DNA from: Coriobacteriia bacterium
GTDB lineage: Bacteria > Actinomycetota > Coriobacteriia > Anaerosomatales > SLCP01
DNA: 51,380 nucleotides
NCBI GenBank assembly: GCA_014859265.1
Contig: JACUUN010000008.1
Span: 1 to 51,380, forward strand
Direction of reading: 5' to 3'
A program made the translations under genes and the position numbers. The notes beneath the pieces were generated by a model, which worked only from the letters and a program-made list of their open reading frames with translations, was not told the DNA's origin and made no database searches. Of this stretch, positions 1-51,380 are shown one piece after another. Each line of letters opens with the position of its first letter. Position 1 is the stretch's first letter.

Positions 1-190
1 CCTCACCCGGGCCAGGGTGCGCGCGAACTAAACCATTTCCCGACAGGCTCCTAGGCCCAATGGCTCGGAGGGCAGCAGGCGGACGTTGTCGCCCGTGGGT
101 GTTCGTGAACACAACGAAGCCCCCGCAATCAGTCACGGGGACGTTGAGTACGCTCCGCGATCCACACCTGCGATGAGGTCGATGCTGCCC
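1..190. other. No convincing gene at left edge
   Basis: I see no supported gene here. On the minus strand a short stretch reads like part of a bacterial SH3 repeat (GDNVRLLPSEP, about 60-100), but stops close it on both sides and no start or ribosome-binding site fits. It may be the decayed remnant of a gene or simply chance. Confidence 0.3.
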
Positions 191-490
191 TCACCAGCCC
201 CCCTCACCGGCTCTCCGTAGGGAGAGAGCGAATAGCACGACGAACGCAATAGTCAGCGCGTTGCCGACGACGGCGACAAGAACAATGTCTCGCCGCAGCT
301 TCCAGTAAGCCAGGGCGCCTGACACCAGTCCAATCACGCCCATACGGAGGGGAACCATCATGTCGCCGTCGCGCGACCTATCCGCCCAGCCGACGATGGG
401 AAGTGCGAGGGACAGTGCTGCCCCTGCCCATGCGATCCATGTAAGCATGCGAGTTGGAGGTGGGCCGGTCTCACCCTCAGGACGGCTCAC
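191..490 (-). CDS. Small three-helix membrane protein, unknown
   Basis: A 99-residue protein of unknown function. A short hydrophilic N-terminus precedes about three hydrophobic segments (roughly residues 15-35, 45-62 and 68-90), and the tail is basic then acidic. The start is GTG, supported by an AGGAGG six bases upstream, which is the main reason to believe the gene. It lies 21 bases after the stop of the broken membrane gene at 512-1044 and was probably cotranscribed with it. I recognise no family. Confidence 0.6.
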   Translation of the reverse strand: MSRPEGETGPPPTRMLTWIAWAGAALSLALPIVGWADRSRDGDMMVPLRMGVIGLVSGALAYWKLRRDIVLVAVVGNALTIAFVVLFALSLRRAGEGGW

Positions 491-511
491 GCTCGACCTC
501 CTATCGACACT

Positions 512-1044
512 CTACTCAATCGTGCTCCCCTTGACTCCGAGCGCCCCGACCTCAACGTATACGAGGAACCACAGAAGCCACGACACATACGCAGAGACAA
601 CGAAGTAGAGGACGAGCGCCAAGAGCGCCGAGACCATGTGCACGAGCGCGGTCGGCCGTTGGTTGCTGGCCGCGTAGTCCTTCGCTCCGTTGACGAACAC
701 GAGAACACCCGCATACCCGAATACGAGCACCACCACGTACCAGGCGTATGCGGTGAATGGAAGGATCAGAGCAGGACCCACCACACCCACGCAGCGAGTG
801 CGGAGAGGGCGATCCATGCCACCCGGTGCAGCACGGGGCGGTCCCGCAAGCCGATGAGCACGACGAGCGTCGGAGCGACGGCCGCGAGTACCAAGCCCGC
901 CGAGAAGACCGCGACCGTGTACTATGCAGGCGGTACCAGCCAAGACGTCAGGGCGACAGCGGCGGTGCCGAGAATGCTGGCGAAACCTCCGTACAGGATG
1001 GTGTGCCAGCGGGTGGCGGTGGCGGTGCGAATGAAACGGCCCAT
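512..1044 (-). pseudogene. Broken multi-helix membrane protein gene
   Basis: Reading leftwards from ATG at 1044 (AAGGGA six bases upstream) gives a membrane protein beginning MGRFIRTATATRWHTILYGG. It meets an in-frame TAG at 924-922. The same frame then continues with hydrophobic helices until TGA at 768-766. A different frame supplies the remaining helices, including FVNGAKDYAASNQRPTALVH, and ends at 512. One nonsense codon plus one frameshift near 770-800 would restore a protein of about 177 residues with about five helices. Either the gene is decaying or the assembly has errors. The 200 bases between it and rluD (1045-1247) hold no gene I can support. Confidence 0.55.
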
Positions 1045-1247
1045 CGGCTATCCCTTCACCTGCGCGACGACATCGCCTCGGTCGGCTCCAAAGACCGTTC
1101 GGTCGGGACTGGCTCGACCAACCAAGCTCGCCCGCTCTCCGGAATCGCGGCCCCCCTCGCAGTCCCCACTCGACGAAGTTGTCACCTTCACCATAGTCGG
1201 GGGGTTCGCGGTGGGCAACGCCCCCTCGAGTTGCCGCGCAGGTTGGC

Positions 1248-2258
1248 TCAGCGCCCCGCGCCCTCCAGCATCCCGAAGACCTCATCTCCGCCCTCGGTGC
1301 GCCCCATCGAGTCGGGCTCGATCTCCCGCAGCAGCCTGGCGAGATCGGCGGGAAGCGCGTCGGCGAAGGCGAGATGCTCACCGGTGCGCGGGTGGTCGAG
1401 CTCGAGCCTGTACGCGTGCAGGAACTGCCGTGTGAGACCGCGGTCTGCCTTGATCTTGCGTTGTCCGTACGTCTGGTCGCCAACGACCGCGTGGTCGATG
1501 TAGGCCATGTGCACGCGTATCTGGTGAGTGCGTCCCGTGTAGAGCTTGCACTCCACGAGGGTGTACCCATCATCGTGGGTGCCGGCCATGAAGCGCTCGA
1601 GCACCCGGAAGGTGGTGACCGACTGGCGCGCCGAGGCCGATTCGACCACAGCCATCTTCTTGCGGTCGCGCGGATCGCGTCCGAGCGGCGCGTCGATGAG
1701 CCCGGTGTCGGGGGCGATGTAGCCGTGCACGAGTGCGAGGTAGCGCCGGTCGATGGCGCGGATCTTGATCGCCTCGGAGAGTGCCGCCTGCGCGCGGTCG
1801 TTCTTCGCGACCATCATCAGTCCGGTCGTGTCCTTGTCCAGGCGGTGCACTATCCCCGGCCGATCCTCGCCCTGGAGGGTGCCGAGATCGCGTGCGTGGG
1901 CGAGCAGCGCGTGCACGAGTGTGCCACTCCAGTTGCCCTGGGCGGGATGCACGACCAGCCCGGCTTGCTTCGAAAGCACAATCATGTCGTCGTCCTCGAA
2001 GCGGATGTCGAGCGGAATGTCCTCGGGTTCCAGATCGTATTCCTCGGGCGGCGGTATCTCTACCGCCACCTGCTCGCCGGCCCGCACCACGTGACGCTTG
2101 GAGACCGGCTCCCCGTTCACACGAACGAGCCCTGCGTCGATCAGTCGCGCTGCCGCAGTTCGGGACACGAGCTGCTCACTCTGTCCCAGCAGGGTGTCAA
2201 GCCGCTGACCTGCGTCATCGCCACGCACGGTGAACTCGAAGTAACCGGGGCCGCTCAC
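1248..2258 (-). CDS. rluD: RluD-type 23S rRNA pseudouridine synthase
   Basis: Converts specific uridines of large-subunit rRNA to pseudouridine in the cytoplasm. The 336 residues begin with an S4 RNA-binding domain (about 15-75), followed by the catalytic domain. The family signature HRLDKDTTGLM lies at 138-148, with the catalytic aspartate at 141. YTGRTHQIRVH further on is also typical. The GTG start overlaps the lspA stop (GTGA), so the two genes are translationally coupled. RluD sits at this position after lspA in many Gram-positive division clusters. The exact uridines modified cannot be read from sequence; RluD-like families share these motifs. Confidence 0.93.
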   Translation of the reverse strand: MSGPGYFEFTVRGDDAGQRLDTLLGQSEQLVSRTAAARLIDAGLVRVNGEPVSKRHVVRAGEQVAVEIPPPEEYDLEPEDIPLDIRFEDDDMIVLSKQAGLVVHPAQGNWSGTLVHALLAHARDLGTLQGEDRPGIVHRLDKDTTGLMMVAKNDRAQAALSEAIKIRAIDRRYLALVHGYIAPDTGLIDAPLGRDPRDRKKMAVVESASARQSVTTFRVLERFMAGTHDDGYTLVECKLYTGRTHQIRVHMAYIDHAVVGDQTYGQRKIKADRGLTRQFLHAYRLELDHPRTGEHLAFADALPADLARLLREIEPDSMGRTEGGDEVFGMLEGAGR

Positions 2259-2845
2259 TGAGGCGCATCTCCGTACTCACTCGTGCCTCCCGCGAGCGTG
2301 TGCGTCTCGCCCGAACCCGCCCCGTGACTCTCTCCCGGTTCGCTGTGCTCGTGTGGTTCGATCGGTGCCAGCAGAGCCCAGGCAAAGAGCCCCAGGGCAC
2401 CGGTTACAATCGCCATGTCAGCTACGTTGAACACTGGAAAGATCCGGAAATCGAAGAAGTCGATCACGCGGCCCGCAACGACCCGATCGATCAGGTTGCC
2501 GATCGCGCCCCCGGAAACAAGTCCGAGTGAGACCGCCAGTACAAGGCTCCTCGGCCTCGCGCGCCACCAGTAGAGCGCAATGGATGTGAGAACGAGCACC
2601 GAGGTGAGCACGAAGAGTGTCCGCTGGCCCGGCATGAGTCCGAACGCAGCGCCTGTGTTCCTGACGTGCGTGAGGTGGAAGAAGCCCTCGATCACCACCA
2701 CCGACTGCGATGGACGGAGCGAATCGCGAATGACGACCTTCACGACCTGGTCGAGCGCGACGACGACAGCCAGCGTGGCAAGGAGCAGGGCGCCGGGCCG
2801 GCGCGCCTCTATCGCGATTCCTCGGCTGCCTTGCACGTGATACAC
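2255..2845 (-). CDS. lspA: Lipoprotein signal peptidase II
   Basis: Membrane aspartyl protease that removes signal peptides from diacylglyceryl-modified prolipoproteins. The 196 residues contain four hydrophobic helices. Conserved motifs are NTGAAFG (63-69), GNLIDR (116-121) and FNVAD (139-143), placing the two catalytic aspartates at 120 and 143. The tail after residue 160 is hydrophilic, rich in Glu, His and Gly, and longer than in most LspA proteins. The start overlaps the end of the dksA-like gene by 37 bases and has no clear ribosome-binding site, so a start a few codons later is possible. Likely substrates in this window include PstS, the BMP-family lipoprotein and the DUF4349 lipoprotein. 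Confidence 0.94.
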   Translation of the reverse strand: MYHVQGSRGIAIEARRPGALLLATLAVVVALDQVVKVVIRDSLRPSQSVVVIEGFFHLTHVRNTGAAFGLMPGQRTLFVLTSVLVLTSIALYWWRARPRSLVLAVSLGLVSGGAIGNLIDRVVAGRVIDFFDFRIFPVFNVADMAIVTGALGLFAWALLAPIEPHEHSEPGESHGAGSGETHTLAGGTSEYGDAPQ

Positions 2846-3174
2846 ATCGTCGCAGTGGGCATCGCCTTCAGGCGCTCCTCACCGATAGGCGCTCCGCACC
2901 GTTCGCAGACGTCGTACACACCCTCGTCCATGCGTACGAGCGCCTTGCGGACCGCCACAAGGGCATCCCGCACGTTGTCATCGAGGGTCATGTCGAGTTC
3001 GCGGCTGAAGGTCGCCGAACCCTGGTCTGCCATATGATCGCGGTAGTTGTTCTCGCCACTCGCCTCAGAGAGTGCCTCGTGACCTTCGAGTTCGATCTCC
3101 TCGATCTCAGTCTCGAGACGTGAGAGCTCGGACTCAAGGAAGGTGCGCAACATCGTCTCAGTTGTACGGTCCAT
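2809..3174 (-). CDS. DksA/TraR-family zinc-finger regulator
   Basis: A 121-residue protein of the DksA/TraR family, whose members bind the RNA polymerase secondary channel and modulate promoters. The N-terminal half is an acidic coiled coil (about 5-85). The C-terminal half carries a complete C4 zinc finger with cysteines at 90, 93, 111 and 114. I chose ATG at 3174 because the longer frame upstream crosses the hairpins after ileS and lacks family similarity. A TATACT box at 3251-3246 could be its promoter, though no good -35 accompanies it. The position between ileS and lspA is the same as in Streptomyces. Whether it responds to ppGpp is unknown. Confidence 0.85.
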   Translation of the reverse strand: MDRTTETMLRTFLESELSRLETEIEEIELEGHEALSEASGENNYRDHMADQGSATFSRELDMTLDDNVRDALVAVRKALVRMDEGVYDVCERCGAPIGEERLKAMPTATMCITCKAAEESR

Positions 3175-3202
3175 CGCCGTCTCGCCTCGCGGTAGCAGGT
3201 AT

Positions 3203-3230
3203 CGTAAAGCGCCCGGAAAGCCGGGCGCTC
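3203..3230 (-). terminator. Hairpin before dksA-like gene
   Basis: A GC-rich hairpin with a perfect AGCGCCCGG / CCGGGCGCT stem (3209-3230) is followed on the minus strand by TTTACG. It lies between ileS and the dksA-like start, so it can end ileS transcripts or attenuate read-through. The T run is short, so strength is uncertain. Confidence 0.5.
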
Positions 3231-3257
3231 GTTCGTCTACCTCAGAGTATACCACCA

Positions 3258-3290
3258 GGGCTCCGGTCTCATCACGTCTGACCGGAGCCC
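3258..3290 (-). terminator. Hairpin directly after ileS
   Basis: A perfect 10-bp stem (GGGCTCCGGT / ACCGGAGCCC) with a 13-base loop lies 22 bases past the ileS stop. There is no T run, so it may be a processing or stability element rather than an intrinsic terminator. Confidence 0.4.
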
Positions 3291-3312
3291 CTGAAACAAC
3301 CACTCCGGTGAA

Positions 3313-6105
3313 TCAGCCCGCGGCCAGCACCCCGGCACACCGGCCGCAAAGCTCCGGATGTGAGGGGTCCACCCCAATCTGGCGGTGGTTCCAGCATCGG
3401 GGACACTTCTCGCCGGACGCGGGTTCGACCGTGACAGAAAGCTCTTCACCCTCGGCAAGCGCGACCGAGGAGACAATGAACATCTCGGCCATCGCGTCGA
3501 GACCCCGCTCCTCGAGAGCGACACGCATCTCGGCAGGCCCCGCGATGGTGACCGCCGCTTCCTGACTCTTGTTCACTACTTTGGCGTTGCGGACGTCCTC
3601 GAGCGCTTTCGTTACCGCCTCGCGCACTTCGAGCACCACGCGGTAGGCGTCCCTCAACCGCGCGGCCTCCTTCGCAGGCACATCCACGGTCGGCCAGCCG
3701 GCGAGCTGCACGCTCGGATGACCCTCGCGCAGCGCCTCGGGCATGAACTGCCAGACCTCTTCGGAGGTGAAGGTGAGTACCGGCGCGACGAGCCGCACGA
3801 GGGCCGTGAGCACGCACGACAGCACCGTTTGGGCGCTCCGTCGTGAGACCGAGCCGGCACCGTCCGAGTACAGACGGTCCTTCAGCACATCGAGGTAGAA
3901 GGAGGAGAGATCCACCACGCAGTAGTCGAAGACCGCACGGTACACCTGATGAAACTTCCACTCATCGTAGGAGCGGGTCACACGCTCGACCAGGTCCGCC
4001 AGGGTCACCATTGCGTACCGGTCGATTTCGGACATCCGCTCCCACTCGACGGCCATGGAGGGTTGATAGTCGTAGAGGTTCGAAAGCAGGAAGCGGAAAG
4101 TGTTGCGCATGCGACGGTACGCCTCGCTGGTGCGATCGAGGATCTCGTCGGAGATGGAGACGTCCTGGCTGTAGTCCGCAGCGGCCGCCCATAAGCGGAT
4201 GATGTCGGCCCCGGATCGCTCGATGACGTCCAGTGGGCTGATCACGTTTCCCAGCGACTTGCTCATCTTGCGGCCGTCGCCATCGACGATGAACCCGTGC
4301 GTCAGCACGCGCTCGAAGGGCGCGGCGTCGTACGCGCCCACCGATGTCAGCAGCGCGGACTGGAACCATCCCCTGTGCTGGTCGCTACCCTCGAGGTAGA
4401 GCTCAGCCGGCCGGTGGAGCTCCTCGCGAGCGTCGAGCACGCTCGTGTGGCTGACACCGCTCTCCCACCAGACGTCGACGATGTCATCCTCGGGTTTGAG
4501 CGTTGTCCCTCCGCACCGCGAACACGACACGCTCTCCGGCAGGTATTCCGAGGGCTCCTTGGTGAACCACGCGTCGGCACCCTCGGTCTCGAACAGCGAG
4601 ATGACCGCGTCGAACGTCTCCTCGGTGGCCACGGTCTCGCCACACGAAACACAGGTGAAGACAGGGATCGGCACACCCCATGCACGCTGGCGGGAGATGC
4701 ACCAGTCGGGGCGGTCCGCGACCATCGAGCGAATGCGATTCACCGACCAGCCCGGTATCCACTCGACCGTGCCTATGGCGTCCAGAGCGCCTTCGCGCAG
4801 GGAGCGACCGTCCTCCGCGCTATCCATCGAGACAAACCACTGCTCGGTGGCACGGAAGATCACCTTCTGCTTGCAGCGCCAGCAGTGCGGATACGAGTGG
4901 GAGGTGGAACCCGCGAGAAGGAGCGAGCCGACATCGCCAAGGAACTTGATGATCGCCGGGTTGGCCTTGTCGACGTGCATGCCCGCAAAGGGGCCTCCTC
5001 CGGCATCGAAAACGCCGTGGTCATCAACGGGCATTGGTGAGGGCAGGCCGAAGCGGCGCCCGACGAGCCAGTCCTCCTCGCCGTGGCCCGGTGCGGTGTG
5101 GACCGCACCCGTGCCCGTGGAGAGCTCGACGTGCTCGCCGGTGATGAGGACGCCCTCCACATCCGGATGAATCGGATGGCGGTAACGCAGGCCTGACAGC
5201 TCGGTACCGGTCACACGGATGGGCTCCCCATCGGCTCCGCTTAGCAGCTCGACGCGCTCCCAGCCGGCAACCTCGGCCACCTGACCTACGAGCTCCTCGG
5301 CGAACACGAGCACGCTGCCACCGGTGACGACACCGACGTACGAAGCATCGTCCGCGAGCGCGACCGCAACGTTGGCCGGCAGAGTCCAGGGCGTGGTGGT
5401 CCAGATGAGCACCGAAACCGGCAGGTCCGCCGCTGCGAACGCATCGGGTGGGTCTAGCAGCTCGAAACCGACGTAAATCGAGTCCGAGGCCTCGTCACCG
5501 TACTCGATCTCGGCCTCGGCAAGCGCGGTCTTGCAGCGCGTGCACCAGTGGATCGGCTTGGAGCCCTTGTAGATCATCCCGTGCCGGTAGAGCTCCTTGA
5601 AGATGCGAACGTTGCCGGCCTCGTACGCGGGGTCGAGCGTCAGATAGGGCCGCTCGAAGTCGCCCCGCACCCCGAGACGCTGGAACTCGGTCGCCTGTAC
5701 GCCGACGAAGCGCATGGCGTACTCGCGGCAGAGCGCGCGAAGCTCGGCCTGGGAGATCTCGGCCATCCGGGCAGGGCCGAGGTTCTTCTCGACCTGGTGC
5801 TCGATAGGCTGACCATGACAATCCCAACCGGGAACGTACGGCGAGTAGAACCCGCGCATCGTCTTGTACTTGACGATGAGGTCCTTGAACACCTTGTTGA
5901 ACGCGGTGCCCATGTGGATGTGGCCGTTGGCATACGGTGGACCATCGTGAAGGATGAACGGCGGGGCGTCCTTGGTCGCCTCGAGCGTCTTGCTGTAGAC
6001 GTCGATTTCCTCCCAGAACTTCAGCCACTTAGGCTCCCGGGTCGCAAGGCTCGCGCGCATGGGAAACTCGGTCTGCGGCAGGTTCATCGTGCTCTTGTAG
6101 TCCAC
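3313..6105 (-). CDS. ileS: Isoleucyl-tRNA synthetase
   Basis: Charges tRNA-Ile and edits valine; class I synthetase of 930 residues. The HIGH motif appears as HIHMG at 62-66 and KMSKS at 613-617. The C-terminal zinc knuckle has cysteines at 901, 904, 920 and 923. I chose the GTG at 6105 because AGAGGACAG lies just upstream and the protein then starts DYKSTMNLPQTEFPM, matching relatives. The longer open frame upstream is the T-box leader, not coding sequence. The gene has its own promoter and riboswitch, so expression should rise when uncharged tRNA-Ile accumulates. It lies between divIVA/yggU and the dksA-like gene, the usual Gram-positive position. Confidence 0.97.
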   Translation of the reverse strand: MDYKSTMNLPQTEFPMRASLATREPKWLKFWEEIDVYSKTLEATKDAPPFILHDGPPYANGHIHMGTAFNKVFKDLIVKYKTMRGFYSPYVPGWDCHGQPIEHQVEKNLGPARMAEISQAELRALCREYAMRFVGVQATEFQRLGVRGDFERPYLTLDPAYEAGNVRIFKELYRHGMIYKGSKPIHWCTRCKTALAEAEIEYGDEASDSIYVGFELLDPPDAFAAADLPVSVLIWTTTPWTLPANVAVALADDASYVGVVTGGSVLVFAEELVGQVAEVAGWERVELLSGADGEPIRVTGTELSGLRYRHPIHPDVEGVLITGEHVELSTGTGAVHTAPGHGEEDWLVGRRFGLPSPMPVDDHGVFDAGGGPFAGMHVDKANPAIIKFLGDVGSLLLAGSTSHSYPHCWRCKQKVIFRATEQWFVSMDSAEDGRSLREGALDAIGTVEWIPGWSVNRIRSMVADRPDWCISRQRAWGVPIPVFTCVSCGETVATEETFDAVISLFETEGADAWFTKEPSEYLPESVSCSRCGGTTLKPEDDIVDVWWESGVSHTSVLDAREELHRPAELYLEGSDQHRGWFQSALLTSVGAYDAAPFERVLTHGFIVDGDGRKMSKSLGNVISPLDVIERSGADIIRLWAAAADYSQDVSISDEILDRTSEAYRRMRNTFRFLLSNLYDYQPSMAVEWERMSEIDRYAMVTLADLVERVTRSYDEWKFHQVYRAVFDYCVVDLSSFYLDVLKDRLYSDGAGSVSRRSAQTVLSCVLTALVRLVAPVLTFTSEEVWQFMPEALREGHPSVQLAGWPTVDVPAKEAARLRDAYRVVLEVREAVTKALEDVRNAKVVNKSQEAAVTIAGPAEMRVALEERGLDAMAEMFIVSSVALAEGEELSVTVEPASGEKCPRCWNHRQIGVDPSHPELCGRCAGVLAAG

Positions 6106-6129
6106 GTCCTGTCCTCTCATTGCGTCATG

Positions 6130-6445
6130 AGGCACGAAAAAACGCGCCCGTCCCTCGCCGGGACGAAGCGCGCCAAGCCGCTCCGCGGTACCACCCAGCT
6201 TGCACGGGGCCCACATGGGCCCGTTCGCCACTCGGTCCGCCCGGTAACGGGGGCACCCGTCGGAGTCTACTAGCGGCCCACCTGCCGGCAGGTCGCGTTC
6301 GATCCGAGGCTGATGGGGTGATCTTCAGCCGAGGTCATGCCCGCGGGCTCACACTGTCCCCGCTCGCTTGACGGCAGATGGTCTCGCCTACTCGTCCCCG
6401 TCCTAGCCGCTGGTCGCAATCCTCCGCGGCACAGCGTGCCGCGTG
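6130..6445 (-). promoter_or_regulatory. T-box riboswitch leader of ileS
   Basis: A complete T-box leader is visible on the minus strand. Stem I shows the AGTAGG element (about 6390), AGCGAGCGGGGAC (about 6365), and the specifier context GAAGATCACC (6326-6317), whose codon ATC (6322-6320) is isoleucine. The T-box bulge TGGTACCGCGG lies at 6193-6183, flanked by AAGC and GCTT that can form the antiterminator. A terminator with six Ts follows. Uncharged tRNA-Ile should pair with the specifier and the bulge and let transcription enter ileS. The start of the leader is inferred from the promoter. Confidence 0.9.
6137..6173 (-). terminator. Intrinsic terminator of the T-box
   Basis: A strong GC stem (GCGCGCTTCGTCCC pairing with GGGACGGGCGCG, with a small internal mismatch) is followed by TTTTTT on the minus strand. 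Its base abuts the antiterminator sequence. This marks the leader as acting by transcription termination. Confidence 0.85.
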
Positions 6446-6451
6446 GGTGCG

Positions 6452-6481
6452 ATGGTAGCGCACGCGCAGATGCAGGGTCAA
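6452..6481 (-). promoter_or_regulatory. Promoter of the ileS leader
   Basis: TTGACC (6481-6476) and TACCAT (6457-6452) are separated by 18 bases on the minus strand, just after the yggU stop. Transcription would begin near 6445. A perfect small hairpin (GCGGCACGCTGTGCCGC, 6442-6426) starts the leader. Confidence 0.6.
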
Positions 6482-6505
6482 CGGGGACACCCACCCGCCG
6501 CCTGC

Positions 6506-6790
6506 TTAGAACAGCGATTCGTTCGGCTTGCCGAGAATCTCGCGGAGCCCCTCGCCGTTCACTCCCGCGACCTCGATCTGCTTGTGCCGCGACGAATGCC
6601 CCCGGACGACACGGACCGAGGAGTTCGGCACACCGAGCGTCCCAGCGAGCACTCGACATGCAGCGGCGTTTGCCTTGCCACCCTCGGGAGCCGACGTGAC
6701 ACGCACGGACAGCTCACCCTCACGCCAGCCCGCGACCTCGTCGCGGGCAGACCTGGGGGTGACGTGAACACTGATGCGTGTGACGTCCAC
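6506..6790 (-). CDS. yggU: DUF167 / YggU-family protein
   Basis: A 94-residue member of the widespread YggU (DUF167) family of small alpha/beta proteins of unknown function. Family hallmarks are VTPRSARDEV near the N-terminus, SAPEGGKANAA in the middle, and VVRGHSSRHKQIEV. It starts with GTG nine bases beyond the divIVA stop, so it is probably the last gene of the yggS-to-divIVA unit; a new promoter for ileS follows it. The family is commonly found beside division genes. I know no biochemical function. Confidence 0.88.
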   Translation of the reverse strand: MDVTRISVHVTPRSARDEVAGWREGELSVRVTSAPEGGKANAAACRVLAGTLGVPNSSVRVVRGHSSRHKQIEVAGVNGEGLREILGKPNESLF

Positions 6791-6798
6791 ACTTAATC

Positions 6799-7671
6799 CT
6801 AGTCAATCTCCTCGATGTCGATGTCATCCTCGCGCTCTCCGAGGGCATCGAACGATCCCTCCGTGAACTCCCGCGGCTCCCCGAGTTCGATGTCGACGGG
6901 AAGATCGGGGGGCTCGGTCTCGCCGAGCGTCACACCAGTCACGAATCCGGAGGCAGGCGGCTCCTCCACCGGCGGCATCGCCTGCGTGACCCATGCCTCT
7001 TCCATCAGATCGGTATCTGCGGGCTCGGTGGCGGGCGGCTCGGACTCAGTCGCCTCCGGCTCCGGAGCTTCCACGGGAATGAGGAAGTCCGATGTCGGGA
7101 ACACTGTGGCTGCTTCCGCCTCGGCTCCGACCTGCTCGAGAGCGGCCAGGGCGGACTCGGCAGCCACCTCTACCTCGGCAACAACGCCCTCGTCCGTCTT
7201 GCCGACGAGCAGATTGACGTCCTCGGGCAGGGCCACCTCACGCACCGACGCAAGGTGCTGCTCGAGCAACTGCTTGAACCTCGCGCGGAACTCCTCCTCG
7301 GCCTGTTTGACCCGCACGAGCTCGCCGGTCATCTTCTGCTTCTGGGTCAGAGCGTCGTGGATGACTTCCTTCGCCTTCATCTCCGCATCACGCAGAAGCG
7401 TCCCCGCCTCATCGCGCGCCGTGGCGACGATCTCTTCGGCAGAGCGCTGGGCTGCGAGCAGCGTATTGTGGAGCGTGGTCTCCATATCCTGGTATGTGCG
7501 CACCTTCTGGTTGGCGGCCTCCATACGCTCGGAGAGGTCGATATTCTCCTTGAAAAGGCGTTCGAACTCGTCGGCGACCGAGTCCAGGAAGTCGTCGACC
7601 TCCTTGTCGTCGTAGCCTCGGAGCGAGCGGCGGAACTCCTTGTGGTGGATATCGAGTGGCGTCAGCTTCAT
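6799..7671 (-). CDS. divIVA: DivIVA pole/septum organising protein
   Basis: A cytoplasmic coiled-coil protein that binds curved membrane at poles and septa and organises growth zones in actinomycetes. The N-terminal signature LTPLDIHHKEFRRSLRGYDD (3-22) contains the conserved membrane-binding and GYD features. Coiled coil runs to about residue 145. The remaining 145 residues are acidic, rich in Pro and Glu, probably disordered, and end in EDDIDIEEID. The total of 290 residues is in the actinobacterial range. It is preceded by yggT at a 15-base spacing. Confidence 0.94.
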   Translation of the reverse strand: MKLTPLDIHHKEFRRSLRGYDDKEVDDFLDSVADEFERLFKENIDLSERMEAANQKVRTYQDMETTLHNTLLAAQRSAEEIVATARDEAGTLLRDAEMKAKEVIHDALTQKQKMTGELVRVKQAEEEFRARFKQLLEQHLASVREVALPEDVNLLVGKTDEGVVAEVEVAAESALAALEQVGAEAEAATVFPTSDFLIPVEAPEPEATESEPPATEPADTDLMEEAWVTQAMPPVEEPPASGFVTGVTLGETEPPDLPVDIELGEPREFTEGSFDALGEREDDIDIEEID

Positions 7672-7686
7672 CGTGACGGTCCCTCC

Positions 7687-7965
7687 CTACAGACCCGACA
7701 TGCGTGCAAGAGCAACAAGAGCCGGTTGAACTAAATAGCGTAGCACGAGCAACGCGATGAGCGGAGAGAAGTCGATGCCCGCACCTGCTATCGGCACGAT
7801 TCGCCGGAAGATTCCGATGTAGGGCTCGCAGACGCTCGCGAGCACCCGGTAGATATCGGAGAGCACCCCGCCGCGACCTACCGGGAACCATGAGAGGATG
7901 ACGTAGAAGAGGATCAGCAGCCCGTAAAAGTCCAGCACGCGGTTGACGATGTACGCAAGTGTCAC
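7687..7965 (-). CDS. yggT: YggT-family membrane protein
   Basis: A 92-residue membrane protein of the YggT/YlmG family with two hydrophobic helices (about 8-26 and 65-88) and the family pattern SWFPV...CEPYIGIFRRIVP between them. YlmG belongs to the conserved block after ftsZ in Gram-positives; its role in envelope or division biology is not well defined. The GTG start overlaps the proC stop (GTGA), so translation is coupled. Confidence 0.9.
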   Translation of the reverse strand: MTLAYIVNRVLDFYGLLILFYVILSWFPVGRGGVLSDIYRVLASVCEPYIGIFRRIVPIAGAGIDFSPLIALLVLRYLVQPALVALARMSGL

Positions 7966-8786
7966 GTACCCAACTCCTTCGCGCGCGCGACGGCGGCGGC
8001 GACGGCCGCGGCGAACGCCGACCGCAACCCTCCGGCCTCGAGCGCCTCGATGGCGGCGATCGTCGTACCGCCCGGACTCGCTACGCCATCTATGACCTGT
8101 TCGGGATGTTGCCCGGTGCGGTCGATGAGCGCCGCGGTTCCCGCAACGGTCTGAAGTGCAAGGTTCTCCGCAACTTGGCGCGAGAGTCCGTGCCTGACGC
8201 CGGCGCGCGCCAGCGAGTCGACCACGAGCGCAACGTAGGCCGGTCCCGAACCCGAAATCGCCGTTGCGGCGTCCTGATGACGCTCGTCGAGCACGATCGT
8301 CTTACCGAGCGCCGAGAACAGCTCGCGAACCAGATCGACCTGCTCGGGAGTGGCTTCGCTTCCGCCACTGATAACGCTCATGCCCTCGCGCACGAGCGCG
8401 GGCGTGTTCGGCATCACCCGGACGACCGCGGTCCCGGCCGGGAGATGCGACTCCAAACGCCCACAGGAGATACCCGCCGCTATGGATACCACAAGCGCGT
8501 CCCCGAGGTCATTCGCGACGGATGTCGCCACCTCGTCGATCACCTGCGGCTTGACCGCTAGCAAGACGATGTCCGCGTCATACGCCGCACGTGCAGCGTC
8601 GGCGACGCAGCGCACGCCGTGCGCGGCCGACAGCTCAGTGCGACGCTCGGCCACCGGCTCGGCGACGATGATGGATTCGGGCGCGAACGCGCCGGAGGCG
8701 ATAAGCCCCCCGGCGATCGCCTCTCCCATGCGCCCGCCGCCGATGATTGCGAGCGTACCCTCGATGCGCAGATGTCCGACGGTCAC
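7962..8786 (-). CDS. proC: Pyrroline-5-carboxylate reductase
   Basis: Last step of proline synthesis: reduces pyrroline-5-carboxylate with NAD(P)H. The Rossmann motif GGGRMG lies at 16-21. The C-terminal helical domain has the ProC signature [20 protein letters not shown] and [12 protein letters not shown] chose GTG at 8786 because GGAG, formed across the sepF stop codon, sits about eight bases upstream. The longer frame lies inside sepF. With 274 residues it has normal length. A metabolic gene between sepF and yggT also occurs in several other Gram-positives; no division role is implied. Confidence 0.94.
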
Positions 8787-8790
8787 TTTG

Positions 8791-9342
8791 CTACTCCATG
8801 TTGAAGAGGTCCCTGTCGCGCAGACGCCGCTTGTCCTCAGCGGATACGTCGACATTGATCGGGGTGAGCATGAAGACCTTGTCGGAGACCTTCTGGAGGC
8901 CTCCGTCGACCCCATAGGTAAGTCCGCTCGCGAAGTCGATGAGACGCTTCGCGAGATCGGGCTGGGTCATAGTGAGGTTCATGATGACGGGGGTTCCAGA
9001 CTTCAGCCGGTCGGCTATCGCCTGGGCCTCGGTGAACGTCTTGGGCTCGGTGATGTGCATCTTGACATGGGGCGTCATCGATGCCACGGTGCCGCCCGAG
9101 GGGGCCGGCCTCAACGAGGCCGGCCCACGTTCGTGTTCGGAGTCAGCATCACGACCCAGACGCTTTACATGCCGGCTCTCGGACGCATACGGCGACTCGT
9201 AGGATGCAGCACGTCGGCCGAAGAAGCCGTCACCGCTTCTCGGCTCCGGAGCCTCATCGTACTCATCATCGTCGTCGTAGTACTCGTCGTCCCAGTCGTC
9301 GGCGAGGCCGAGACGTACCTTGATGTTGTGCCAAAGGCCCAC
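8791..9342 (-). CDS. sepF: SepF, membrane anchor for FtsZ
   Basis: Binds the FtsZ tail and membrane and bundles protofilaments; the main Z-ring anchor where FtsA is absent, as here. The 183 residues start with a short amphipathic stretch ([13 protein letters not shown]), followed by a very acidic Asp/Tyr-rich linker (14-80). The conserved DUF552 core (about 88-170) includes [20 protein letters not shown]. It is transcribed between yggS and proC. Confidence 0.94.
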
Positions 9343-9365
9343 GTGAGCCTCCTCGCATGTGCGGG

Positions 9366-10043
9366 CTATCTGCCGAAGAGAGCACTCCCGATGCGGACTA
9401 TGGTAGCGCCCTCCTCCACAGCCACACGGAAGTCGCTCGACATCCCCATCGAAAGCTCTTCTAACTCTACCTTATCCGGCAACGTTGCGCGTAGGGAATC
9501 GCGCACCTCGCGAAGCTCGCGGAAGACCCAACGGACATCCTCGGCACGGGCTAGCGGAGCCATGGTCATGAGACCGCGGACCTCAACGGAGTCCATGTGC
9601 GACGCCTCTTCGAGTGCGTCTGTGAGGTCAGCCGGTACGAAGCCGTGCTTGGACTCCTCTCCTGAAACGTTGACCTGAAACAGCACCGGCTGAATGACGC
9701 CCTGCTCGGTCGCCCGGCGCTCGATGTGCGAGAGCAGCCTAAGCGAGTCGACTGAGTGGATCAGGCAGGCCTTCCCTACGACGTCTTTGACCTTGTTCGT
9801 CTGAAGCGTGCCGATGAAGTGCCAGCGCGCCTCGGGAAAGAGCCCGTATTTGCCCAGGAACTCCTGGACGCGGTTCTCGCCGAAGTCTCGAATCCCTGCC
9901 GCGAGCGCGGCACGGACCTCGGCAACTCCCACGGTCTTGGTAACGGCGATGATCGTCACTTCGTCGAAGTGGCGTCCGCTGGCGTCAGCCGCATCCGCAA
10001 CCTGCCTGCGGACCGCTTCGTATCGCACTGCGACAGACGACAT
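9366..10043 (-). CDS. yggS: YggS-family PLP-binding protein
   Basis: A 225-residue single-domain pyridoxal-phosphate protein (PLPBP/YggS/YlmE family) involved in vitamin B6 and amino-acid homeostasis. The PLP lysine is K36 in IIAVTKT; further family features are [20 protein letters not shown] and SMGMSSDF. I chose ATG at 10043 because the longer frame runs into phoU. The start lies four bases after the phoU stop, with GAGGAG somewhat distant (about 14 bases), so coupling from phoU is likely. In other actinomycetes pgeF directly precedes this gene; here pstSCAB-phoU intervenes. Confidence 0.93.
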
Positions 10044-10047
10044 GGGG

Positions 10048-10716
10048 CTAGCCGGTCTCCTCGTCGCTGTCGTGCAGGGCGTCGAACTCACCAGTCACGA
10101 GATAGGCGATTCGCTCGCCGATGTCCACCGCGTTATCTGCGATGCGCTCGAGATAGCGGCTCGCGAGCACCATCGACGAGGCCCACTCGATATCCTCTTC
10201 ATCCTGCAGCCGGGCGAGCTCACGGAAGAACTGCTTGTAGAGATGATCAATCGGCTCGTCGAGATCCTGGAGCTTGCGGGCGAGTTCGAGGTCGTTCTTC
10301 TCCAGGGCCTCACAGGTGGCATCGAGCACCCGGTAGACAAGGTTGCCCTGCGCCTGAATGAGATCGTAGAGCGTCTGTGGACCGCGCCGGTCCGCCGTGC
10401 GCTTCGCCGCGCGTGCGATGTTCACGCCGAGGTCGGCCATGCGCTCAAGGTGAAGCGCGATGTAGGTGAGTGAGTGGAGCAGGCGCAGGTCCCGCGCGAC
10501 CGGGAACTGGGTGGCAGTGACCTCGATTGCGTGCTCCTCGACCTGCAGCGTGCGGCGGTCGATCTCCGCATCTCCGGCAATCACCTTCTCCGCGAGGTCG
10601 ACATCGCCTTCCACGAGGGAAGTCACAGCATCGCGGGTCACACCGGTGACCGCACGCCCGATAGAGAGGACCTCCACCTTGAGGTCCTTGAGTTCCTGCC
10701 TGAATGCTTCACGCAT
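10048..10716 (-). CDS. phoU: Phosphate signalling regulator PhoU
   Basis: A peripheral cytoplasmic protein linking the Pst transporter to the phosphate-sensing kinase and limiting phosphate uptake. Its 222 residues form two PhoU three-helix repeats, with the metal-binding pattern LERMADLGVNIA in the first and YLERIADNAVDIGERI in the second. It lies 84 bases after pstB, with its own candidate promoter and Pho-box-like repeats in that gap. No PhoR/PhoP kinase-regulator pair is in the window. Confidence 0.95.
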   Translation of the reverse strand: MREAFRQELKDLKVEVLSIGRAVTGVTRDAVTSLVEGDVDLAEKVIAGDAEIDRRTLQVEEHAIEVTATQFPVARDLRLLHSLTYIALHLERMADLGVNIARAAKRTADRRGPQTLYDLIQAQGNLVYRVLDATCEALEKNDLELARKLQDLDEPIDHLYKQFFRELARLQDEEDIEWASSMVLASRYLERIADNAVDIGERIAYLVTGEFDALHDSDEETG

Positions 10717-10757
10717 GGTTGCGGTTCAGCTCCTTCAACTGTGGTTCGATCGCCTCT

Positions 10758-10806
10758 AGTATACCGCTGCAACCGGCAGAAACCCGCAGTTCACCGATGT
10801 TTAACC
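10758..10806 (-). promoter_or_regulatory. Candidate PhoP-type box array and -10 for phoU
   Basis: On the plus strand ACC triplets in similar contexts begin at 10772, 10782, 10793 and 10804, giving repeats with 10-11 base spacing: AACCGGCAG, AACCCGCAG, TCACCGATG, TAACCAAAG. The GTTCACC at 10789-10795 resembles the Streptomyces PHO-box half site. Seven bases closer to phoU is TATACT (10763-10758), a good -10 without a good -35. Direct repeats of 11 bp replacing the -35 are typical of PhoB/PhoP-activated promoters. The array starts at the pstB stop codon. Recognition by PhoP is inference. Confidence 0.45.
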
Positions 10807-11604
10807 AAAGCGTCCGGTGATGTAGTCCTCCGTCCGGCGGTCCTTCGGTGATGTGAAGATGTTCGCGGTGCGGTCGTACTCGACAAGCACGGCCGGCTCA
10901 CCCGCCATCTCCTGCAGAAAGAAGGCAGTGAAGTCGCTCACGCGCGCCGCCTGTTGCATGTTGTGCGTCACGATGACGATGGTGATGCGGTCCTTGAGCT
11001 CGGCCATCAGATCTTCGATCTTCTGCACCGAGGTGGGGTCGATCGCCGAGCACGGCTCGTCCATGAGCATGACCTCCGGCTCGACCGCGAGCACGCGTGC
11101 GATGCACAGCCGCTGCTGCTGGCCGCCGGAGAGCGCGAGCCCGTTGCGACCGAGGATGTCCTTCGTCTCTTTCCAGAGGTTCGCCCGCTCAAGCGAGGTC
11201 TGCACGATCTTGTCGAGGTCGGCCTTCTTCACACCCTGGAGGCGCGGCCCGAACGCAACGTTGTCGTAGATCGACATCGGGAAGGGGTTCGGCTGCTGGA
11301 AGATCATACCGATGCGGCGTCTTAAGTCCACGGGGTCGACCCCAGCGGCGTAGATGTCCTGGCCGTCCAGGGTGATGCGGCCCTCGGCACGCGCGCCGGG
11401 GATGAGATCGTTCATCCGGTTGAAGCAGCGCAGAAAGGTTGACTTGCCACACCCCGACGGCCCGATGAACGCGGTGACCGCCTTCTCTTTGATGCCGACG
11501 GTGATGTCGGTGAGTGCATGGAAGTCGCCGTAGAAGAAGTCCAGTCCTTTGACGGTGATCTTCTCCAGCGCGTCGTCCGGCACTGGTGTCGAGCGGTAGG
11601 ACAT
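10801..11604 (-). CDS. pstB: Phosphate ABC transporter ATPase PstB
   Basis: ATP-binding subunit powering high-affinity phosphate import. The 267 residues show Walker [10 protein letters not shown] (48-56), the Q-loop in IFQQPNPFP, signature LSGGQQQR (158-165), Walker B VMLMDEP (178-184) and the H-loop VTHNM. PstB-specific [12 protein letters not shown] and DEPCSAIDP are present. I chose ATG at 11604, with GGAAGG about ten bases upstream inside the pstA end; GTG at 11613 is an alternative. It overlaps nothing essential and follows pstA directly. Confidence 0.96.
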
Positions 11605-11609
11605 CAGGT

Positions 11610-12434
11610 TCACACCTTCCGGTTCCGGCGCAGGAAGTAGCGCGCCCCGAGGTTGAAGGTCAGGATCAAGATCATGAGTAACAGCGCGGTCCCGTATGCG
11701 GCGGGCAGATTGATGCCCTCCATCGCGAGAAGGTAGAGGTGGACCGTCATCGGGCGGCCCGAGTCGAACAGCGTGATCGGCAGGTTGATGGCCTGACCCA
11801 TGGTGTAGATGACCACAGCGGTCTCTCCCACGGCGCGCCCAGTGGCCAGGATGATGCCGGTGACGATGCGCGGCATCGAAGCCGGCAGAACACTGCGGCT
11901 CACAACCTGCCACTTCGTCGCGCCGAGACCGTATGAGCCCCATCGGATGTACTTGGGAACGGCGCGAATGGCCTCTTCTGTCGTACGCATGACAATCGGG
12001 AGCATGAGGAAGGAGAGCGCAAGGGCCGCCGAGAGCATCGAGAAACCGATGCCCGCGGCCTCGACGAAGAGCGCGAGACCGAAGAGGCCCATGACGATAG
12101 AGGGAACGCTTGCGAGCGAGTCCGCCGCAAAACGGATGGTATTCACCAGGCGCCCCTGCACCGCGTACTCGGCGAGGTATACCGCAGCCAGAATGGCGAT
12201 GGGAGTGACGATCACCATGGCGAGCACCGTCACGTACATCGTGGAGACGATCGTCGGCCAGATACCGCCCTCAGCCGCCACACCCTCCGGCCACGTGAAG
12301 ATGAACTTCGGCGTGAGCTCGCCGATGCCGTTAACGAAGACGTAGAGGATCACGGTGCCGAGGACCGCTACTGTGACGATGGCGGCAATCCACAGCAGCG
12401 TGAGCGCGATGGCGTTTGCGATATTCTTCTTCAT
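11610..12434 (-). CDS. pstA: Phosphate ABC transporter permease PstA
   Basis: One of the two membrane channel subunits of the Pst importer. The 274 residues form about six helices. The cytoplasmic coupling loop contains the typical [20 protein letters not shown] and the [14 protein letters not shown]-like sequence seen as [12 protein letters not shown]. The start overlaps the pstC stop (ATGA), so translation is coupled. Normal family length. Confidence 0.95.
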
Positions 12435-13351
12435 CGTCCGGACTCGATCGAGGTCTGAAAACGAGACATCAGACGCACGAGGGCCACGAGGCCCATCGAA
12501 GCCAGGAAGAGCACGATCGCCATGCCGAAGAGCGCAGTACGGTGCATGCCCGCCGCGTACGGCATGTCCATGACGATCTGGGTGGTAAGAGTAGCGATGG
12601 GTGCAGCGATCGACTCGGGAAAGACCGGGGCGTTACCCACGACCATGAGCACCGCCATGGTCTCGCCGATGGCCCGACCCATGCCTAGGATGATCGCATC
12701 GATGATGCCGATCTTGGCCGCGGGGATGAGCACTTTGTAGATGGTCTGCCACGTCGTGGCCCCCATCGCATAGCTCGCCTCGCGGATGCCTGGCGGGACC
12801 GAGCGCAGCGCGTCCTCGGACAGCGTGGCGATGGTCGGGACGATCATGATGGCGAGGATGAACCACGCCGTCACAGCACCGAATCCGAGGCCATCCGTGA
12901 AGTTCGCAACTATCGGTCGCAGAATGATGAGACCGAAGAATCCGTAGATGACCGAGGGGATGCCGGCGAGCAACTCGACCGCCGGGCGCACGATGGCTCT
13001 AACCCGCGGAGTGGCGATCTCCGAGAGAAACACCGCGGTGCCAACCGCGAGCGGTGTGCCGATGACCAGCGCACCAAGCATGACAACGACGGTTCCCCAG
13101 ATGAGGGGGAGTATGCCGAAGATGCCGTCGGTCGGATTCCACTCTGTACCGGAGAGGAACGACCACGGGCCGACCTCAGCAAAGGCGGGCCAGCCACGCA
13201 AGCCGACAAAGGCAAAGATCAGCAGCACCCCGGCGACCGCGACGCATGCGCAGACGAGGAACAGATTCTTGAGCCCGATCTCTTTGAGGTGAGTCGCGCG
13301 CGAGACCAACCGGAGCTTGTTCTCCGTGGGTATGGAGGGTAGCGATGCCAT
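12431..13351 (-). CDS. pstC: Phosphate ABC transporter permease PstC
   Basis: The second membrane channel subunit of the Pst importer, 306 residues with about six helices after a 30-residue cytoplasmic N-terminus. The coupling loop shows SEDALRSVPPGIREASYAMG and GMGRAIGETMAVLMVVGNAP, both characteristic of PstC. It begins immediately after the pstS stop and ends in a four-base overlap with pstA. Confidence 0.95.
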   Translation of the reverse strand: MASLPSIPTENKLRLVSRATHLKEIGLKNLFLVCACVAVAGVLLIFAFVGLRGWPAFAEVGPWSFLSGTEWNPTDGIFGILPLIWGTVVVMLGALVIGTPLAVGTAVFLSEIATPRVRAIVRPAVELLAGIPSVIYGFFGLIILRPIVANFTDGLGFGAVTAWFILAIMIVPTIATLSEDALRSVPPGIREASYAMGATTWQTIYKVLIPAAKIGIIDAIILGMGRAIGETMAVLMVVGNAPVFPESIAAPIATLTTQIVMDMPYAAGMHRTALFGMAIVLFLASMGLVALVRLMSRFQTSIESGR

Positions 13352-14230
13352 CTAGGAGCCCTTACGCGAGATGGGAGTGAACCCGGCGTCGCGAACCACT
13401 GTTGACTGGACCTCGCCGGACAGCACGAAATCGATGAAGTCACGCGCAAGCCCCACGGGCTCGCCCATGGTATAGAAGTGCAGCAACCGCTGAAGCGGAT
13501 AGGTCCCCGAGACAACGGTCTCGGTCGTAGGCACGACACCGTCGATTGCAACGACTTTCACCTCGTCATTGACGAAGCCGAGGGAGATGTAGCCGATTGC
13601 ACCCCTGGCGTTCGACACGACGGAGCGGACCTGGCCGGTACCCGGGAGGACCGCAGCCGTCCGGTCGAAGGACTCATCCCCCATCACGATCTTGTGAAAC
13701 GCCTCGCGCGTACCCGACGCCTCGTCACGATTGACGAGGCCGATCTCCTTGTCGCGGCCGCCGACCTCCGACCAGTTCCTGATCTCCCCGGAGAAGATAG
13801 CCCGCACCTGAGTGGTCGTGAGTTCTTCGATCGGGTTGTCGGGGTTCACGATCACGACGATGGCGTCGTATGCAATCGGCGTGTCGTAGAGCCCGAGATC
13901 CTCCTCGGCAGGCTTGAGGTCACGAGAAGATGTCCCGATGTCCGAGGAGCCGGCGGAGACCGTCTCGATGCCTGCCGAGGAGCCGAGGCCGGAAACGAGT
14001 ACCTTACGGTCCGGATGTCGGTCGTGGTACATCTCTCCGGCTATCTCGGCGATGGGCAGGATAGTGGTCGAACCAGTGACCACGAGCTCAGTGTCGACCG
14101 ACCGCTCCCGATCGCACCCGACTGCACCGGAAAGAAGTAACGAAAGAAAAACACACGCCATCACTCGGGCGAGCGCGGCTGCGTGAGGGGGCCGGTTGAT
14201 TGTGTTCGGCCTCGTAAGCCGGTTTGTCAT
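13352..14230 (-). CDS. pstS: Phosphate-binding lipoprotein PstS
   Basis: Extracytoplasmic phosphate receptor. The 292 residues begin with a basic N-region, a hydrophobic stretch and a lipobox-like SGAVGC with Cys39, so it should be lipid-anchored after LspA cleavage. Phosphate-binding loops GSTTILPIAE, GSSAGIETV and RDEASGTREAF are visible. The ATG directly abuts the pgeF stop (TAGATG), with GAGGG a little upstream. I see no separate promoter between them, so pstS may be read from the pgeF transcript. A later start at the ATG encoding M24 would leave a shorter signal peptide and cannot be excluded. Confidence 0.95.
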   Translation of the reverse strand: MTNRLTRPNTINRPPHAAALARVMACVFLSLLLSGAVGCDRERSVDTELVVTGSTTILPIAEIAGEMYHDRHPDRKVLVSGLGSSAGIETVSAGSSDIGTSSRDLKPAEEDLGLYDTPIAYDAIVVIVNPDNPIEELTTTQVRAIFSGEIRNWSEVGGRDKEIGLVNRDEASGTREAFHKIVMGDESFDRTAAVLPGTGQVRSVVSNARGAIGYISLGFVNDEVKVVAIDGVVPTTETVVSGTYPLQRLLHFYTMGEPVGLARDFIDFVLSGEVQSTVVRDAGFTPISRKGS

Positions 14231-15076
14231 CTACTCGCCCTCTGTGATAACAGCGAGTGCACCGTGCCTTCCGGTCACCAGGGCAGCACGATACGAGAAG
14301 AACCTGTCAGTGTGATCACGGGTGCACAATCCCACCTCTGCGATGCGTCCACGAGGCACACCGCTTCGGGTGAGACTCTCTCGGACCGCCGCAGTGAGAT
14401 CGAGCTGCCCGTCGACCGCGCCGATGGTATCAAATGTGTTACAGAATTGCGAAAGTATTCCTTCACCGACTTCGTAGCAGCAGCACCCGATGTGCGGACC
14501 GACGTAGACACGCAGATCGGACGGCTCGCATCCGACGTGTGCAGCGAGCGTCCTCGCCGCAGCACCAGGCAGCTGATTGAGGGCTCCCCGCCACCCGGCG
14601 TGCGCTACGCAGACTGCGTAGCGTGGGCGTAGTGCAACTAGCACCACGGGCACGCAATCCGCGTAGAGCATCAGGAGTGGGAGTCCGACTGTGTCGGTGA
14701 GGAGGGCATCCGTGGCCGAGATCGGTAGCGCGCCACGCGTGAACGCACCGGCTCCTGCGTCGCCGCGGGTCACCACAGTGATGCGCTCCCCGTGAACCTG
14801 CTCGGCAGTGACAAGGTTCCGGCGCAGCTCCGGGATGCCGATCGCCTCGAGGAGTAGCGTTCTGTTGGCATCCACCGCATCGGGATCGTCGCCGACATGG
14901 GCAGCGAGGTCGAGCGAATCGAACGGGGTCTGACTCACGCCTCCGCCGCGCTCTGAGAACGCAACGATCACCCCGCTCTCGGCGAGACAAGTGTCCGTCC
15001 AGACGGCCACGCCTCCCGGACACGAACGGCGTTCGAGTGAAGGAAGGGACGCCCAGGTGTCGTTTTCTCCGGCCAT
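14231..15076 (-). CDS. pgeF: PgeF/YfiH multicopper-like purine nucleosidase
   Basis: Member of the YfiH/YlmD 'laccase domain' family. Characterised members act on purine nucleosides, and E. coli PgeF is reported to remove misincorporated L-Ser from peptidoglycan precursors. The zinc ligands of the family are visible: His95 (EQVHGE), Cys141 (ADCVP) and His159 (AHAGWRG). The length of 281 is slightly above the usual 240-270 because of an N-terminal extension. In actinomycetes it normally follows ftsZ directly. Here it is separated from ftsZ by an opposing gene, and a TATCAT box lies eight bases before the start, so it may have its own near-leaderless promoter. Confidence 0.92.
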   Translation of the reverse strand: MAGENDTWASLPSLERRSCPGGVAVWTDTCLAESGVIVAFSERGGGVSQTPFDSLDLAAHVGDDPDAVDANRTLLLEAIGIPELRRNLVTAEQVHGERITVVTRGDAGAGAFTRGALPISATDALLTDTVGLPLLMLYADCVPVVLVALRPRYAVCVAHAGWRGALNQLPGAAARTLAAHVGCEPSDLRVYVGPHIGCCCYEVGEGILSQFCNTFDTIGAVDGQLDLTAAVRESLTRSGVPRGRIAEVGLCTRDHTDRFFSYRAALVTGRHGALAVITEGE

Positions 15077-15151
15077 TCATGGAATGATACCCGGAGTGGC
15101 CATGCGGTTCGGTCACTCCATCACGTATCAGAGCTACACAGGAGGCTGGAG

Positions 15152-16027
15152 ATGGATGTTGGCAGGGGTCTCGGAGCGCCATTCAAAGATCCGGCTTGGG
15201 TGACGAAGGCGCTGCTCGGCGGTGTCTGGGCTGTCGTACCGTTCACAGGTTTCGCGCTGACCGGATACTACCTCGACTACATCCGCAACACGGCGCATGG
15301 GAAGGAGACTCCCTTGCCCGAGTGGAGCATGTTCGGACGCTTCTGGGTCCGCGGGCTGCTCGCCTCGATCGCGGTGTTCGTGTACATGCTGCCCGCGTTC
15401 GTGCTGATGGTTTTCGGAGTCCTCTCTTTCATCCCTGTCGCCGTGGTAACCGATTCGGGTTCGCTGGATTCGGGCGGCGGATTGGAGGCTCTGTTCGCCG
15501 GCGGACTGTGCCTCGTATTCGCCCTGGCGATGATCTACATGGTCGGGGTGTGGATCTTTACCGCCGCCGCACTCACCCACTACGCGATGCACGAGGAGTT
15601 CGGAACGGCATTCGCGTTCGGCGAGATCAAGCGACGCCTCTCGATCCCCGGCTCGGCCTACGCGACCGCGCTCATCATGAGTGTCGTCATCGCAGTCGTT
15701 GCCGGCACCGTCTCGAGTACCGTTACGGCTGTCCTCTTCGTGATACCCATCCTTGGTTGGATCGCCGGCGTGTTCATAGCCGGAGCGATCGGCTTCATAG
15801 GCTCGCTCATGGCGGCCCACCTCTTCGGGCAGTACGCGGCACGCGCCTACGGGCTACCGGGTCCCGCCGGCGCCTCCGCCGGCTACGTGCCACCGGGCAG
15901 CGCAACCGTCCCTCAACCTCCCACTGCGCCACAGACACCGACGGCACCCGATACACCGGAGGCCAAGGTCGAGCCTGACGCGGCGGTGACCGATACCCCC
16001 GCGGAAGAGGATGCCGGTCGCGACTGA
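15152..16027 (+). CDS. DUF4013-like membrane protein
   Basis: A 291-residue membrane protein resembling DUF4013: the N-terminal half starts FKDPAWVTKALLGG, followed by GYYLDYIRNTAHGKETPLPE, and about six helices run to residue 235. The remaining tail is a Pro/Thr/Ala-rich linker ending in an acidic cluster (EEDAGRD), likely cytoplasmic and disordered. An AGGAGG seven bases before ATG makes the start certain. It is the only plus-strand gene between 1 and 32,400 and separates ftsZ from pgeF. Function unknown. Confidence 0.85.
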   Translation: MDVGRGLGAPFKDPAWVTKALLGGVWAVVPFTGFALTGYYLDYIRNTAHGKETPLPEWSMFGRFWVRGLLASIAVFVYMLPAFVLMVFGVLSFIPVAVVTDSGSLDSGGGLEALFAGGLCLVFALAMIYMVGVWIFTAAALTHYAMHEEFGTAFAFGEIKRRLSIPGSAYATALIMSVVIAVVAGTVSSTVTAVLFVIPILGWIAGVFIAGAIGFIGSLMAAHLFGQYAARAYGLPGPAGASAGYVPPGSATVPQPPTAPQTPTAPDTPEAKVEPDAAVTDTPAEEDAGRD

Positions 16028-16046
16028 GCGCCACCGGGCGAGCAAT

Positions 16047-16084
16047 CACGAAGGACCCGCTACCCACGTGGCGGGCCCTTCGTG
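16047..16084. terminator. Bidirectional terminator hairpin
   Basis: A long stem (CACGAAGG.CCCGC pairing with GCGGG.CCTTCGTG) sits 20 bases after the DUF4013-like stop, between convergent genes. The short T content on either side (TTCGTGTT on the plus strand) makes it a likely terminator for the plus gene and possibly for ftsZ as well. Confidence 0.65.
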
Positions 16085-16100
16085 TTCTGGACCGTAAGGC

Positions 16101-16144
16101 GGATCCCGGAACCACAGGGCCTCGCCGCTGTGGCTCCGGGATCC
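16101..16144 (-). terminator. Hairpin after ftsZ
   Basis: A near-perfect 17-bp inverted repeat (GGATCCCGGAACCACAG against CTGTGGCTCCGGGATCC) lies 14 bases past the ftsZ stop. It lacks a T run but probably ends or stabilises the dcw transcript. Confidence 0.55.
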
Positions 16145-16157
16145 AAGAGGTGCTTCG

Positions 16158-17234
16158 TCAGAAGGAGCGCTTCTTGAGAAATGCGGGGATGTCGAGCTCC
16201 TCCTCGCCGATGGGCTCGAACGTCGGAATGGATGAGCCCTCCTCCTCCACAGCGGCGAATTCCATAGTTTCCTGCTTGCGGCGGCGTCCCTCGAATCCTG
16301 TTGCGATCACCGTGACCCGGATCTGATCCATCATCGAGTCATCGATGACGGCACCGAAGATGATGTTCGCATCCTGATGAGCGGCTGCAGCAACCACCTC
16401 GGCCGCCTCGTTCACCTCGAACAGACCAAGGTCTGAACCGCCCGCAATCGACAGCAGTACACCCTGGGCGCCCTCGATGCTCGACTCGAGCAGTGGGCTG
16501 GATATCGCGGCCTTCGCCGCATCATGCGAACGGTTGTCCCCGGCAGCTATGCCGATGCCCATGAGGGCCGAACCCGCATCAGCCATGATCGTGCGTACAT
16601 CCGCGAAGTCAAGGTTGATGAGACCGGGAACGGTGATGAGATCGGTAATGCCCTGGGTGCCCTGGCGGAGAATGTCGTCAGCGATCCTGAAGGCATCGAG
16701 GATAGATGTCTTCTTCTCGGCGACCTGGAGGAGGCGGTCGTTCGGGATGATGATGAGCGTGTCGACCTTATCCCTGAGCCGATTGATGCCCTCTTCAGCC
16801 TGCAGGGCACGCTTGCGGCCCTCGAACGCGAAGGGACGGGTGACGACACCCACCGTCAGCGCTCCAATCTCCTCCTTGGCGATCTCAGCGATGATCGGCG
16901 CAGCACCCGTACCCGTGCCACCCCCTTCACCGGCAGTGATAAAGACCATGTCGGCGCCTTGCAGCGCCTCCTTGATCTCCCCGCGGTTCTCCTCCGCAGC
17001 CTGCACTCCAACGTCGGGGTCCGCTCCGGCACCAAGGCCCTTCGTCAGATTGACGCCGATATGCACCTTGTAGTCCGCGTCGGACATGAGCAGTGCCTGG
17101 GCGTCCGTGTTCACCGCGATGAACTCGACGCCCTTCACCCCCGCCTCGACCATGCGGTTCACGGCGTTCGTGCCACCGCCTCCGATTCCCAACACCTTGA
17201 TTACAGCGAGGTAGTTCGCGCCCGTATCGAGCAT
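16158..17234 (-). CDS. ftsZ: Cell division tubulin homologue FtsZ
   Basis: GTPase that polymerises into the Z ring. The 358 residues contain the GTP-binding [13 protein letters not shown] (16-28) and the tubulin signature GEGGGTGTG (102-110). The short variable linker is followed by the conserved tail [11 protein letters not shown] that binds SepF and other partners. ATG at 17234 has GGGAGGG five to six bases upstream. It is the last gene of the dcw cluster, 197 bases after ftsQ, with its own candidate promoter in that gap. Confidence 0.98.
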
Positions 17235-17294
17235 GGTTTCCCTCCCGGTCCTACCTGGTTCGCCAGCTGATTCGCAGTTACTCTAAACCTCAAC

Positions 17295-17325
17295 TTTACA
17301 CTAATGGTGTCAACGCAACAGTCAA
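17295..17325 (-). promoter_or_regulatory. Candidate ftsZ promoter with 19-bp palindrome
   Basis: On the minus strand TTGACT (17325-17320) and TAGTGT (17303-17298) are spaced by 16 bases. The -10 lies inside a near-perfect inverted repeat, TTGACAC-CATTA-GTGTAAA (17313-17295). This is AT-rich relative to its surroundings. It could be a repressor or activator site for ftsZ. The factor is unknown. Confidence 0.45.
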
Positions 17326-17431
17326 TCTTCGCATAAACCTTATACCATGTGCAACCCCTCTGCAAGAGTGAACTGCACACGCGGTTCCCGGGCGTCCACA
17401 TGGACTGGACTGCGGGTGAGTCCGGAGCGTC

Positions 17432-18418
17432 CTACTGGCTCGAGTCGAGCCCGCGCCACGTCGGGCGATCGACAGTGCGGACGTTAATGTGCACCACCGT
17501 CTCGGCCTGCTCCTCCATGATGCGAAGAGCAACAGCATCCTTCTTCTCGATGTCCTCGGCGGATCCGACAAGCACTTCGATGTCCTCCACGGTCATGAGG
17601 GTGGTGAGATCGACCGAGGGGGCAGACACCGCACGAACGCGGGCCAGCATTTCCTCACTCAGGCCCTCGAGAACCCGCAAGGCGTTCTCCAGCGACACCG
17701 AATCCGACCGTTCCCCCGCAACGGGCTCGAAGTCAGTAAGATCTCTAATCACGGTGACGGTCTCGGTTGTTTCGGGTGTTCTCTGACCCAGCACCATCGC
17801 GTTAGCGTCCACGAGCCAGAAAGTGGCCTCACCGGTGTCGACCAGCGCCGCCGGTGAGCGCTCATCGATGTGAATCACCAGCCCGTCGGGTAAACGCCGG
17901 CTGATGTGCGCTGCTGCGATCCACGGGTGCGCTGCGAGACGCACCTCCATCTCGGCACGCGGGAACCGCAGGAGCGTGGATCCCTCGGGAAGCGCAGCGA
18001 CATCGATGACTTCGTCGGCCGTCAGCTCGACGACACCTTCAACTTCGATCTCGGTAATGCTGAGAAGACTCGAGCGGTAGAGTGACACTCCCCCGCCGAT
18101 AACACCAACGATCAACAGGACGACGAGGGCGATGCGTACGCGCAGCGCATGGCGCTGCCGCGCCAGACGTGTCTCACGCGCCGCACGCTTGGGATCGTGC
18201 GGCCTTGTCTGCTTGCGTGCGGGACCAATGCTGCCGCTACTGGTACGGCGTCTTGAAGCCCCACCCTCAACTTGATGTTTAGTCTTTGATGAGTTCGACG
18301 GCTGCGGCGAATCCGCTCCATCGCGGGAGCGTTCGGGGGTGATGATGACGCGCTTGCGCTCAGGCTTGCGTCCCGAGGAACCTGAGCTCCGTCTGGAGCG
18401 TGATGTCATATCGCTCAC
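17432..18418 (-). CDS. ftsQ: Division protein FtsQ/DivIB
   Basis: Bitopic membrane protein of the divisome that links FtsL/FtsB-type partners with FtsW and the PBP. It has a long, basic, low-complexity cytoplasmic N-terminus (1-92), one helix (about 94-114), then a POTRA domain (from about 118, ITEIEVEGVVELTADEV) and the beta domain with the typical HPWIAAAHISRRLPDGLVIHI. At 328 residues it is longer than E. coli FtsQ because of the N-terminal tail. GTG at 18418 has GAGGGG six bases upstream and overlaps the murB end by 59 bases; ATG at 18409 is an alternative. Confidence 0.92.
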   Translation of the reverse strand: MSDMTSRSRRSSGSSGRKPERKRVIITPERSRDGADSPQPSNSSKTKHQVEGGASRRRTSSGSIGPARKQTRPHDPKRAARETRLARQRHALRVRIALVVLLIVGVIGGGVSLYRSSLLSITEIEVEGVVELTADEVIDVAALPEGSTLLRFPRAEMEVRLAAHPWIAAAHISRRLPDGLVIHIDERSPAALVDTGEATFWLVDANAMVLGQRTPETTETVTVIRDLTDFEPVAGERSDSVSLENALRVLEGLSEEMLARVRAVSAPSVDLTTLMTVEDIEVLVGSAEDIEKKDAVALRIMEEQAETVVHINVRTVDRPTWRGLDSSQ

Positions 18419-19271
18419 TCACCACCCCTCGAACACGGTCGATGAGATCGAGCACGTCGGTAGCGGTCGCACCACCTCTATTGACGATGAAGTTCGCGTG
18501 GACCTCCGATACCTGGGCGCCTCCTACACGGAGGCCCTTCAGTCCGCACGCCTCGATTAAGCGACCTGCAGAGTCACCCTCGGGGTTGATGAATACGCTC
18601 CCCGCGTTCGGCATCCCCATCGGCAGTTTCGCCTTTCGTGAAAGGAAGCGGGCATCCATCGTGCGTCTGATTCGCTCGCGGTCGCCCTCCTCGAGGGCCA
18701 GCGAGCACTCCACGATCACGCCTCTGGCAGGCAGACCACTCGAGCGGTAGCCCCACTCGATCTCCGGGCCGCGCACGACAGCGAGACCTTGCCCGGGAAC
18801 GTACAGTGTGACGGACTCCACCCGTTCCCCGATCCACTGATCGCGCGAGCCCGCGTTCATCGCGAGTGCCCCGCCCACGGTGCCGGGAATGCCCACGGCG
18901 AACTCGAGGCCGGAAAGCCCACGCGAATACGCATCCTGAACGAGAGCCGCGAGAGTGACACCGGCCCCGGAACGGACCTGCTCCCCCTCTGTGCGGTGTC
19001 GCTTGAAGTCCTTCCCCAGGATGATGACCGCCCCGTCATAGCCCTGGTCGGACACGAGTACATTGCTGCCTTTCCCGAGCACCGTCCACGACAGGTCCTC
19101 ATCGCCGAGCACCCCGAGAACGTGCGACAGGTCTGCAATCGTATCGCAGACTACGAGGAGCGCAGCTGGACCCCCGATGCGGTACGTCGTGTGCCGCGCC
19201 ATCGGCTCATCACGGCGCACCGGCCCGTTGAGCTGGCGCGACAGACGTTCGTGGACACGGGCTAGGGACAC
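18360..19271 (-). CDS. murB: UDP-MurNAc dehydrogenase MurB
   Basis: Reduces UDP-GlcNAc-enolpyruvate to UDP-MurNAc with NADPH and FAD. The 303 residues show the FAD-binding YRIGGPAALLV, GKGSNVLV and AGIPGTVGGALAMNAG segments. The catalytic region includes NAGSVFINP with the serine donor, and SEVHANFIVN with the terminal glutamate. The GTG start, with GGAGG about five bases away, overlaps the murC end by ten bases. Confidence 0.96.
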   Translation of the reverse strand: MSLARVHERLSRQLNGPVRRDEPMARHTTYRIGGPAALLVVCDTIADLSHVLGVLGDEDLSWTVLGKGSNVLVSDQGYDGAVIILGKDFKRHRTEGEQVRSGAGVTLAALVQDAYSRGLSGLEFAVGIPGTVGGALAMNAGSRDQWIGERVESVTLYVPGQGLAVVRGPEIEWGYRSSGLPARGVIVECSLALEEGDRERIRRTMDARFLSRKAKLPMGMPNAGSVFINPEGDSAGRLIEACGLKGLRVGGAQVSEVHANFIVNRGGATATDVLDLIDRVRGVVSERYDITLQTELRFLGTQA

Positions 19272-20653
19272 GACGCCTCCGTTTCCTCGTGCAGCGCGCG
19301 AAGGATCTCCGGACCCAGTGCGGTCACGTCGCCGGCCCCCATCGTGATGACGAGGTCACCTTCGCGCGAATAGCGGGAAAGGAAGACTGGTATGTCCGAG
19401 CGATGCGGGAGGTACGAGACGCGCGATCGTGGATCGGACAGGAGAACCTCTTCCACGAGCGTCTTGCCCGTCACACCCGGAATCGGTGTTTCACCGGCAC
19501 TGTAGACCTCCATGAGAATGATACGGTCGGCTTCGGAGAACGCCGCCCCGAACTCGGCAGCGAGCGCCTCGGTGCGGGAGTAGCGGTGAGGCTGGAAGAC
19601 CACCCACACCCTATCCGCTCCGGCGGATCGCGCTGCTGCAAGAGTCGCCCGCACCTCCGTCGGATGGTGTGCGTAATCGTCGACGACACGCACGCCGCCT
19701 TCCTCCCCGACAAGATCGAAGCGCCGTCTCACCCCGGCATAACCAGCGAGCGCGTCAACCGCCGAGGAGATGTCGAGGCCGAGCACGTGGGCTACCGCGA
19801 GCGCTGCCGTTGCGTTGAGTACGTTGTGCGTGCCGGGAACGTCGATTCTGGCCTCGCACGACAGCCCCCCAGAGGGTGTCAGCGTGAAGAGATGGCCCGC
19901 GCCGTGCCGCCGCAGCCCCGTGCACCGAACATCGGCGTCCTCGGCGCAGCCGTATGTCACCACACGGGCTTCGCTGCGCCGCGCAAGCGCTACGGCGCGC
20001 CCGTCATCGGCGCAGACGACCACAGCACCGCCACTCACCGTCCGGGCGGCGAACCGTTCGAACGTGTCCTCCAAAGCTACGAGTGTGCCATAGTGATCGA
20101 GATGGTCCGCCTCCACGTTGGTAATCACGGAGATGAACGGATCCAGATAGAGGAACGAGCCATCGGACTCGTCCGCCTCTACGACATAGTGCTCTCCCCC
20201 GCCGCACGCGGCATTGGTGCCAAACGCGCGCACCTCGCCCCCGATGAGATAAGTCGGATCGAGCCCCATGCCTGCAAGCATGGTAGCGACCATCGAGCTC
20301 GTCGTCGTCTTGCCATGAGTGCCCGCGATCGCGATGGTACTCCGGTCCTCGGCAAGGCGTGCGAGCATCTTCGCTCTCGGCCAGAGCGGCAGTCCGCGCC
20401 TGCGTGCCTCGACCACCTCGGGATTCGATTCCGGTATCGCCGAGGAGACGACGACCACCTCGGGATTACCGAGGTACGAGGCATCATGGCCGATCGTCAC
20501 CGGGATTCCCGCGTCACGGAGTGCATGCGAATAGCGCGACTCCCTGAGATCGGAACCGCTGACTGGCAGCCCTCGATCGTGAAGGACCCTGGCGATGCCG
20601 CTCATGCCCGCACCGCCTATGCCTACGAAGTGTGCGTAGGTCCGATCGCTCAC
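19262..20653 (-). CDS. murC: UDP-MurNAc--L-alanine ligase MurC
   Basis: Adds the first stem residue, L-alanine, to UDP-MurNAc. The 463 residues begin with the nucleotide-binding GIGGAGMSG (11-19). The ATP loop is GTHGKTTTS (111-119), and later HHPTEVRATL and FQPHRYSRT are typical of MurC. The GTG start overlaps the murG stop (GTGA), hence coupled translation. Confidence 0.97.
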   Translation of the reverse strand: MSDRTYAHFVGIGGAGMSGIARVLHDRGLPVSGSDLRESRYSHALRDAGIPVTIGHDASYLGNPEVVVVSSAIPESNPEVVEARRRGLPLWPRAKMLARLAEDRSTIAIAGTHGKTTTSSMVATMLAGMGLDPTYLIGGEVRAFGTNAACGGGEHYVVEADESDGSFLYLDPFISVITNVEADHLDHYGTLVALEDTFERFAARTVSGGAVVVCADDGRAVALARRSEARVVTYGCAEDADVRCTGLRRHGAGHLFTLTPSGGLSCEARIDVPGTHNVLNATAALAVAHVLGLDISSAVDALAGYAGVRRRFDLVGEEGGVRVVDDYAHHPTEVRATLAAARSAGADRVWVVFQPHRYSRTEALAAEFGAAFSEADRIILMEVYSAGETPIPGVTGKTLVEEVLLSDPRSRVSYLPHRSDIPVFLSRYSREGDLVITMGAGDVTALGPEILRALHEETEASCP

Positions 20654-21771
20654 GCGTTGTCTCCATCTTTCCTGTCGTGCACACACCCGAGTATGAGGCG
20701 TTCGAGGCGCACCGCCGCATCCGGCACGCCGAGCCTGCGAGACGCGGCTGACATGCTTCCCCGACGCGCCGCATCGGCTAACAGGGACTCGAGCGCCTCG
20801 GCGAACGCGTCCGTATCGAGATCACTGTCCGCAATGAGGAGTGCCCCTCCCCCCTCCTCGACCTCCCGGGCATTGAGCGTCTGGTGGTCTTCGGTTGCGT
20901 ACGGGTACGGCACAAGGATAGCCGCCCTGCCGATTGCCGTGATCTCCGCTATCGATGTCGCCCCGGCCCTGGCGACCACGACATCAGCCGCAGCGATTGC
21001 CGAACCCATGTCTTCGATGTAGTCGATGATGCGATACCGACCGCCACCGTCTCCTCCCGACCTCTCGAGGCACTCCCTCACAGTGGGAGCCTCCTCACGG
21101 CCGGCAACATGCAAAACGTGGACGCGGTCGTCAGCAAGGAGCCGACCGCGCAGGTCCACGACCGCCTCATTGATGTGACGCGCTCCGCGGCTCCCCCCGA
21201 AGACGAGCACCACAACAGCGTCCGCAGGTAGATCGAGTGACACACGGCCGCTCTCCCGGTCAGCCCGCAGGATCGCCTCGCGCACGGGGTTACCCGTCAC
21301 CTCTGCACGGGTCCCGGGCTTCAAATAGCGGACGGAGCCCTCATAGGTCACCCCTACAGCGCACGCCCACAGCGAGAGCGCCCGGTTAGCCATGCCGGGC
21401 ACCGAGTTCTGTTCGTGGAGAACAAGGGGTATACGCCAAAGGATGGCCGCCACACCGACCGGCAGTGAGACGTATCCTCCGAATCCCACGACGACCCGGG
21501 GCCGGAGCCGCCCGAGCAGAAACCAGCTCCTTGCCGCAGACGACACAAGCTGAAGGAGCGCAACCAAGAGCGAAAGTGGTCGCGACCGGTCGAACCCGCG
21601 AGCGGATATGCTGTCGAAAGCCAGACCCGCCTCACGAGCGAGACGGGCCTCGGGGCCGTTCGGGGTGCCGATAACGCGCACCTCATGCCCGTCTGCGCGC
21701 AGTCGATCTGCCACCGTCAACGCAGGATAGATGTGACCGGCGGTTCCTCCGCCGCTCAGCAGGACGCGCAC
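20650..21771 (-). CDS. murG: Lipid II-forming transferase MurG
   Basis: Adds GlcNAc to lipid I at the inner membrane face, giving lipid II. The 373 residues contain GGGTAGHIYPA (7-17), HEQNSVPGMANR, GGSRGA and RAGATSIAEI, all MurG motifs for lipid and UDP-GlcNAc binding. I chose GTG at 21771 because AAGGAGA lies seven bases upstream; the longer frame runs inside ftsW. It therefore overlaps the ftsW end by 89 bases. Confidence 0.96.
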   Translation of the reverse strand: MRVLLSGGGTAGHIYPALTVADRLRADGHEVRVIGTPNGPEARLAREAGLAFDSISARGFDRSRPLSLLVALLQLVSSAARSWFLLGRLRPRVVVGFGGYVSLPVGVAAILWRIPLVLHEQNSVPGMANRALSLWACAVGVTYEGSVRYLKPGTRAEVTGNPVREAILRADRESGRVSLDLPADAVVVLVFGGSRGARHINEAVVDLRGRLLADDRVHVLHVAGREEAPTVRECLERSGGDGGGRYRIIDYIEDMGSAIAAADVVVARAGATSIAEITAIGRAAILVPYPYATEDHQTLNAREVEEGGGALLIADSDLDTDAFAEALESLLADAARRGSMSAASRRLGVPDAAVRLERLILGCVHDRKDGDNA

Positions 21772-22918
21772 CAGCGGTCTCCTTGCTCCCGGGGCGCTCG
21801 CGCTGTTCGGCACGCGCACCGTAGGTGGAAACGGACAGTATGATGCCAATGCAGAGCATCGTGAACGTCATGGACGACCCACCCGAACTCACCAGCGGCA
21901 TCGGGATGCCGGTAACCGGCAGCAGACCGGTCACCGCTCCCATGTTGATGATAGCTTGTGTCACCAGCATCGCGGTAAGTCCGCCTGCCAGCACGCGGCC
22001 GTACCCGTCACGTGCCCCGAGTGCGATACGCACGCCGGCGTACGCCATCACTGCAAACGCAGCAACTACCGATAGCGCACCAAGGAGACCGAGTTCCTCT
22101 CCGATGATAGCGAAGATGAAGTCGGTATGTGCGGCGGGCAGATAGAAGAACTTCTGCCGGGACATTCCGAGCCCGACACCGTCCAGGCCTCCCGATCCGA
22201 ACGCGTAGAGCGCCTGAATCGACTGATATCCACTTCCCAGCGGGTCCGCAAACGGGTCGAGGAAGGACGTCACGCGGCGAATGCGATACGGCGCCACCAT
22301 GATGGCCAGAACGATGCCCGCCACACCGGCGAGGAATCCCGCTCCCAGCAACCGCAGGCTGATTCCACCGATGAGCAGGGCCAAGTAGACGGAGAGAACG
22401 ATGGCGATGGTGGTTCCAAAGTCCGGTTGGAGCATGACGAGCAGCACCACGAGACTCACCATGAGCGCGAGTCGACGCCAGAACGTCGTCTGGTCGATCC
22501 TCCCGGCCCGGTGCTGCTGAAGTAGTAGCGCGGTAAGCATCACGCAGCCGAGCTTCGCGAACTCAGACGGCTGCACCGTGAACGGCCCCAGGTCGATCCA
22601 GCGAGTTGCCCCCCACTTGCCGACGCCGAGTACTGCCACGAGAAGCAGCCCGAGGAAGGAGAGACCCCAGACAAGCAGGCCCGTCCAGCGCACTTTGCGG
22701 TAGTCGATAAACATCGCTATCACGAGCATGATGCCACCGAGGACGGCTCCCGTCGCCTGGCGTTTGAGGTGATACGCGCTGTCCTGCAGGTTGACGAAGT
22801 CTGCCACGGATGATGCGGAGTACACCATGACCATGCCCCCGAGGAGCAGGAAGAGCATGCTCCCCAGCAGGAGATAGCGTGGCAGGGGACCGCCGGCATA
22901 CGTTGTGCGCTCCTTCAC
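21683..22918 (-). CDS. ftsW: Septal glycosyltransferase FtsW
   Basis: SEDS-family polymerase that builds septal glycan with its class B PBP. The 411 residues carry about ten helices, the SEDS signature region from GGLDGVGLGMSRQKFFYLPAAHTDFIF (split here for length: GLGMSRQKFFYLP and HTDFIFAIIGEELG) and SSGGSSMTFTMLCIGIILS. GTG at 22918 has GGGGAGG about seven bases upstream and nearly abuts the murD stop. The last roughly 45 residues are basic, unlike the membrane part, and extend 89 bases into murG. RodA is an alternative label, but the position favours FtsW. Confidence 0.95.
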   Translation of the reverse strand: MKERTTYAGGPLPRYLLLGSMLFLLLGGMVMVYSASSVADFVNLQDSAYHLKRQATGAVLGGIMLVIAMFIDYRKVRWTGLLVWGLSFLGLLLVAVLGVGKWGATRWIDLGPFTVQPSEFAKLGCVMLTALLLQQHRAGRIDQTTFWRRLALMVSLVVLLVMLQPDFGTTIAIVLSVYLALLIGGISLRLLGAGFLAGVAGIVLAIMVAPYRIRRVTSFLDPFADPLGSGYQSIQALYAFGSGGLDGVGLGMSRQKFFYLPAAHTDFIFAIIGEELGLLGALSVVAAFAVMAYAGVRIALGARDGYGRVLAGGLTAMLVTQAIINMGAVTGLLPVTGIPMPLVSSGGSSMTFTMLCIGIILSVSTYGARAEQRERPGSKETAGARPAERRRNRRSHLSCVDGGRSTARRRA

Positions 22919-22919
22919 C

Positions 22920-24308
22920 TCACGCCCTCCCCTCGTCGATCTCGTGGACGAGCCGACGGAAGGTGCGACCGCGATCGGCGTAGTCAGAGAACTCATCGAA
23001 GGAGGCGCACGCAGGAGACAGAAGCACGGCCGTGCCTGGATTCGCGAAGCTCGCGGCCGTGTGCAGTGCGTCCGCAAGCCCTCCGGCGCGCTCGAACTCC
23101 ACGCCGTTCGCCGCAAGGTCGTCCGCGATCTCTGCGCCAGCCTCTCCGAACACGACCGCCAGAGCGCCAGCTTCGGCCATCGCGCGTCCGAGATCGAGGA
23201 ACCTGCTGCCCTTGTTCCTGCCCCCGAGCAGCATCACCACCGAACGTCCCTCGAACGCACCCAGTGCTCTCATAGCGGCATCGGGATTCGTTGCCTTCGA
23301 ATCGTTGAAATACTCGACGCCGGACACGATACCGACGGGCTCGAGCCTGTGCTCGATCGGCTCGAAAGTGCGCAACCCGGCCGAAATCGAATCGGAGCCT
23401 GCACCGAACGCATGCGCTGCCGCCGCGGCGGCCAGCGCATTGCTCACATTGTGGCCTCCCCGGATGAGGAGCTCGTCCCGGTGTATCAGGGTCACCACAC
23501 CCGAGGCTGTATCAAGCGTGAGCATGTCATCCGCCGACAAACCGGCACCCCCATCGGGAACCCGTCCGGTGCTGACCTCAACGACCCTCACACCGCTCGA
23601 GCGAACGGTGGCGATCAGGCGCGCTGAACCGGGATCGTCGGCATCGATGACCGCAGTGTCATCCGCATCCTGCTGCTCGAAGATACGGGCCTTGTCGAGC
23701 GCATAGGCCCTGATGTCGCCGTGCCAGTCGAGGTGATCGGGGGTGATGTTCAACAGTACAGCGACCCGCGGATGGAACCGCTCGGTCAGTGCAAGCTGAA
23801 ACGAAGACACTTCCGCTACGAGCGCGCCCGCCGGGCCAGCCTCTCCGACGGCGCTGATGGCAGGCGTGCCGATGTTGCCGACGACAGTTGCAGAAACCCC
23901 GGCGAACGTGAGCAGGTGGCCGAGCAAGCTCGTCACAGTGGTCTTTCCGTTCGTCCCGGTCACCGCGAGCCAGGGCGTCGTGGAGCGCCGGTACGCGAAC
24001 TCGATTTCGGAGATGACCTCGGGTACCGCCTGACGTACCTCACCCATCAGCGCAGCGTGCGGTGGTATACCGGGACTAGCGATGGCGAGACTGTACGTCC
24101 CTGACACATGTGATGTGCCAAGATGAACGTCCACGCCCAGCGCCCGCAGGCGCTGCCGCCGTTTCCTCAGGCCCTCAGAGTCGTCGGAGTCGATGACGGT
24201 CACGCGGACAGGATCGCCCTCGGCGGCGCGTCTAGCACAGTATGTCGCCGCAGCCTCTCCGGAAACGCCCAGACCGACGACAAGGATGTCGCCACGCAGC
24301 TGTTCCAC
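22920..24308 (-). CDS. murD: UDP-MurNAc-Ala--D-glutamate ligase MurD
   Basis: Adds D-glutamate to UDP-MurNAc-L-Ala. The 462 residues start with the nucleotide fold VVGLGVSGEAAA, then the ATP loop GTNGKTTVTS. The metal/substrate region NITPDHLDWHG, YFNDSKATNPDA and LLGGRNKGS follow. It begins one base after the mraY stop and ends next to ftsW, so the genes are tightly packed. Normal length for the family. Confidence 0.97.
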   Translation of the reverse strand: MEQLRGDILVVGLGVSGEAAATYCARRAAEGDPVRVTVIDSDDSEGLRKRRQRLRALGVDVHLGTSHVSGTYSLAIASPGIPPHAALMGEVRQAVPEVISEIEFAYRRSTTPWLAVTGTNGKTTVTSLLGHLLTFAGVSATVVGNIGTPAISAVGEAGPAGALVAEVSSFQLALTERFHPRVAVLLNITPDHLDWHGDIRAYALDKARIFEQQDADDTAVIDADDPGSARLIATVRSSGVRVVEVSTGRVPDGGAGLSADDMLTLDTASGVVTLIHRDELLIRGGHNVSNALAAAAAAHAFGAGSDSISAGLRTFEPIEHRLEPVGIVSGVEYFNDSKATNPDAAMRALGAFEGRSVVMLLGGRNKGSRFLDLGRAMAEAGALAVVFGEAGAEIADDLAANGVEFERAGGLADALHTAASFANPGTAVLLSPACASFDEFSDYADRGRTFRRLVHEIDEGRA

Positions 24309-24309
24309 T

Positions 24310-25353
24310 TCAGCCCCTCACGGACTCGACAAAGTACAGTGCGAAGCCGGCCCCGGCGAGCGTTCCGGTCACAATCCAGAACCGCACCATGACCTTCGTT
24401 TCGGACCAGCCCTTCATCTCGAAGTGGTGATGGAGCGGAGCCATGCGGAGAATCCGTTTTCCGGTGAGCTTGAAGGAGGTAACTTGAAGGATAACGGAGA
24501 GCGTTTCCGCCACGTAGATCCCGCCGATGAGTACCAGCAGGAGTTCGGTCTTCGTGATGATAGCAAGCGTCGCGATGGCCGCGCCAAGACCGAGGGATCC
24601 CGTATCCCCCATGAAGATGTCCGCAGGGTGGGAGTTGTACCAGAGAAACCCGATGCAGGCTCCGGCGATGGCCGCCGCAAGAAGCGCGACCTCGAGGCGG
24701 TTCTGCCGGAACCCGATGCCCGCGTACGCGAGCATTACGATAGTGACCGTGCCTGCGGCAAGGCCGTCGAGACCGTCAGTGAGATTGACGGCGTTGGAGG
24801 TCCCCACGATAACGATGAACACGAGCGCGAGGTAGAGCCATGGAACGAGGAGTGCGAATCCTCCCACATCGAAGACGCTTGTGACGGCTCCCATGTCGAG
24901 CGTCAGGCTCGTCAGGGGAACGGCGACACCCGTAGACAGCCCTGCCCAGTTGACGGCAAGCAGTCCGAATGTGAGCGCGACAAGCGCCTGGCCAAGGATC
25001 TTGGCGCGTGGCCTCAGGCCGAGCGAGCGCTCGTGGACCACCTTCGCCCAATCGTCTACGAATCCCAACAGACCACACGCACCCGTTGCGGCGAGCGCCA
25101 GCAGGCTTAACCTTCCGAAGTCCCCGAGAAAGACATACGTCCCTGCCACCACAAGCAGGATGAGCACACCGCCCATGGTGGGCGTCCCCTGCTTGACGAG
25201 GTGACCCTGCGGCCCGTCGGCCCGCACCTGCTGCCCGATGCTGCGGAAACGCAGCAGACGTATCCAGAACGGCAGCAGAACCCCGGCAGCGACCAGCGAG
25301 ATGACCACAGCAATGAAGACCTGGTATGACGGATACTGTGCGAGTCTAAACAC
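24310..25353 (-). CDS. mraY: Phospho-MurNAc-pentapeptide translocase MraY
   Basis: Transfers phospho-MurNAc-pentapeptide to undecaprenyl phosphate, making lipid I. The 347 residues form about ten helices. Active-site features are QGTPTMGG (55-62), the DD pair at 100-101 (GFVDDWAK), NAVNLTDGLDGLA, FMGDTGSLGLG and PLHHHFE. I chose GTG at 25353, which overlaps the murF end by eight bases; the longer frame upstream has no family similarity. Useful comparator for the degenerate MraY-like protein at 45214-46167. Confidence 0.97.
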   Translation of the reverse strand: MFRLAQYPSYQVFIAVVISLVAAGVLLPFWIRLLRFRSIGQQVRADGPQGHLVKQGTPTMGGVLILLVVAGTYVFLGDFGRLSLLALAATGACGLLGFVDDWAKVVHERSLGLRPRAKILGQALVALTFGLLAVNWAGLSTGVAVPLTSLTLDMGAVTSVFDVGGFALLVPWLYLALVFIVIVGTSNAVNLTDGLDGLAAGTVTIVMLAYAGIGFRQNRLEVALLAAAIAGACIGFLWYNSHPADIFMGDTGSLGLGAAIATLAIITKTELLLVLIGGIYVAETLSVILQVTSFKLTGKRILRMAPLHHHFEMKGWSETKVMVRFWIVTGTLAGAGFALYFVESVRG

Positions 25354-26758
25354 GTGGCTCGACGATCCCTTCCACAACGCGCTCCAATCCCATCACCCTC
25401 GACGCCTTCACTAGCACCACATCCCCTGGCTCCAGCAAGTCGTCCAGGACCTCTGACGCCTCATCCGCAGTAACGCATGGGCGGACACGGTCGGAGTCCA
25501 TACCCTCGGCACGTGCACCATCCGCGATGCGTGCGGCACGTTCGCCAACAGTGATCAGCACGTCGATGGCGTGACGCGCCAGCTCCTCGCCGATTCGGAA
25601 GTGGGCAAGCTCTGCCAGCGATCCGAGCTCGGCCATATCGCCGAGGACCGCGACCCTGCGCTCCGCCGTGGTGATCCCCGCAAGCGTTTCGATCGCTGCC
25701 CGCATGGAAGTCGGGCTCGCGTTGTACGCGTCGTTGATAACGTGGATGCCGCCCGCACTCGTGAAGGTCTGCATCCGCATCTCGCCGGCGCTTGCCCGCG
25801 CGAGCCCATCTGTGACGTCCTCCGGATCCAGACCGAAATGCACTCCTACCGCGGCGGCCGCCAGGGCATTGTAGACGTTGTGCCTGCCCGGCACGGCAAG
25901 CGAGACAGGGATGATGATGTCCTCGGTGACGATCTCGAAAGACGCGAGGCTTTCGCCGTCCATCGTGATGTCCATCGCACGCACATCACACGTATCAGCC
26001 AAACCGTACTGGATGACCGGAGCCCGGGATGAGAGCGCCAGTGTACCGCTGAACGCGTCGTCCCCGTTGAGGAAGACGACGCCTTCTTCCGGTATCGCCT
26101 CGACGAGCTCCGCCTTTGCCGATGCTATAGATTCCTGAGTGCCCAGAAGCTCGATATGGCTCATGCCAACGTTGGTCACCAGTCCCATGGTCGGGCGTGC
26201 GATGTGGCAGAGCTCGATTATCTGCCCCCGTCCACGCATCGCCATCTCGACGACAAGGACATCGGTGTCAGCACCTGCGTCCATGACTGTCAGTGGGACA
26301 CCCAGTTCGTTGTTGCGATTCCCCCGGGTGGACACGACCTTCATCCGCGTCGCGAGCACCGACGTGAGGAACTCCTTGGTCGTGGTCTTCCCGGTTGAGC
26401 CCGTCACACCGATGACCGGACAGAAGAGGCGCTCCCGGTGGTGACGGGCAAGCGCCTGGAGGGCGGCGAGCGCATCGGGTACCCGGATGATGGCGACCTC
26501 TCGCCGCGAAGCGCTCTCGACGACACCGCTCATCTCCTCAGACCCGCGAGTGATGAGTAGAGCCCTGGCCCCTGAGGCAATAGCCTGCTCGAGGTAGTCG
26601 TGCCCGTCGGCGCGCGTGCCTGCGAACGCCACGAACAGCGCACCCGGTTCGACCGTGCGGGAGTCCGTGGATACGCCGTTGACCATCGTGTCAGTCGAGC
26701 CCCACACGAGTGTGCCGCGTGTCACAGAGATCAGCGTTTCGACCGAGGTCGTCAGCAC
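25346..26758 (-). CDS. murF: MurF, D-Ala-D-Ala-adding ligase
   Basis: Adds D-Ala-D-Ala to UDP-MurNAc-tripeptide. The 470 residues contain the ATP loop GSTGKTTTKEF, the MurF-type TRGNRNNELGVPLT, INDAYNASPTSM and LGDMAELG. GTG at 26758 has GGAGGAG shortly upstream, within the murE end, and overlaps murE by seven bases. Confidence 0.97.
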   Translation of the reverse strand: MLTTSVETLISVTRGTLVWGSTDTMVNGVSTDSRTVEPGALFVAFAGTRADGHDYLEQAIASGARALLITRGSEEMSGVVESASRREVAIIRVPDALAALQALARHHRERLFCPVIGVTGSTGKTTTKEFLTSVLATRMKVVSTRGNRNNELGVPLTVMDAGADTDVLVVEMAMRGRGQIIELCHIARPTMGLVTNVGMSHIELLGTQESIASAKAELVEAIPEEGVVFLNGDDAFSGTLALSSRAPVIQYGLADTCDVRAMDITMDGESLASFEIVTEDIIIPVSLAVPGRHNVYNALAAAAVGVHFGLDPEDVTDGLARASAGEMRMQTFTSAGGIHVINDAYNASPTSMRAAIETLAGITTAERRVAVLGDMAELGSLAELAHFRIGEELARHAIDVLITVGERAARIADGARAEGMDSDRVRPCVTADEASEVLDDLLEPGDVVLVKASRVMGLERVVEGIVEPRV

Positions 26759-28209
26759 AGCTCCTCCAGGACCTCGTGGGCCACCTCACGATCGTCGAAG
26801 TGGATCGTACGATCGGCGAAGATCTGATAGTCCTCATGGCCCTTGCCGGCAATGAGCACCGCATCCCCAGAGGCGGCCTGGGCGAGCGCCGTACGTATGG
26901 CCGTACGCCGGTCCACCTCCACCTCGTAGGATACCCCCGTCTCCCGGACACCGTCCTCGATCTGCAGGACGATGCCGACCGGGTCCTCGGAGCGCGGGTT
27001 GTCGCTGGTGATGATCACGTGATCAGCCTCACTACCCGCGGCCACACCCATCAGCGGTCGCTTCTCCGGATCGCGGTCTCCACCACACCCGAACACCGCT
27101 ATGACACGACCCGGAGTGATTGCGCGGACTGCCTTCAACGCCTTGGCGAGGCTATCGGGCGTGTGGGCGTAGTCCACGAAGACACCGCACCGTTGCCCGC
27201 TGTCGATACGCTCCAATCGTCCCGGAACCTGCGGGGCGGAGGAGAGTCCCTGCGCAATCGCCTGCAATCCGATACCGAGCGCGAGCCCGCATCCGGCGGC
27301 TACAAGCGCATTGCTCACGTTGTACTCAGCCGCAAGCGGCAGTTCGATGCGCTCGGATCCGAGAGGCGTCAGGAGGGTGAAGCATGTCCGGTCGGGCAAG
27401 AGCTCCTCATCGACCGCCCGAACATCAGCTTCCTCGTCTCGACCGACCGTCAGCACAGCGTCGAGTTCCAATGCCATTGCAGCGCCGTAGACATCATCGA
27501 TGTTGACCACGCGCTCCTCTACGTCGAGCTCGGTGAAGAGCCTGCGCTTCACCGAGTAGTACTCCTCGATGGTGTGATGGTAGTCGAGATGGTCCTGAGT
27601 CAGATTCGTGAATGCGGCTACCGCAAATCGAACGCCCTCTACGCGCCTCAAATCGATTGCGTGGGAGGAGACCTCCATCGCCACGCTCTCGATCTCCGCA
27701 TCTCTCATCCGCGCGAGAAGTGCCTGCAGGTCCGCCGACTCCGGTGTGGTTCGCCCGGCATCCAAACGGTCGTCGCCGATGCGGGTCTCAACGGTGCCGA
27801 TAAGACCGGTCCGCCGCCCTGCAGCGCGTGCGATGCTGTCGATGAGGTACGTAGTCGTCGTCTTGCCGTTCGTTCCCGTAACGCCCGAAATCGCAAGGCC
27901 GTGGCTGGGATGCCCGAAGAACGCGGCCGAGGCGTGCGCAAGTGCACGACGGGTGTCCGACACGGTCGCCACAGCGATGTCACCGAGTCCCTCAGGGTGA
28001 CGGACACACACAATCGCGACAGCTCCCCGTGCTGCCGCATCGGCAGCGAAGTCGTGTCCGTCGTGCGCGAAACCGGGGATGCAGAAGAACGCATCACCCA
28101 GGGCCACGCGGTCAGAGCGGTACGCGACGCCGCTGACAGAAACGTCGGTAGCGCCGCCTTCGATGGTGGCATCGAGGCCCTGAAGTAGGTCGCGGAGTCG
28201 AATGGTCAT
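26752..28209 (-). CDS. murE: MurE, probably meso-DAP-adding ligase
   Basis: Adds the third stem residue to UDP-MurNAc-Ala-Glu. The 485 residues have the ATP loop GTNGKTTT (112-119), the carbamylated-lysine region and the specificity motif DNPR (403-406, in TSDNPRSEDP). DNPR is characteristic of enzymes using meso-diaminopimelate, so the wall is probably mDAP-type. I chose ATG at 28209 over the GTG one codon earlier, with GAAAGAG nearby. It lies 55 bases past the PBP stop. Confidence 0.97.
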   Translation of the reverse strand: MTIRLRDLLQGLDATIEGGATDVSVSGVAYRSDRVALGDAFFCIPGFAHDGHDFAADAAARGAVAIVCVRHPEGLGDIAVATVSDTRRALAHASAAFFGHPSHGLAISGVTGTNGKTTTTYLIDSIARAAGRRTGLIGTVETRIGDDRLDAGRTTPESADLQALLARMRDAEIESVAMEVSSHAIDLRRVEGVRFAVAAFTNLTQDHLDYHHTIEEYYSVKRRLFTELDVEERVVNIDDVYGAAMALELDAVLTVGRDEEADVRAVDEELLPDRTCFTLLTPLGSERIELPLAAEYNVSNALVAAGCGLALGIGLQAIAQGLSSAPQVPGRLERIDSGQRCGVFVDYAHTPDSLAKALKAVRAITPGRVIAVFGCGGDRDPEKRPLMGVAAGSEADHVIITSDNPRSEDPVGIVLQIEDGVRETGVSYEVEVDRRTAIRTALAQAASGDAVLIAGKGHEDYQIFADRTIHFDDREVAHEVLEELC

Positions 28210-28264
28210 CACACTCTTTCACCACGATCGGATGGCCGATTCTAGCACGGGTATTCTTTGCTCA

Positions 28265-30043
28265 CTACGGAGTCTGTGCCGATGTTGCCGTTTCGCCATC
28301 GGGGCCCTGAGCAGGCTGAATCGAGGTCGGCGGTATCCTGAGGTGCGAGACCGCGAACATGGCCACCTCCGAGAACACCGGCGCCGCAACGACACCGCCG
28401 TAGATGGCGCCCTTTGGTTCGTCGATGATCACGATTACCAAGACCTGCGGATCGTCGGCAGGCAGGAAACCCGAGAAGGAACCGATGTACTTGCCACCCG
28501 CGTAGCCCCGCCCGTCCGTACGCGCCTTCTGCGCGGTGCCCGTCTTGCCAGCGACCTCGTAGCCTTCCACGGCCGCCGCACCGCCGGTACCCTCGGTGAC
28601 AACCGCCTTCATCACCTCTCGCGTCGCCAAGGCAGCCTCCTCCGATATCGCGCGCCGTTTAGGCCAGCGCGTTTCGGTGCCGGAGCCCTCCGGTGCCTGA
28701 AGGAGGAAGTGCGGGGTCACGAGCTCTCCACCGTTCGCAATGGCCGAAAGGGCACGGGCAAGCTGCAGGGACGTCATCGAGACACCCTGTCCGAAGGGGA
28801 TGTTCGCAATCGAGGTTGCCGACCACTGTTGAACCGGAGGCAGGTGCCCTACAGCCTCGCCCGGGAAGTCGATGCCTGTTCTCTCGGTGAAGCCGAACCG
28901 GTCGAGGTAGTCGTAGAGCGGTTGCTTCCCGAGGGCCATGCCCAGCTTGACCGCCCCGACATTGGAGGAGTTTGTGACGATCTGCGTCAGAGTCCAATGA
29001 ACCGTGGAACGCGGGTGTGCCTCCTTGATACGGCGCCCCCCAACTTGCAGGGTGGGCGGAAGTTCGAACATGCTGTCCGGCTCGAACAGTCCAGCATCGA
29101 TCACCGCGGCCGCGATGATCGATTTGAAAGTGGAACCGGGCTCGTAGACATCAGTGACCGGACGGTTGCGGTAGGCTACCGAGTCCGCGTCAGCGAACCG
29201 GTTCGGATTGAACCCGGGCACCGATGCCATCGCTAGGATCTCCCCGTTGCGCGGGTCCATGACGATGACGGAGCCAGCTGCAGCGCTCCACTTCTCAACG
29301 GCCTGCTGGAGAGCTACCTGTGCCGTGTGCTGGATGTCCTTGTCAATAGTGAGCATGATGTCGTCACCGTTGACCGGGTCCTCGTAGTGTATGACCCCGC
29401 CCGGGATCGGGCGCCCAAACGGGTCCCGTTCTGCGAGAACGGAGCCGGGTTCGCCTGCGAGCACCGAGTCGTAGTACTGCTCCAGCCCACCAAGCCCAAC
29501 GTCGTCGATACCGACGAAACCAAGCACCTGTGCTGCCAGCTCTCCGGACGGGTACGTCCGGCGTGAGTCTTTCAGCATCCCGACACCACTCAAACCCAGA
29601 GACTCGATCGCCTCGGCATGCTCGACGTCAACTTTGCGGGCGATGTAGACGAATCCGCTGTCTCTCTGAAGACGCTCGGCGTACGTAGCGGGCTCACCGC
29701 CGAGGACACGCGAGAACGCCTCAGCGGTTCCCGTCGCGTCGGTCACGAAGCGCGGAGACGCATAGATGGTCCGGGCTTCACGGGAAACGGCGAGCAGATC
29801 GCCGTCCCTGTCGTAGATGGTGCCACGCTTCGGCGCGATCTCAATGTCCCGGGTGCGCTGGCTCTGAGCCTTCTCGGCAAATGCGGGCGCGGCATGAACC
29901 TGCAGATACACGAGACGCCCGCTGATAATGATGAGGCAGAACACTATCAGAGAGAGCACGAGACCGTGCCGCTCACGACCGGGGCGTCCCGCAGGCCTGC
30001 GCTTTGCCACCGGCACACCTCCTGCGCGCCGCGGCCCGCTCAT
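28265..30043 (-). CDS. ftsI: Class B penicillin-binding protein (FtsI-like)
   Basis: Septal transpeptidase that crosslinks new peptidoglycan with FtsW. The 592 residues have a basic cytoplasmic start, one helix (about 28-46), a dimerisation domain from RGTIYDRDGDLLAVS (73-87), and the transpeptidase domain. The catalytic motifs are STFK (304-307), SSN (359-361) and KTGT (500-503). No PASTA repeats follow; the protein ends soon after the enzyme domain. It overlaps ftsL by four bases (ATGA). Confidence 0.95.
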   Translation of the reverse strand: MSGPRRAGGVPVAKRRPAGRPGRERHGLVLSLIVFCLIIISGRLVYLQVHAAPAFAEKAQSQRTRDIEIAPKRGTIYDRDGDLLAVSREARTIYASPRFVTDATGTAEAFSRVLGGEPATYAERLQRDSGFVYIARKVDVEHAEAIESLGLSGVGMLKDSRRTYPSGELAAQVLGFVGIDDVGLGGLEQYYDSVLAGEPGSVLAERDPFGRPIPGGVIHYEDPVNGDDIMLTIDKDIQHTAQVALQQAVEKWSAAAGSVIVMDPRNGEILAMASVPGFNPNRFADADSVAYRNRPVTDVYEPGSTFKSIIAAAVIDAGLFEPDSMFELPPTLQVGGRRIKEAHPRSTVHWTLTQIVTNSSNVGAVKLGMALGKQPLYDYLDRFGFTERTGIDFPGEAVGHLPPVQQWSATSIANIPFGQGVSMTSLQLARALSAIANGGELVTPHFLLQAPEGSGTETRWPKRRAISEEAALATREVMKAVVTEGTGGAAAVEGYEVAGKTGTAQKARTDGRGYAGGKYIGSFSGFLPADDPQVLVIVIIDEPKGAIYGGVVAAPVFSEVAMFAVSHLRIPPTSIQPAQGPDGETATSAQTP

Positions 30044-30612
30044 CGCGAGGACGCGAGCCCCGCATCGCCGACGAGGAGCACCTGCGCCTCACCCGCCGTC
30101 ATCCGCATGATGCTCGCCAACAGCCCGGGGACCCGCTGGGATGACACCGACACGTCCGAACCCGCGTCCGCATGCCACGTCCCGGTATGGCCGTCAGGAA
30201 CCATCGGCATCTCAATGTATGCGACGCTGTCCGCAGAACCCATACGCATCGAGACTCCGGCAATGCTCTCAATCCGGGCATGAGTGGCAAGAGCGGTACG
30301 CCTTGCCTCCAGGGACTCACCCTTGATGCGCTCACTCTCTATATCCTTGCGCAGCGCGTTCGCGGTCAGGGAGACCTCCGTCGCGCGCACCGTGAACTCG
30401 ACACGCACCATCGCCATCGCTGACAGGAACACCAGCACGGCACAGGCAATACGGAATCCACGCCTGCATCGCGCTATCTCGGAAGCCCGAGAGCGTGAGG
30501 AGGTGCTTCCGCGGGACTGGCCCTTGGTCGGACGTGCGGGGCGAACGAGACGCAGACGCGGGGCGAGCGCAGCGCCATTCACGTGATCACGCTTCACCGC
30601 CGATAGCGTCAT
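30040..30612 (-). CDS. ftsL: FtsL-like bitopic division protein
   Basis: Small divisome protein placed, as usual, between rsmH and the PBP. It has 190 residues: a basic cytoplasmic N-terminus (1-52), one helix (about 53-71) and a coiled coil (about 72-112). The final 75 residues make it about 1.5-2 times the usual FtsL length. They include AYIEMPMVPDGHTG and a Ser/Val-rich stretch with no family I recognise. Identity rests mainly on position and topology, because FtsL sequences are poorly conserved. Confidence 0.8.
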   Translation of the reverse strand: MTLSAVKRDHVNGAALAPRLRLVRPARPTKGQSRGSTSSRSRASEIARCRRGFRIACAVLVFLSAMAMVRVEFTVRATEVSLTANALRKDIESERIKGESLEARRTALATHARIESIAGVSMRMGSADSVAYIEMPMVPDGHTGTWHADAGSDVSVSSQRVPGLLASIMRMTAGEAQVLLVGDAGLASSR

Positions 30613-30654
30613 CTGTGCACCTCCTTCCCCACCGTCCGGAGCGCGTGTGTGCGC

Positions 30655-31590
30655 TCACACTCTCTCTGCGGCCCGCAACTTGGCGCTGCGCGCCCGCGGG
30701 TTGCTCTCTATCTCGTCTGGCCCGGGAACGACCGGGCGTCGCGTGACTATGCGGAGTACCGGCTCCTTGCCGCACGAGCAGACGGGCAGCTCGGGCGGAC
30801 ACTCACACCCCGACGCCAATTCGGAGAACACGCGCTTGACCACCCGGTCCTCGAGTGAGTGATAGCTGATGACGACGATCCGCCCGCCGGGTACGAGCCA
30901 CCTGAGCGCGGATCGGAGTCCCTGCTCAAGCACCTCGAGCTCCCGGTTGACCTCGATGCGCAGCGCCTGGAACGTCCGCCGGGCCGGGTGGGGACCCCCG
31001 CGACGTGCAGACGCGGGGACCGCATCCTTGATGATTCCGACGAGCTCGGCCGTCGTCCGAATCGGGCGGCGGCCCCGCGCGGCTACGATGAATGCTGCGA
31101 TGCGCGAGGCCCACCGTTCCTCACCGTACTCTCGTATGACACGCAAGAGTTCGGCCTCCGGGTAGGAGTTCACGATGTCGGCGGCCGTAGGGCCGCCTCC
31201 TTCGGGGTCCATCCGCATGTCCAGTGGCGCTTCGTCGTGATACGAGAATCCCCGCTCCGTGACGTCGAGCTGCGGGGAGGAAACCCCGAGATCGAAGAGG
31301 AACCCATCCGCGTACGCTATGCCTGCCTCGGAAAGCAGGCGGTCGATCTCGGAGAAGTTCCCCTTGAGAAGAATGATTTGCCGGCCGAGGCGGAGTGTGT
31401 CTGCTGCTGCGACGAGTGCTGCGTCATCTTGGTCAATGCCCACCAGTGTCCCGGTGGGAGCGATCGAGTCTGCTATCCGCTTCGCGTGTCCTGCCCCGCC
31501 TAAGGTACAGTCGACGATAATCGAACCGGGGTGCAACGATAGGTACTTCGTGACCTCGGCCGGCAAAACTGGGGTGTGCCGGTATTCCAT
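30655..31590 (-). CDS. rsmH: 16S rRNA m4C1402 methyltransferase RsmH
   Basis: SAM-dependent N4-methylation of C1402 in 16S rRNA. The 311 residues begin MEYRHTPVLPAEV, with the SAM loop GGAGH (31-35), and later show the DLGVSSPQLD and SYHSLEDRVVK family motifs. ATG at 31590 has TGAGGA about ten bases upstream, right behind the mraZ stop. The longer frame lies inside mraZ. Also called MraW; a standard second gene of dcw clusters. Confidence 0.96.
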   Translation of the reverse strand: MEYRHTPVLPAEVTKYLSLHPGSIIVDCTLGGAGHAKRIADSIAPTGTLVGIDQDDAALVAAADTLRLGRQIILLKGNFSEIDRLLSEAGIAYADGFLFDLGVSSPQLDVTERGFSYHDEAPLDMRMDPEGGGPTAADIVNSYPEAELLRVIREYGEERWASRIAAFIVAARGRRPIRTTAELVGIIKDAVPASARRGGPHPARRTFQALRIEVNRELEVLEQGLRSALRWLVPGGRIVVISYHSLEDRVVKRVFSELASGCECPPELPVCSCGKEPVLRIVTRRPVVPGPDEIESNPRARSAKLRAAERV

Positions 31591-31601
31591 TCTCAACGTC
31601 C

Positions 31602-32036
31602 TCAGAGCAAGCCGAGTCCAGCGAGCTCCTCGGCATCCTGCTCGATATTGGCTGTGGTCTCGCCGTTGTACGCGTTCCACTGCTCGCTGTCCCAGATCTC
31701 GATCCGGTCGCCGTTACCCGTAATCGACAGCTCCTTACCGAGCCCCGCGTACTCGCGAAGAACCTGCGGAAGGCCGATGCGGCCGGCCGAGTCGAGCTCG
31801 GTTTCCACAGCGCCCGAGGTGAAGAAGCGACGTACCTTGCGGAATTGCGGGTTGAAATCGTCACGCGACATGAGGCGGTCGACGAACTCGGTGTAGCGCT
31901 CCGCGGGATAGACGTAGAGGCACCCCTCGAACCCCTTGGCGATGACGAGGCGTCCGGTCATCTCTCCCCGAAACTTCGCAGGCAGGGAGACTCGCCCTTT
32001 GGCGTCCAGCGTGTGCTGGTAGTCGCCCAGAAACAT
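31602..32036 (-). CDS. mraZ: Transcriptional regulator MraZ
   Basis: DNA-binding autoregulator of the dcw cluster. The 144 residues contain two SpoVT/AbrB-like repeats, the first from MFLGDYQHTLDAKGRVSLPA and the second from ETELDSAGRIGLPQVLREYA. I chose ATG at 32036 because all family members begin here; the longer frame crosses the promoter. GGGGAGG lies about ten bases upstream. Expected targets are the TGGGA repeats at 32134-32190. Confidence 0.94.
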   Translation of the reverse strand: MFLGDYQHTLDAKGRVSLPAKFRGEMTGRLVIAKGFEGCLYVYPAERYTEFVDRLMSRDDFNPQFRKVRRFFTSGAVETELDSAGRIGLPQVLREYAGLGKELSITGNGDRIEIWDSEQWNAYNGETTANIEQDAEELAGLGLL

Positions 32037-32117
32037 CTCCGCGTGCCCTCCCCTGCTCTCTTCCCCGCTGCGTCCCGCCCTGAGTGCTTGGGCGGTGACG
32101 TCGTCCTGATGCACCAC

Positions 32118-32190
32118 ACTGTATGACACTTCGTCCCACTGTGCAACACTTTTGTGGGAATTCATCCCACCAAGTTGTTCCATCGTCCCA
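32118..32190 (-). promoter_or_regulatory. mraZ promoter with MraZ-type TGGGA boxes
   Basis: On the minus strand TTGCAC (32146-32141) and TACAGT (32123-32118) are spaced by 17 bases, a good promoter. TGGGA boxes in the same orientation lie at 32138-32134, 32169-32165 and 32190-32186, with one opposing copy at 32155-32159. Spacings of 31 and 21 bases put them on one face of the helix, and the first lies between -35 and -10. MraZ is known to bind TGGGN repeats, so autoregulation fits. Confidence 0.7.
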
Positions 32191-32315
32191 TCCGTGCGCC
32201 GCCTTGAGCCTGATGGGCGCTTTCGCTGCGTGAACCCCGGTGCCCCGCTTTGCGTCTATAGCACAGGAACGGGAAGGGAATCGGACTTGACAGCGGAATC
32301 CAGCGACCAGGGACA

Positions 32316-32374
32316 CGCACACGCTACAACGCACACGCCGCAGGTTGCCCCGTGTGAGCGTGTGCGAGTAGAAT
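32316..32374 (+). promoter_or_regulatory. Promoter with CGCACACGC repeats
   Basis: TTGCCC (32345-32350) and TAGAAT (32369-32374), 18 bases apart, form a plausible promoter for the 44-residue gene. CGCACACGC occurs twice upstream (32316-32324 and 32330-32338) and once inverted as GCGTGTGCG (32358-32366), inside the promoter spacer. This layout looks like an operator. The regulator is unknown. Together with the mraZ promoter it fills the 380-base gap between the two divergent genes. Confidence 0.5.
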
Positions 32375-32416
32375 CATCAGCAGGTATCTCGGGCGATACG
32401 GAGGTGACACTCCCCG

Positions 32417-32551
32417 ATGACGGCGAACATCGCAGGTGCCCTGTTCAACACTCTGGTCCTGGCCTTCTTTGTCGTAGTGGCTCTCGGCGTCGCGCTCGGC
32501 GCGTATGCGGCCACTCAGATGAAGAAGATGGAGGAGAAGATCCAGAAGTAG
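32417..32551 (+). CDS. 44-residue single-helix membrane protein
   Basis: A very small protein, MTANIAGALFNTLVLAFF at its start, with one strong transmembrane helix (about 8-32) and a charged, lysine-rich cytoplasmic end (QMKKMEEKIQK). A GGAGGTGA, an excellent anti-Shine-Dalgarno match, lies nine bases before ATG, and a promoter with repeats lies further upstream. It heads an apparent operon with the DUF4349 lipoprotein and is divergent from mraZ. I recognise no family. Small one-helix proteins often regulate membrane complexes, but this is inference. Confidence 0.65.
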   Translation: MTANIAGALFNTLVLAFFVVVALGVALGAYAATQMKKMEEKIQK

Positions 32552-32650
32552 CGCCTCCACACCGCGTATGATCCGGACGCCCTCCCGCCGAGAACGGTGA
32601 CGAGGGCGTTCGCACGTTCGGGTGCAGTCCCGATGACAGGAGGCACGACT

Positions 32651-33676
32651 ATGAAACGCATGGCAGCACGCAATAGTCGCATCGCACGATGGGCGTTCGC
32701 GGTGACCATCATCGTGAGCGTGTCGCTTCTCGCTTCGTGTGGATTCGTACAAGACCGCGGCAGCGACGAATCCGTCCCGGGCATCTACGAGGTACCTGCC
32801 GAGGGCGAGAAGTACTCCTCCGACGGGGACGGAATGGCGGACTCACGCGACTACGCCAGCGTCCAGCCTTCACCTCCCATCGAGCCGCCTGGGGACGGCA
32901 CGGGTGTAGATGCGTCGACGGTACCAGCTGACGAACGCTACATCATCCGGTCGGTCGGAGTCCGCATACAGGTCGACGATGTCGAGGACGCGGTCCAGAG
33001 CGTACGGGACGAAGTCGCAAAGGCCGAGGGCATGGTGACCGCGGTGCAGGTGAGCACCGATGAGGACATCCCCATCTACCGCTATGAGGCCACGGGAGCT
33101 CTGGCGGACGGTGCGCCACTGAGGGGCTTCGTGGTGGCGCGAATCCCGGCACCGGCCCTTGACGCGTTCATTGAGTCCGTCTCCGACCTCGGCACCGTGC
33201 AGCGCCAGGCCGAGGACGAGAGCGACGTGACCCAGGAGCACATCGACCTCTCGGCACGCCTTGAGAACCTGAAAGCCCAGGAGGAGCGTTTGCGCGACTT
33301 CTTCGACCGGGCCGAGAACGTCGAGGACATGCTCGCGATCGAAGCGCAGCTCGGCCGGGTGCGTGGCGAGATCGAGTCGCTGACCGCACAGATCGCGTAC
33401 ATCGAGCGGCAGGCTGCAATGGCAACCGTCACGATCGAGCTGGCGGGCGTGCCACCCGTTGTCAGCCCGATCGGCTCTGATTGGGGTTTCGTACGCGCAA
33501 TCACACAGGGCATCCGCGGCTTCGTCGGTACCATCAACACGCTCGTCGTGCTCGTGATGAGCGCCCTTCCGTTGATCATCATCGCCGTCGTCGTGTGGCT
33601 TGCAGTCCGTGCGGTGCTCCGCCGCAGGCGCCCGCGCACGAAAGAGAGCACGCCGCCTGAGGAGCCAATGACGTGA
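32651..33676 (+). CDS. DUF4349 lipoprotein with coiled coil
   Basis: A 341-residue DUF4349-type protein. A lipobox LLASC (26-30) follows a basic, hydrophobic signal peptide. After an acidic linker comes the conserved domain with RYIIRSVGVRIQVDDVEDAV. A coiled coil follows (DLSARLENLKAQEERLRDFF; then AQLGRVRGEIESL). A C-terminal membrane helix (about 290-325) is followed by basic residues, so it may be attached to the membrane at both ends. ATG at 32651 has CAGGAGG at ideal distance. Family function is unknown; it is often seen as an envelope stress or sensor-like protein. Confidence 0.85.
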   Translation: MKRMAARNSRIARWAFAVTIIVSVSLLASCGFVQDRGSDESVPGIYEVPAEGEKYSSDGDGMADSRDYASVQPSPPIEPPGDGTGVDASTVPADERYIIRSVGVRIQVDDVEDAVQSVRDEVAKAEGMVTAVQVSTDEDIPIYRYEATGALADGAPLRGFVVARIPAPALDAFIESVSDLGTVQRQAEDESDVTQEHIDLSARLENLKAQEERLRDFFDRAENVEDMLAIEAQLGRVRGEIESLTAQIAYIERQAAMATVTIELAGVPPVVSPIGSDWGFVRAITQGIRGFVGTINTLVVLVMSALPLIIIAVVVWLAVRAVLRRRRPRTKESTPPEEPMT

Positions 33677-33924
33677 TCCGCCCGCGCATCAGATTGCCGC
33701 TGTGGGCGGCGGTGGTTCTGCCCGCCGCCGCCTACGTGGCACGATCGGTCATCCGCGGAGGCGATTTCCGTCCGGACCTGCCCGGAGACGCGATTGTCTA
33801 CGGACTACTCGGACTCGTGATAGTCGCGGTGGGACTCGCCCGAGCGCGCGCCGCGGATGGCGTAGACGATAAGCTGACCCGCCAGGTGGACGGAGAAGAC
33901 AGCACCTCCGGCGAGCAGGGGTAA
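33673..33924 (+). CDS. Small two-helix membrane protein
   Basis: An 83-residue protein with a GTG start overlapping the DUF4349 stop (GTGA), which supports coupled translation. It has two hydrophobic segments (about 10-24 and 42-58) and an acidic/polar tail (DKLTRQVDGEDSTSGEQG). No family recognised. Its last 120 bases overlap, tail to tail, the opposing small membrane gene at 33805-34095. Confidence 0.55.
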   Translation: MIRPRIRLPLWAAVVLPAAAYVARSVIRGGDFRPDLPGDAIVYGLLGLVIVAVGLARARAADGVDDKLTRQVDGEDSTSGEQG

Positions 33925-34095
33925 CAGCACCACGTCCTCGACCAGATTGATTGCCTCAACCCCTGGAGCTCCCGCTCCCCCTACCGCAGTGAGCCAGCCC
34001 CCGAGAGCAACGCCTATTCCCGTTCCCACGCCCCATGTGGCGGCCCAGAAGAGTCCCCGCACAATGGGCGAGATGGACGACTGGGTGGCCACCAC
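33805..34095 (-). CDS. Small membrane protein after nucleoside permease
   Basis: A 96-residue protein with about two long helices (roughly 15-38 and 50-75), containing GLFWAATWGVGTGIGVALGG and VEDVVLLPLLAGGAVFSVH. GTG at 34095 has AAGGGG seven bases upstream and lies just inside the end of the upstream permease gene, so it is probably the last gene of the transporter operon. No family recognised. Its final 120 bases overlap the opposing gene. Confidence 0.55.
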   Translation of the reverse strand: MVATQSSISPIVRGLFWAATWGVGTGIGVALGGWLTAVGGAGAPGVEAINLVEDVVLLPLLAGGAVFSVHLAGQLIVYAIRGARSGESHRDYHESE

Positions 34096-34099
34096 AGGA

Positions 34100-35053
34100 T
34101 TACCCCTTCTCATACGGCTTGCCGATGGCTGCGGGCGCAACGGCACGGCCTACCACACCGGCAAGAACGACGACTGTCAACACGTACGGGAGCATCAGGA
34201 AGAACTGCGAGGGAATCCGTATCACATCGCGGAAGAGCTGCAGCTTGATCTGGAGCGCGTCAGCGAAGCCGAAGAGCAGTGACGCGAGATAACTCCCGAC
34301 CGGAGTCCAGCGGCCGAAGATGTTGGCCGCGAGCGCGATGAAGCCTCTCGCGTTCGTCATCCCCTCTGTGAAGGAGCCGACCTGCTCGAGCGTGAGGTTC
34401 GCTCCAGCAAGCCCTCCGAGTGCCCCGCTCACGATCACGGCGGAGTACCGCCCGCGTATGACGCTGATACCGACCGTGTCGGCTGCGCGCGGATGCTCGC
34501 CGAGTGCCCGAAGCCGCAAGCCCCAGCGCGTGTTGAAGAGCGCCCACTGTCCGACAACCGCAATGACGATGGCCATGTAGACGATCGGCGTGTAGCTGAA
34601 CACGATCGCGTCGACCCAACGCCACACAGTCCCGAACAACCCCTCCGTGGGTCCGGTGATGTTGAAGACAGGCCGCAGACGAGCCACCGGGTCCGTCGTG
34701 CCGGGATGCCCGATGATGACTTCCATCAGGAAACCCGTAAGGCCCAGCGAGAGGATATTGATCGCGGTGCCTGAGACGACCTGGTCCGTGCGAAGCGTGA
34801 TCGACGCGAAGGCGTGGATGAGCGCGAGCGACATACCCGAGAGTACTGCGATCAGGGCTCCCGCCCACGGGCTCCCGGTGAACATGGTTCCGATGACCCC
34901 CATGAACGCGCCGAAGAGCATCATCCCCTCGAGTGCGATGTTGACGATACCCGAGCGCTCGCAAATCGTGCCGCCGATCGCCGCGAGGGCCAGAGGTGTG
35001 GCCATGCGGATCGCTGAGGCGAAGAGGTCCGGCGTGAAGATGTCAGCCAGCAT
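34100..35053 (-). CDS. Nucleoside-type ABC permease (NupQ-like)
   Basis: Second membrane subunit of a BMP-family ABC importer, related to Bacillus NupQ/YufQ. The 317 residues form eight or more helices. The conserved ALAAIGGTICERSGIVNIAL (N-terminal region) and GLRLRALGEHPRAADTVGIS (cytoplasmic coupling region) are typical. I chose ATG at 35053, which overlaps the preceding permease by 11 bases and has GGGGTGGAG just before it. Confidence 0.9.
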   Translation of the reverse strand: MLADIFTPDLFASAIRMATPLALAAIGGTICERSGIVNIALEGMMLFGAFMGVIGTMFTGSPWAGALIAVLSGMSLALIHAFASITLRTDQVVSGTAINILSLGLTGFLMEVIIGHPGTTDPVARLRPVFNITGPTEGLFGTVWRWVDAIVFSYTPIVYMAIVIAVVGQWALFNTRWGLRLRALGEHPRAADTVGISVIRGRYSAVIVSGALGGLAGANLTLEQVGSFTEGMTNARGFIALAANIFGRWTPVGSYLASLLFGFADALQIKLQLFRDVIRIPSQFFLMLPYVLTVVVLAGVVGRAVAPAAIGKPYEKG

Positions 35054-36143
35054 TCTCCACCCCCTTGCGTTCGGTCCACCCGATGACCCACCGGGCGATC
35101 TGTTCAGCCGCAACCAGGAAGATGATCAGCGCCTGGATGATGAGGATGACCTTCTGTGGCACATCCGCCTCGAGCTGCATCGTCCCGCCGCCTGCCGAGA
35201 GTCCTCCGAAAAGAATGGCGGCTGCGATCACGCCAATCGGGTTGTTCTTCGCGAGTAGGGCGACGGCGATGCCCGTGAACCCGAATCCCGCGGAGAACTG
35301 GTCGAAGAGCCTGAGGTGCACCCCCATGACCTCGGTCACCCCGGCAAGTCCCGCAAGGGCCCCCGAGATACACAGGGCCTTGATCGTCGTGGCCGGCACC
35401 GATATGCCGCCTGTCTCCGACGCAAAGGGGTTGTAGCCCACGGCCCGCGATTCGTAGCCGAGCGATGTGTACTTGAGCACCCACCACACGAACATCGCGA
35501 GCAGCACCGCTATCACAAAGCCGAAATGCACACGAGAGGGCGTGAGAAAGGGCAACATCTCATGCAGTCTGGGCAGTGTCGACTCGACGGGCAGGCGGTT
35601 GGTCTGGGGTATCTGCCCGGGCGCCTTCAGCGGCCCGGTGACGAGCCAGGACACGATGTACCTGCCGATGTAGGTGAACATCATCGTGGTGATGACCTCA
35701 TGGGCACCTACCTTGGCCTTAAGCAAGGCTGGAATGAACGCCCACGCGGCGCCGATTGCAGCACCAGCCAGAATCATCAGCACGATGTTCAGCGGCCGGG
35801 GCATCCCCGCGAGAACGATGCCGAGCCACGCGGCGGAGAGACCACCCATGAAGAGCTGCCCTTCGGCGCCAATGTTGAAGAGTCCCGCCCGGAAGCCATA
35901 GGCCACCGCAAGACCCGTGAACATCAGCGGCGTCGACCGCAGCATCGTCTCACCGATCTGACGGCCACCCCCGAACGCACCCTTGAACATGGCTGCGAAC
36001 GCCGTAAGAGGATCGAACCCCGAGACCAGCATGATCACCGAGCCGATGGCTGCGGCGATTGCCACCGACACCAAGGGGACGGCCAACTCCCTGAGTACAC
36101 CGGTCACACGTTTGGACAGTGTCTCACGCGTCAGCTCGGCCAT
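35043..36143 (-). CDS. Nucleoside-type ABC permease (NupP-like)
   Basis: First membrane subunit of the same importer, 366 residues with about nine helices. The branched-chain-like permease signature FRAGLFNIGAEGQLFMGGL is clear, and YESRAVGYNPFASETGGISV marks the coupling loop. GGAGGTGAT eight bases before ATG gives a strong start. It overlaps the end of the ATPase gene by 20 bases. Confidence 0.91.
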   Translation of the reverse strand: MAELTRETLSKRVTGVLRELAVPLVSVAIAAAIGSVIMLVSGFDPLTAFAAMFKGAFGGGRQIGETMLRSTPLMFTGLAVAYGFRAGLFNIGAEGQLFMGGLSAAWLGIVLAGMPRPLNIVLMILAGAAIGAAWAFIPALLKAKVGAHEVITTMMFTYIGRYIVSWLVTGPLKAPGQIPQTNRLPVESTLPRLHEMLPFLTPSRVHFGFVIAVLLAMFVWWVLKYTSLGYESRAVGYNPFASETGGISVPATTIKALCISGALAGLAGVTEVMGVHLRLFDQFSAGFGFTGIAVALLAKNNPIGVIAAAILFGGLSAGGGTMQLEADVPQKVILIIQALIIFLVAAEQIARWVIGWTERKGVENAG

Positions 36144-37695
36144 CAGGAACCATCACCTCCTCGCCTTCGGCAGAGAGCTTGTCGCCGCCGCCGCCGGTCA
36201 TGTAGTAGCCCAGCTCCTCGTCGCTTGCCTCTCCTGCAACGAACTCCTTCACGATACGGCCCTCGAAGATGATGAGGATGCGGTCGGCCAGTGTCTGAAC
36301 CTCCTCGAGCTCGAGGCTCACCAGCAGCACGGCCTTCCCCTTGTCCCGTTCCGCGAGTATCTGGTTGTGGACGAACTCGATAGCGCCGACGTCCAGGCCC
36401 CGCGTCGGCTGGGCCGCGACGAGCAGGTCGGGATCTCGCCCGAGTTCGCGCGCGAGCACGAGCTTCTGCTGGTTGCCGCCCGAGAGTGCAGATGCCTTCA
36501 CTAGTTCGGAGGGCGTGCGAACGTCATAGTCGGCCACCCGCTTGCGCGTGACCTCGGTGATGGGAACGAAGTTGAGGACTCCGTGCTTCGCAAACGGGGC
36601 CTGTCGATGGTCGCCAAGGATGATGTTCTCCATCAGGTTGAACTCGAGAATGAGCCCGCGGCGGTGGCGGTCCTCGGGCACGTGGGAGAGGCCTGCGGCG
36701 ATTGCCTCCCGCGCCGCCGCATGGGTGATGTCGACTCCCTTCAGACGCATCGTGCCGCCCGCGACTTTGCGCAGGCCAGTGATTGCTTCGATAAGTTCCG
36801 TCTGACCGTTGCCACTGACGCCGGCAAGCGCGAGGATCTCGCCGGCATTCACAGCAAAGGACACGCCCTTCACGGCCTCCAGTTGACGCTCGTTCAGAAC
36901 CCTCACGTCGTCGATCTCGAGAATGGCGCTCCCACTCGTGGAGGGCTTCTTCTCCACCCGGAAGACCACCTCTCGGCCGACCATCATGCGCGCGAGACCT
37001 GCAGTATCGGTGTCTTTCGGGCGGGTCTCCCCGACCACCCGGCCGTCGCGCATGACGACTACCCGATCCGCAATCGACATGACCTCCTCGAGCTTGTGGG
37101 TGATGAATACTACCGAGAGGCCCTCACCCACCAGCGAACGAACGACTTCGAAGAGCTCCCGCACCTCTTGAGGAGTCAACACCGCCGTCGGCTCGTCGAG
37201 GATTAAGACCCGCGCGCCCCGATACAGCGCTTTGAGGATCTCGACCCTCTGCTGCATGCCGACCGGCAAATCCCGCACGATGGCGTCCGGGTCCACCGCG
37301 AGCCCGTAGCGCCGCGAGATCTCCCTGACATCCTCGCGTGCCTGCTTGAAATCGATCGCCCCGACCGCCCGGGTCGGTTCGTTGCCCAGAACGATGTTTT
37401 CGGTGACCGTCAGCGGCGGTACGAGCATGAAGTGCTGGTGCACCATCCCAATCCCGAGATCGATGGCCTGACGGGGAGACCGGATGTGGACGGTGTCCCC
37501 CTTCATCAGAACCTCACCGCCGTCGGGCGAGAGAAGACCATACACGACGTTCATGAGCGTGCTCTTGCCCGCGCCGTTCTCGCCGAGCAACGCCACTATC
37601 TCGCCAGCGTCCAGCGAGAGCGAGACCCGGTCGTTGGCGAGAACGCCGGGGAAGTGCTTGGTGATCTCTCGCATCTCGATGAGCGGGGATGCCAT
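36124..37695 (-). CDS. Nucleoside-type double ABC ATPase (NupO-like)
   Basis: Energises the importer. A 523-residue protein with two fused ATPase domains, as in NupO and sugar importers of the RbsA type. The first has Walker A GENGAGKST and Walker B VLILDEPT. The second has a degenerate Walker A (SGNGQTE) but a good signature, LSGGNQQK. This asymmetry is normal for the family. GAGGGAGG lies just before ATG. The substrate is inferred from the companion lipoprotein. Confidence 0.92.
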   Translation of the reverse strand: MASPLIEMREITKHFPGVLANDRVSLSLDAGEIVALLGENGAGKSTLMNVVYGLLSPDGGEVLMKGDTVHIRSPRQAIDLGIGMVHQHFMLVPPLTVTENIVLGNEPTRAVGAIDFKQAREDVREISRRYGLAVDPDAIVRDLPVGMQQRVEILKALYRGARVLILDEPTAVLTPQEVRELFEVVRSLVGEGLSVVFITHKLEEVMSIADRVVVMRDGRVVGETRPKDTDTAGLARMMVGREVVFRVEKKPSTSGSAILEIDDVRVLNERQLEAVKGVSFAVNAGEILALAGVSGNGQTELIEAITGLRKVAGGTMRLKGVDITHAAAREAIAAGLSHVPEDRHRRGLILEFNLMENIILGDHRQAPFAKHGVLNFVPITEVTRKRVADYDVRTPSELVKASALSGGNQQKLVLARELGRDPDLLVAAQPTRGLDVGAIEFVHNQILAERDKGKAVLLVSLELEEVQTLADRILIIFEGRIVKEFVAGEASDEELGYYMTGGGGDKLSAEGEEVMVPDGRADA

Positions 37696-37736
37696 CCTGC
37701 CTCCCTCAAACCGTTACCAGGATGCGTGTCCTCGAA

Positions 37737-37768
37737 AGAGGGCGACCGGTTCGTACCGGTCGCCCTCT
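37737..37768 (-). terminator. Hairpin between lipoprotein and ATPase genes
   Basis: A perfect 14-bp stem (AGAGGGCGACCGGT / ACCGGTCGCCCTCT) with a four-base loop is followed on the minus strand by TTTCG. It probably terminates part of the transcripts, keeping the lipoprotein more abundant than the membrane parts, as is common for binding-protein genes. Confidence 0.6.
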
Positions 37769-37808
37769 CTGCGAGCATGGCTGTCAGTCGGCAGCCTCGT
37801 CTCTCAAC

Positions 37809-38888
37809 TTAGAGCTCGGTACGCAGAGCAGGCACGGTCACCGAACCGTCCAGAACGGCCTGGCGGGCCTCCTCCACGGCATCCTTGATCGCCTGCGAGA
37901 CGACGTCCTCGAAATCGTGGAACGGCGCAAGGCCGACACCGTCCTCGCTAAGGCCGAACTCGCGGTTCTCACCGCCGACGAAGGTGCCCTCGACGACCGC
38001 TTTGATCGTCTCGAACACGGCCACGTCGACCCGCTTGATGGCCGAGGTCAGCATGACGTCACCAGAGCCCTCGACGGTCTCGTACTGGTCCGCGTCCACG
38101 CCGATGAAGAGCGCGCCGCGCTCCTGGCACGCGGTAATCGAGCCGAGGCCGGTGAGCCCGGCGGCCGCGAACACGACGTCAGCACCCTGGTCGATCACCG
38201 AGAGGGCAAGCTCCTTGCCCTTGGAAGTGTCGTCGAAGGAGCCAGCATACAGGCTTATGACGTCGACGTCGGGATTGACGGACTTGGCGCCGGCGATGAA
38301 CCCGACCTCGAACTTCTCGACGGGCGGGATGTCCATGCCGCCGATGAAGCCGATCACGTTCTTATCGTTGATGCGATCATCGAGGTCGCTGTCGAGCGTG
38401 GCGAGTCCCGCCACCACACCAGCCAGATACGCCGCCTCGTTCTCCTTGAAGAGCAGGCCGACCTGGTTCTCGACCGGCTCCTCGAAGAACTGGTCGATGC
38501 CACCGAATACGACGTCCGGATACTCCGGCGCTTTGGCGTTGGTCGTATCGGTCATGAGGAAACCGACGGTGAAGATGGCGTCATAGCCGGCGTTGGCGAG
38601 CTGGTCGATGTTCGGCTCGTAGTCGGCGATCTCATTCGACTCGAGCGCACGGATCTCGACGCCGAGTTCCTGCTCGGCACGCTTCAGCCCTTCCCATGAC
38701 ATGTCGTTGAACGACTTGTCACCCAGACCTCCAACGTCGGTGACCATCGCGGCCTTGACGTCCGTCGCCGGAACCTCGCCGGTATCATCGTCCGCGGGCT
38801 CTTCTTCTCCGCCGCACCCGACCGCGAACACGGTCACGAGCGCGAAGACGAGCAGCAACGCAAGTACCTTCCTGAACTTTGCGTCCAC
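37809..38888 (-). CDS. bmpA: BMP/PnrA-family nucleoside-binding lipoprotein
   Basis: Extracytoplasmic receptor of the importer. The 359 residues begin with a signal peptide and lipobox-like FAVGC (Cys25), then an acidic linker, then the BMP domain with MVTDVGGLGDKSFNDMSWEG, the family's ligand-loop signature. Characterised relatives (PnrA, BmpA) bind purine nucleosides. GTG at 38888 has AGGAGGG near it. First gene of the operon, separated from the ATPase gene by a hairpin. Confidence 0.93.
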   Translation of the reverse strand: MDAKFRKVLALLLVFALVTVFAVGCGGEEEPADDDTGEVPATDVKAAMVTDVGGLGDKSFNDMSWEGLKRAEQELGVEIRALESNEIADYEPNIDQLANAGYDAIFTVGFLMTDTTNAKAPEYPDVVFGGIDQFFEEPVENQVGLLFKENEAAYLAGVVAGLATLDSDLDDRINDKNVIGFIGGMDIPPVEKFEVGFIAGAKSVNPDVDVISLYAGSFDDTSKGKELALSVIDQGADVVFAAAGLTGLGSITACQERGALFIGVDADQYETVEGSGDVMLTSAIKRVDVAVFETIKAVVEGTFVGGENREFGLSEDGVGLAPFHDFEDVVSQAIKDAVEEARQAVLDGSVTVPALRTEL

Positions 38889-39013
38889 GCGTATCTCCCT
38901 CCTCCAATACAGAAACCGTCCTGCTATCCATTCTATCGCTTGTGGCTTATCACACTATCCCAATTCTTCCCCTGCGCGCCGAGTGCCAGACGCTCAGCGC
39001 GACATCACCCCCT

Positions 39014-39934
39014 TCATCGTAACCGTGCGCGAGGGTGTGTCGACAGGTACTCCTCACGCAGATGCGCTATGCCGACGTGCGTGTACACCTGCGTCGTCGA
39101 GATGTCCGCGTGGCCCAACATCTCCTGAAGAGCCCGGAGGTCGGCACCCCCCTCGAGTAGATGGGTTGCGAACGAGTGCCGCAGCGTGTGGGGATGGATA
39201 TCGAGGCCTACGCGGCCACCGTAGCGTTTGACGATACCGAAGACCGCCTGACGGGAGAGGCGACCGCCCCGTACGTTCACAAAGACGGCCGAGGGATCGG
39301 CGGCGGTGCGGCCTCTCTTCGCCCTCAGGAAGGGACGGCCGTGATCGAGATACTCGGTGAGCGCCACAGCTGCGAATCCCCCGACGGGTACGACCCGGTC
39401 CTTGTCCCCCTTACCCCGCACGCGGAGCATCCCATCTCTCAAGTCGAGGTCGAGCAGGTCCAGACCGACGAGTTCGCTCACCCGCAAGCCGCAACCGTAG
39501 AGAGTCTCGAGCGTCGCCCGGTCCCTCATGCCGGCCGGGTCTTCCGGGAACGGCTGGGCCAGCAATCGTTCCACATCCTCGATGCTTACCACGTCCGGGA
39601 GCCTGGATGGCTTCTTCGGCAGGGGCACCCGTCCCGCAGGATGGTCCTCGGCGATGCCCTCCCGCACGAGGAACTTGTGAAAACTCTTGACCGCTGCCAC
39701 TGCCCGCTCGATGCTTGCTGGCGCGAGTCCCCGCCGCTGCAACTCGACGACGAACGCCCCGACGTCCTCGCGGGTCGCACGCGCCGGGTCACTGATCCCT
39801 CTCGACAACAGGAGCACCTCATACGCACGCAGGTCGCGGCGGTATGCCGCAAGCGTGTTCCTCGAGGCGCCCCGCTCCACGGTCAGGTGCGAGATGAACT
39901 CCTCCGCCGAAGGGTGAAGCGGCTGTGCATCCAT
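39014..39934 (-). CDS. xerD: Tyrosine recombinase XerD
   Basis: Resolves chromosome dimers at dif with XerC-like partners. The 306 residues have the N-terminal SAM-like domain and the catalytic residues R151, K175, H249, R252, H275 and nucleophile Y284, all present. I chose ATG at 39934, with GAGGC very close upstream; the longer frame starts in the hairpin region. Its position near pyrG agrees with other actinomycetes, supporting a chromosomal Xer rather than a phage integrase. Confidence 0.93.
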   Translation of the reverse strand: MDAQPLHPSAEEFISHLTVERGASRNTLAAYRRDLRAYEVLLLSRGISDPARATREDVGAFVVELQRRGLAPASIERAVAAVKSFHKFLVREGIAEDHPAGRVPLPKKPSRLPDVVSIEDVERLLAQPFPEDPAGMRDRATLETLYGCGLRVSELVGLDLLDLDLRDGMLRVRGKGDKDRVVPVGGFAAVALTEYLDHGRPFLRAKRGRTAADPSAVFVNVRGGRLSRQAVFGIVKRYGGRVGLDIHPHTLRHSFATHLLEGGADLRALQEMLGHADISTTQVYTHVGIAHLREEYLSTHPRARLR

Positions 39935-39961
39935 GCCTCGATGATACACCGCCGACACGTC

Positions 39962-39988
39962 GACGGCCGACATATCGGCGGCCGTCGG
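39962..39988 (-). terminator. Hairpin after ald
   Basis: A perfect 9-bp inverted repeat (CGACGGCCG / CGGCCGTCG) around ACATATCGG lies 24 bases past the ald stop. It lacks a T run and may end ald transcripts or stabilise them. Confidence 0.4.
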
Positions 39989-40012
39989 GCAGGACGAGTT
40001 CCGTGCTTGCGA

Positions 40013-41143
40013 TTACGAAACGGCCGGGTAGCCCACGAGCTCCTCGAGGGGCGTGTACTCCATGCCATGCGCCTCGGCCACGGGACGGTAGGTGATCTTC
40101 CCGTCGAGGACGTTCACGCCTTTCGCGAGCGCCGGGTCGTCAAGCACGGCCTGCTTCCAGCCCTTGTCGGCGATTGCGAGACCGTAGCGGAGCGTGGCGT
40201 TGGTGAGCGCGAGGGTAGAGGTGTTGGGGACCGCACCAGGCATGTTCGCGACAGCATAGTGCAGCACGTCGTCAACTACGTATGTGGGATTGGCGTGCGT
40301 CGTAGGCTTCGTGGTCTCGATGCAGCCGCCCTGGTCGACGGAGACGTCCACCAAGACCGCACCCTTCTTCATCGTGGGGAGCATGTCCCGCGTCACGAGG
40401 TAGGGAGTCTTGGCTCCCGGGAGCAGAACAGCCCCGATGACGAGGTCGGCCTCCTTCACGATTCTGATGATGTTGAGCTTGCTTGAGTACAGCGTGTGGA
40501 TGCGGTTGCCCCAGATCTCATCCAGATAGCGGAGCCGATCGAGATTGATGTCCATGATGGTGACATCTGCACCCATACCCATCGCGATGTAGGCCGCACT
40601 GGTACCGACGACTCCGCCGCCGAGAACGACCACCTTGGCCGGGAGCACGCCGGGCACGCCGCCCATGAGTACACCACGGCCGCCGTTGGGCTTCTGGAGG
40701 TATGCCGCGCCGACCTGCGCAGCCATGCGCCCGGCGACCTCGGACATCGGTGCGAGCAGGGGCAGCGAGCCGTTGCCGAGTTCGACCGTCTCGTAGGCTA
40801 TACAGATCGCACCTGACCTGACGAGGCCCTCGGTCTGGGGAAGGTCGGGGGCCAGGTGCAGATAGGTGTAGAGGATCTGACCAGGACGCAACATCTCAAT
40901 CTCGGGCGCCTGGGGCTCTTTGACCTTCACGATCATCTCGGCATCGGCGAAGACGGCCCCAGCCATATCCACCAGTCTTGCACCGGCCGTCTCGTAATCG
41001 GCATCGTGGAATGACGACCCGTCACCGGCGCTCTTCTCAACAAGCACAGTGTGGCCATGAGCGACGAACTCCGCGACACCACCCGGTGTCATTCCGACAC
41101 GGAACTCGTTGTCCTTGATCTCCCTGGGCACCCCGATGATCAC
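40013..41143 (-). CDS. ald: L-alanine dehydrogenase
   Basis: Interconverts L-alanine and pyruvate plus ammonia with NAD. The 376 residues show [17 protein letters not shown] at the start, catalytic K75 (VKVKEP) and H96 (YLHLAPD) at the same positions as the Mycobacterium enzyme, and the NAD loop [11 protein letters not shown] chose GTG at 41143 with GAGAGGAG six bases upstream; the longer frame is not family-like. A TACACT box near 41218 could be its promoter. Confidence 0.95.
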
Positions 41144-41265
41144 AGTTGGCTCCTCTCCGGCCGGGACGCGAACACGACCGGACGCCTCTATCGGCGCTCC
41201 GGATGACAACCCTCGAACAGTGTAGCGCAGCCGCTTGAGCGGCGGTAACCAAAACGGTGGCTGCG

Positions 41266-42372
41266 TTATGCGTTTGCGGTCAGGGTCAGCTCGCCACCCG
41301 CAACACGTCCACACGTCTCGCCGGCGGCGAACGCGGCGGCGAAGAATGCCGGGTCCTCCGAGGGCCCGCGTCCCATTGTAGTGACACGCACGCCCCGCAG
41401 ATCGGGTGCGGGCGCGAATCCAGAGCCGCAGTCGACTCGCTGATGGCGGCGGAGCGTCCCTGATGTCTCGAGTAACTCGTCGAGCGCCTCCGCGTACTCC
41501 TGAGGCAGGTGCGGGACGGGGACGAGAGCGGGCGAGACAGCGATGCGCGTCAGGGCCGTAAGCGTATGGTGGCTCACGACTCGGTGACGAGACCGCTCAT
41601 CGGCGAAGGAGACCCTCAGGACCGCGACGGGCGTCCCGCCGAGTGCTCCCACCGCGTTGACGGCTTCCCCTTGGGCCACACCACCGTGCCCGAAGGGCGT
41701 GGCCGTTCCGACGACTCCGGGACCGATGGCGACGATAACGACATCCGCCCGGGCGACGTGCCTGGCTGCAAGAAGGGCCGAGTGGAGGTTGATCGCCTCG
41801 TGCTCGCCGCCGAATGCCTGACCGCATGTGATCGTCGTGTCGAGCAGACCGGCCACGACCGATGCCCGGACAACCTCTGAGAGCGCCATGGGCAGCGCCG
41901 CGAAGTCGGTCATGACGTATCCGACCCTGAGTGAGGGGTTGGCGTGCTTCACTGCGGCCGCAACGAGCGGGACCTGGCTGTGCAGGCCGCAGCAGGCCAC
42001 CGGCATCCCGCTGAGATCCTCGGCCGCGCGCATCACCTCGTGATGGGGGCTCGCCTGCTCCTCTACCGAGCACACATCGAGCTGCAGAGGGGTGTAGCGG
42101 AGCTTCATGACGTGACCGCCAGAGGGCTCGTCGAGTGCGACGCCCATGCACGCGGTTCCGCGAGCTACGACGAAGTGTGCGCCCCCGGTGCCAAGTCCGA
42201 GATCTACCGCCGTGGTGTTGACGAGCACGCAATCGCCGATGACGCACACTCCGGAAAGCCGTGGATACGAGATCGCCAAGCCAACGGACCCGTCATCGAG
42301 GAGGACGTCGAGACGCTGAGCGTCTTCGGTGGGGAGGCCCAGGCCAGTTACCGTGCCCCAGACCAGTCTCAT
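41266..42372 (-). CDS. DUF3866 family protein
   Basis: A 368-residue protein of the DUF3866 family, of unknown function, found mainly in Gram-positives beside pyrG, xerD or M20 peptidase genes. It has no membrane helix or signal peptide that I can see. Notable conserved stretches are [50 protein letters not shown] and [17 protein letters not shown]. The His, Cys and Gly-rich motifs suggest an enzyme, but this is inference. ATG overlaps the peptidase stop (ATGA). Confidence 0.85.
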
Positions 42373-43493
42373 CTCGGCTCTCCCGCGAGCCGGGCGATCG
42401 TAGCATGCATGAGGCGCGCGAGGGCCTCCAGGTCGTCTACCCTGATCTGTTCCTCCGTGGAGTGCACTGAGCTCATGCCGCACGAGAGCACCAGCGTCGG
42501 CATCCCCCGTTCGGCGAAGATGCTACCATCGCTGCCGCCTCCCGTGGTGAAGAGTCGCGGCGCCAGGCCGGCATCAGCGCACGCCTGACTCATTACCTCG
42601 ATGACCGGCGAGTCCTCAGGGGTATGGAACGCCTCGTACTCCTTGGTCCAGCGGATGTCCACGTCCCCTCCGACCGAGTGCGCGGCATCCCTCATCGCAG
42701 AGTCCATCGAGAAGCGCACATCCTCAACCCGATCCGGGTCGAGCGAGCGACACTCGCCGGTGAGCGTAACGCGTGCCGGCACAACGTTCGTCGCCGTCCC
42801 TCCCTCGACGGTACCCGCATTCGCCGTGGTCTTGGAGTCCAGACGGCCCAGTTCCATCTCCGAGACGGCTCGTGCTGCCATCAGCAGTGCCGAGCGGCCT
42901 TCTTCCGGTGCCACGCCCGCGTGTGATGCCGTCCCGGCGAACGTCGCCACGAAAGTGTAGTGCGTCGGAGCGCCGACGACGATTCCTCCCGGCTCGCCAT
43001 CGGCGTCTAGCACGAGGCAGATATCTGCCATCGCATCAACGGGATCTAGAGCCTTGGCCCCTTTCAGCCCGCACTCCTCTGCCACCGTGAGGACGACACG
43101 GAGATCTCCGCGGTGGGTGCCGCTTTCGATTGTCCGGCGTACTCCTTCGAAGATGGCGGCGATACCCGCCTTGTCATCGGCACCGAGAACCGTGTCTCCT
43201 GCAGAGAAGACCACTCCGTCGCTCACGATCGGCTCGACGCCGCGACAGGGCTCGACGCAGTCGAGATGCGCAGAGAGCAGCAACACCGGAGCTTCCGGGG
43301 TGATGCCCGGCAGCTCGGCAATCAGATTGCCGGTGTTCGAACCGGTAAGCGCCGCAGACGCGTCGAAGCGCACCGAGAACCCCATGTGCTCGAGCTCGGT
43401 AGCGCAGTGGCCGGCAAGTGCAGCCTCGAGCCCTGATGGACTGTCGATGCGCACGAGGTCGATGAAGGTGGTAAGCAACCGCTCGGTGCTCAT
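42369..43493 (-). CDS. M20 metallopeptidase (PepT-like)
   Basis: A 374-residue zinc peptidase of the M20 family, closest in pattern to PepT-like enzymes. Metal ligands and catalytic residues are visible: H76 and D78 (SAHLDCV), D106 (GADDKAG), E139/E140 (AEECGLKG), D163 or D165 (LDADGEP), and a C-terminal His in SSVHSTEE. I chose ATG at 43493, with AAGGGG upstream formed by the pyrG end. Probable role: cutting short peptides. It sits between pyrG and DUF3866 with very tight spacing. Confidence 0.88.
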   Translation of the reverse strand: MSTERLLTTFIDLVRIDSPSGLEAALAGHCATELEHMGFSVRFDASAALTGSNTGNLIAELPGITPEAPVLLLSAHLDCVEPCRGVEPIVSDGVVFSAGDTVLGADDKAGIAAIFEGVRRTIESGTHRGDLRVVLTVAEECGLKGAKALDPVDAMADICLVLDADGEPGGIVVGAPTHYTFVATFAGTASHAGVAPEEGRSALLMAARAVSEMELGRLDSKTTANAGTVEGGTATNVVPARVTLTGECRSLDPDRVEDVRFSMDSAMRDAAHSVGGDVDIRWTKEYEAFHTPEDSPVIEVMSQACADAGLAPRLFTTGGGSDGSIFAERGMPTLVLSCGMSSVHSTEEQIRVDDLEALARLMHATIARLAGEPR

Positions 43494-43497
43494 ACGC

Positions 43498-45111
43498 CTA
43501 CCCCTTACGGCTGCGTTTCCGCTCCACTGCGGCTCCGATGAAGTCGCGGAAGAGAGGCGCCGGCCGGGTGGGCCTGCTCTTGAACTCGGGATGACCCTGG
43601 TTTCCGACGTACCAAGGATGGTCAGGCAGCTCCACCATCTCGACGAGTCTGTCATCCGGCGATACGCCGCTGATGAGAAGGCCCGCGTCGACGAGCTGTT
43701 GACGATAGGCATTGTTCACCTCGAATCGGTGCCGATGGCGCTCGTAGATGACCTCCTCGCCATACGCCTCATACCCCTTGGTACCCGGTGTGATTCTGCA
43801 GGGATACGAACCGAGGCGCATCGTGCCACCCATGTCGGCGACGTCATGCTGGTCGCGCATCAGGTCAATCACGGGGTGCTCGGTCGCCGGCTCGAACTCG
43901 GGCGAGTTGGCGCCGGCCAGGCTGGCCATGTGACGAGCGTACTCAATCACCGCGACCTGCATGCCGAGACAGATGCCAAGGTAGGGTATCCCATTCTCGC
44001 GGGCGTGGCACGCGGCACGCACCTTACCCTCGATACCGCGGATCCCGAAGCCGCCGGGAACGAGGATCCCGTCCATCTCCGAGAGCATCTGCTCGACCTC
44101 TTCAGGGGTAAGGCTCTCGGCATCCACCCAGTGGACGTTCACCTTATGATCGTGGTGGATACCCGCGTGGTCGAGCGCCTCGGTGACTGACAGATATGCA
44201 TCCGGCAGCTGGACGTACTTGCCAACGAGCGCGATGTCGACCGTATCCGCGAGCGACGAGGAGTGTGCGACGAACCGCTCCCACTCGGCCATGTCGAGCT
44301 CGCCGCACTCGAGACTCAGACGCTCGATGACCATCTCATCGAGGCCCTGCTCGCGCAGGCGCATCGGCACGTCGTAGATCGAACGGGCATCCTGGGCGCT
44401 CACGACCGCCTTCGGATCGACGTCGCAGAAGAGCGCGATCTTCCGGCGAATACCTGCGTCGATCGGCCGGTCGGAGCGGCAGACAATGAAATCCGGCTGG
44501 ATACCGATGGAACGCAACTCCTTGACCGAGTGCTGGGTCGGTTTGGTCTTCAGCTCGGCCGAGGCAGCGATGTAGGGCACCAGGGTGACGTGGATGTAGC
44601 ACACGTTTTGCCATCCAACGTCTTTGCGCAGCTGGCGAATCGCTTCGATAAACGGTAGCGACTCGATGTCGCCGACAGTGCCGCCGACCTCGGTGATGAT
44701 GACGTCCGGCTGGGTCTGCTCGGCCAGGCGCGTGATGCGGTCCTTGATCTCGTTGGTGACGTGCGGGATGACCTGCACCGTGCCGCCGAGGAAATCCCCG
44801 CGGCGCTCCTTGGTCACGATAGTCTGGTAGACCGAACCCGCGGTCACGCTGCAATCGCGGGAGAGCGACTCGTCGATGAAGCGCTCGTAGTGACCTAGGT
44901 CGAGATCGGTCTCGCCCCCATCGTCGGTGACGAAGACCTCGCCGTGCTGGAACGGGCTCATCGTACCGGGGTCGACGTTGAGATACGGATCGAGTTTCTG
45001 GATGGTGACCTTCAGGCCACGGGACTTGAGCAGCCGGCCGAGCGATGCCGCCGTGATGCCCTTCCCGAGCGAGCTCACCACACCACCGGTCACGAAGATA
45101 TGCTTCGCCAT
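43498..45111 (-). CDS. pyrG: CTP synthase
   Basis: Makes CTP from UTP using glutamine and ATP. The 537 residues comprise the synthase domain ([20 protein letters not shown] at the start, then [20 protein letters not shown]) and a glutaminase domain with the nucleophile in GICLGMQ, plus [11 protein letters not shown] near the end. I chose ATG at 45111 because the family begins with [17 protein letters not shown] box at 45166-45161 may be the -10 of its promoter; no good -35 is seen. Confidence 0.96.
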
Positions 45112-45213
45112 CTCTTGAATCCCGCCTCCGTCCGCCTCTGCCCGCCCCTGCTCCATTGCCATTCTAACCGCGCGCGGTGACACGCGGGGTGATTCGTTCA
45201 ACCCGTTCTTCGA

Positions 45214-46167
45214 TCACTCCCCCTCGACAGCTCTCCCCCACCGGTCTACCGCCGCCAGCCACGGGGTGCGCTCGATAATAGCCGAGAACGAGACTCGCTC
45301 GGACGCCAGGTTCAGGCCAAGGAGGATGGCCGCAGCCACTACCGTGCCCGCGAACGGCAGCGCGGAGATGAGCAGCAGACCGGCGAGCATTCCGAACGCG
45401 TTCGCGCCAGCATCGCCGAGCATGCCCGACTCTCCCAGTTCGTAGCGCCAGATTGCCACCACCGGGCCGAGCGCGATCACCAGCACGAGTACCCCGTCGA
45501 GAAGCGTACTCACCAATGGCAACGCGTCTTCAGCACCGGCAAGCGACCACAAACCTATCGGCACGGTGACAAAGACGAGCAGCGTGTACGCTTTGAGAGC
45601 GCGTCCAGGACGCAGATCCAACAGATTCACGGTGTTCGCTGCGAGCCCGATGACCAACACTGCGGCACCATAGTGGAGCAGCGTTAGAACCGTCAATCCA
45701 TCCCAGCCGAAGGCAGGCCGCGCCGCACCCAGAAGCGCGAGGAATCCGATGCCGAACAGCTTGATCGCCCCGGTGGTCAGCCGGCCGTGCACCAGCGCCG
45801 AAAGATGCCCGCGAAACCCTTTGTGTCCAGCGCTGCCGAAGGCATCGTCGATGAGACCGAACACGAACGCACCGACGACGAGCGGGACGGCTGTCACGAT
45901 CTCGAACCAAAGCGAAGACGTGTATTCATGCGGCAGTCGGAAAACCATCGCCAGCAGCTGGTGAGTCGCTACCGCGACTCCCCAGAACACCCACACTATT
46001 CCGAGACCGAGCGGCACCTCGCGCCCGCGGTAGTTTCGTGCCATACGTCCGCACTCGACCAGGAAGGGCGCCAGCATGCGCATGCCCGCCCACGGCACCA
46101 GAATTGCTGCGCCGGACACGGCGACCAGCCCGACGACGTGCCAGATCAGCTCCATGCCACTCGGCAC
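45214..46167 (-). CDS. MraY/WecA-like membrane protein, altered site
   Basis: A 317-residue membrane protein of about ten helices resembling the polyprenyl-phosphate sugar-phosphate transferase fold. The early loop NYRGREVPLGLG (45-56) parallels the family's TPTMGG region. The DD pair is kept in GLIDDAFG (104-111). The third loop is ESGMLGDAGANAFG (246-259). But the usual NxxNLxDGLDGLA is replaced by NTVNLLDLRPGRALK (178-192), losing the second Asp. Activity may be changed or lost. GTG at 46167, with GGGGAGG five bases upstream, overlaps the previous stop; ATG at 46155 is an alternative. Confidence 0.75.
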   Translation of the reverse strand: MPSGMELIWHVVGLVAVSGAAILVPWAGMRMLAPFLVECGRMARNYRGREVPLGLGIVWVFWGVAVATHQLLAMVFRLPHEYTSSLWFEIVTAVPLVVGAFVFGLIDDAFGSAGHKGFRGHLSALVHGRLTTGAIKLFGIGFLALLGAARPAFGWDGLTVLTLLHYGAAVLVIGLAANTVNLLDLRPGRALKAYTLLVFVTVPIGLWSLAGAEDALPLVSTLLDGVLVLVIALGPVVAIWRYELGESGMLGDAGANAFGMLAGLLLISALPFAGTVVAAAILLGLNLASERVSFSAIIERTPWLAAVDRWGRAVEGE

Positions 46168-48476
46168 TACGCCTCCCCGCCCTCGGCCACGGACTGCGGC
46201 AGCCGCCAGAGCATCAGGTGTAGGATGCCTACGCCCACATAGATCATTATGAGCGCCGGGATCACGATTCCCGAGTCTTCGGTCACGTACGCGGCAAGGC
46301 CGCCGATCAGACACGCCGCCATGCCCGCCGAGTATCCGGGGTTCTCTTTCAGCGTAGCGGCGAAGTCACCCTGCGGGCGCCACCGCATGAAGCCGAGGAA
46401 AGCAAGTACCGCGATCAGCAGATAGGACCAGTTGGTGCGGGTCAGAACCCGGATGTTCGTCTCTGCTTTGCGCACGACGATGAGCCACAGCTCGGAGACG
46501 CCGCCCTTGGTCATACTCTCCCATGCGCGAGCGAGGTGGGACTGCGAGCCCGTATCGGCACGCATGTCGATGAAGGAGAAGGCCGCGATGAGCAGCACCA
46601 TCACCAGCAGCGAGCCCGCAACGATCCGCCAGTCCACGCGAATCCCGTTGTGGATGACCCACATCGCACCGAAACCGACGACTCCCCAGATCGCCACGGC
46701 CACGTTGGCGCCGAGCGTGGGCGACGCCCCTATCCACGTCACTGCGAGGCCGAGGAGCGGAATGCCCCAGAGTCCTGCGGCTCGGGCCCACGCGGCATCG
46801 CGGTACTCGTCGAGCAGCAACCCGAAACCGATGATGGCCGCACCGAAGATGAGCGCAGCGCCCTCGTTGCCGAGACCGTAGTAGCGAGCCGCGAGCAGAG
46901 GCGAGTAGCCGAGGAAGCTCGTGTAGGACAGGGGTGCACCGAGTAGCTGGTCCACGCCTATGACCACCACGATGAGCAGGCTCAGGACCACCACAGGGAT
47001 GCGGGGGCCGGCCAGACGCTCGAGGACCAGTCCCACGGCCCAGAGAATCACAAGAGTGACGAAGAAGCTGAAGAGCGCTTCGCCGGATGTCGCCGGCCGC
47101 GGGTCCACAAGGAACATGAGAAGTGACGCGGGTGGCACGGCAAGTGCAAGCATCATCAGCTTGCGACCGAGCGCCGAGATCAACGCCACCGTGCGCCCGA
47201 GCCACCGGCGTGCGCGCAGAAGCACTACCGTACATACCAGCAGGAGGACAGTGGTGGTGGCGATGAAGCCGTTGACGACCGCGGGTTTGGCGGTGTCGAC
47301 CGCGACAGCAGTGGCGTTTGCGGCTTCGAGCGTGGCGATGCGATCTGTCAGGTGCTCAGCGGCACCGTCGGATACCATCCGGTTCCCCAGCACCTCCACG
47401 GGGATATCGATGCCGAGCTCGCCGAGGACCGTCGCCGCGATGTCCAGGTTGGTGACGAGCCCGCTGCGCTGCGTCGACGAGGAGCTGAGATACCCGGACC
47501 AACCGGGCCCGTAGATCACGGCGGGCCCGAGGCCGGTCACCGTACCGGGATTCTCGGCGAGTACCTGCGGCACCACCATGAGGACGCCATCGTCCGGGAG
47601 TGACTCGAGCGCCATCCTCACGACCGCGTCGAGCGTGCCCACCGCCGCGAGACGATGGGCCTCGGCGACAGCAGGTGTTACGTCTACCGCGACCTCGCGC
47701 GCCCGGTGCGGGTCCCCGGCATCAAGCACGATGAGGGAGGGACCTCCGTGTCCGTCTGCGCCATCGACGACGCGCTCGTACTCGGACTTGAATGCCTCCA
47801 GGTCGGTGGCGAAGCCGAACGGAGCATCGGGATCGTTGACGATGAGCTCGCTTGAGACGCTTCCCAGTCGAACCCGACCATCTTCATCCATAGCGACCGC
47901 AGCGGCGGGGCGGTTGCGCCACAAACCGCGCACCTCGTATCCGGCGTCGGAGTTGCCCACCGCTCCCGTGATCCCGCCGGCGTCGGTGACCGCCTGCCCG
48001 AGGGCCCCGAGTCTGACCGCGAGCGTGGTCGCCTGCTCGTTGAATCGCACCGTCCTCGGGAGACCGAGAAAGACGATGTCGTAACCGGTCGCATCGATGC
48101 CCGTCATCCGGCGGTACGCGTCGAGCGCTGTGCCGCCCTCGAAGTATTCGTTCACACTGTGAGACTGCGGCGCGATCGGATCAGCGGCAGCCCAAGAACC
48201 TGCCGAGAACGTGAGCGCGCCCTGCAGCGGTGAGGAACCGATGACAAGGCGGCTCCTGCTGCGAAGGTTGATGTTGCCTACGGCGCCCTGTTCAGCCAGT
48301 GCGTGGATAGTCGGGGCAACCGCTGGATCCACATCGCTCCACTGGAGATACGGGGCGAGCACAAGGACCACACGGGGCGCCGGCTGCGACAGCGACCCGG
48401 CAGCGTGAACCGGAGCAGTGAGTTCCACGGTGAGTACCACGGCGGCGGTCAGGGCGAGAATGGCGACACGCTTCAT
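46167..48476 (-). CDS. Large ectodomain and multi-helix membrane protein
   Basis: A 769-residue protein with a signal peptide (1-26), then an extracellular domain of about 375 residues. RVVLVLAPYLQWSDVDPAVA and APTIHALAEQGAVG at its start, and LVTNLDIAATVLGELGI near 340-356, resemble alkaline-phosphatase-superfamily folds, but I do not see the metal-binding Asp/Thr set. From about 400 to 765 there are about ten membrane helices, with the distinctive RYYGLGNEGAA (531-541). ATG at 48476 has AAGGGA eight bases upstream. I recall similar unnamed proteins in other Gram-positives, but no function. Transcribed with the MraY-like gene. Confidence 0.7.
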   Translation of the reverse strand: MKRVAILALTAAVVLTVELTAPVHAAGSLSQPAPRVVLVLAPYLQWSDVDPAVAPTIHALAEQGAVGNINLRSRSRLVIGSSPLQGALTFSAGSWAAADPIAPQSHSVNEYFEGGTALDAYRRMTGIDATGYDIVFLGLPRTVRFNEQATTLAVRLGALGQAVTDAGGITGAVGNSDAGYEVRGLWRNRPAAAVAMDEDGRVRLGSVSSELIVNDPDAPFGFATDLEAFKSEYERVVDGADGHGGPSLIVLDAGDPHRAREVAVDVTPAVAEAHRLAAVGTLDAVVRMALESLPDDGVLMVVPQVLAENPGTVTGLGPAVIYGPGWSGYLSSSSTQRSGLVTNLDIAATVLGELGIDIPVEVLGNRMVSDGAAEHLTDRIATLEAANATAVAVDTAKPAVVNGFIATTTVLLLVCTVVLLRARRWLGRTVALISALGRKLMMLALAVPPASLLMFLVDPRPATSGEALFSFFVTLVILWAVGLVLERLAGPRIPVVVLSLLIVVVIGVDQLLGAPLSYTSFLGYSPLLAARYYGLGNEGAALIFGAAIIGFGLLLDEYRDAAWARAAGLWGIPLLGLAVTWIGASPTLGANVAVAIWGVVGFGAMWVIHNGIRVDWRIVAGSLLVMVLLIAAFSFIDMRADTGSQSHLARAWESMTKGGVSELWLIVVRKAETNIRVLTRTNWSYLLIAVLAFLGFMRWRPQGDFAATLKENPGYSAGMAACLIGGLAAYVTEDSGIVIPALIMIYVGVGILHLMLWRLPQSVAEGGEA

Positions 48477-48738
48477 GCAACAGTCCCTTGCGGCGCGCAT
48501 GGCGCACTCTGTCCGGAGGCGGTCCTGGCGAGGGGGCGTACTCCGAGGTCGAGACCTGGTAGTCGGCCGACCGGGCGTCGGGCGCCCGCCTGCAAGTATA
48601 GCCGAAGCCCCTGCGCAGACATCGCGCACGTAACAGAACGGTCATCACGCCCCGACTGCCGCCTGAATGCACTCGGGAAGCATTACAATACTGCGGGATG
48701 CTGCAACTTCGCGACGCGGCGCCGAGGGAGGAGGACCC
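48477..48738. promoter_or_regulatory. Divergent promoter region of murJ
   Basis: This gap separates the leftward ectodomain gene from rightward murJ. TACAAT (48684-48689) is a strong -10 for murJ, with transcription starting near 48696; its -35 is poor. On the minus strand TATACT (48600-48595) is a candidate -10 for the opposite gene. The duplicated GGAGGAGG before murJ ends at 48734. No gene is supported inside. Confidence 0.45.
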
Positions 48739-50343
48739 ATCAGTAAGCCGGCTATAGCCCGCTCCACAGCGATAATGTCGATCTCCACCGCGCTTTCCCG
48801 CATCACCGGGTTTGTGCGCACGTGGGCGACGGCATACGCCCTCGGTGTGACCGCGATGGCCGCATCGTACAGCGTGGCGAACAACATCCCTAACATGGTC
48901 TACGAGCTCGTCGCCGGCGGGGTCATCAGCTCGCTCTTCATCCCGGTCTTCATGCAGCGCCGAAAGCAGGGCGGCGAGGACGACGCCTGGCGCTACGCGA
49001 GCTCGCTCTTCAACCTCACCGTAGTCTCGCTGGGAATCGTCTCGATCCTCGCTACGGTCTTCGCCGCCCAGGTCGTGCGCACCCAGACATTCAGAATCAC
49101 GCCTGAAGAGGCCCGACTGGCGACCGAGTTCTTCCGCTTCTTCGGTGTGCAGATCGTGGCATATGGTGCCGGGGCGGTCATCAGCGGCCTGCTTAATGCG
49201 CAGCGCCGCTTCTTGTGGCCCGCCATCGGCCCGGTCTTCAACAATCTGGTTGTCATCGTCACGTTGCTCGGTCTCTACGTGCCGATCTACGGCCACGACC
49301 CGGACCTCGCCTTCATCATCCTGGCAATCGGGACGTCGCTCGGCGTGTTCGCGATGTTCCTCGTACAAGTGCCGAGCCTGGTCAAGTCGGGTGTTCGCTA
49401 CACGCCGACCATCGATCTGCGCCATCCCGGGATGCGCACGATGGCACGCATGGCGGTACCGACACTCATCTACGTCGCCACCAACGTGGTCGCTGTCTCG
49501 TTCAGGAATGCCTACGCGCTAGAGACCTCGATCGAGGGGCCTGCAACCCTGCTCTACGCGTGGATGTTCTACCAGCTGCCCTACGGCATCTTCGCCGTCG
49601 CGCTCGCGACAGCCATCTTCACCGAACTCTCTGATGCGGCCGGGCAGAAGGACTGGGGCGCGTTCAAGGCCCAGTTTGCCCGCGGGTTCCGCGCCACGGC
49701 GCTTCTCATCGTGCCGATGGCCGCGATGCTCATCGCACTGAGCCGTCCGCTGATCACGCTCTACAGGGCAGGTCGCTTCACCGCCGAGGACGTTCCCGCA
49801 GTGGCCGAGATCCTCGTCTGGTGGGCAGTGGGTCTCTTCTTCTTCGCCGCATTCATGTACGTGCTCAAGACCTTCTACTCCATGCAGGACACGCGCACCC
49901 CTATGCTCACCAACCTGGGTCTGACTGTGATTCAGATCGCGCTCTATGCAACACTCACTACCGGCATCGCCGGATGGGCCGGGATCGGCCTCAAAGGCAT
50001 ACCTATCGCCGACGGCATCTTCTACTTCCTGAACCTCACGGCGCTCGCCCTCATTCTGCGTACACGCATCGGCGGTTACGACATCCGGGGCATCACATCT
50101 CTGCTCGTCCGCGTGGTCGTCTCTGCGATTCTTGGTGGAGCGAGCGCGTGGGGCGTCGCACAGCTCGTGGAGACGGCCGGCACCCCGGGTGGCGCGCTCA
50201 TCCAGGTGATCGCCGGAGGCGTCGTCGGGCTTGCGGTCAGCTACGGCCTCGCGTGGCTGATGGGCGTCAGTGAAGTCGCTGTCGGCTTGGGCATGGCCCG
50301 CCGCGTGCTCGGGCGGCTGTTCGGACGGAGTGGCGGCCCATGA
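48739..50343 (+). CDS. murJ: Lipid II flippase MurJ
   Basis: Moves lipid II across the membrane. The protein has about 534 residues and 14 helices, with N-terminal TALSRITGFVRTWATAYALG matching the family. The start is unusual: the only ATG codons in frame are at 48667, upstream of the likely transcription start, and at 48775, which would remove part of helix 1. ATC at 48739 has GGAGG seven bases upstream (48727-48731) and gives SKPAIARSTAIMSISTALSR, the expected N-terminus. The C-terminal tail is short, without the pseudokinase domain found in some actinomycetes. It overlaps the next gene by four bases. Confidence 0.9.
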   Translation: MSKPAIARSTAIMSISTALSRITGFVRTWATAYALGVTAMAASYSVANNIPNMVYELVAGGVISSLFIPVFMQRRKQGGEDDAWRYASSLFNLTVVSLGIVSILATVFAAQVVRTQTFRITPEEARLATEFFRFFGVQIVAYGAGAVISGLLNAQRRFLWPAIGPVFNNLVVIVTLLGLYVPIYGHDPDLAFIILAIGTSLGVFAMFLVQVPSLVKSGVRYTPTIDLRHPGMRTMARMAVPTLIYVATNVVAVSFRNAYALETSIEGPATLLYAWMFYQLPYGIFAVALATAIFTELSDAAGQKDWGAFKAQFARGFRATALLIVPMAAMLIALSRPLITLYRAGRFTAEDVPAVAEILVWWAVGLFFFAAFMYVLKTFYSMQDTRTPMLTNLGLTVIQIALYATLTTGIAGWAGIGLKGIPIADGIFYFLNLTALALILRTRIGGYDIRGITSLLVRVVVSAILGGASAWGVAQLVETAGTPGGALIQVIAGGVVGLAVSYGLAWLMGVSEVAVGLGMARRVLGRLFGRSGGP

Positions 50344-51020
50344 GGACTGTGGCGCTGATACCTGCGCACAATGAGGCGGAGCGACTCGCGGCCACACTCG
50401 ATGCGCTCCGTTCGGTCCGGGGGATCGATGGTGTCATCGTGGTAGACGACGCATCCACCGATGACACTGCCGAGATTGCCCGTCGGAACGGTGCCGCCGT
50501 GGTGCACCTCGAATGCAACCTCGGGAAGGGCGGTGCGCTCGAAGCCGGAGTCGCTGAGATCGGCGACCCTGACGTGCTGCTCCTTCTCGACGGGGACCTC
50601 GGCGACACCGCCTCAGAGGCTGGTGCACTCCTCGCTCCCGTCCTCGACGATGTCGCGGACATGAGCATCGCCCGCTTCCCGAGGCCTGCGGGCAAGGCCG
50701 GGTTCGGGCTCGTCAAGGGGCTCGCCCGCTGGGGCATCCGCGGGCTCGGCGGACCGTTCGATGCGCAGGCACCCCTCTCCGGTCAGCGGGCCCTCAATCG
50801 CGCTGCCCTGCAAGTCTGTCGGCCCTTTGAGTCAGGCTACGGCGTAGAGGTCGTACTTACCGTACGAGCGCTGCGGGCAGGACTGCGGATTGTCGAGGTG
50901 GAGACAATGATGGCCCACGCTGCCACCGGGCGAGACCTCGCCGGATTCGCACACCGCGGACAGCAGTTCACGCACGTGGTAGGGGCGCTACTGCGCCTCG
51001 CTCGCGAACGTGCTCGCTAA
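50340..51020 (+). CDS. GT2-family glycosyltransferase
   Basis: A 226-residue GT-A fold enzyme. The N-terminus ALIPAHNEAERLAATLDAL and VVDDASTDDTAEIA bind the nucleotide sugar; LLLDGDLGDT carries the DxD-type metal site. It has no membrane helices of the usual GT2 synthase type. It starts ATGA over the murJ stop, so it is translated with murJ. The donor and acceptor are unknown; a cell-envelope glycan is a reasonable guess from its neighbours. Confidence 0.85.
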   Translation: MRTVALIPAHNEAERLAATLDALRSVRGIDGVIVVDDASTDDTAEIARRNGAAVVHLECNLGKGGALEAGVAEIGDPDVLLLLDGDLGDTASEAGALLAPVLDDVADMSIARFPRPAGKAGFGLVKGLARWGIRGLGGPFDAQAPLSGQRALNRAALQVCRPFESGYGVEVVLTVRALRAGLRIVEVETMMAHAATGRDLAGFAHRGQQFTHVVGALLRLARERAR

Positions 51021-51026
51021 CAACCG

Positions 51027-51380
51027 CTACCTGGGCCAGGGTGCCTGGGCACCGTCGCCGGTGCCGAAGTAGCCGTTCGCCTGACCGGTGAGCACCCACG
51101 TCAACGAGAACGCGCCTTCCGGTGCGCCGATGTGGTCGACACCGGACATCCCCGCTTCGAGAGCAGCCGCGGCGATGCCGGTGGCCTGCGTCTGAGCCTC
51201 GACTCCGCATGCCGGCATGCCGTCGCCCGCAAGCGCTCTCCCCACTGCCATCGCGCCCTCGTCCGGAATCCCATCGAACGCTGCGAGCACGACGACCGCG
51301 TCAATCGACACTCTGGGACCGGGGTCACCGTCAATACGCAACACGCCTGCGGACGTCAGTACCTCGGTCAGAGGTCGCGC
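51027..51380 (-). CDS. MctB/SteB-like protein, C-terminal part
   Basis: The frame is open to the right edge, so the N-terminus is missing; about 118 residues are visible. The end VDHIGAPEGAFSLTWVLTGQ followed by GYFGTGDGAQAPWP matches the C-terminal pattern of the MctB (DUF3186) family, called SteB in corynebacteria, where it works with SteA in envelope integrity. In mycobacteria steA-steB precede pyrG and xerD, which also occur here. It ends six bases from the opposing glycosyltransferase stop. Confidence 0.65.
   Translation of the reverse strand, partial: ARPLTEVLTSAGVLRIDGDPGPRVSIDAVVVLAAFDGIPDEGAMAVGRALAGDGMPACGVEAQTQATGIAAAALEAGMSGVDHIGAPEGAFSLTWVLTGQANGYFGTGDGAQAPWPR

Follow-up and report, generated by a model that had tools for sequence, protein, structure and literature searches.

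Two adjacent genes on the reverse strand, here called P0001 and P0002, lie in the window (the whole stretch of 51,380 nucleotides that was analysed). Base 46167 is common to the TAG stop codon of P0002 and the GTG start codon of P0001, giving a one-base overlap, TAGTG. The coordinates, this overlap and the motifs that an earlier note had given for the pair were reproduced when the sequence was re-checked. The divergent murJ and GT2 neighbours described there were also recovered (MurJ match 1.6e-85, with the GT2 gene adjoining), and the contig ends within a steB gene:

45214-46167, reverse strand: P0001, membrane protein of the PNPT superfamily (MraY/WecA/DPAGT1 fold), 317 aa, starting with GTG at 46167
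46167-48476, reverse strand: P0002, N-terminal hydrophobic helix, alkaline-phosphatase-like ectodomain and 11-helix membrane domain, 769 aa
48667-50343, forward strand: murJ; most relatives have no other full-length MurJ with a high score
50340-51020, forward strand: GT2 glycosyltransferase gene of the module, product without membrane domain
51027-51380, reverse strand: 3' portion of a steB gene (MctB family) that runs off the contig; MctB/SteB match 0.0014, below cut-off

The last gene had been described as MctB/SteB-like. Its match is weak in the window, where the contig stops inside the gene, and two genomes of the same genus (G037 and G055) carry a full steB followed by steA, which upholds the description. 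A profile search gave no Pfam or NCBIfam match above cut-off for P0001 or P0002, and no RNA families were found in the window. By its named relatives the window belongs to the Anaerosomatales/Coriobacteriia. Among 199 genomes of the class, P0002 was present in 69 and P0001 in 71, nearly always side by side. Because both frames are conserved and adjacent across most of the order, a chance arrangement of open reading frames can be ruled out.

Fold and signature of P0001

An AF2 model of P0001 was built with 22 sequences (pLDDT 91). Its best 31 PDB matches were all MraY, DPAGT1 or the polyprenyl-phosphate N-acetylhexosamine-1-phosphate transferase entry 4j72, with probability 1.0, E-values of 4e-4 to 5e-2 and a TM-score of about 0.5. 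The predicted fold thus bears out the MraY-like nature that had been proposed for this protein, and since the probability of 1.0 comes with a TM-score of only about 0.5, P0001 belongs to the PNPT superfamily as a distant member. The superfamily profile PF00953 matched homologues of P0001 at 6e-5 and 3.5e-4, both below cut-off, and did not match P0001 itself; the MraY equivalog profile TIGR00445 gave no match in P0001 either. A canonical MraY is encoded in the same window at 24310-25377 (TIGR00445, 306 bits), and in an alignment of the two proteins NTVNLLDLRPGRALK is paired with NAVNLTDGLDGLAAG, and MLGDAGAN with FMGDTGSL. The motifs of P0001 are as follows:

45844-45849, reverse strand: DD motif, residues 107-108, invariant (87 sequences)
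45592-45636, reverse strand: NTVNLLDLRPGRALK, residues 178-192, the altered DGLDG region (alignment of 87 family members)
45406-45417, reverse strand: GDAG, residues 251-254, with invariant Asp252; equivalent of MraY FMGDTGS

The family alignment comprises 87 sequences drawn from three phyla (Actinomycetota, Bacillota and Armatimonadota). Residues D107, D108, H121, K136, N178, N181, D184, P187, R189, K192, D252, N256, S293 and D308 are invariant in all 87, and the signature N-x-x-N-L-x-D-(L)-(R)-P-(G)-R-x-x-K hardly varies across the three phyla. P0001 therefore shares with MraY, WecA/TagO and DPAGT1 (PF00953) the fold, the DD motif, the N-x-x-N-L-x-D stretch and GDxG, but differs from them in two respects. 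Within the DGLDG region D184 is kept, whereas the second Asp is absent from all 87 sequences and is replaced by R-P-G-R, part of a basic L-R-P-G-R-A-x-K loop. The C-terminal His motif (HHH or HxHH) is also absent from the 87 sequences, and E290, S293 and D308 are conserved in that part of the protein. Because the altered signature is invariant, the missing second Asp is a constrained mark of a subfamily and not a sign of decay. The earlier note was thus right that the DD pair and the third loop are kept and the second Asp is gone, but this is not a decayed MraY active site. Without the second DGLDG Asp and the C-terminal His motif, catalysis by P0001 is uncertain.

The two domains of P0002

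The AF2 model of P0002, built with 74 sequences (pLDDT 91, pTM 0.91), shows an ectodomain followed by 11 membrane-length helices, in addition to the N-terminal hydrophobic helix; about ten helices had been counted before.

47367-48380, reverse strand: ectodomain, spanning about residues 33-370; fold of the AlkP superfamily, no conserved histidines
46173-47351, reverse strand: membrane domain, residues 376-768 (AF2 model), in which 25 of 28 conserved positions face outwards
46863-46886, reverse strand: RYYGLGNE, residues 531-538, with R531, Y533, G534, G536 and N537 invariant (74 sequences)

The ectodomain model matches the alkaline phosphatase superfamily, including the YejM periplasmic domain (6vat), arylsulfatases and LtaP (4uop). 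Sequence support is weak, with PF01676 matching at 5e-6 in Bacillota homologues. No His is conserved at 80% or more within residues 33-370 of the alignment. The metal-binding Asp of the first strand is kept in most Bacillota members and is Pro in nearly all those from Coriobacteriia and Actinomycetota, and T89 occupies the nucleophile position in most of the family. The degenerate alkaline-phosphatase-type ectodomain suggested by the earlier note is therefore supported by the fold, the weak profile matches and the lost metal-site His. Thus, P0002 resembles the superfamily (YejM/PbgA, LtaS/LtaP, arylsulfatases, phosphopentomutase) in its ectodomain fold and in the weak profile matches of its homologues, but it lacks the conserved metal-binding His, and its AlkP part sits N-terminal to 11 helices that have a conserved outward face of their own. 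In LtaS-type phosphoglycerol transferases, by contrast, the membrane part is N-terminal and the metal domain C-terminal, so that in P0002 the order is reversed and the metal site lost.

With the ectodomain placed outside, which defines the topology used here, 25 of the 28 most conserved positions of the membrane domain face outside in the AF2 model. They include R531, Y533, G534, N537 and E538, which belong to RYYGLGNEGAA (residues 531-541), as well as H647, R669, K670 and D734. This outward clustering suggests that the membrane domain may have an extracytoplasmic active site. Among the PDB matches listed, none covered the membrane domain and all fell on the AlkP part, and a viral structure library likewise matched the AlkP part only.

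O-antigen ligases and polymerases (Wzy_C, WaaL) share with P0002 extracytoplasmic conserved residues, including Arg and His, but P0002 has the AlkP-like domain and the profile similarity lies far below significance: Wzy/O-antigen ligase profiles aligned to the membrane domain with an hhalign probability of 7-16%, which is the noise level. At that level RYYGxGNE of P0002 was paired with TFGNPN, and LGAN with SRGAWIG, of the ligases. Wzy_C scored 33, compared with 27 for reversed decoys, below 21 for other membrane families that are not GT-C candidates, and 28 for SEDS. We regard a possible relation to Wzy_C as a lead from these profile comparisons. DUF5693 (PF18949), a family found in Bacillota, also has a large N-terminal part, a C-terminal membrane domain and an R-x-GN-E-like motif, but it is a separate protein in the same genomes, shows no profile similarity to P0002 and was rejected as its family.

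Co-occurrence, neighbourhood and joint loss

Conserved co-occurrence of the two genes, the test set beforehand on which their linkage was to stand or fall, was present across genomes. With presence defined by profile cut-offs, 396 Actinomycetota genomes contained P0002 in 129 cases, P0001 in 139 and both in 113 (odds ratio 65, kinship ignored). In Bacillota, where roughly two of every three sampled genomes have P0002, the corresponding counts in 199 genomes were 130 for P0002 (strong matches), 131 for P0001 and 126 for both (odds ratio 403, kinship again ignored). P0001 was found in 25 of 25 P0002-bearing genomes of Bacillota and Armatimonadota that were examined. The two genes were far apart in 39 of the 79 Actinomycetota genomes checked, and likewise in most Bacillota.

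SteA and SteB control RipA/RipC-type peptidoglycan hydrolases in Corynebacterium glutamicum and Mycobacterium tuberculosis (PMC6705760, PMC12977500), and the C. glutamicum SteA is stabilised by UDP or GDP (PMC12977500). Homologues of these regulators (Rv1697/Rv1698 in M. tuberculosis) are the direct partners of the pair studied here. The block steA-steB-GT2-P0001 is conserved in Bacillota, Armatimonadota and Actinomycetota. P0001 loci in the first two phyla carry recN, spoIVB-like, spo0A-like, steA, steB, GT2, P0001 and DUF3866 genes, with steA in 20 of 20, steB in 17 of 20 and GT2 in 19 of 20. Several Bacillota loci have the block without a MurJ-family gene, and a GT4 glycosyltransferase gene lies beside the P0002 homologue in 35 Bacillota/Armatimonadota loci. 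Other Actinomycetota blocks read steA-steB-P0001-MurJ family-GT4 or steA-steB-MurJ family-P0002-P0002-P0001, and genomes of Streptomyces size have a recN-P0001-GT4 arrangement. SteA, SteB and GT2, which the earlier note barely touched on, are thus the main partners of the pair.

Within the order of the window, 14 complete loci have steA, steB, GT2, P0002 and P0001 all present, and six loci (G063, G081, G085, G133, G069 and, on a shorter contig, G121) have none of the five, while tlyA, nadK, recN, murJ and pyrG stay in place. The absence of steA, steB and GT2 refers to the locus, and P0001 and P0002 were not found elsewhere in these six genomes either. The genomes with the five-gene loss belong to at least three families. 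One further locus (G022) keeps GT2 alone of the five genes, and in another (G129) the contig ends early, with steB and GT2 seen. MurJ lies between the two missing groups, so each loss took genes from either flank of a gene that was kept. No other evidence speaks as strongly as this joint loss for the five genes being one functional unit. As MurJ stays when the pair is lost, it is a positional neighbour in this order and not a strict member of the unit, and we rejected it as an obligate partner here. The earlier note's link to murJ thus reflects position in this order, although MurJ-family genes do recur in the modules of other Actinomycetota. Taken together, it is strongly supported that P0001 and P0002 belong to an undescribed five-gene envelope module of steA, steB, GT2, P0001 and P0002.

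A candidate lipid-linked glycan pathway

The gene content of the module and its neighbourhood, namely a phosphoglycosyltransferase fold, GT2 or GT4, a MurJ-family flippase and an outward-facing membrane protein, points to a small lipid-linked glycan pathway, and we see about an even chance that the module is a dedicated pathway of this kind coupled to SteAB control of wall hydrolysis. We infer its chemistry, the order of steps, the substrates, the link to SteA and the role of P0002 as an extracytoplasmic glycosyltransferase as follows. P0001 would be an active, distinct polyprenyl-phosphate phosphoglycosyltransferase, given the retained DD and GDxG aspartates, and its basic RPGRxxK loop would fit a different nucleotide sugar or acceptor. 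It would start a glycan on undecaprenyl phosphate at the cytoplasmic leaflet, GT2 (or GT4) would extend it or charge the sugars, and a MurJ-family protein could flip the lipid-linked product. Outside, the membrane domain of P0002 may act as a polymerase or transferase through the outward R531, H647, R669/K670 and D734, with the metal-less AlkP-like domain as a binding or positioning lid. SteA might read the nucleotide state of the pathway and, via SteB, couple the pathway to hydrolysis of the wall during division.

Word searches of two main SteAB papers found no mention of a glycosyltransferase, and no published phenotypes were found under C. difficile locus tags. A literature search, with most subscription journals outside its reach, found no paper on the P0001/P0002 pair. 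In published maps Mycobacteriales have steAB and are not known to carry GT2, P0001 or P0002 at the locus, so that SteAB can work without the pathway. A preprint reporting SteB-independent action of SteA in mycobacteria (PMC12338722) also counts against the pathway reading as a whole.

Other explanations were considered. The regulator of lipid II flux suggested in the earlier note is conceivable but gained no direct support. P0001 and P0002 could be a sensor or regulator module of two pseudoenzymes. On the two faces of the membrane they would bind a lipid-linked precursor of the wall, for example lipid II, and report to SteAB how much of it is present. Enterobacteria offer a parallel in YejM/PbgA, an AlkP-like protein that regulates the synthesis of LPS. 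The absence of conserved metal-binding His from the ectodomain, the YejM periplasmic domain among its best PDB matches and the adjoining MurJ fit such a sensor, as does SteA being a regulator that binds UDP/GDP (PMC12977500). We nevertheless judge it unlikely, because all 87 sequences keep the catalytic Asp residues and the new signature of P0001, the neighbourhood includes a GT2 (in other phyla also a GT4) that a pure sensor could do without, and MurJ is retained where the module is lost. It is less probable still that P0002 is a transporter of undecaprenyl phosphate or of a lipid-linked product made by P0001 and GT2, with its ectodomain as a gate. Eleven helices with outward conserved polar residues, and Bacillota blocks that lack a MurJ-family gene, would suit this role, but conserved residues crowded on the outer face look like an enzyme site and not a two-sided path, and many Actinomycetota blocks already have a MurJ-family flippase.

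That the pair is merely co-inherited with recN, pyrG, xerD and murJ, with no functional tie to SteAB, seems very improbable: the genes do sit within a conserved housekeeping neighbourhood, but their co-occurrence holds where they are far apart, and where the five genes are lost, they are lost on either side of a MurJ that is kept. We strongly disfavour, and give hardly any probability to, the idea that P0002 works like LtaS or EptA as an active phosphoglycerol or phosphoethanolamine transferase. The AlkP-superfamily fold, the match to LtaP and T89 at the nucleophile position would agree with it, but nowhere in the family are the metal-site His ligands conserved, Pro takes the place of the first-strand Asp in nearly all aligned sequences from Coriobacteriia and Actinomycetota, and the domain order is the reverse of that in LtaS.

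Returning to the glycan pathway, its fullest form, which we consider possible but rather doubtful, would be a new and widespread undecaprenyl phosphate-linked glycan pathway for SteAB. P0001 would represent a phosphoglycosyltransferase subfamily of a new kind, acting on a substrate of its own, and P0002 a new class of extracytoplasmic polymerase or transferase with a pseudo-phosphatase domain, while SteA would sense the UDP/UMP or GDP state and so license septal wall cleavage. P0002 is in any case a large conserved membrane family without a Pfam match above cut-off. In Actinomycetota, Bacillota and Armatimonadota the genes for SteA and SteB are tied to those for a protein resembling phosphoglycosyltransferases, a glycosyltransferase and the large, outward-facing P0002. 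On the cytoplasmic ligand of SteA, a question that bears on cell separation in mycobacteria and corynebacteria, published work goes no further than the stabilisation of the C. glutamicum protein by UDP or GDP (PMC12977500), and the module gives concrete candidates both for the signal of SteA and for an envelope glycan.

A possible looser partner of the module and the dcw stretch

Two further features of the window lie on the minus strand:
41266-42483, strand -, DUF3866 (PF12982) gene
19262-30043, strand -, complete-looking dcw stretch (murC, murG, ftsW, murD, mraY, murF, murE, PBP)

In almost all loci bearing the module (steA, steB, GT2, P0001 and P0002) DUF3866 lies downstream of pyrG/PepT, and in Bacillota it adjoins P0001, the PNPT-superfamily membrane protein. 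G063, G081, G133 and G022, none of which has the complete set of module genes, lack DUF3866 as well, but G085 and G069 retained it. DUF3866 (seen in this context in the window and loci L291, L292, L294 and L310) may be a sixth, looser partner of the module, which shares one contig with the dcw stretch.

A partial module and a diverged P0001

In genome G022 (locus L294, 6410-7891), steA, steB, P0001 and P0002 were lost while a module-family GT2 persists, adjoining murJ. Loci L297-L299, from Streptomyces-sized genomes, carry a diverged P0001 with NLVDVRPGRA, flanked by recN and a GT4 gene; no steA, steB or P0002 was detectable near it.

The P0002 family and a similar layout

DUF5693 proteins from the same Bacillota genomes (L217-L221) resemble P0002, the AlkP-like ectodomain protein, in having a large N-terminal part and a C-terminal membrane domain; they contain R-T-G-N-E and ARPRTKE motifs and are possibly an analogous family. 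P0002-family tandem duplicates were seen back to back in several genomes (L296, 6277-12371; G740:C81; G711:C13; G596:C1). Many Bacillota have 2-4 copies, with a maximum of 8 matches in G669. Together, the duplicates and multiple copies suggest diversification of the P0002 family.
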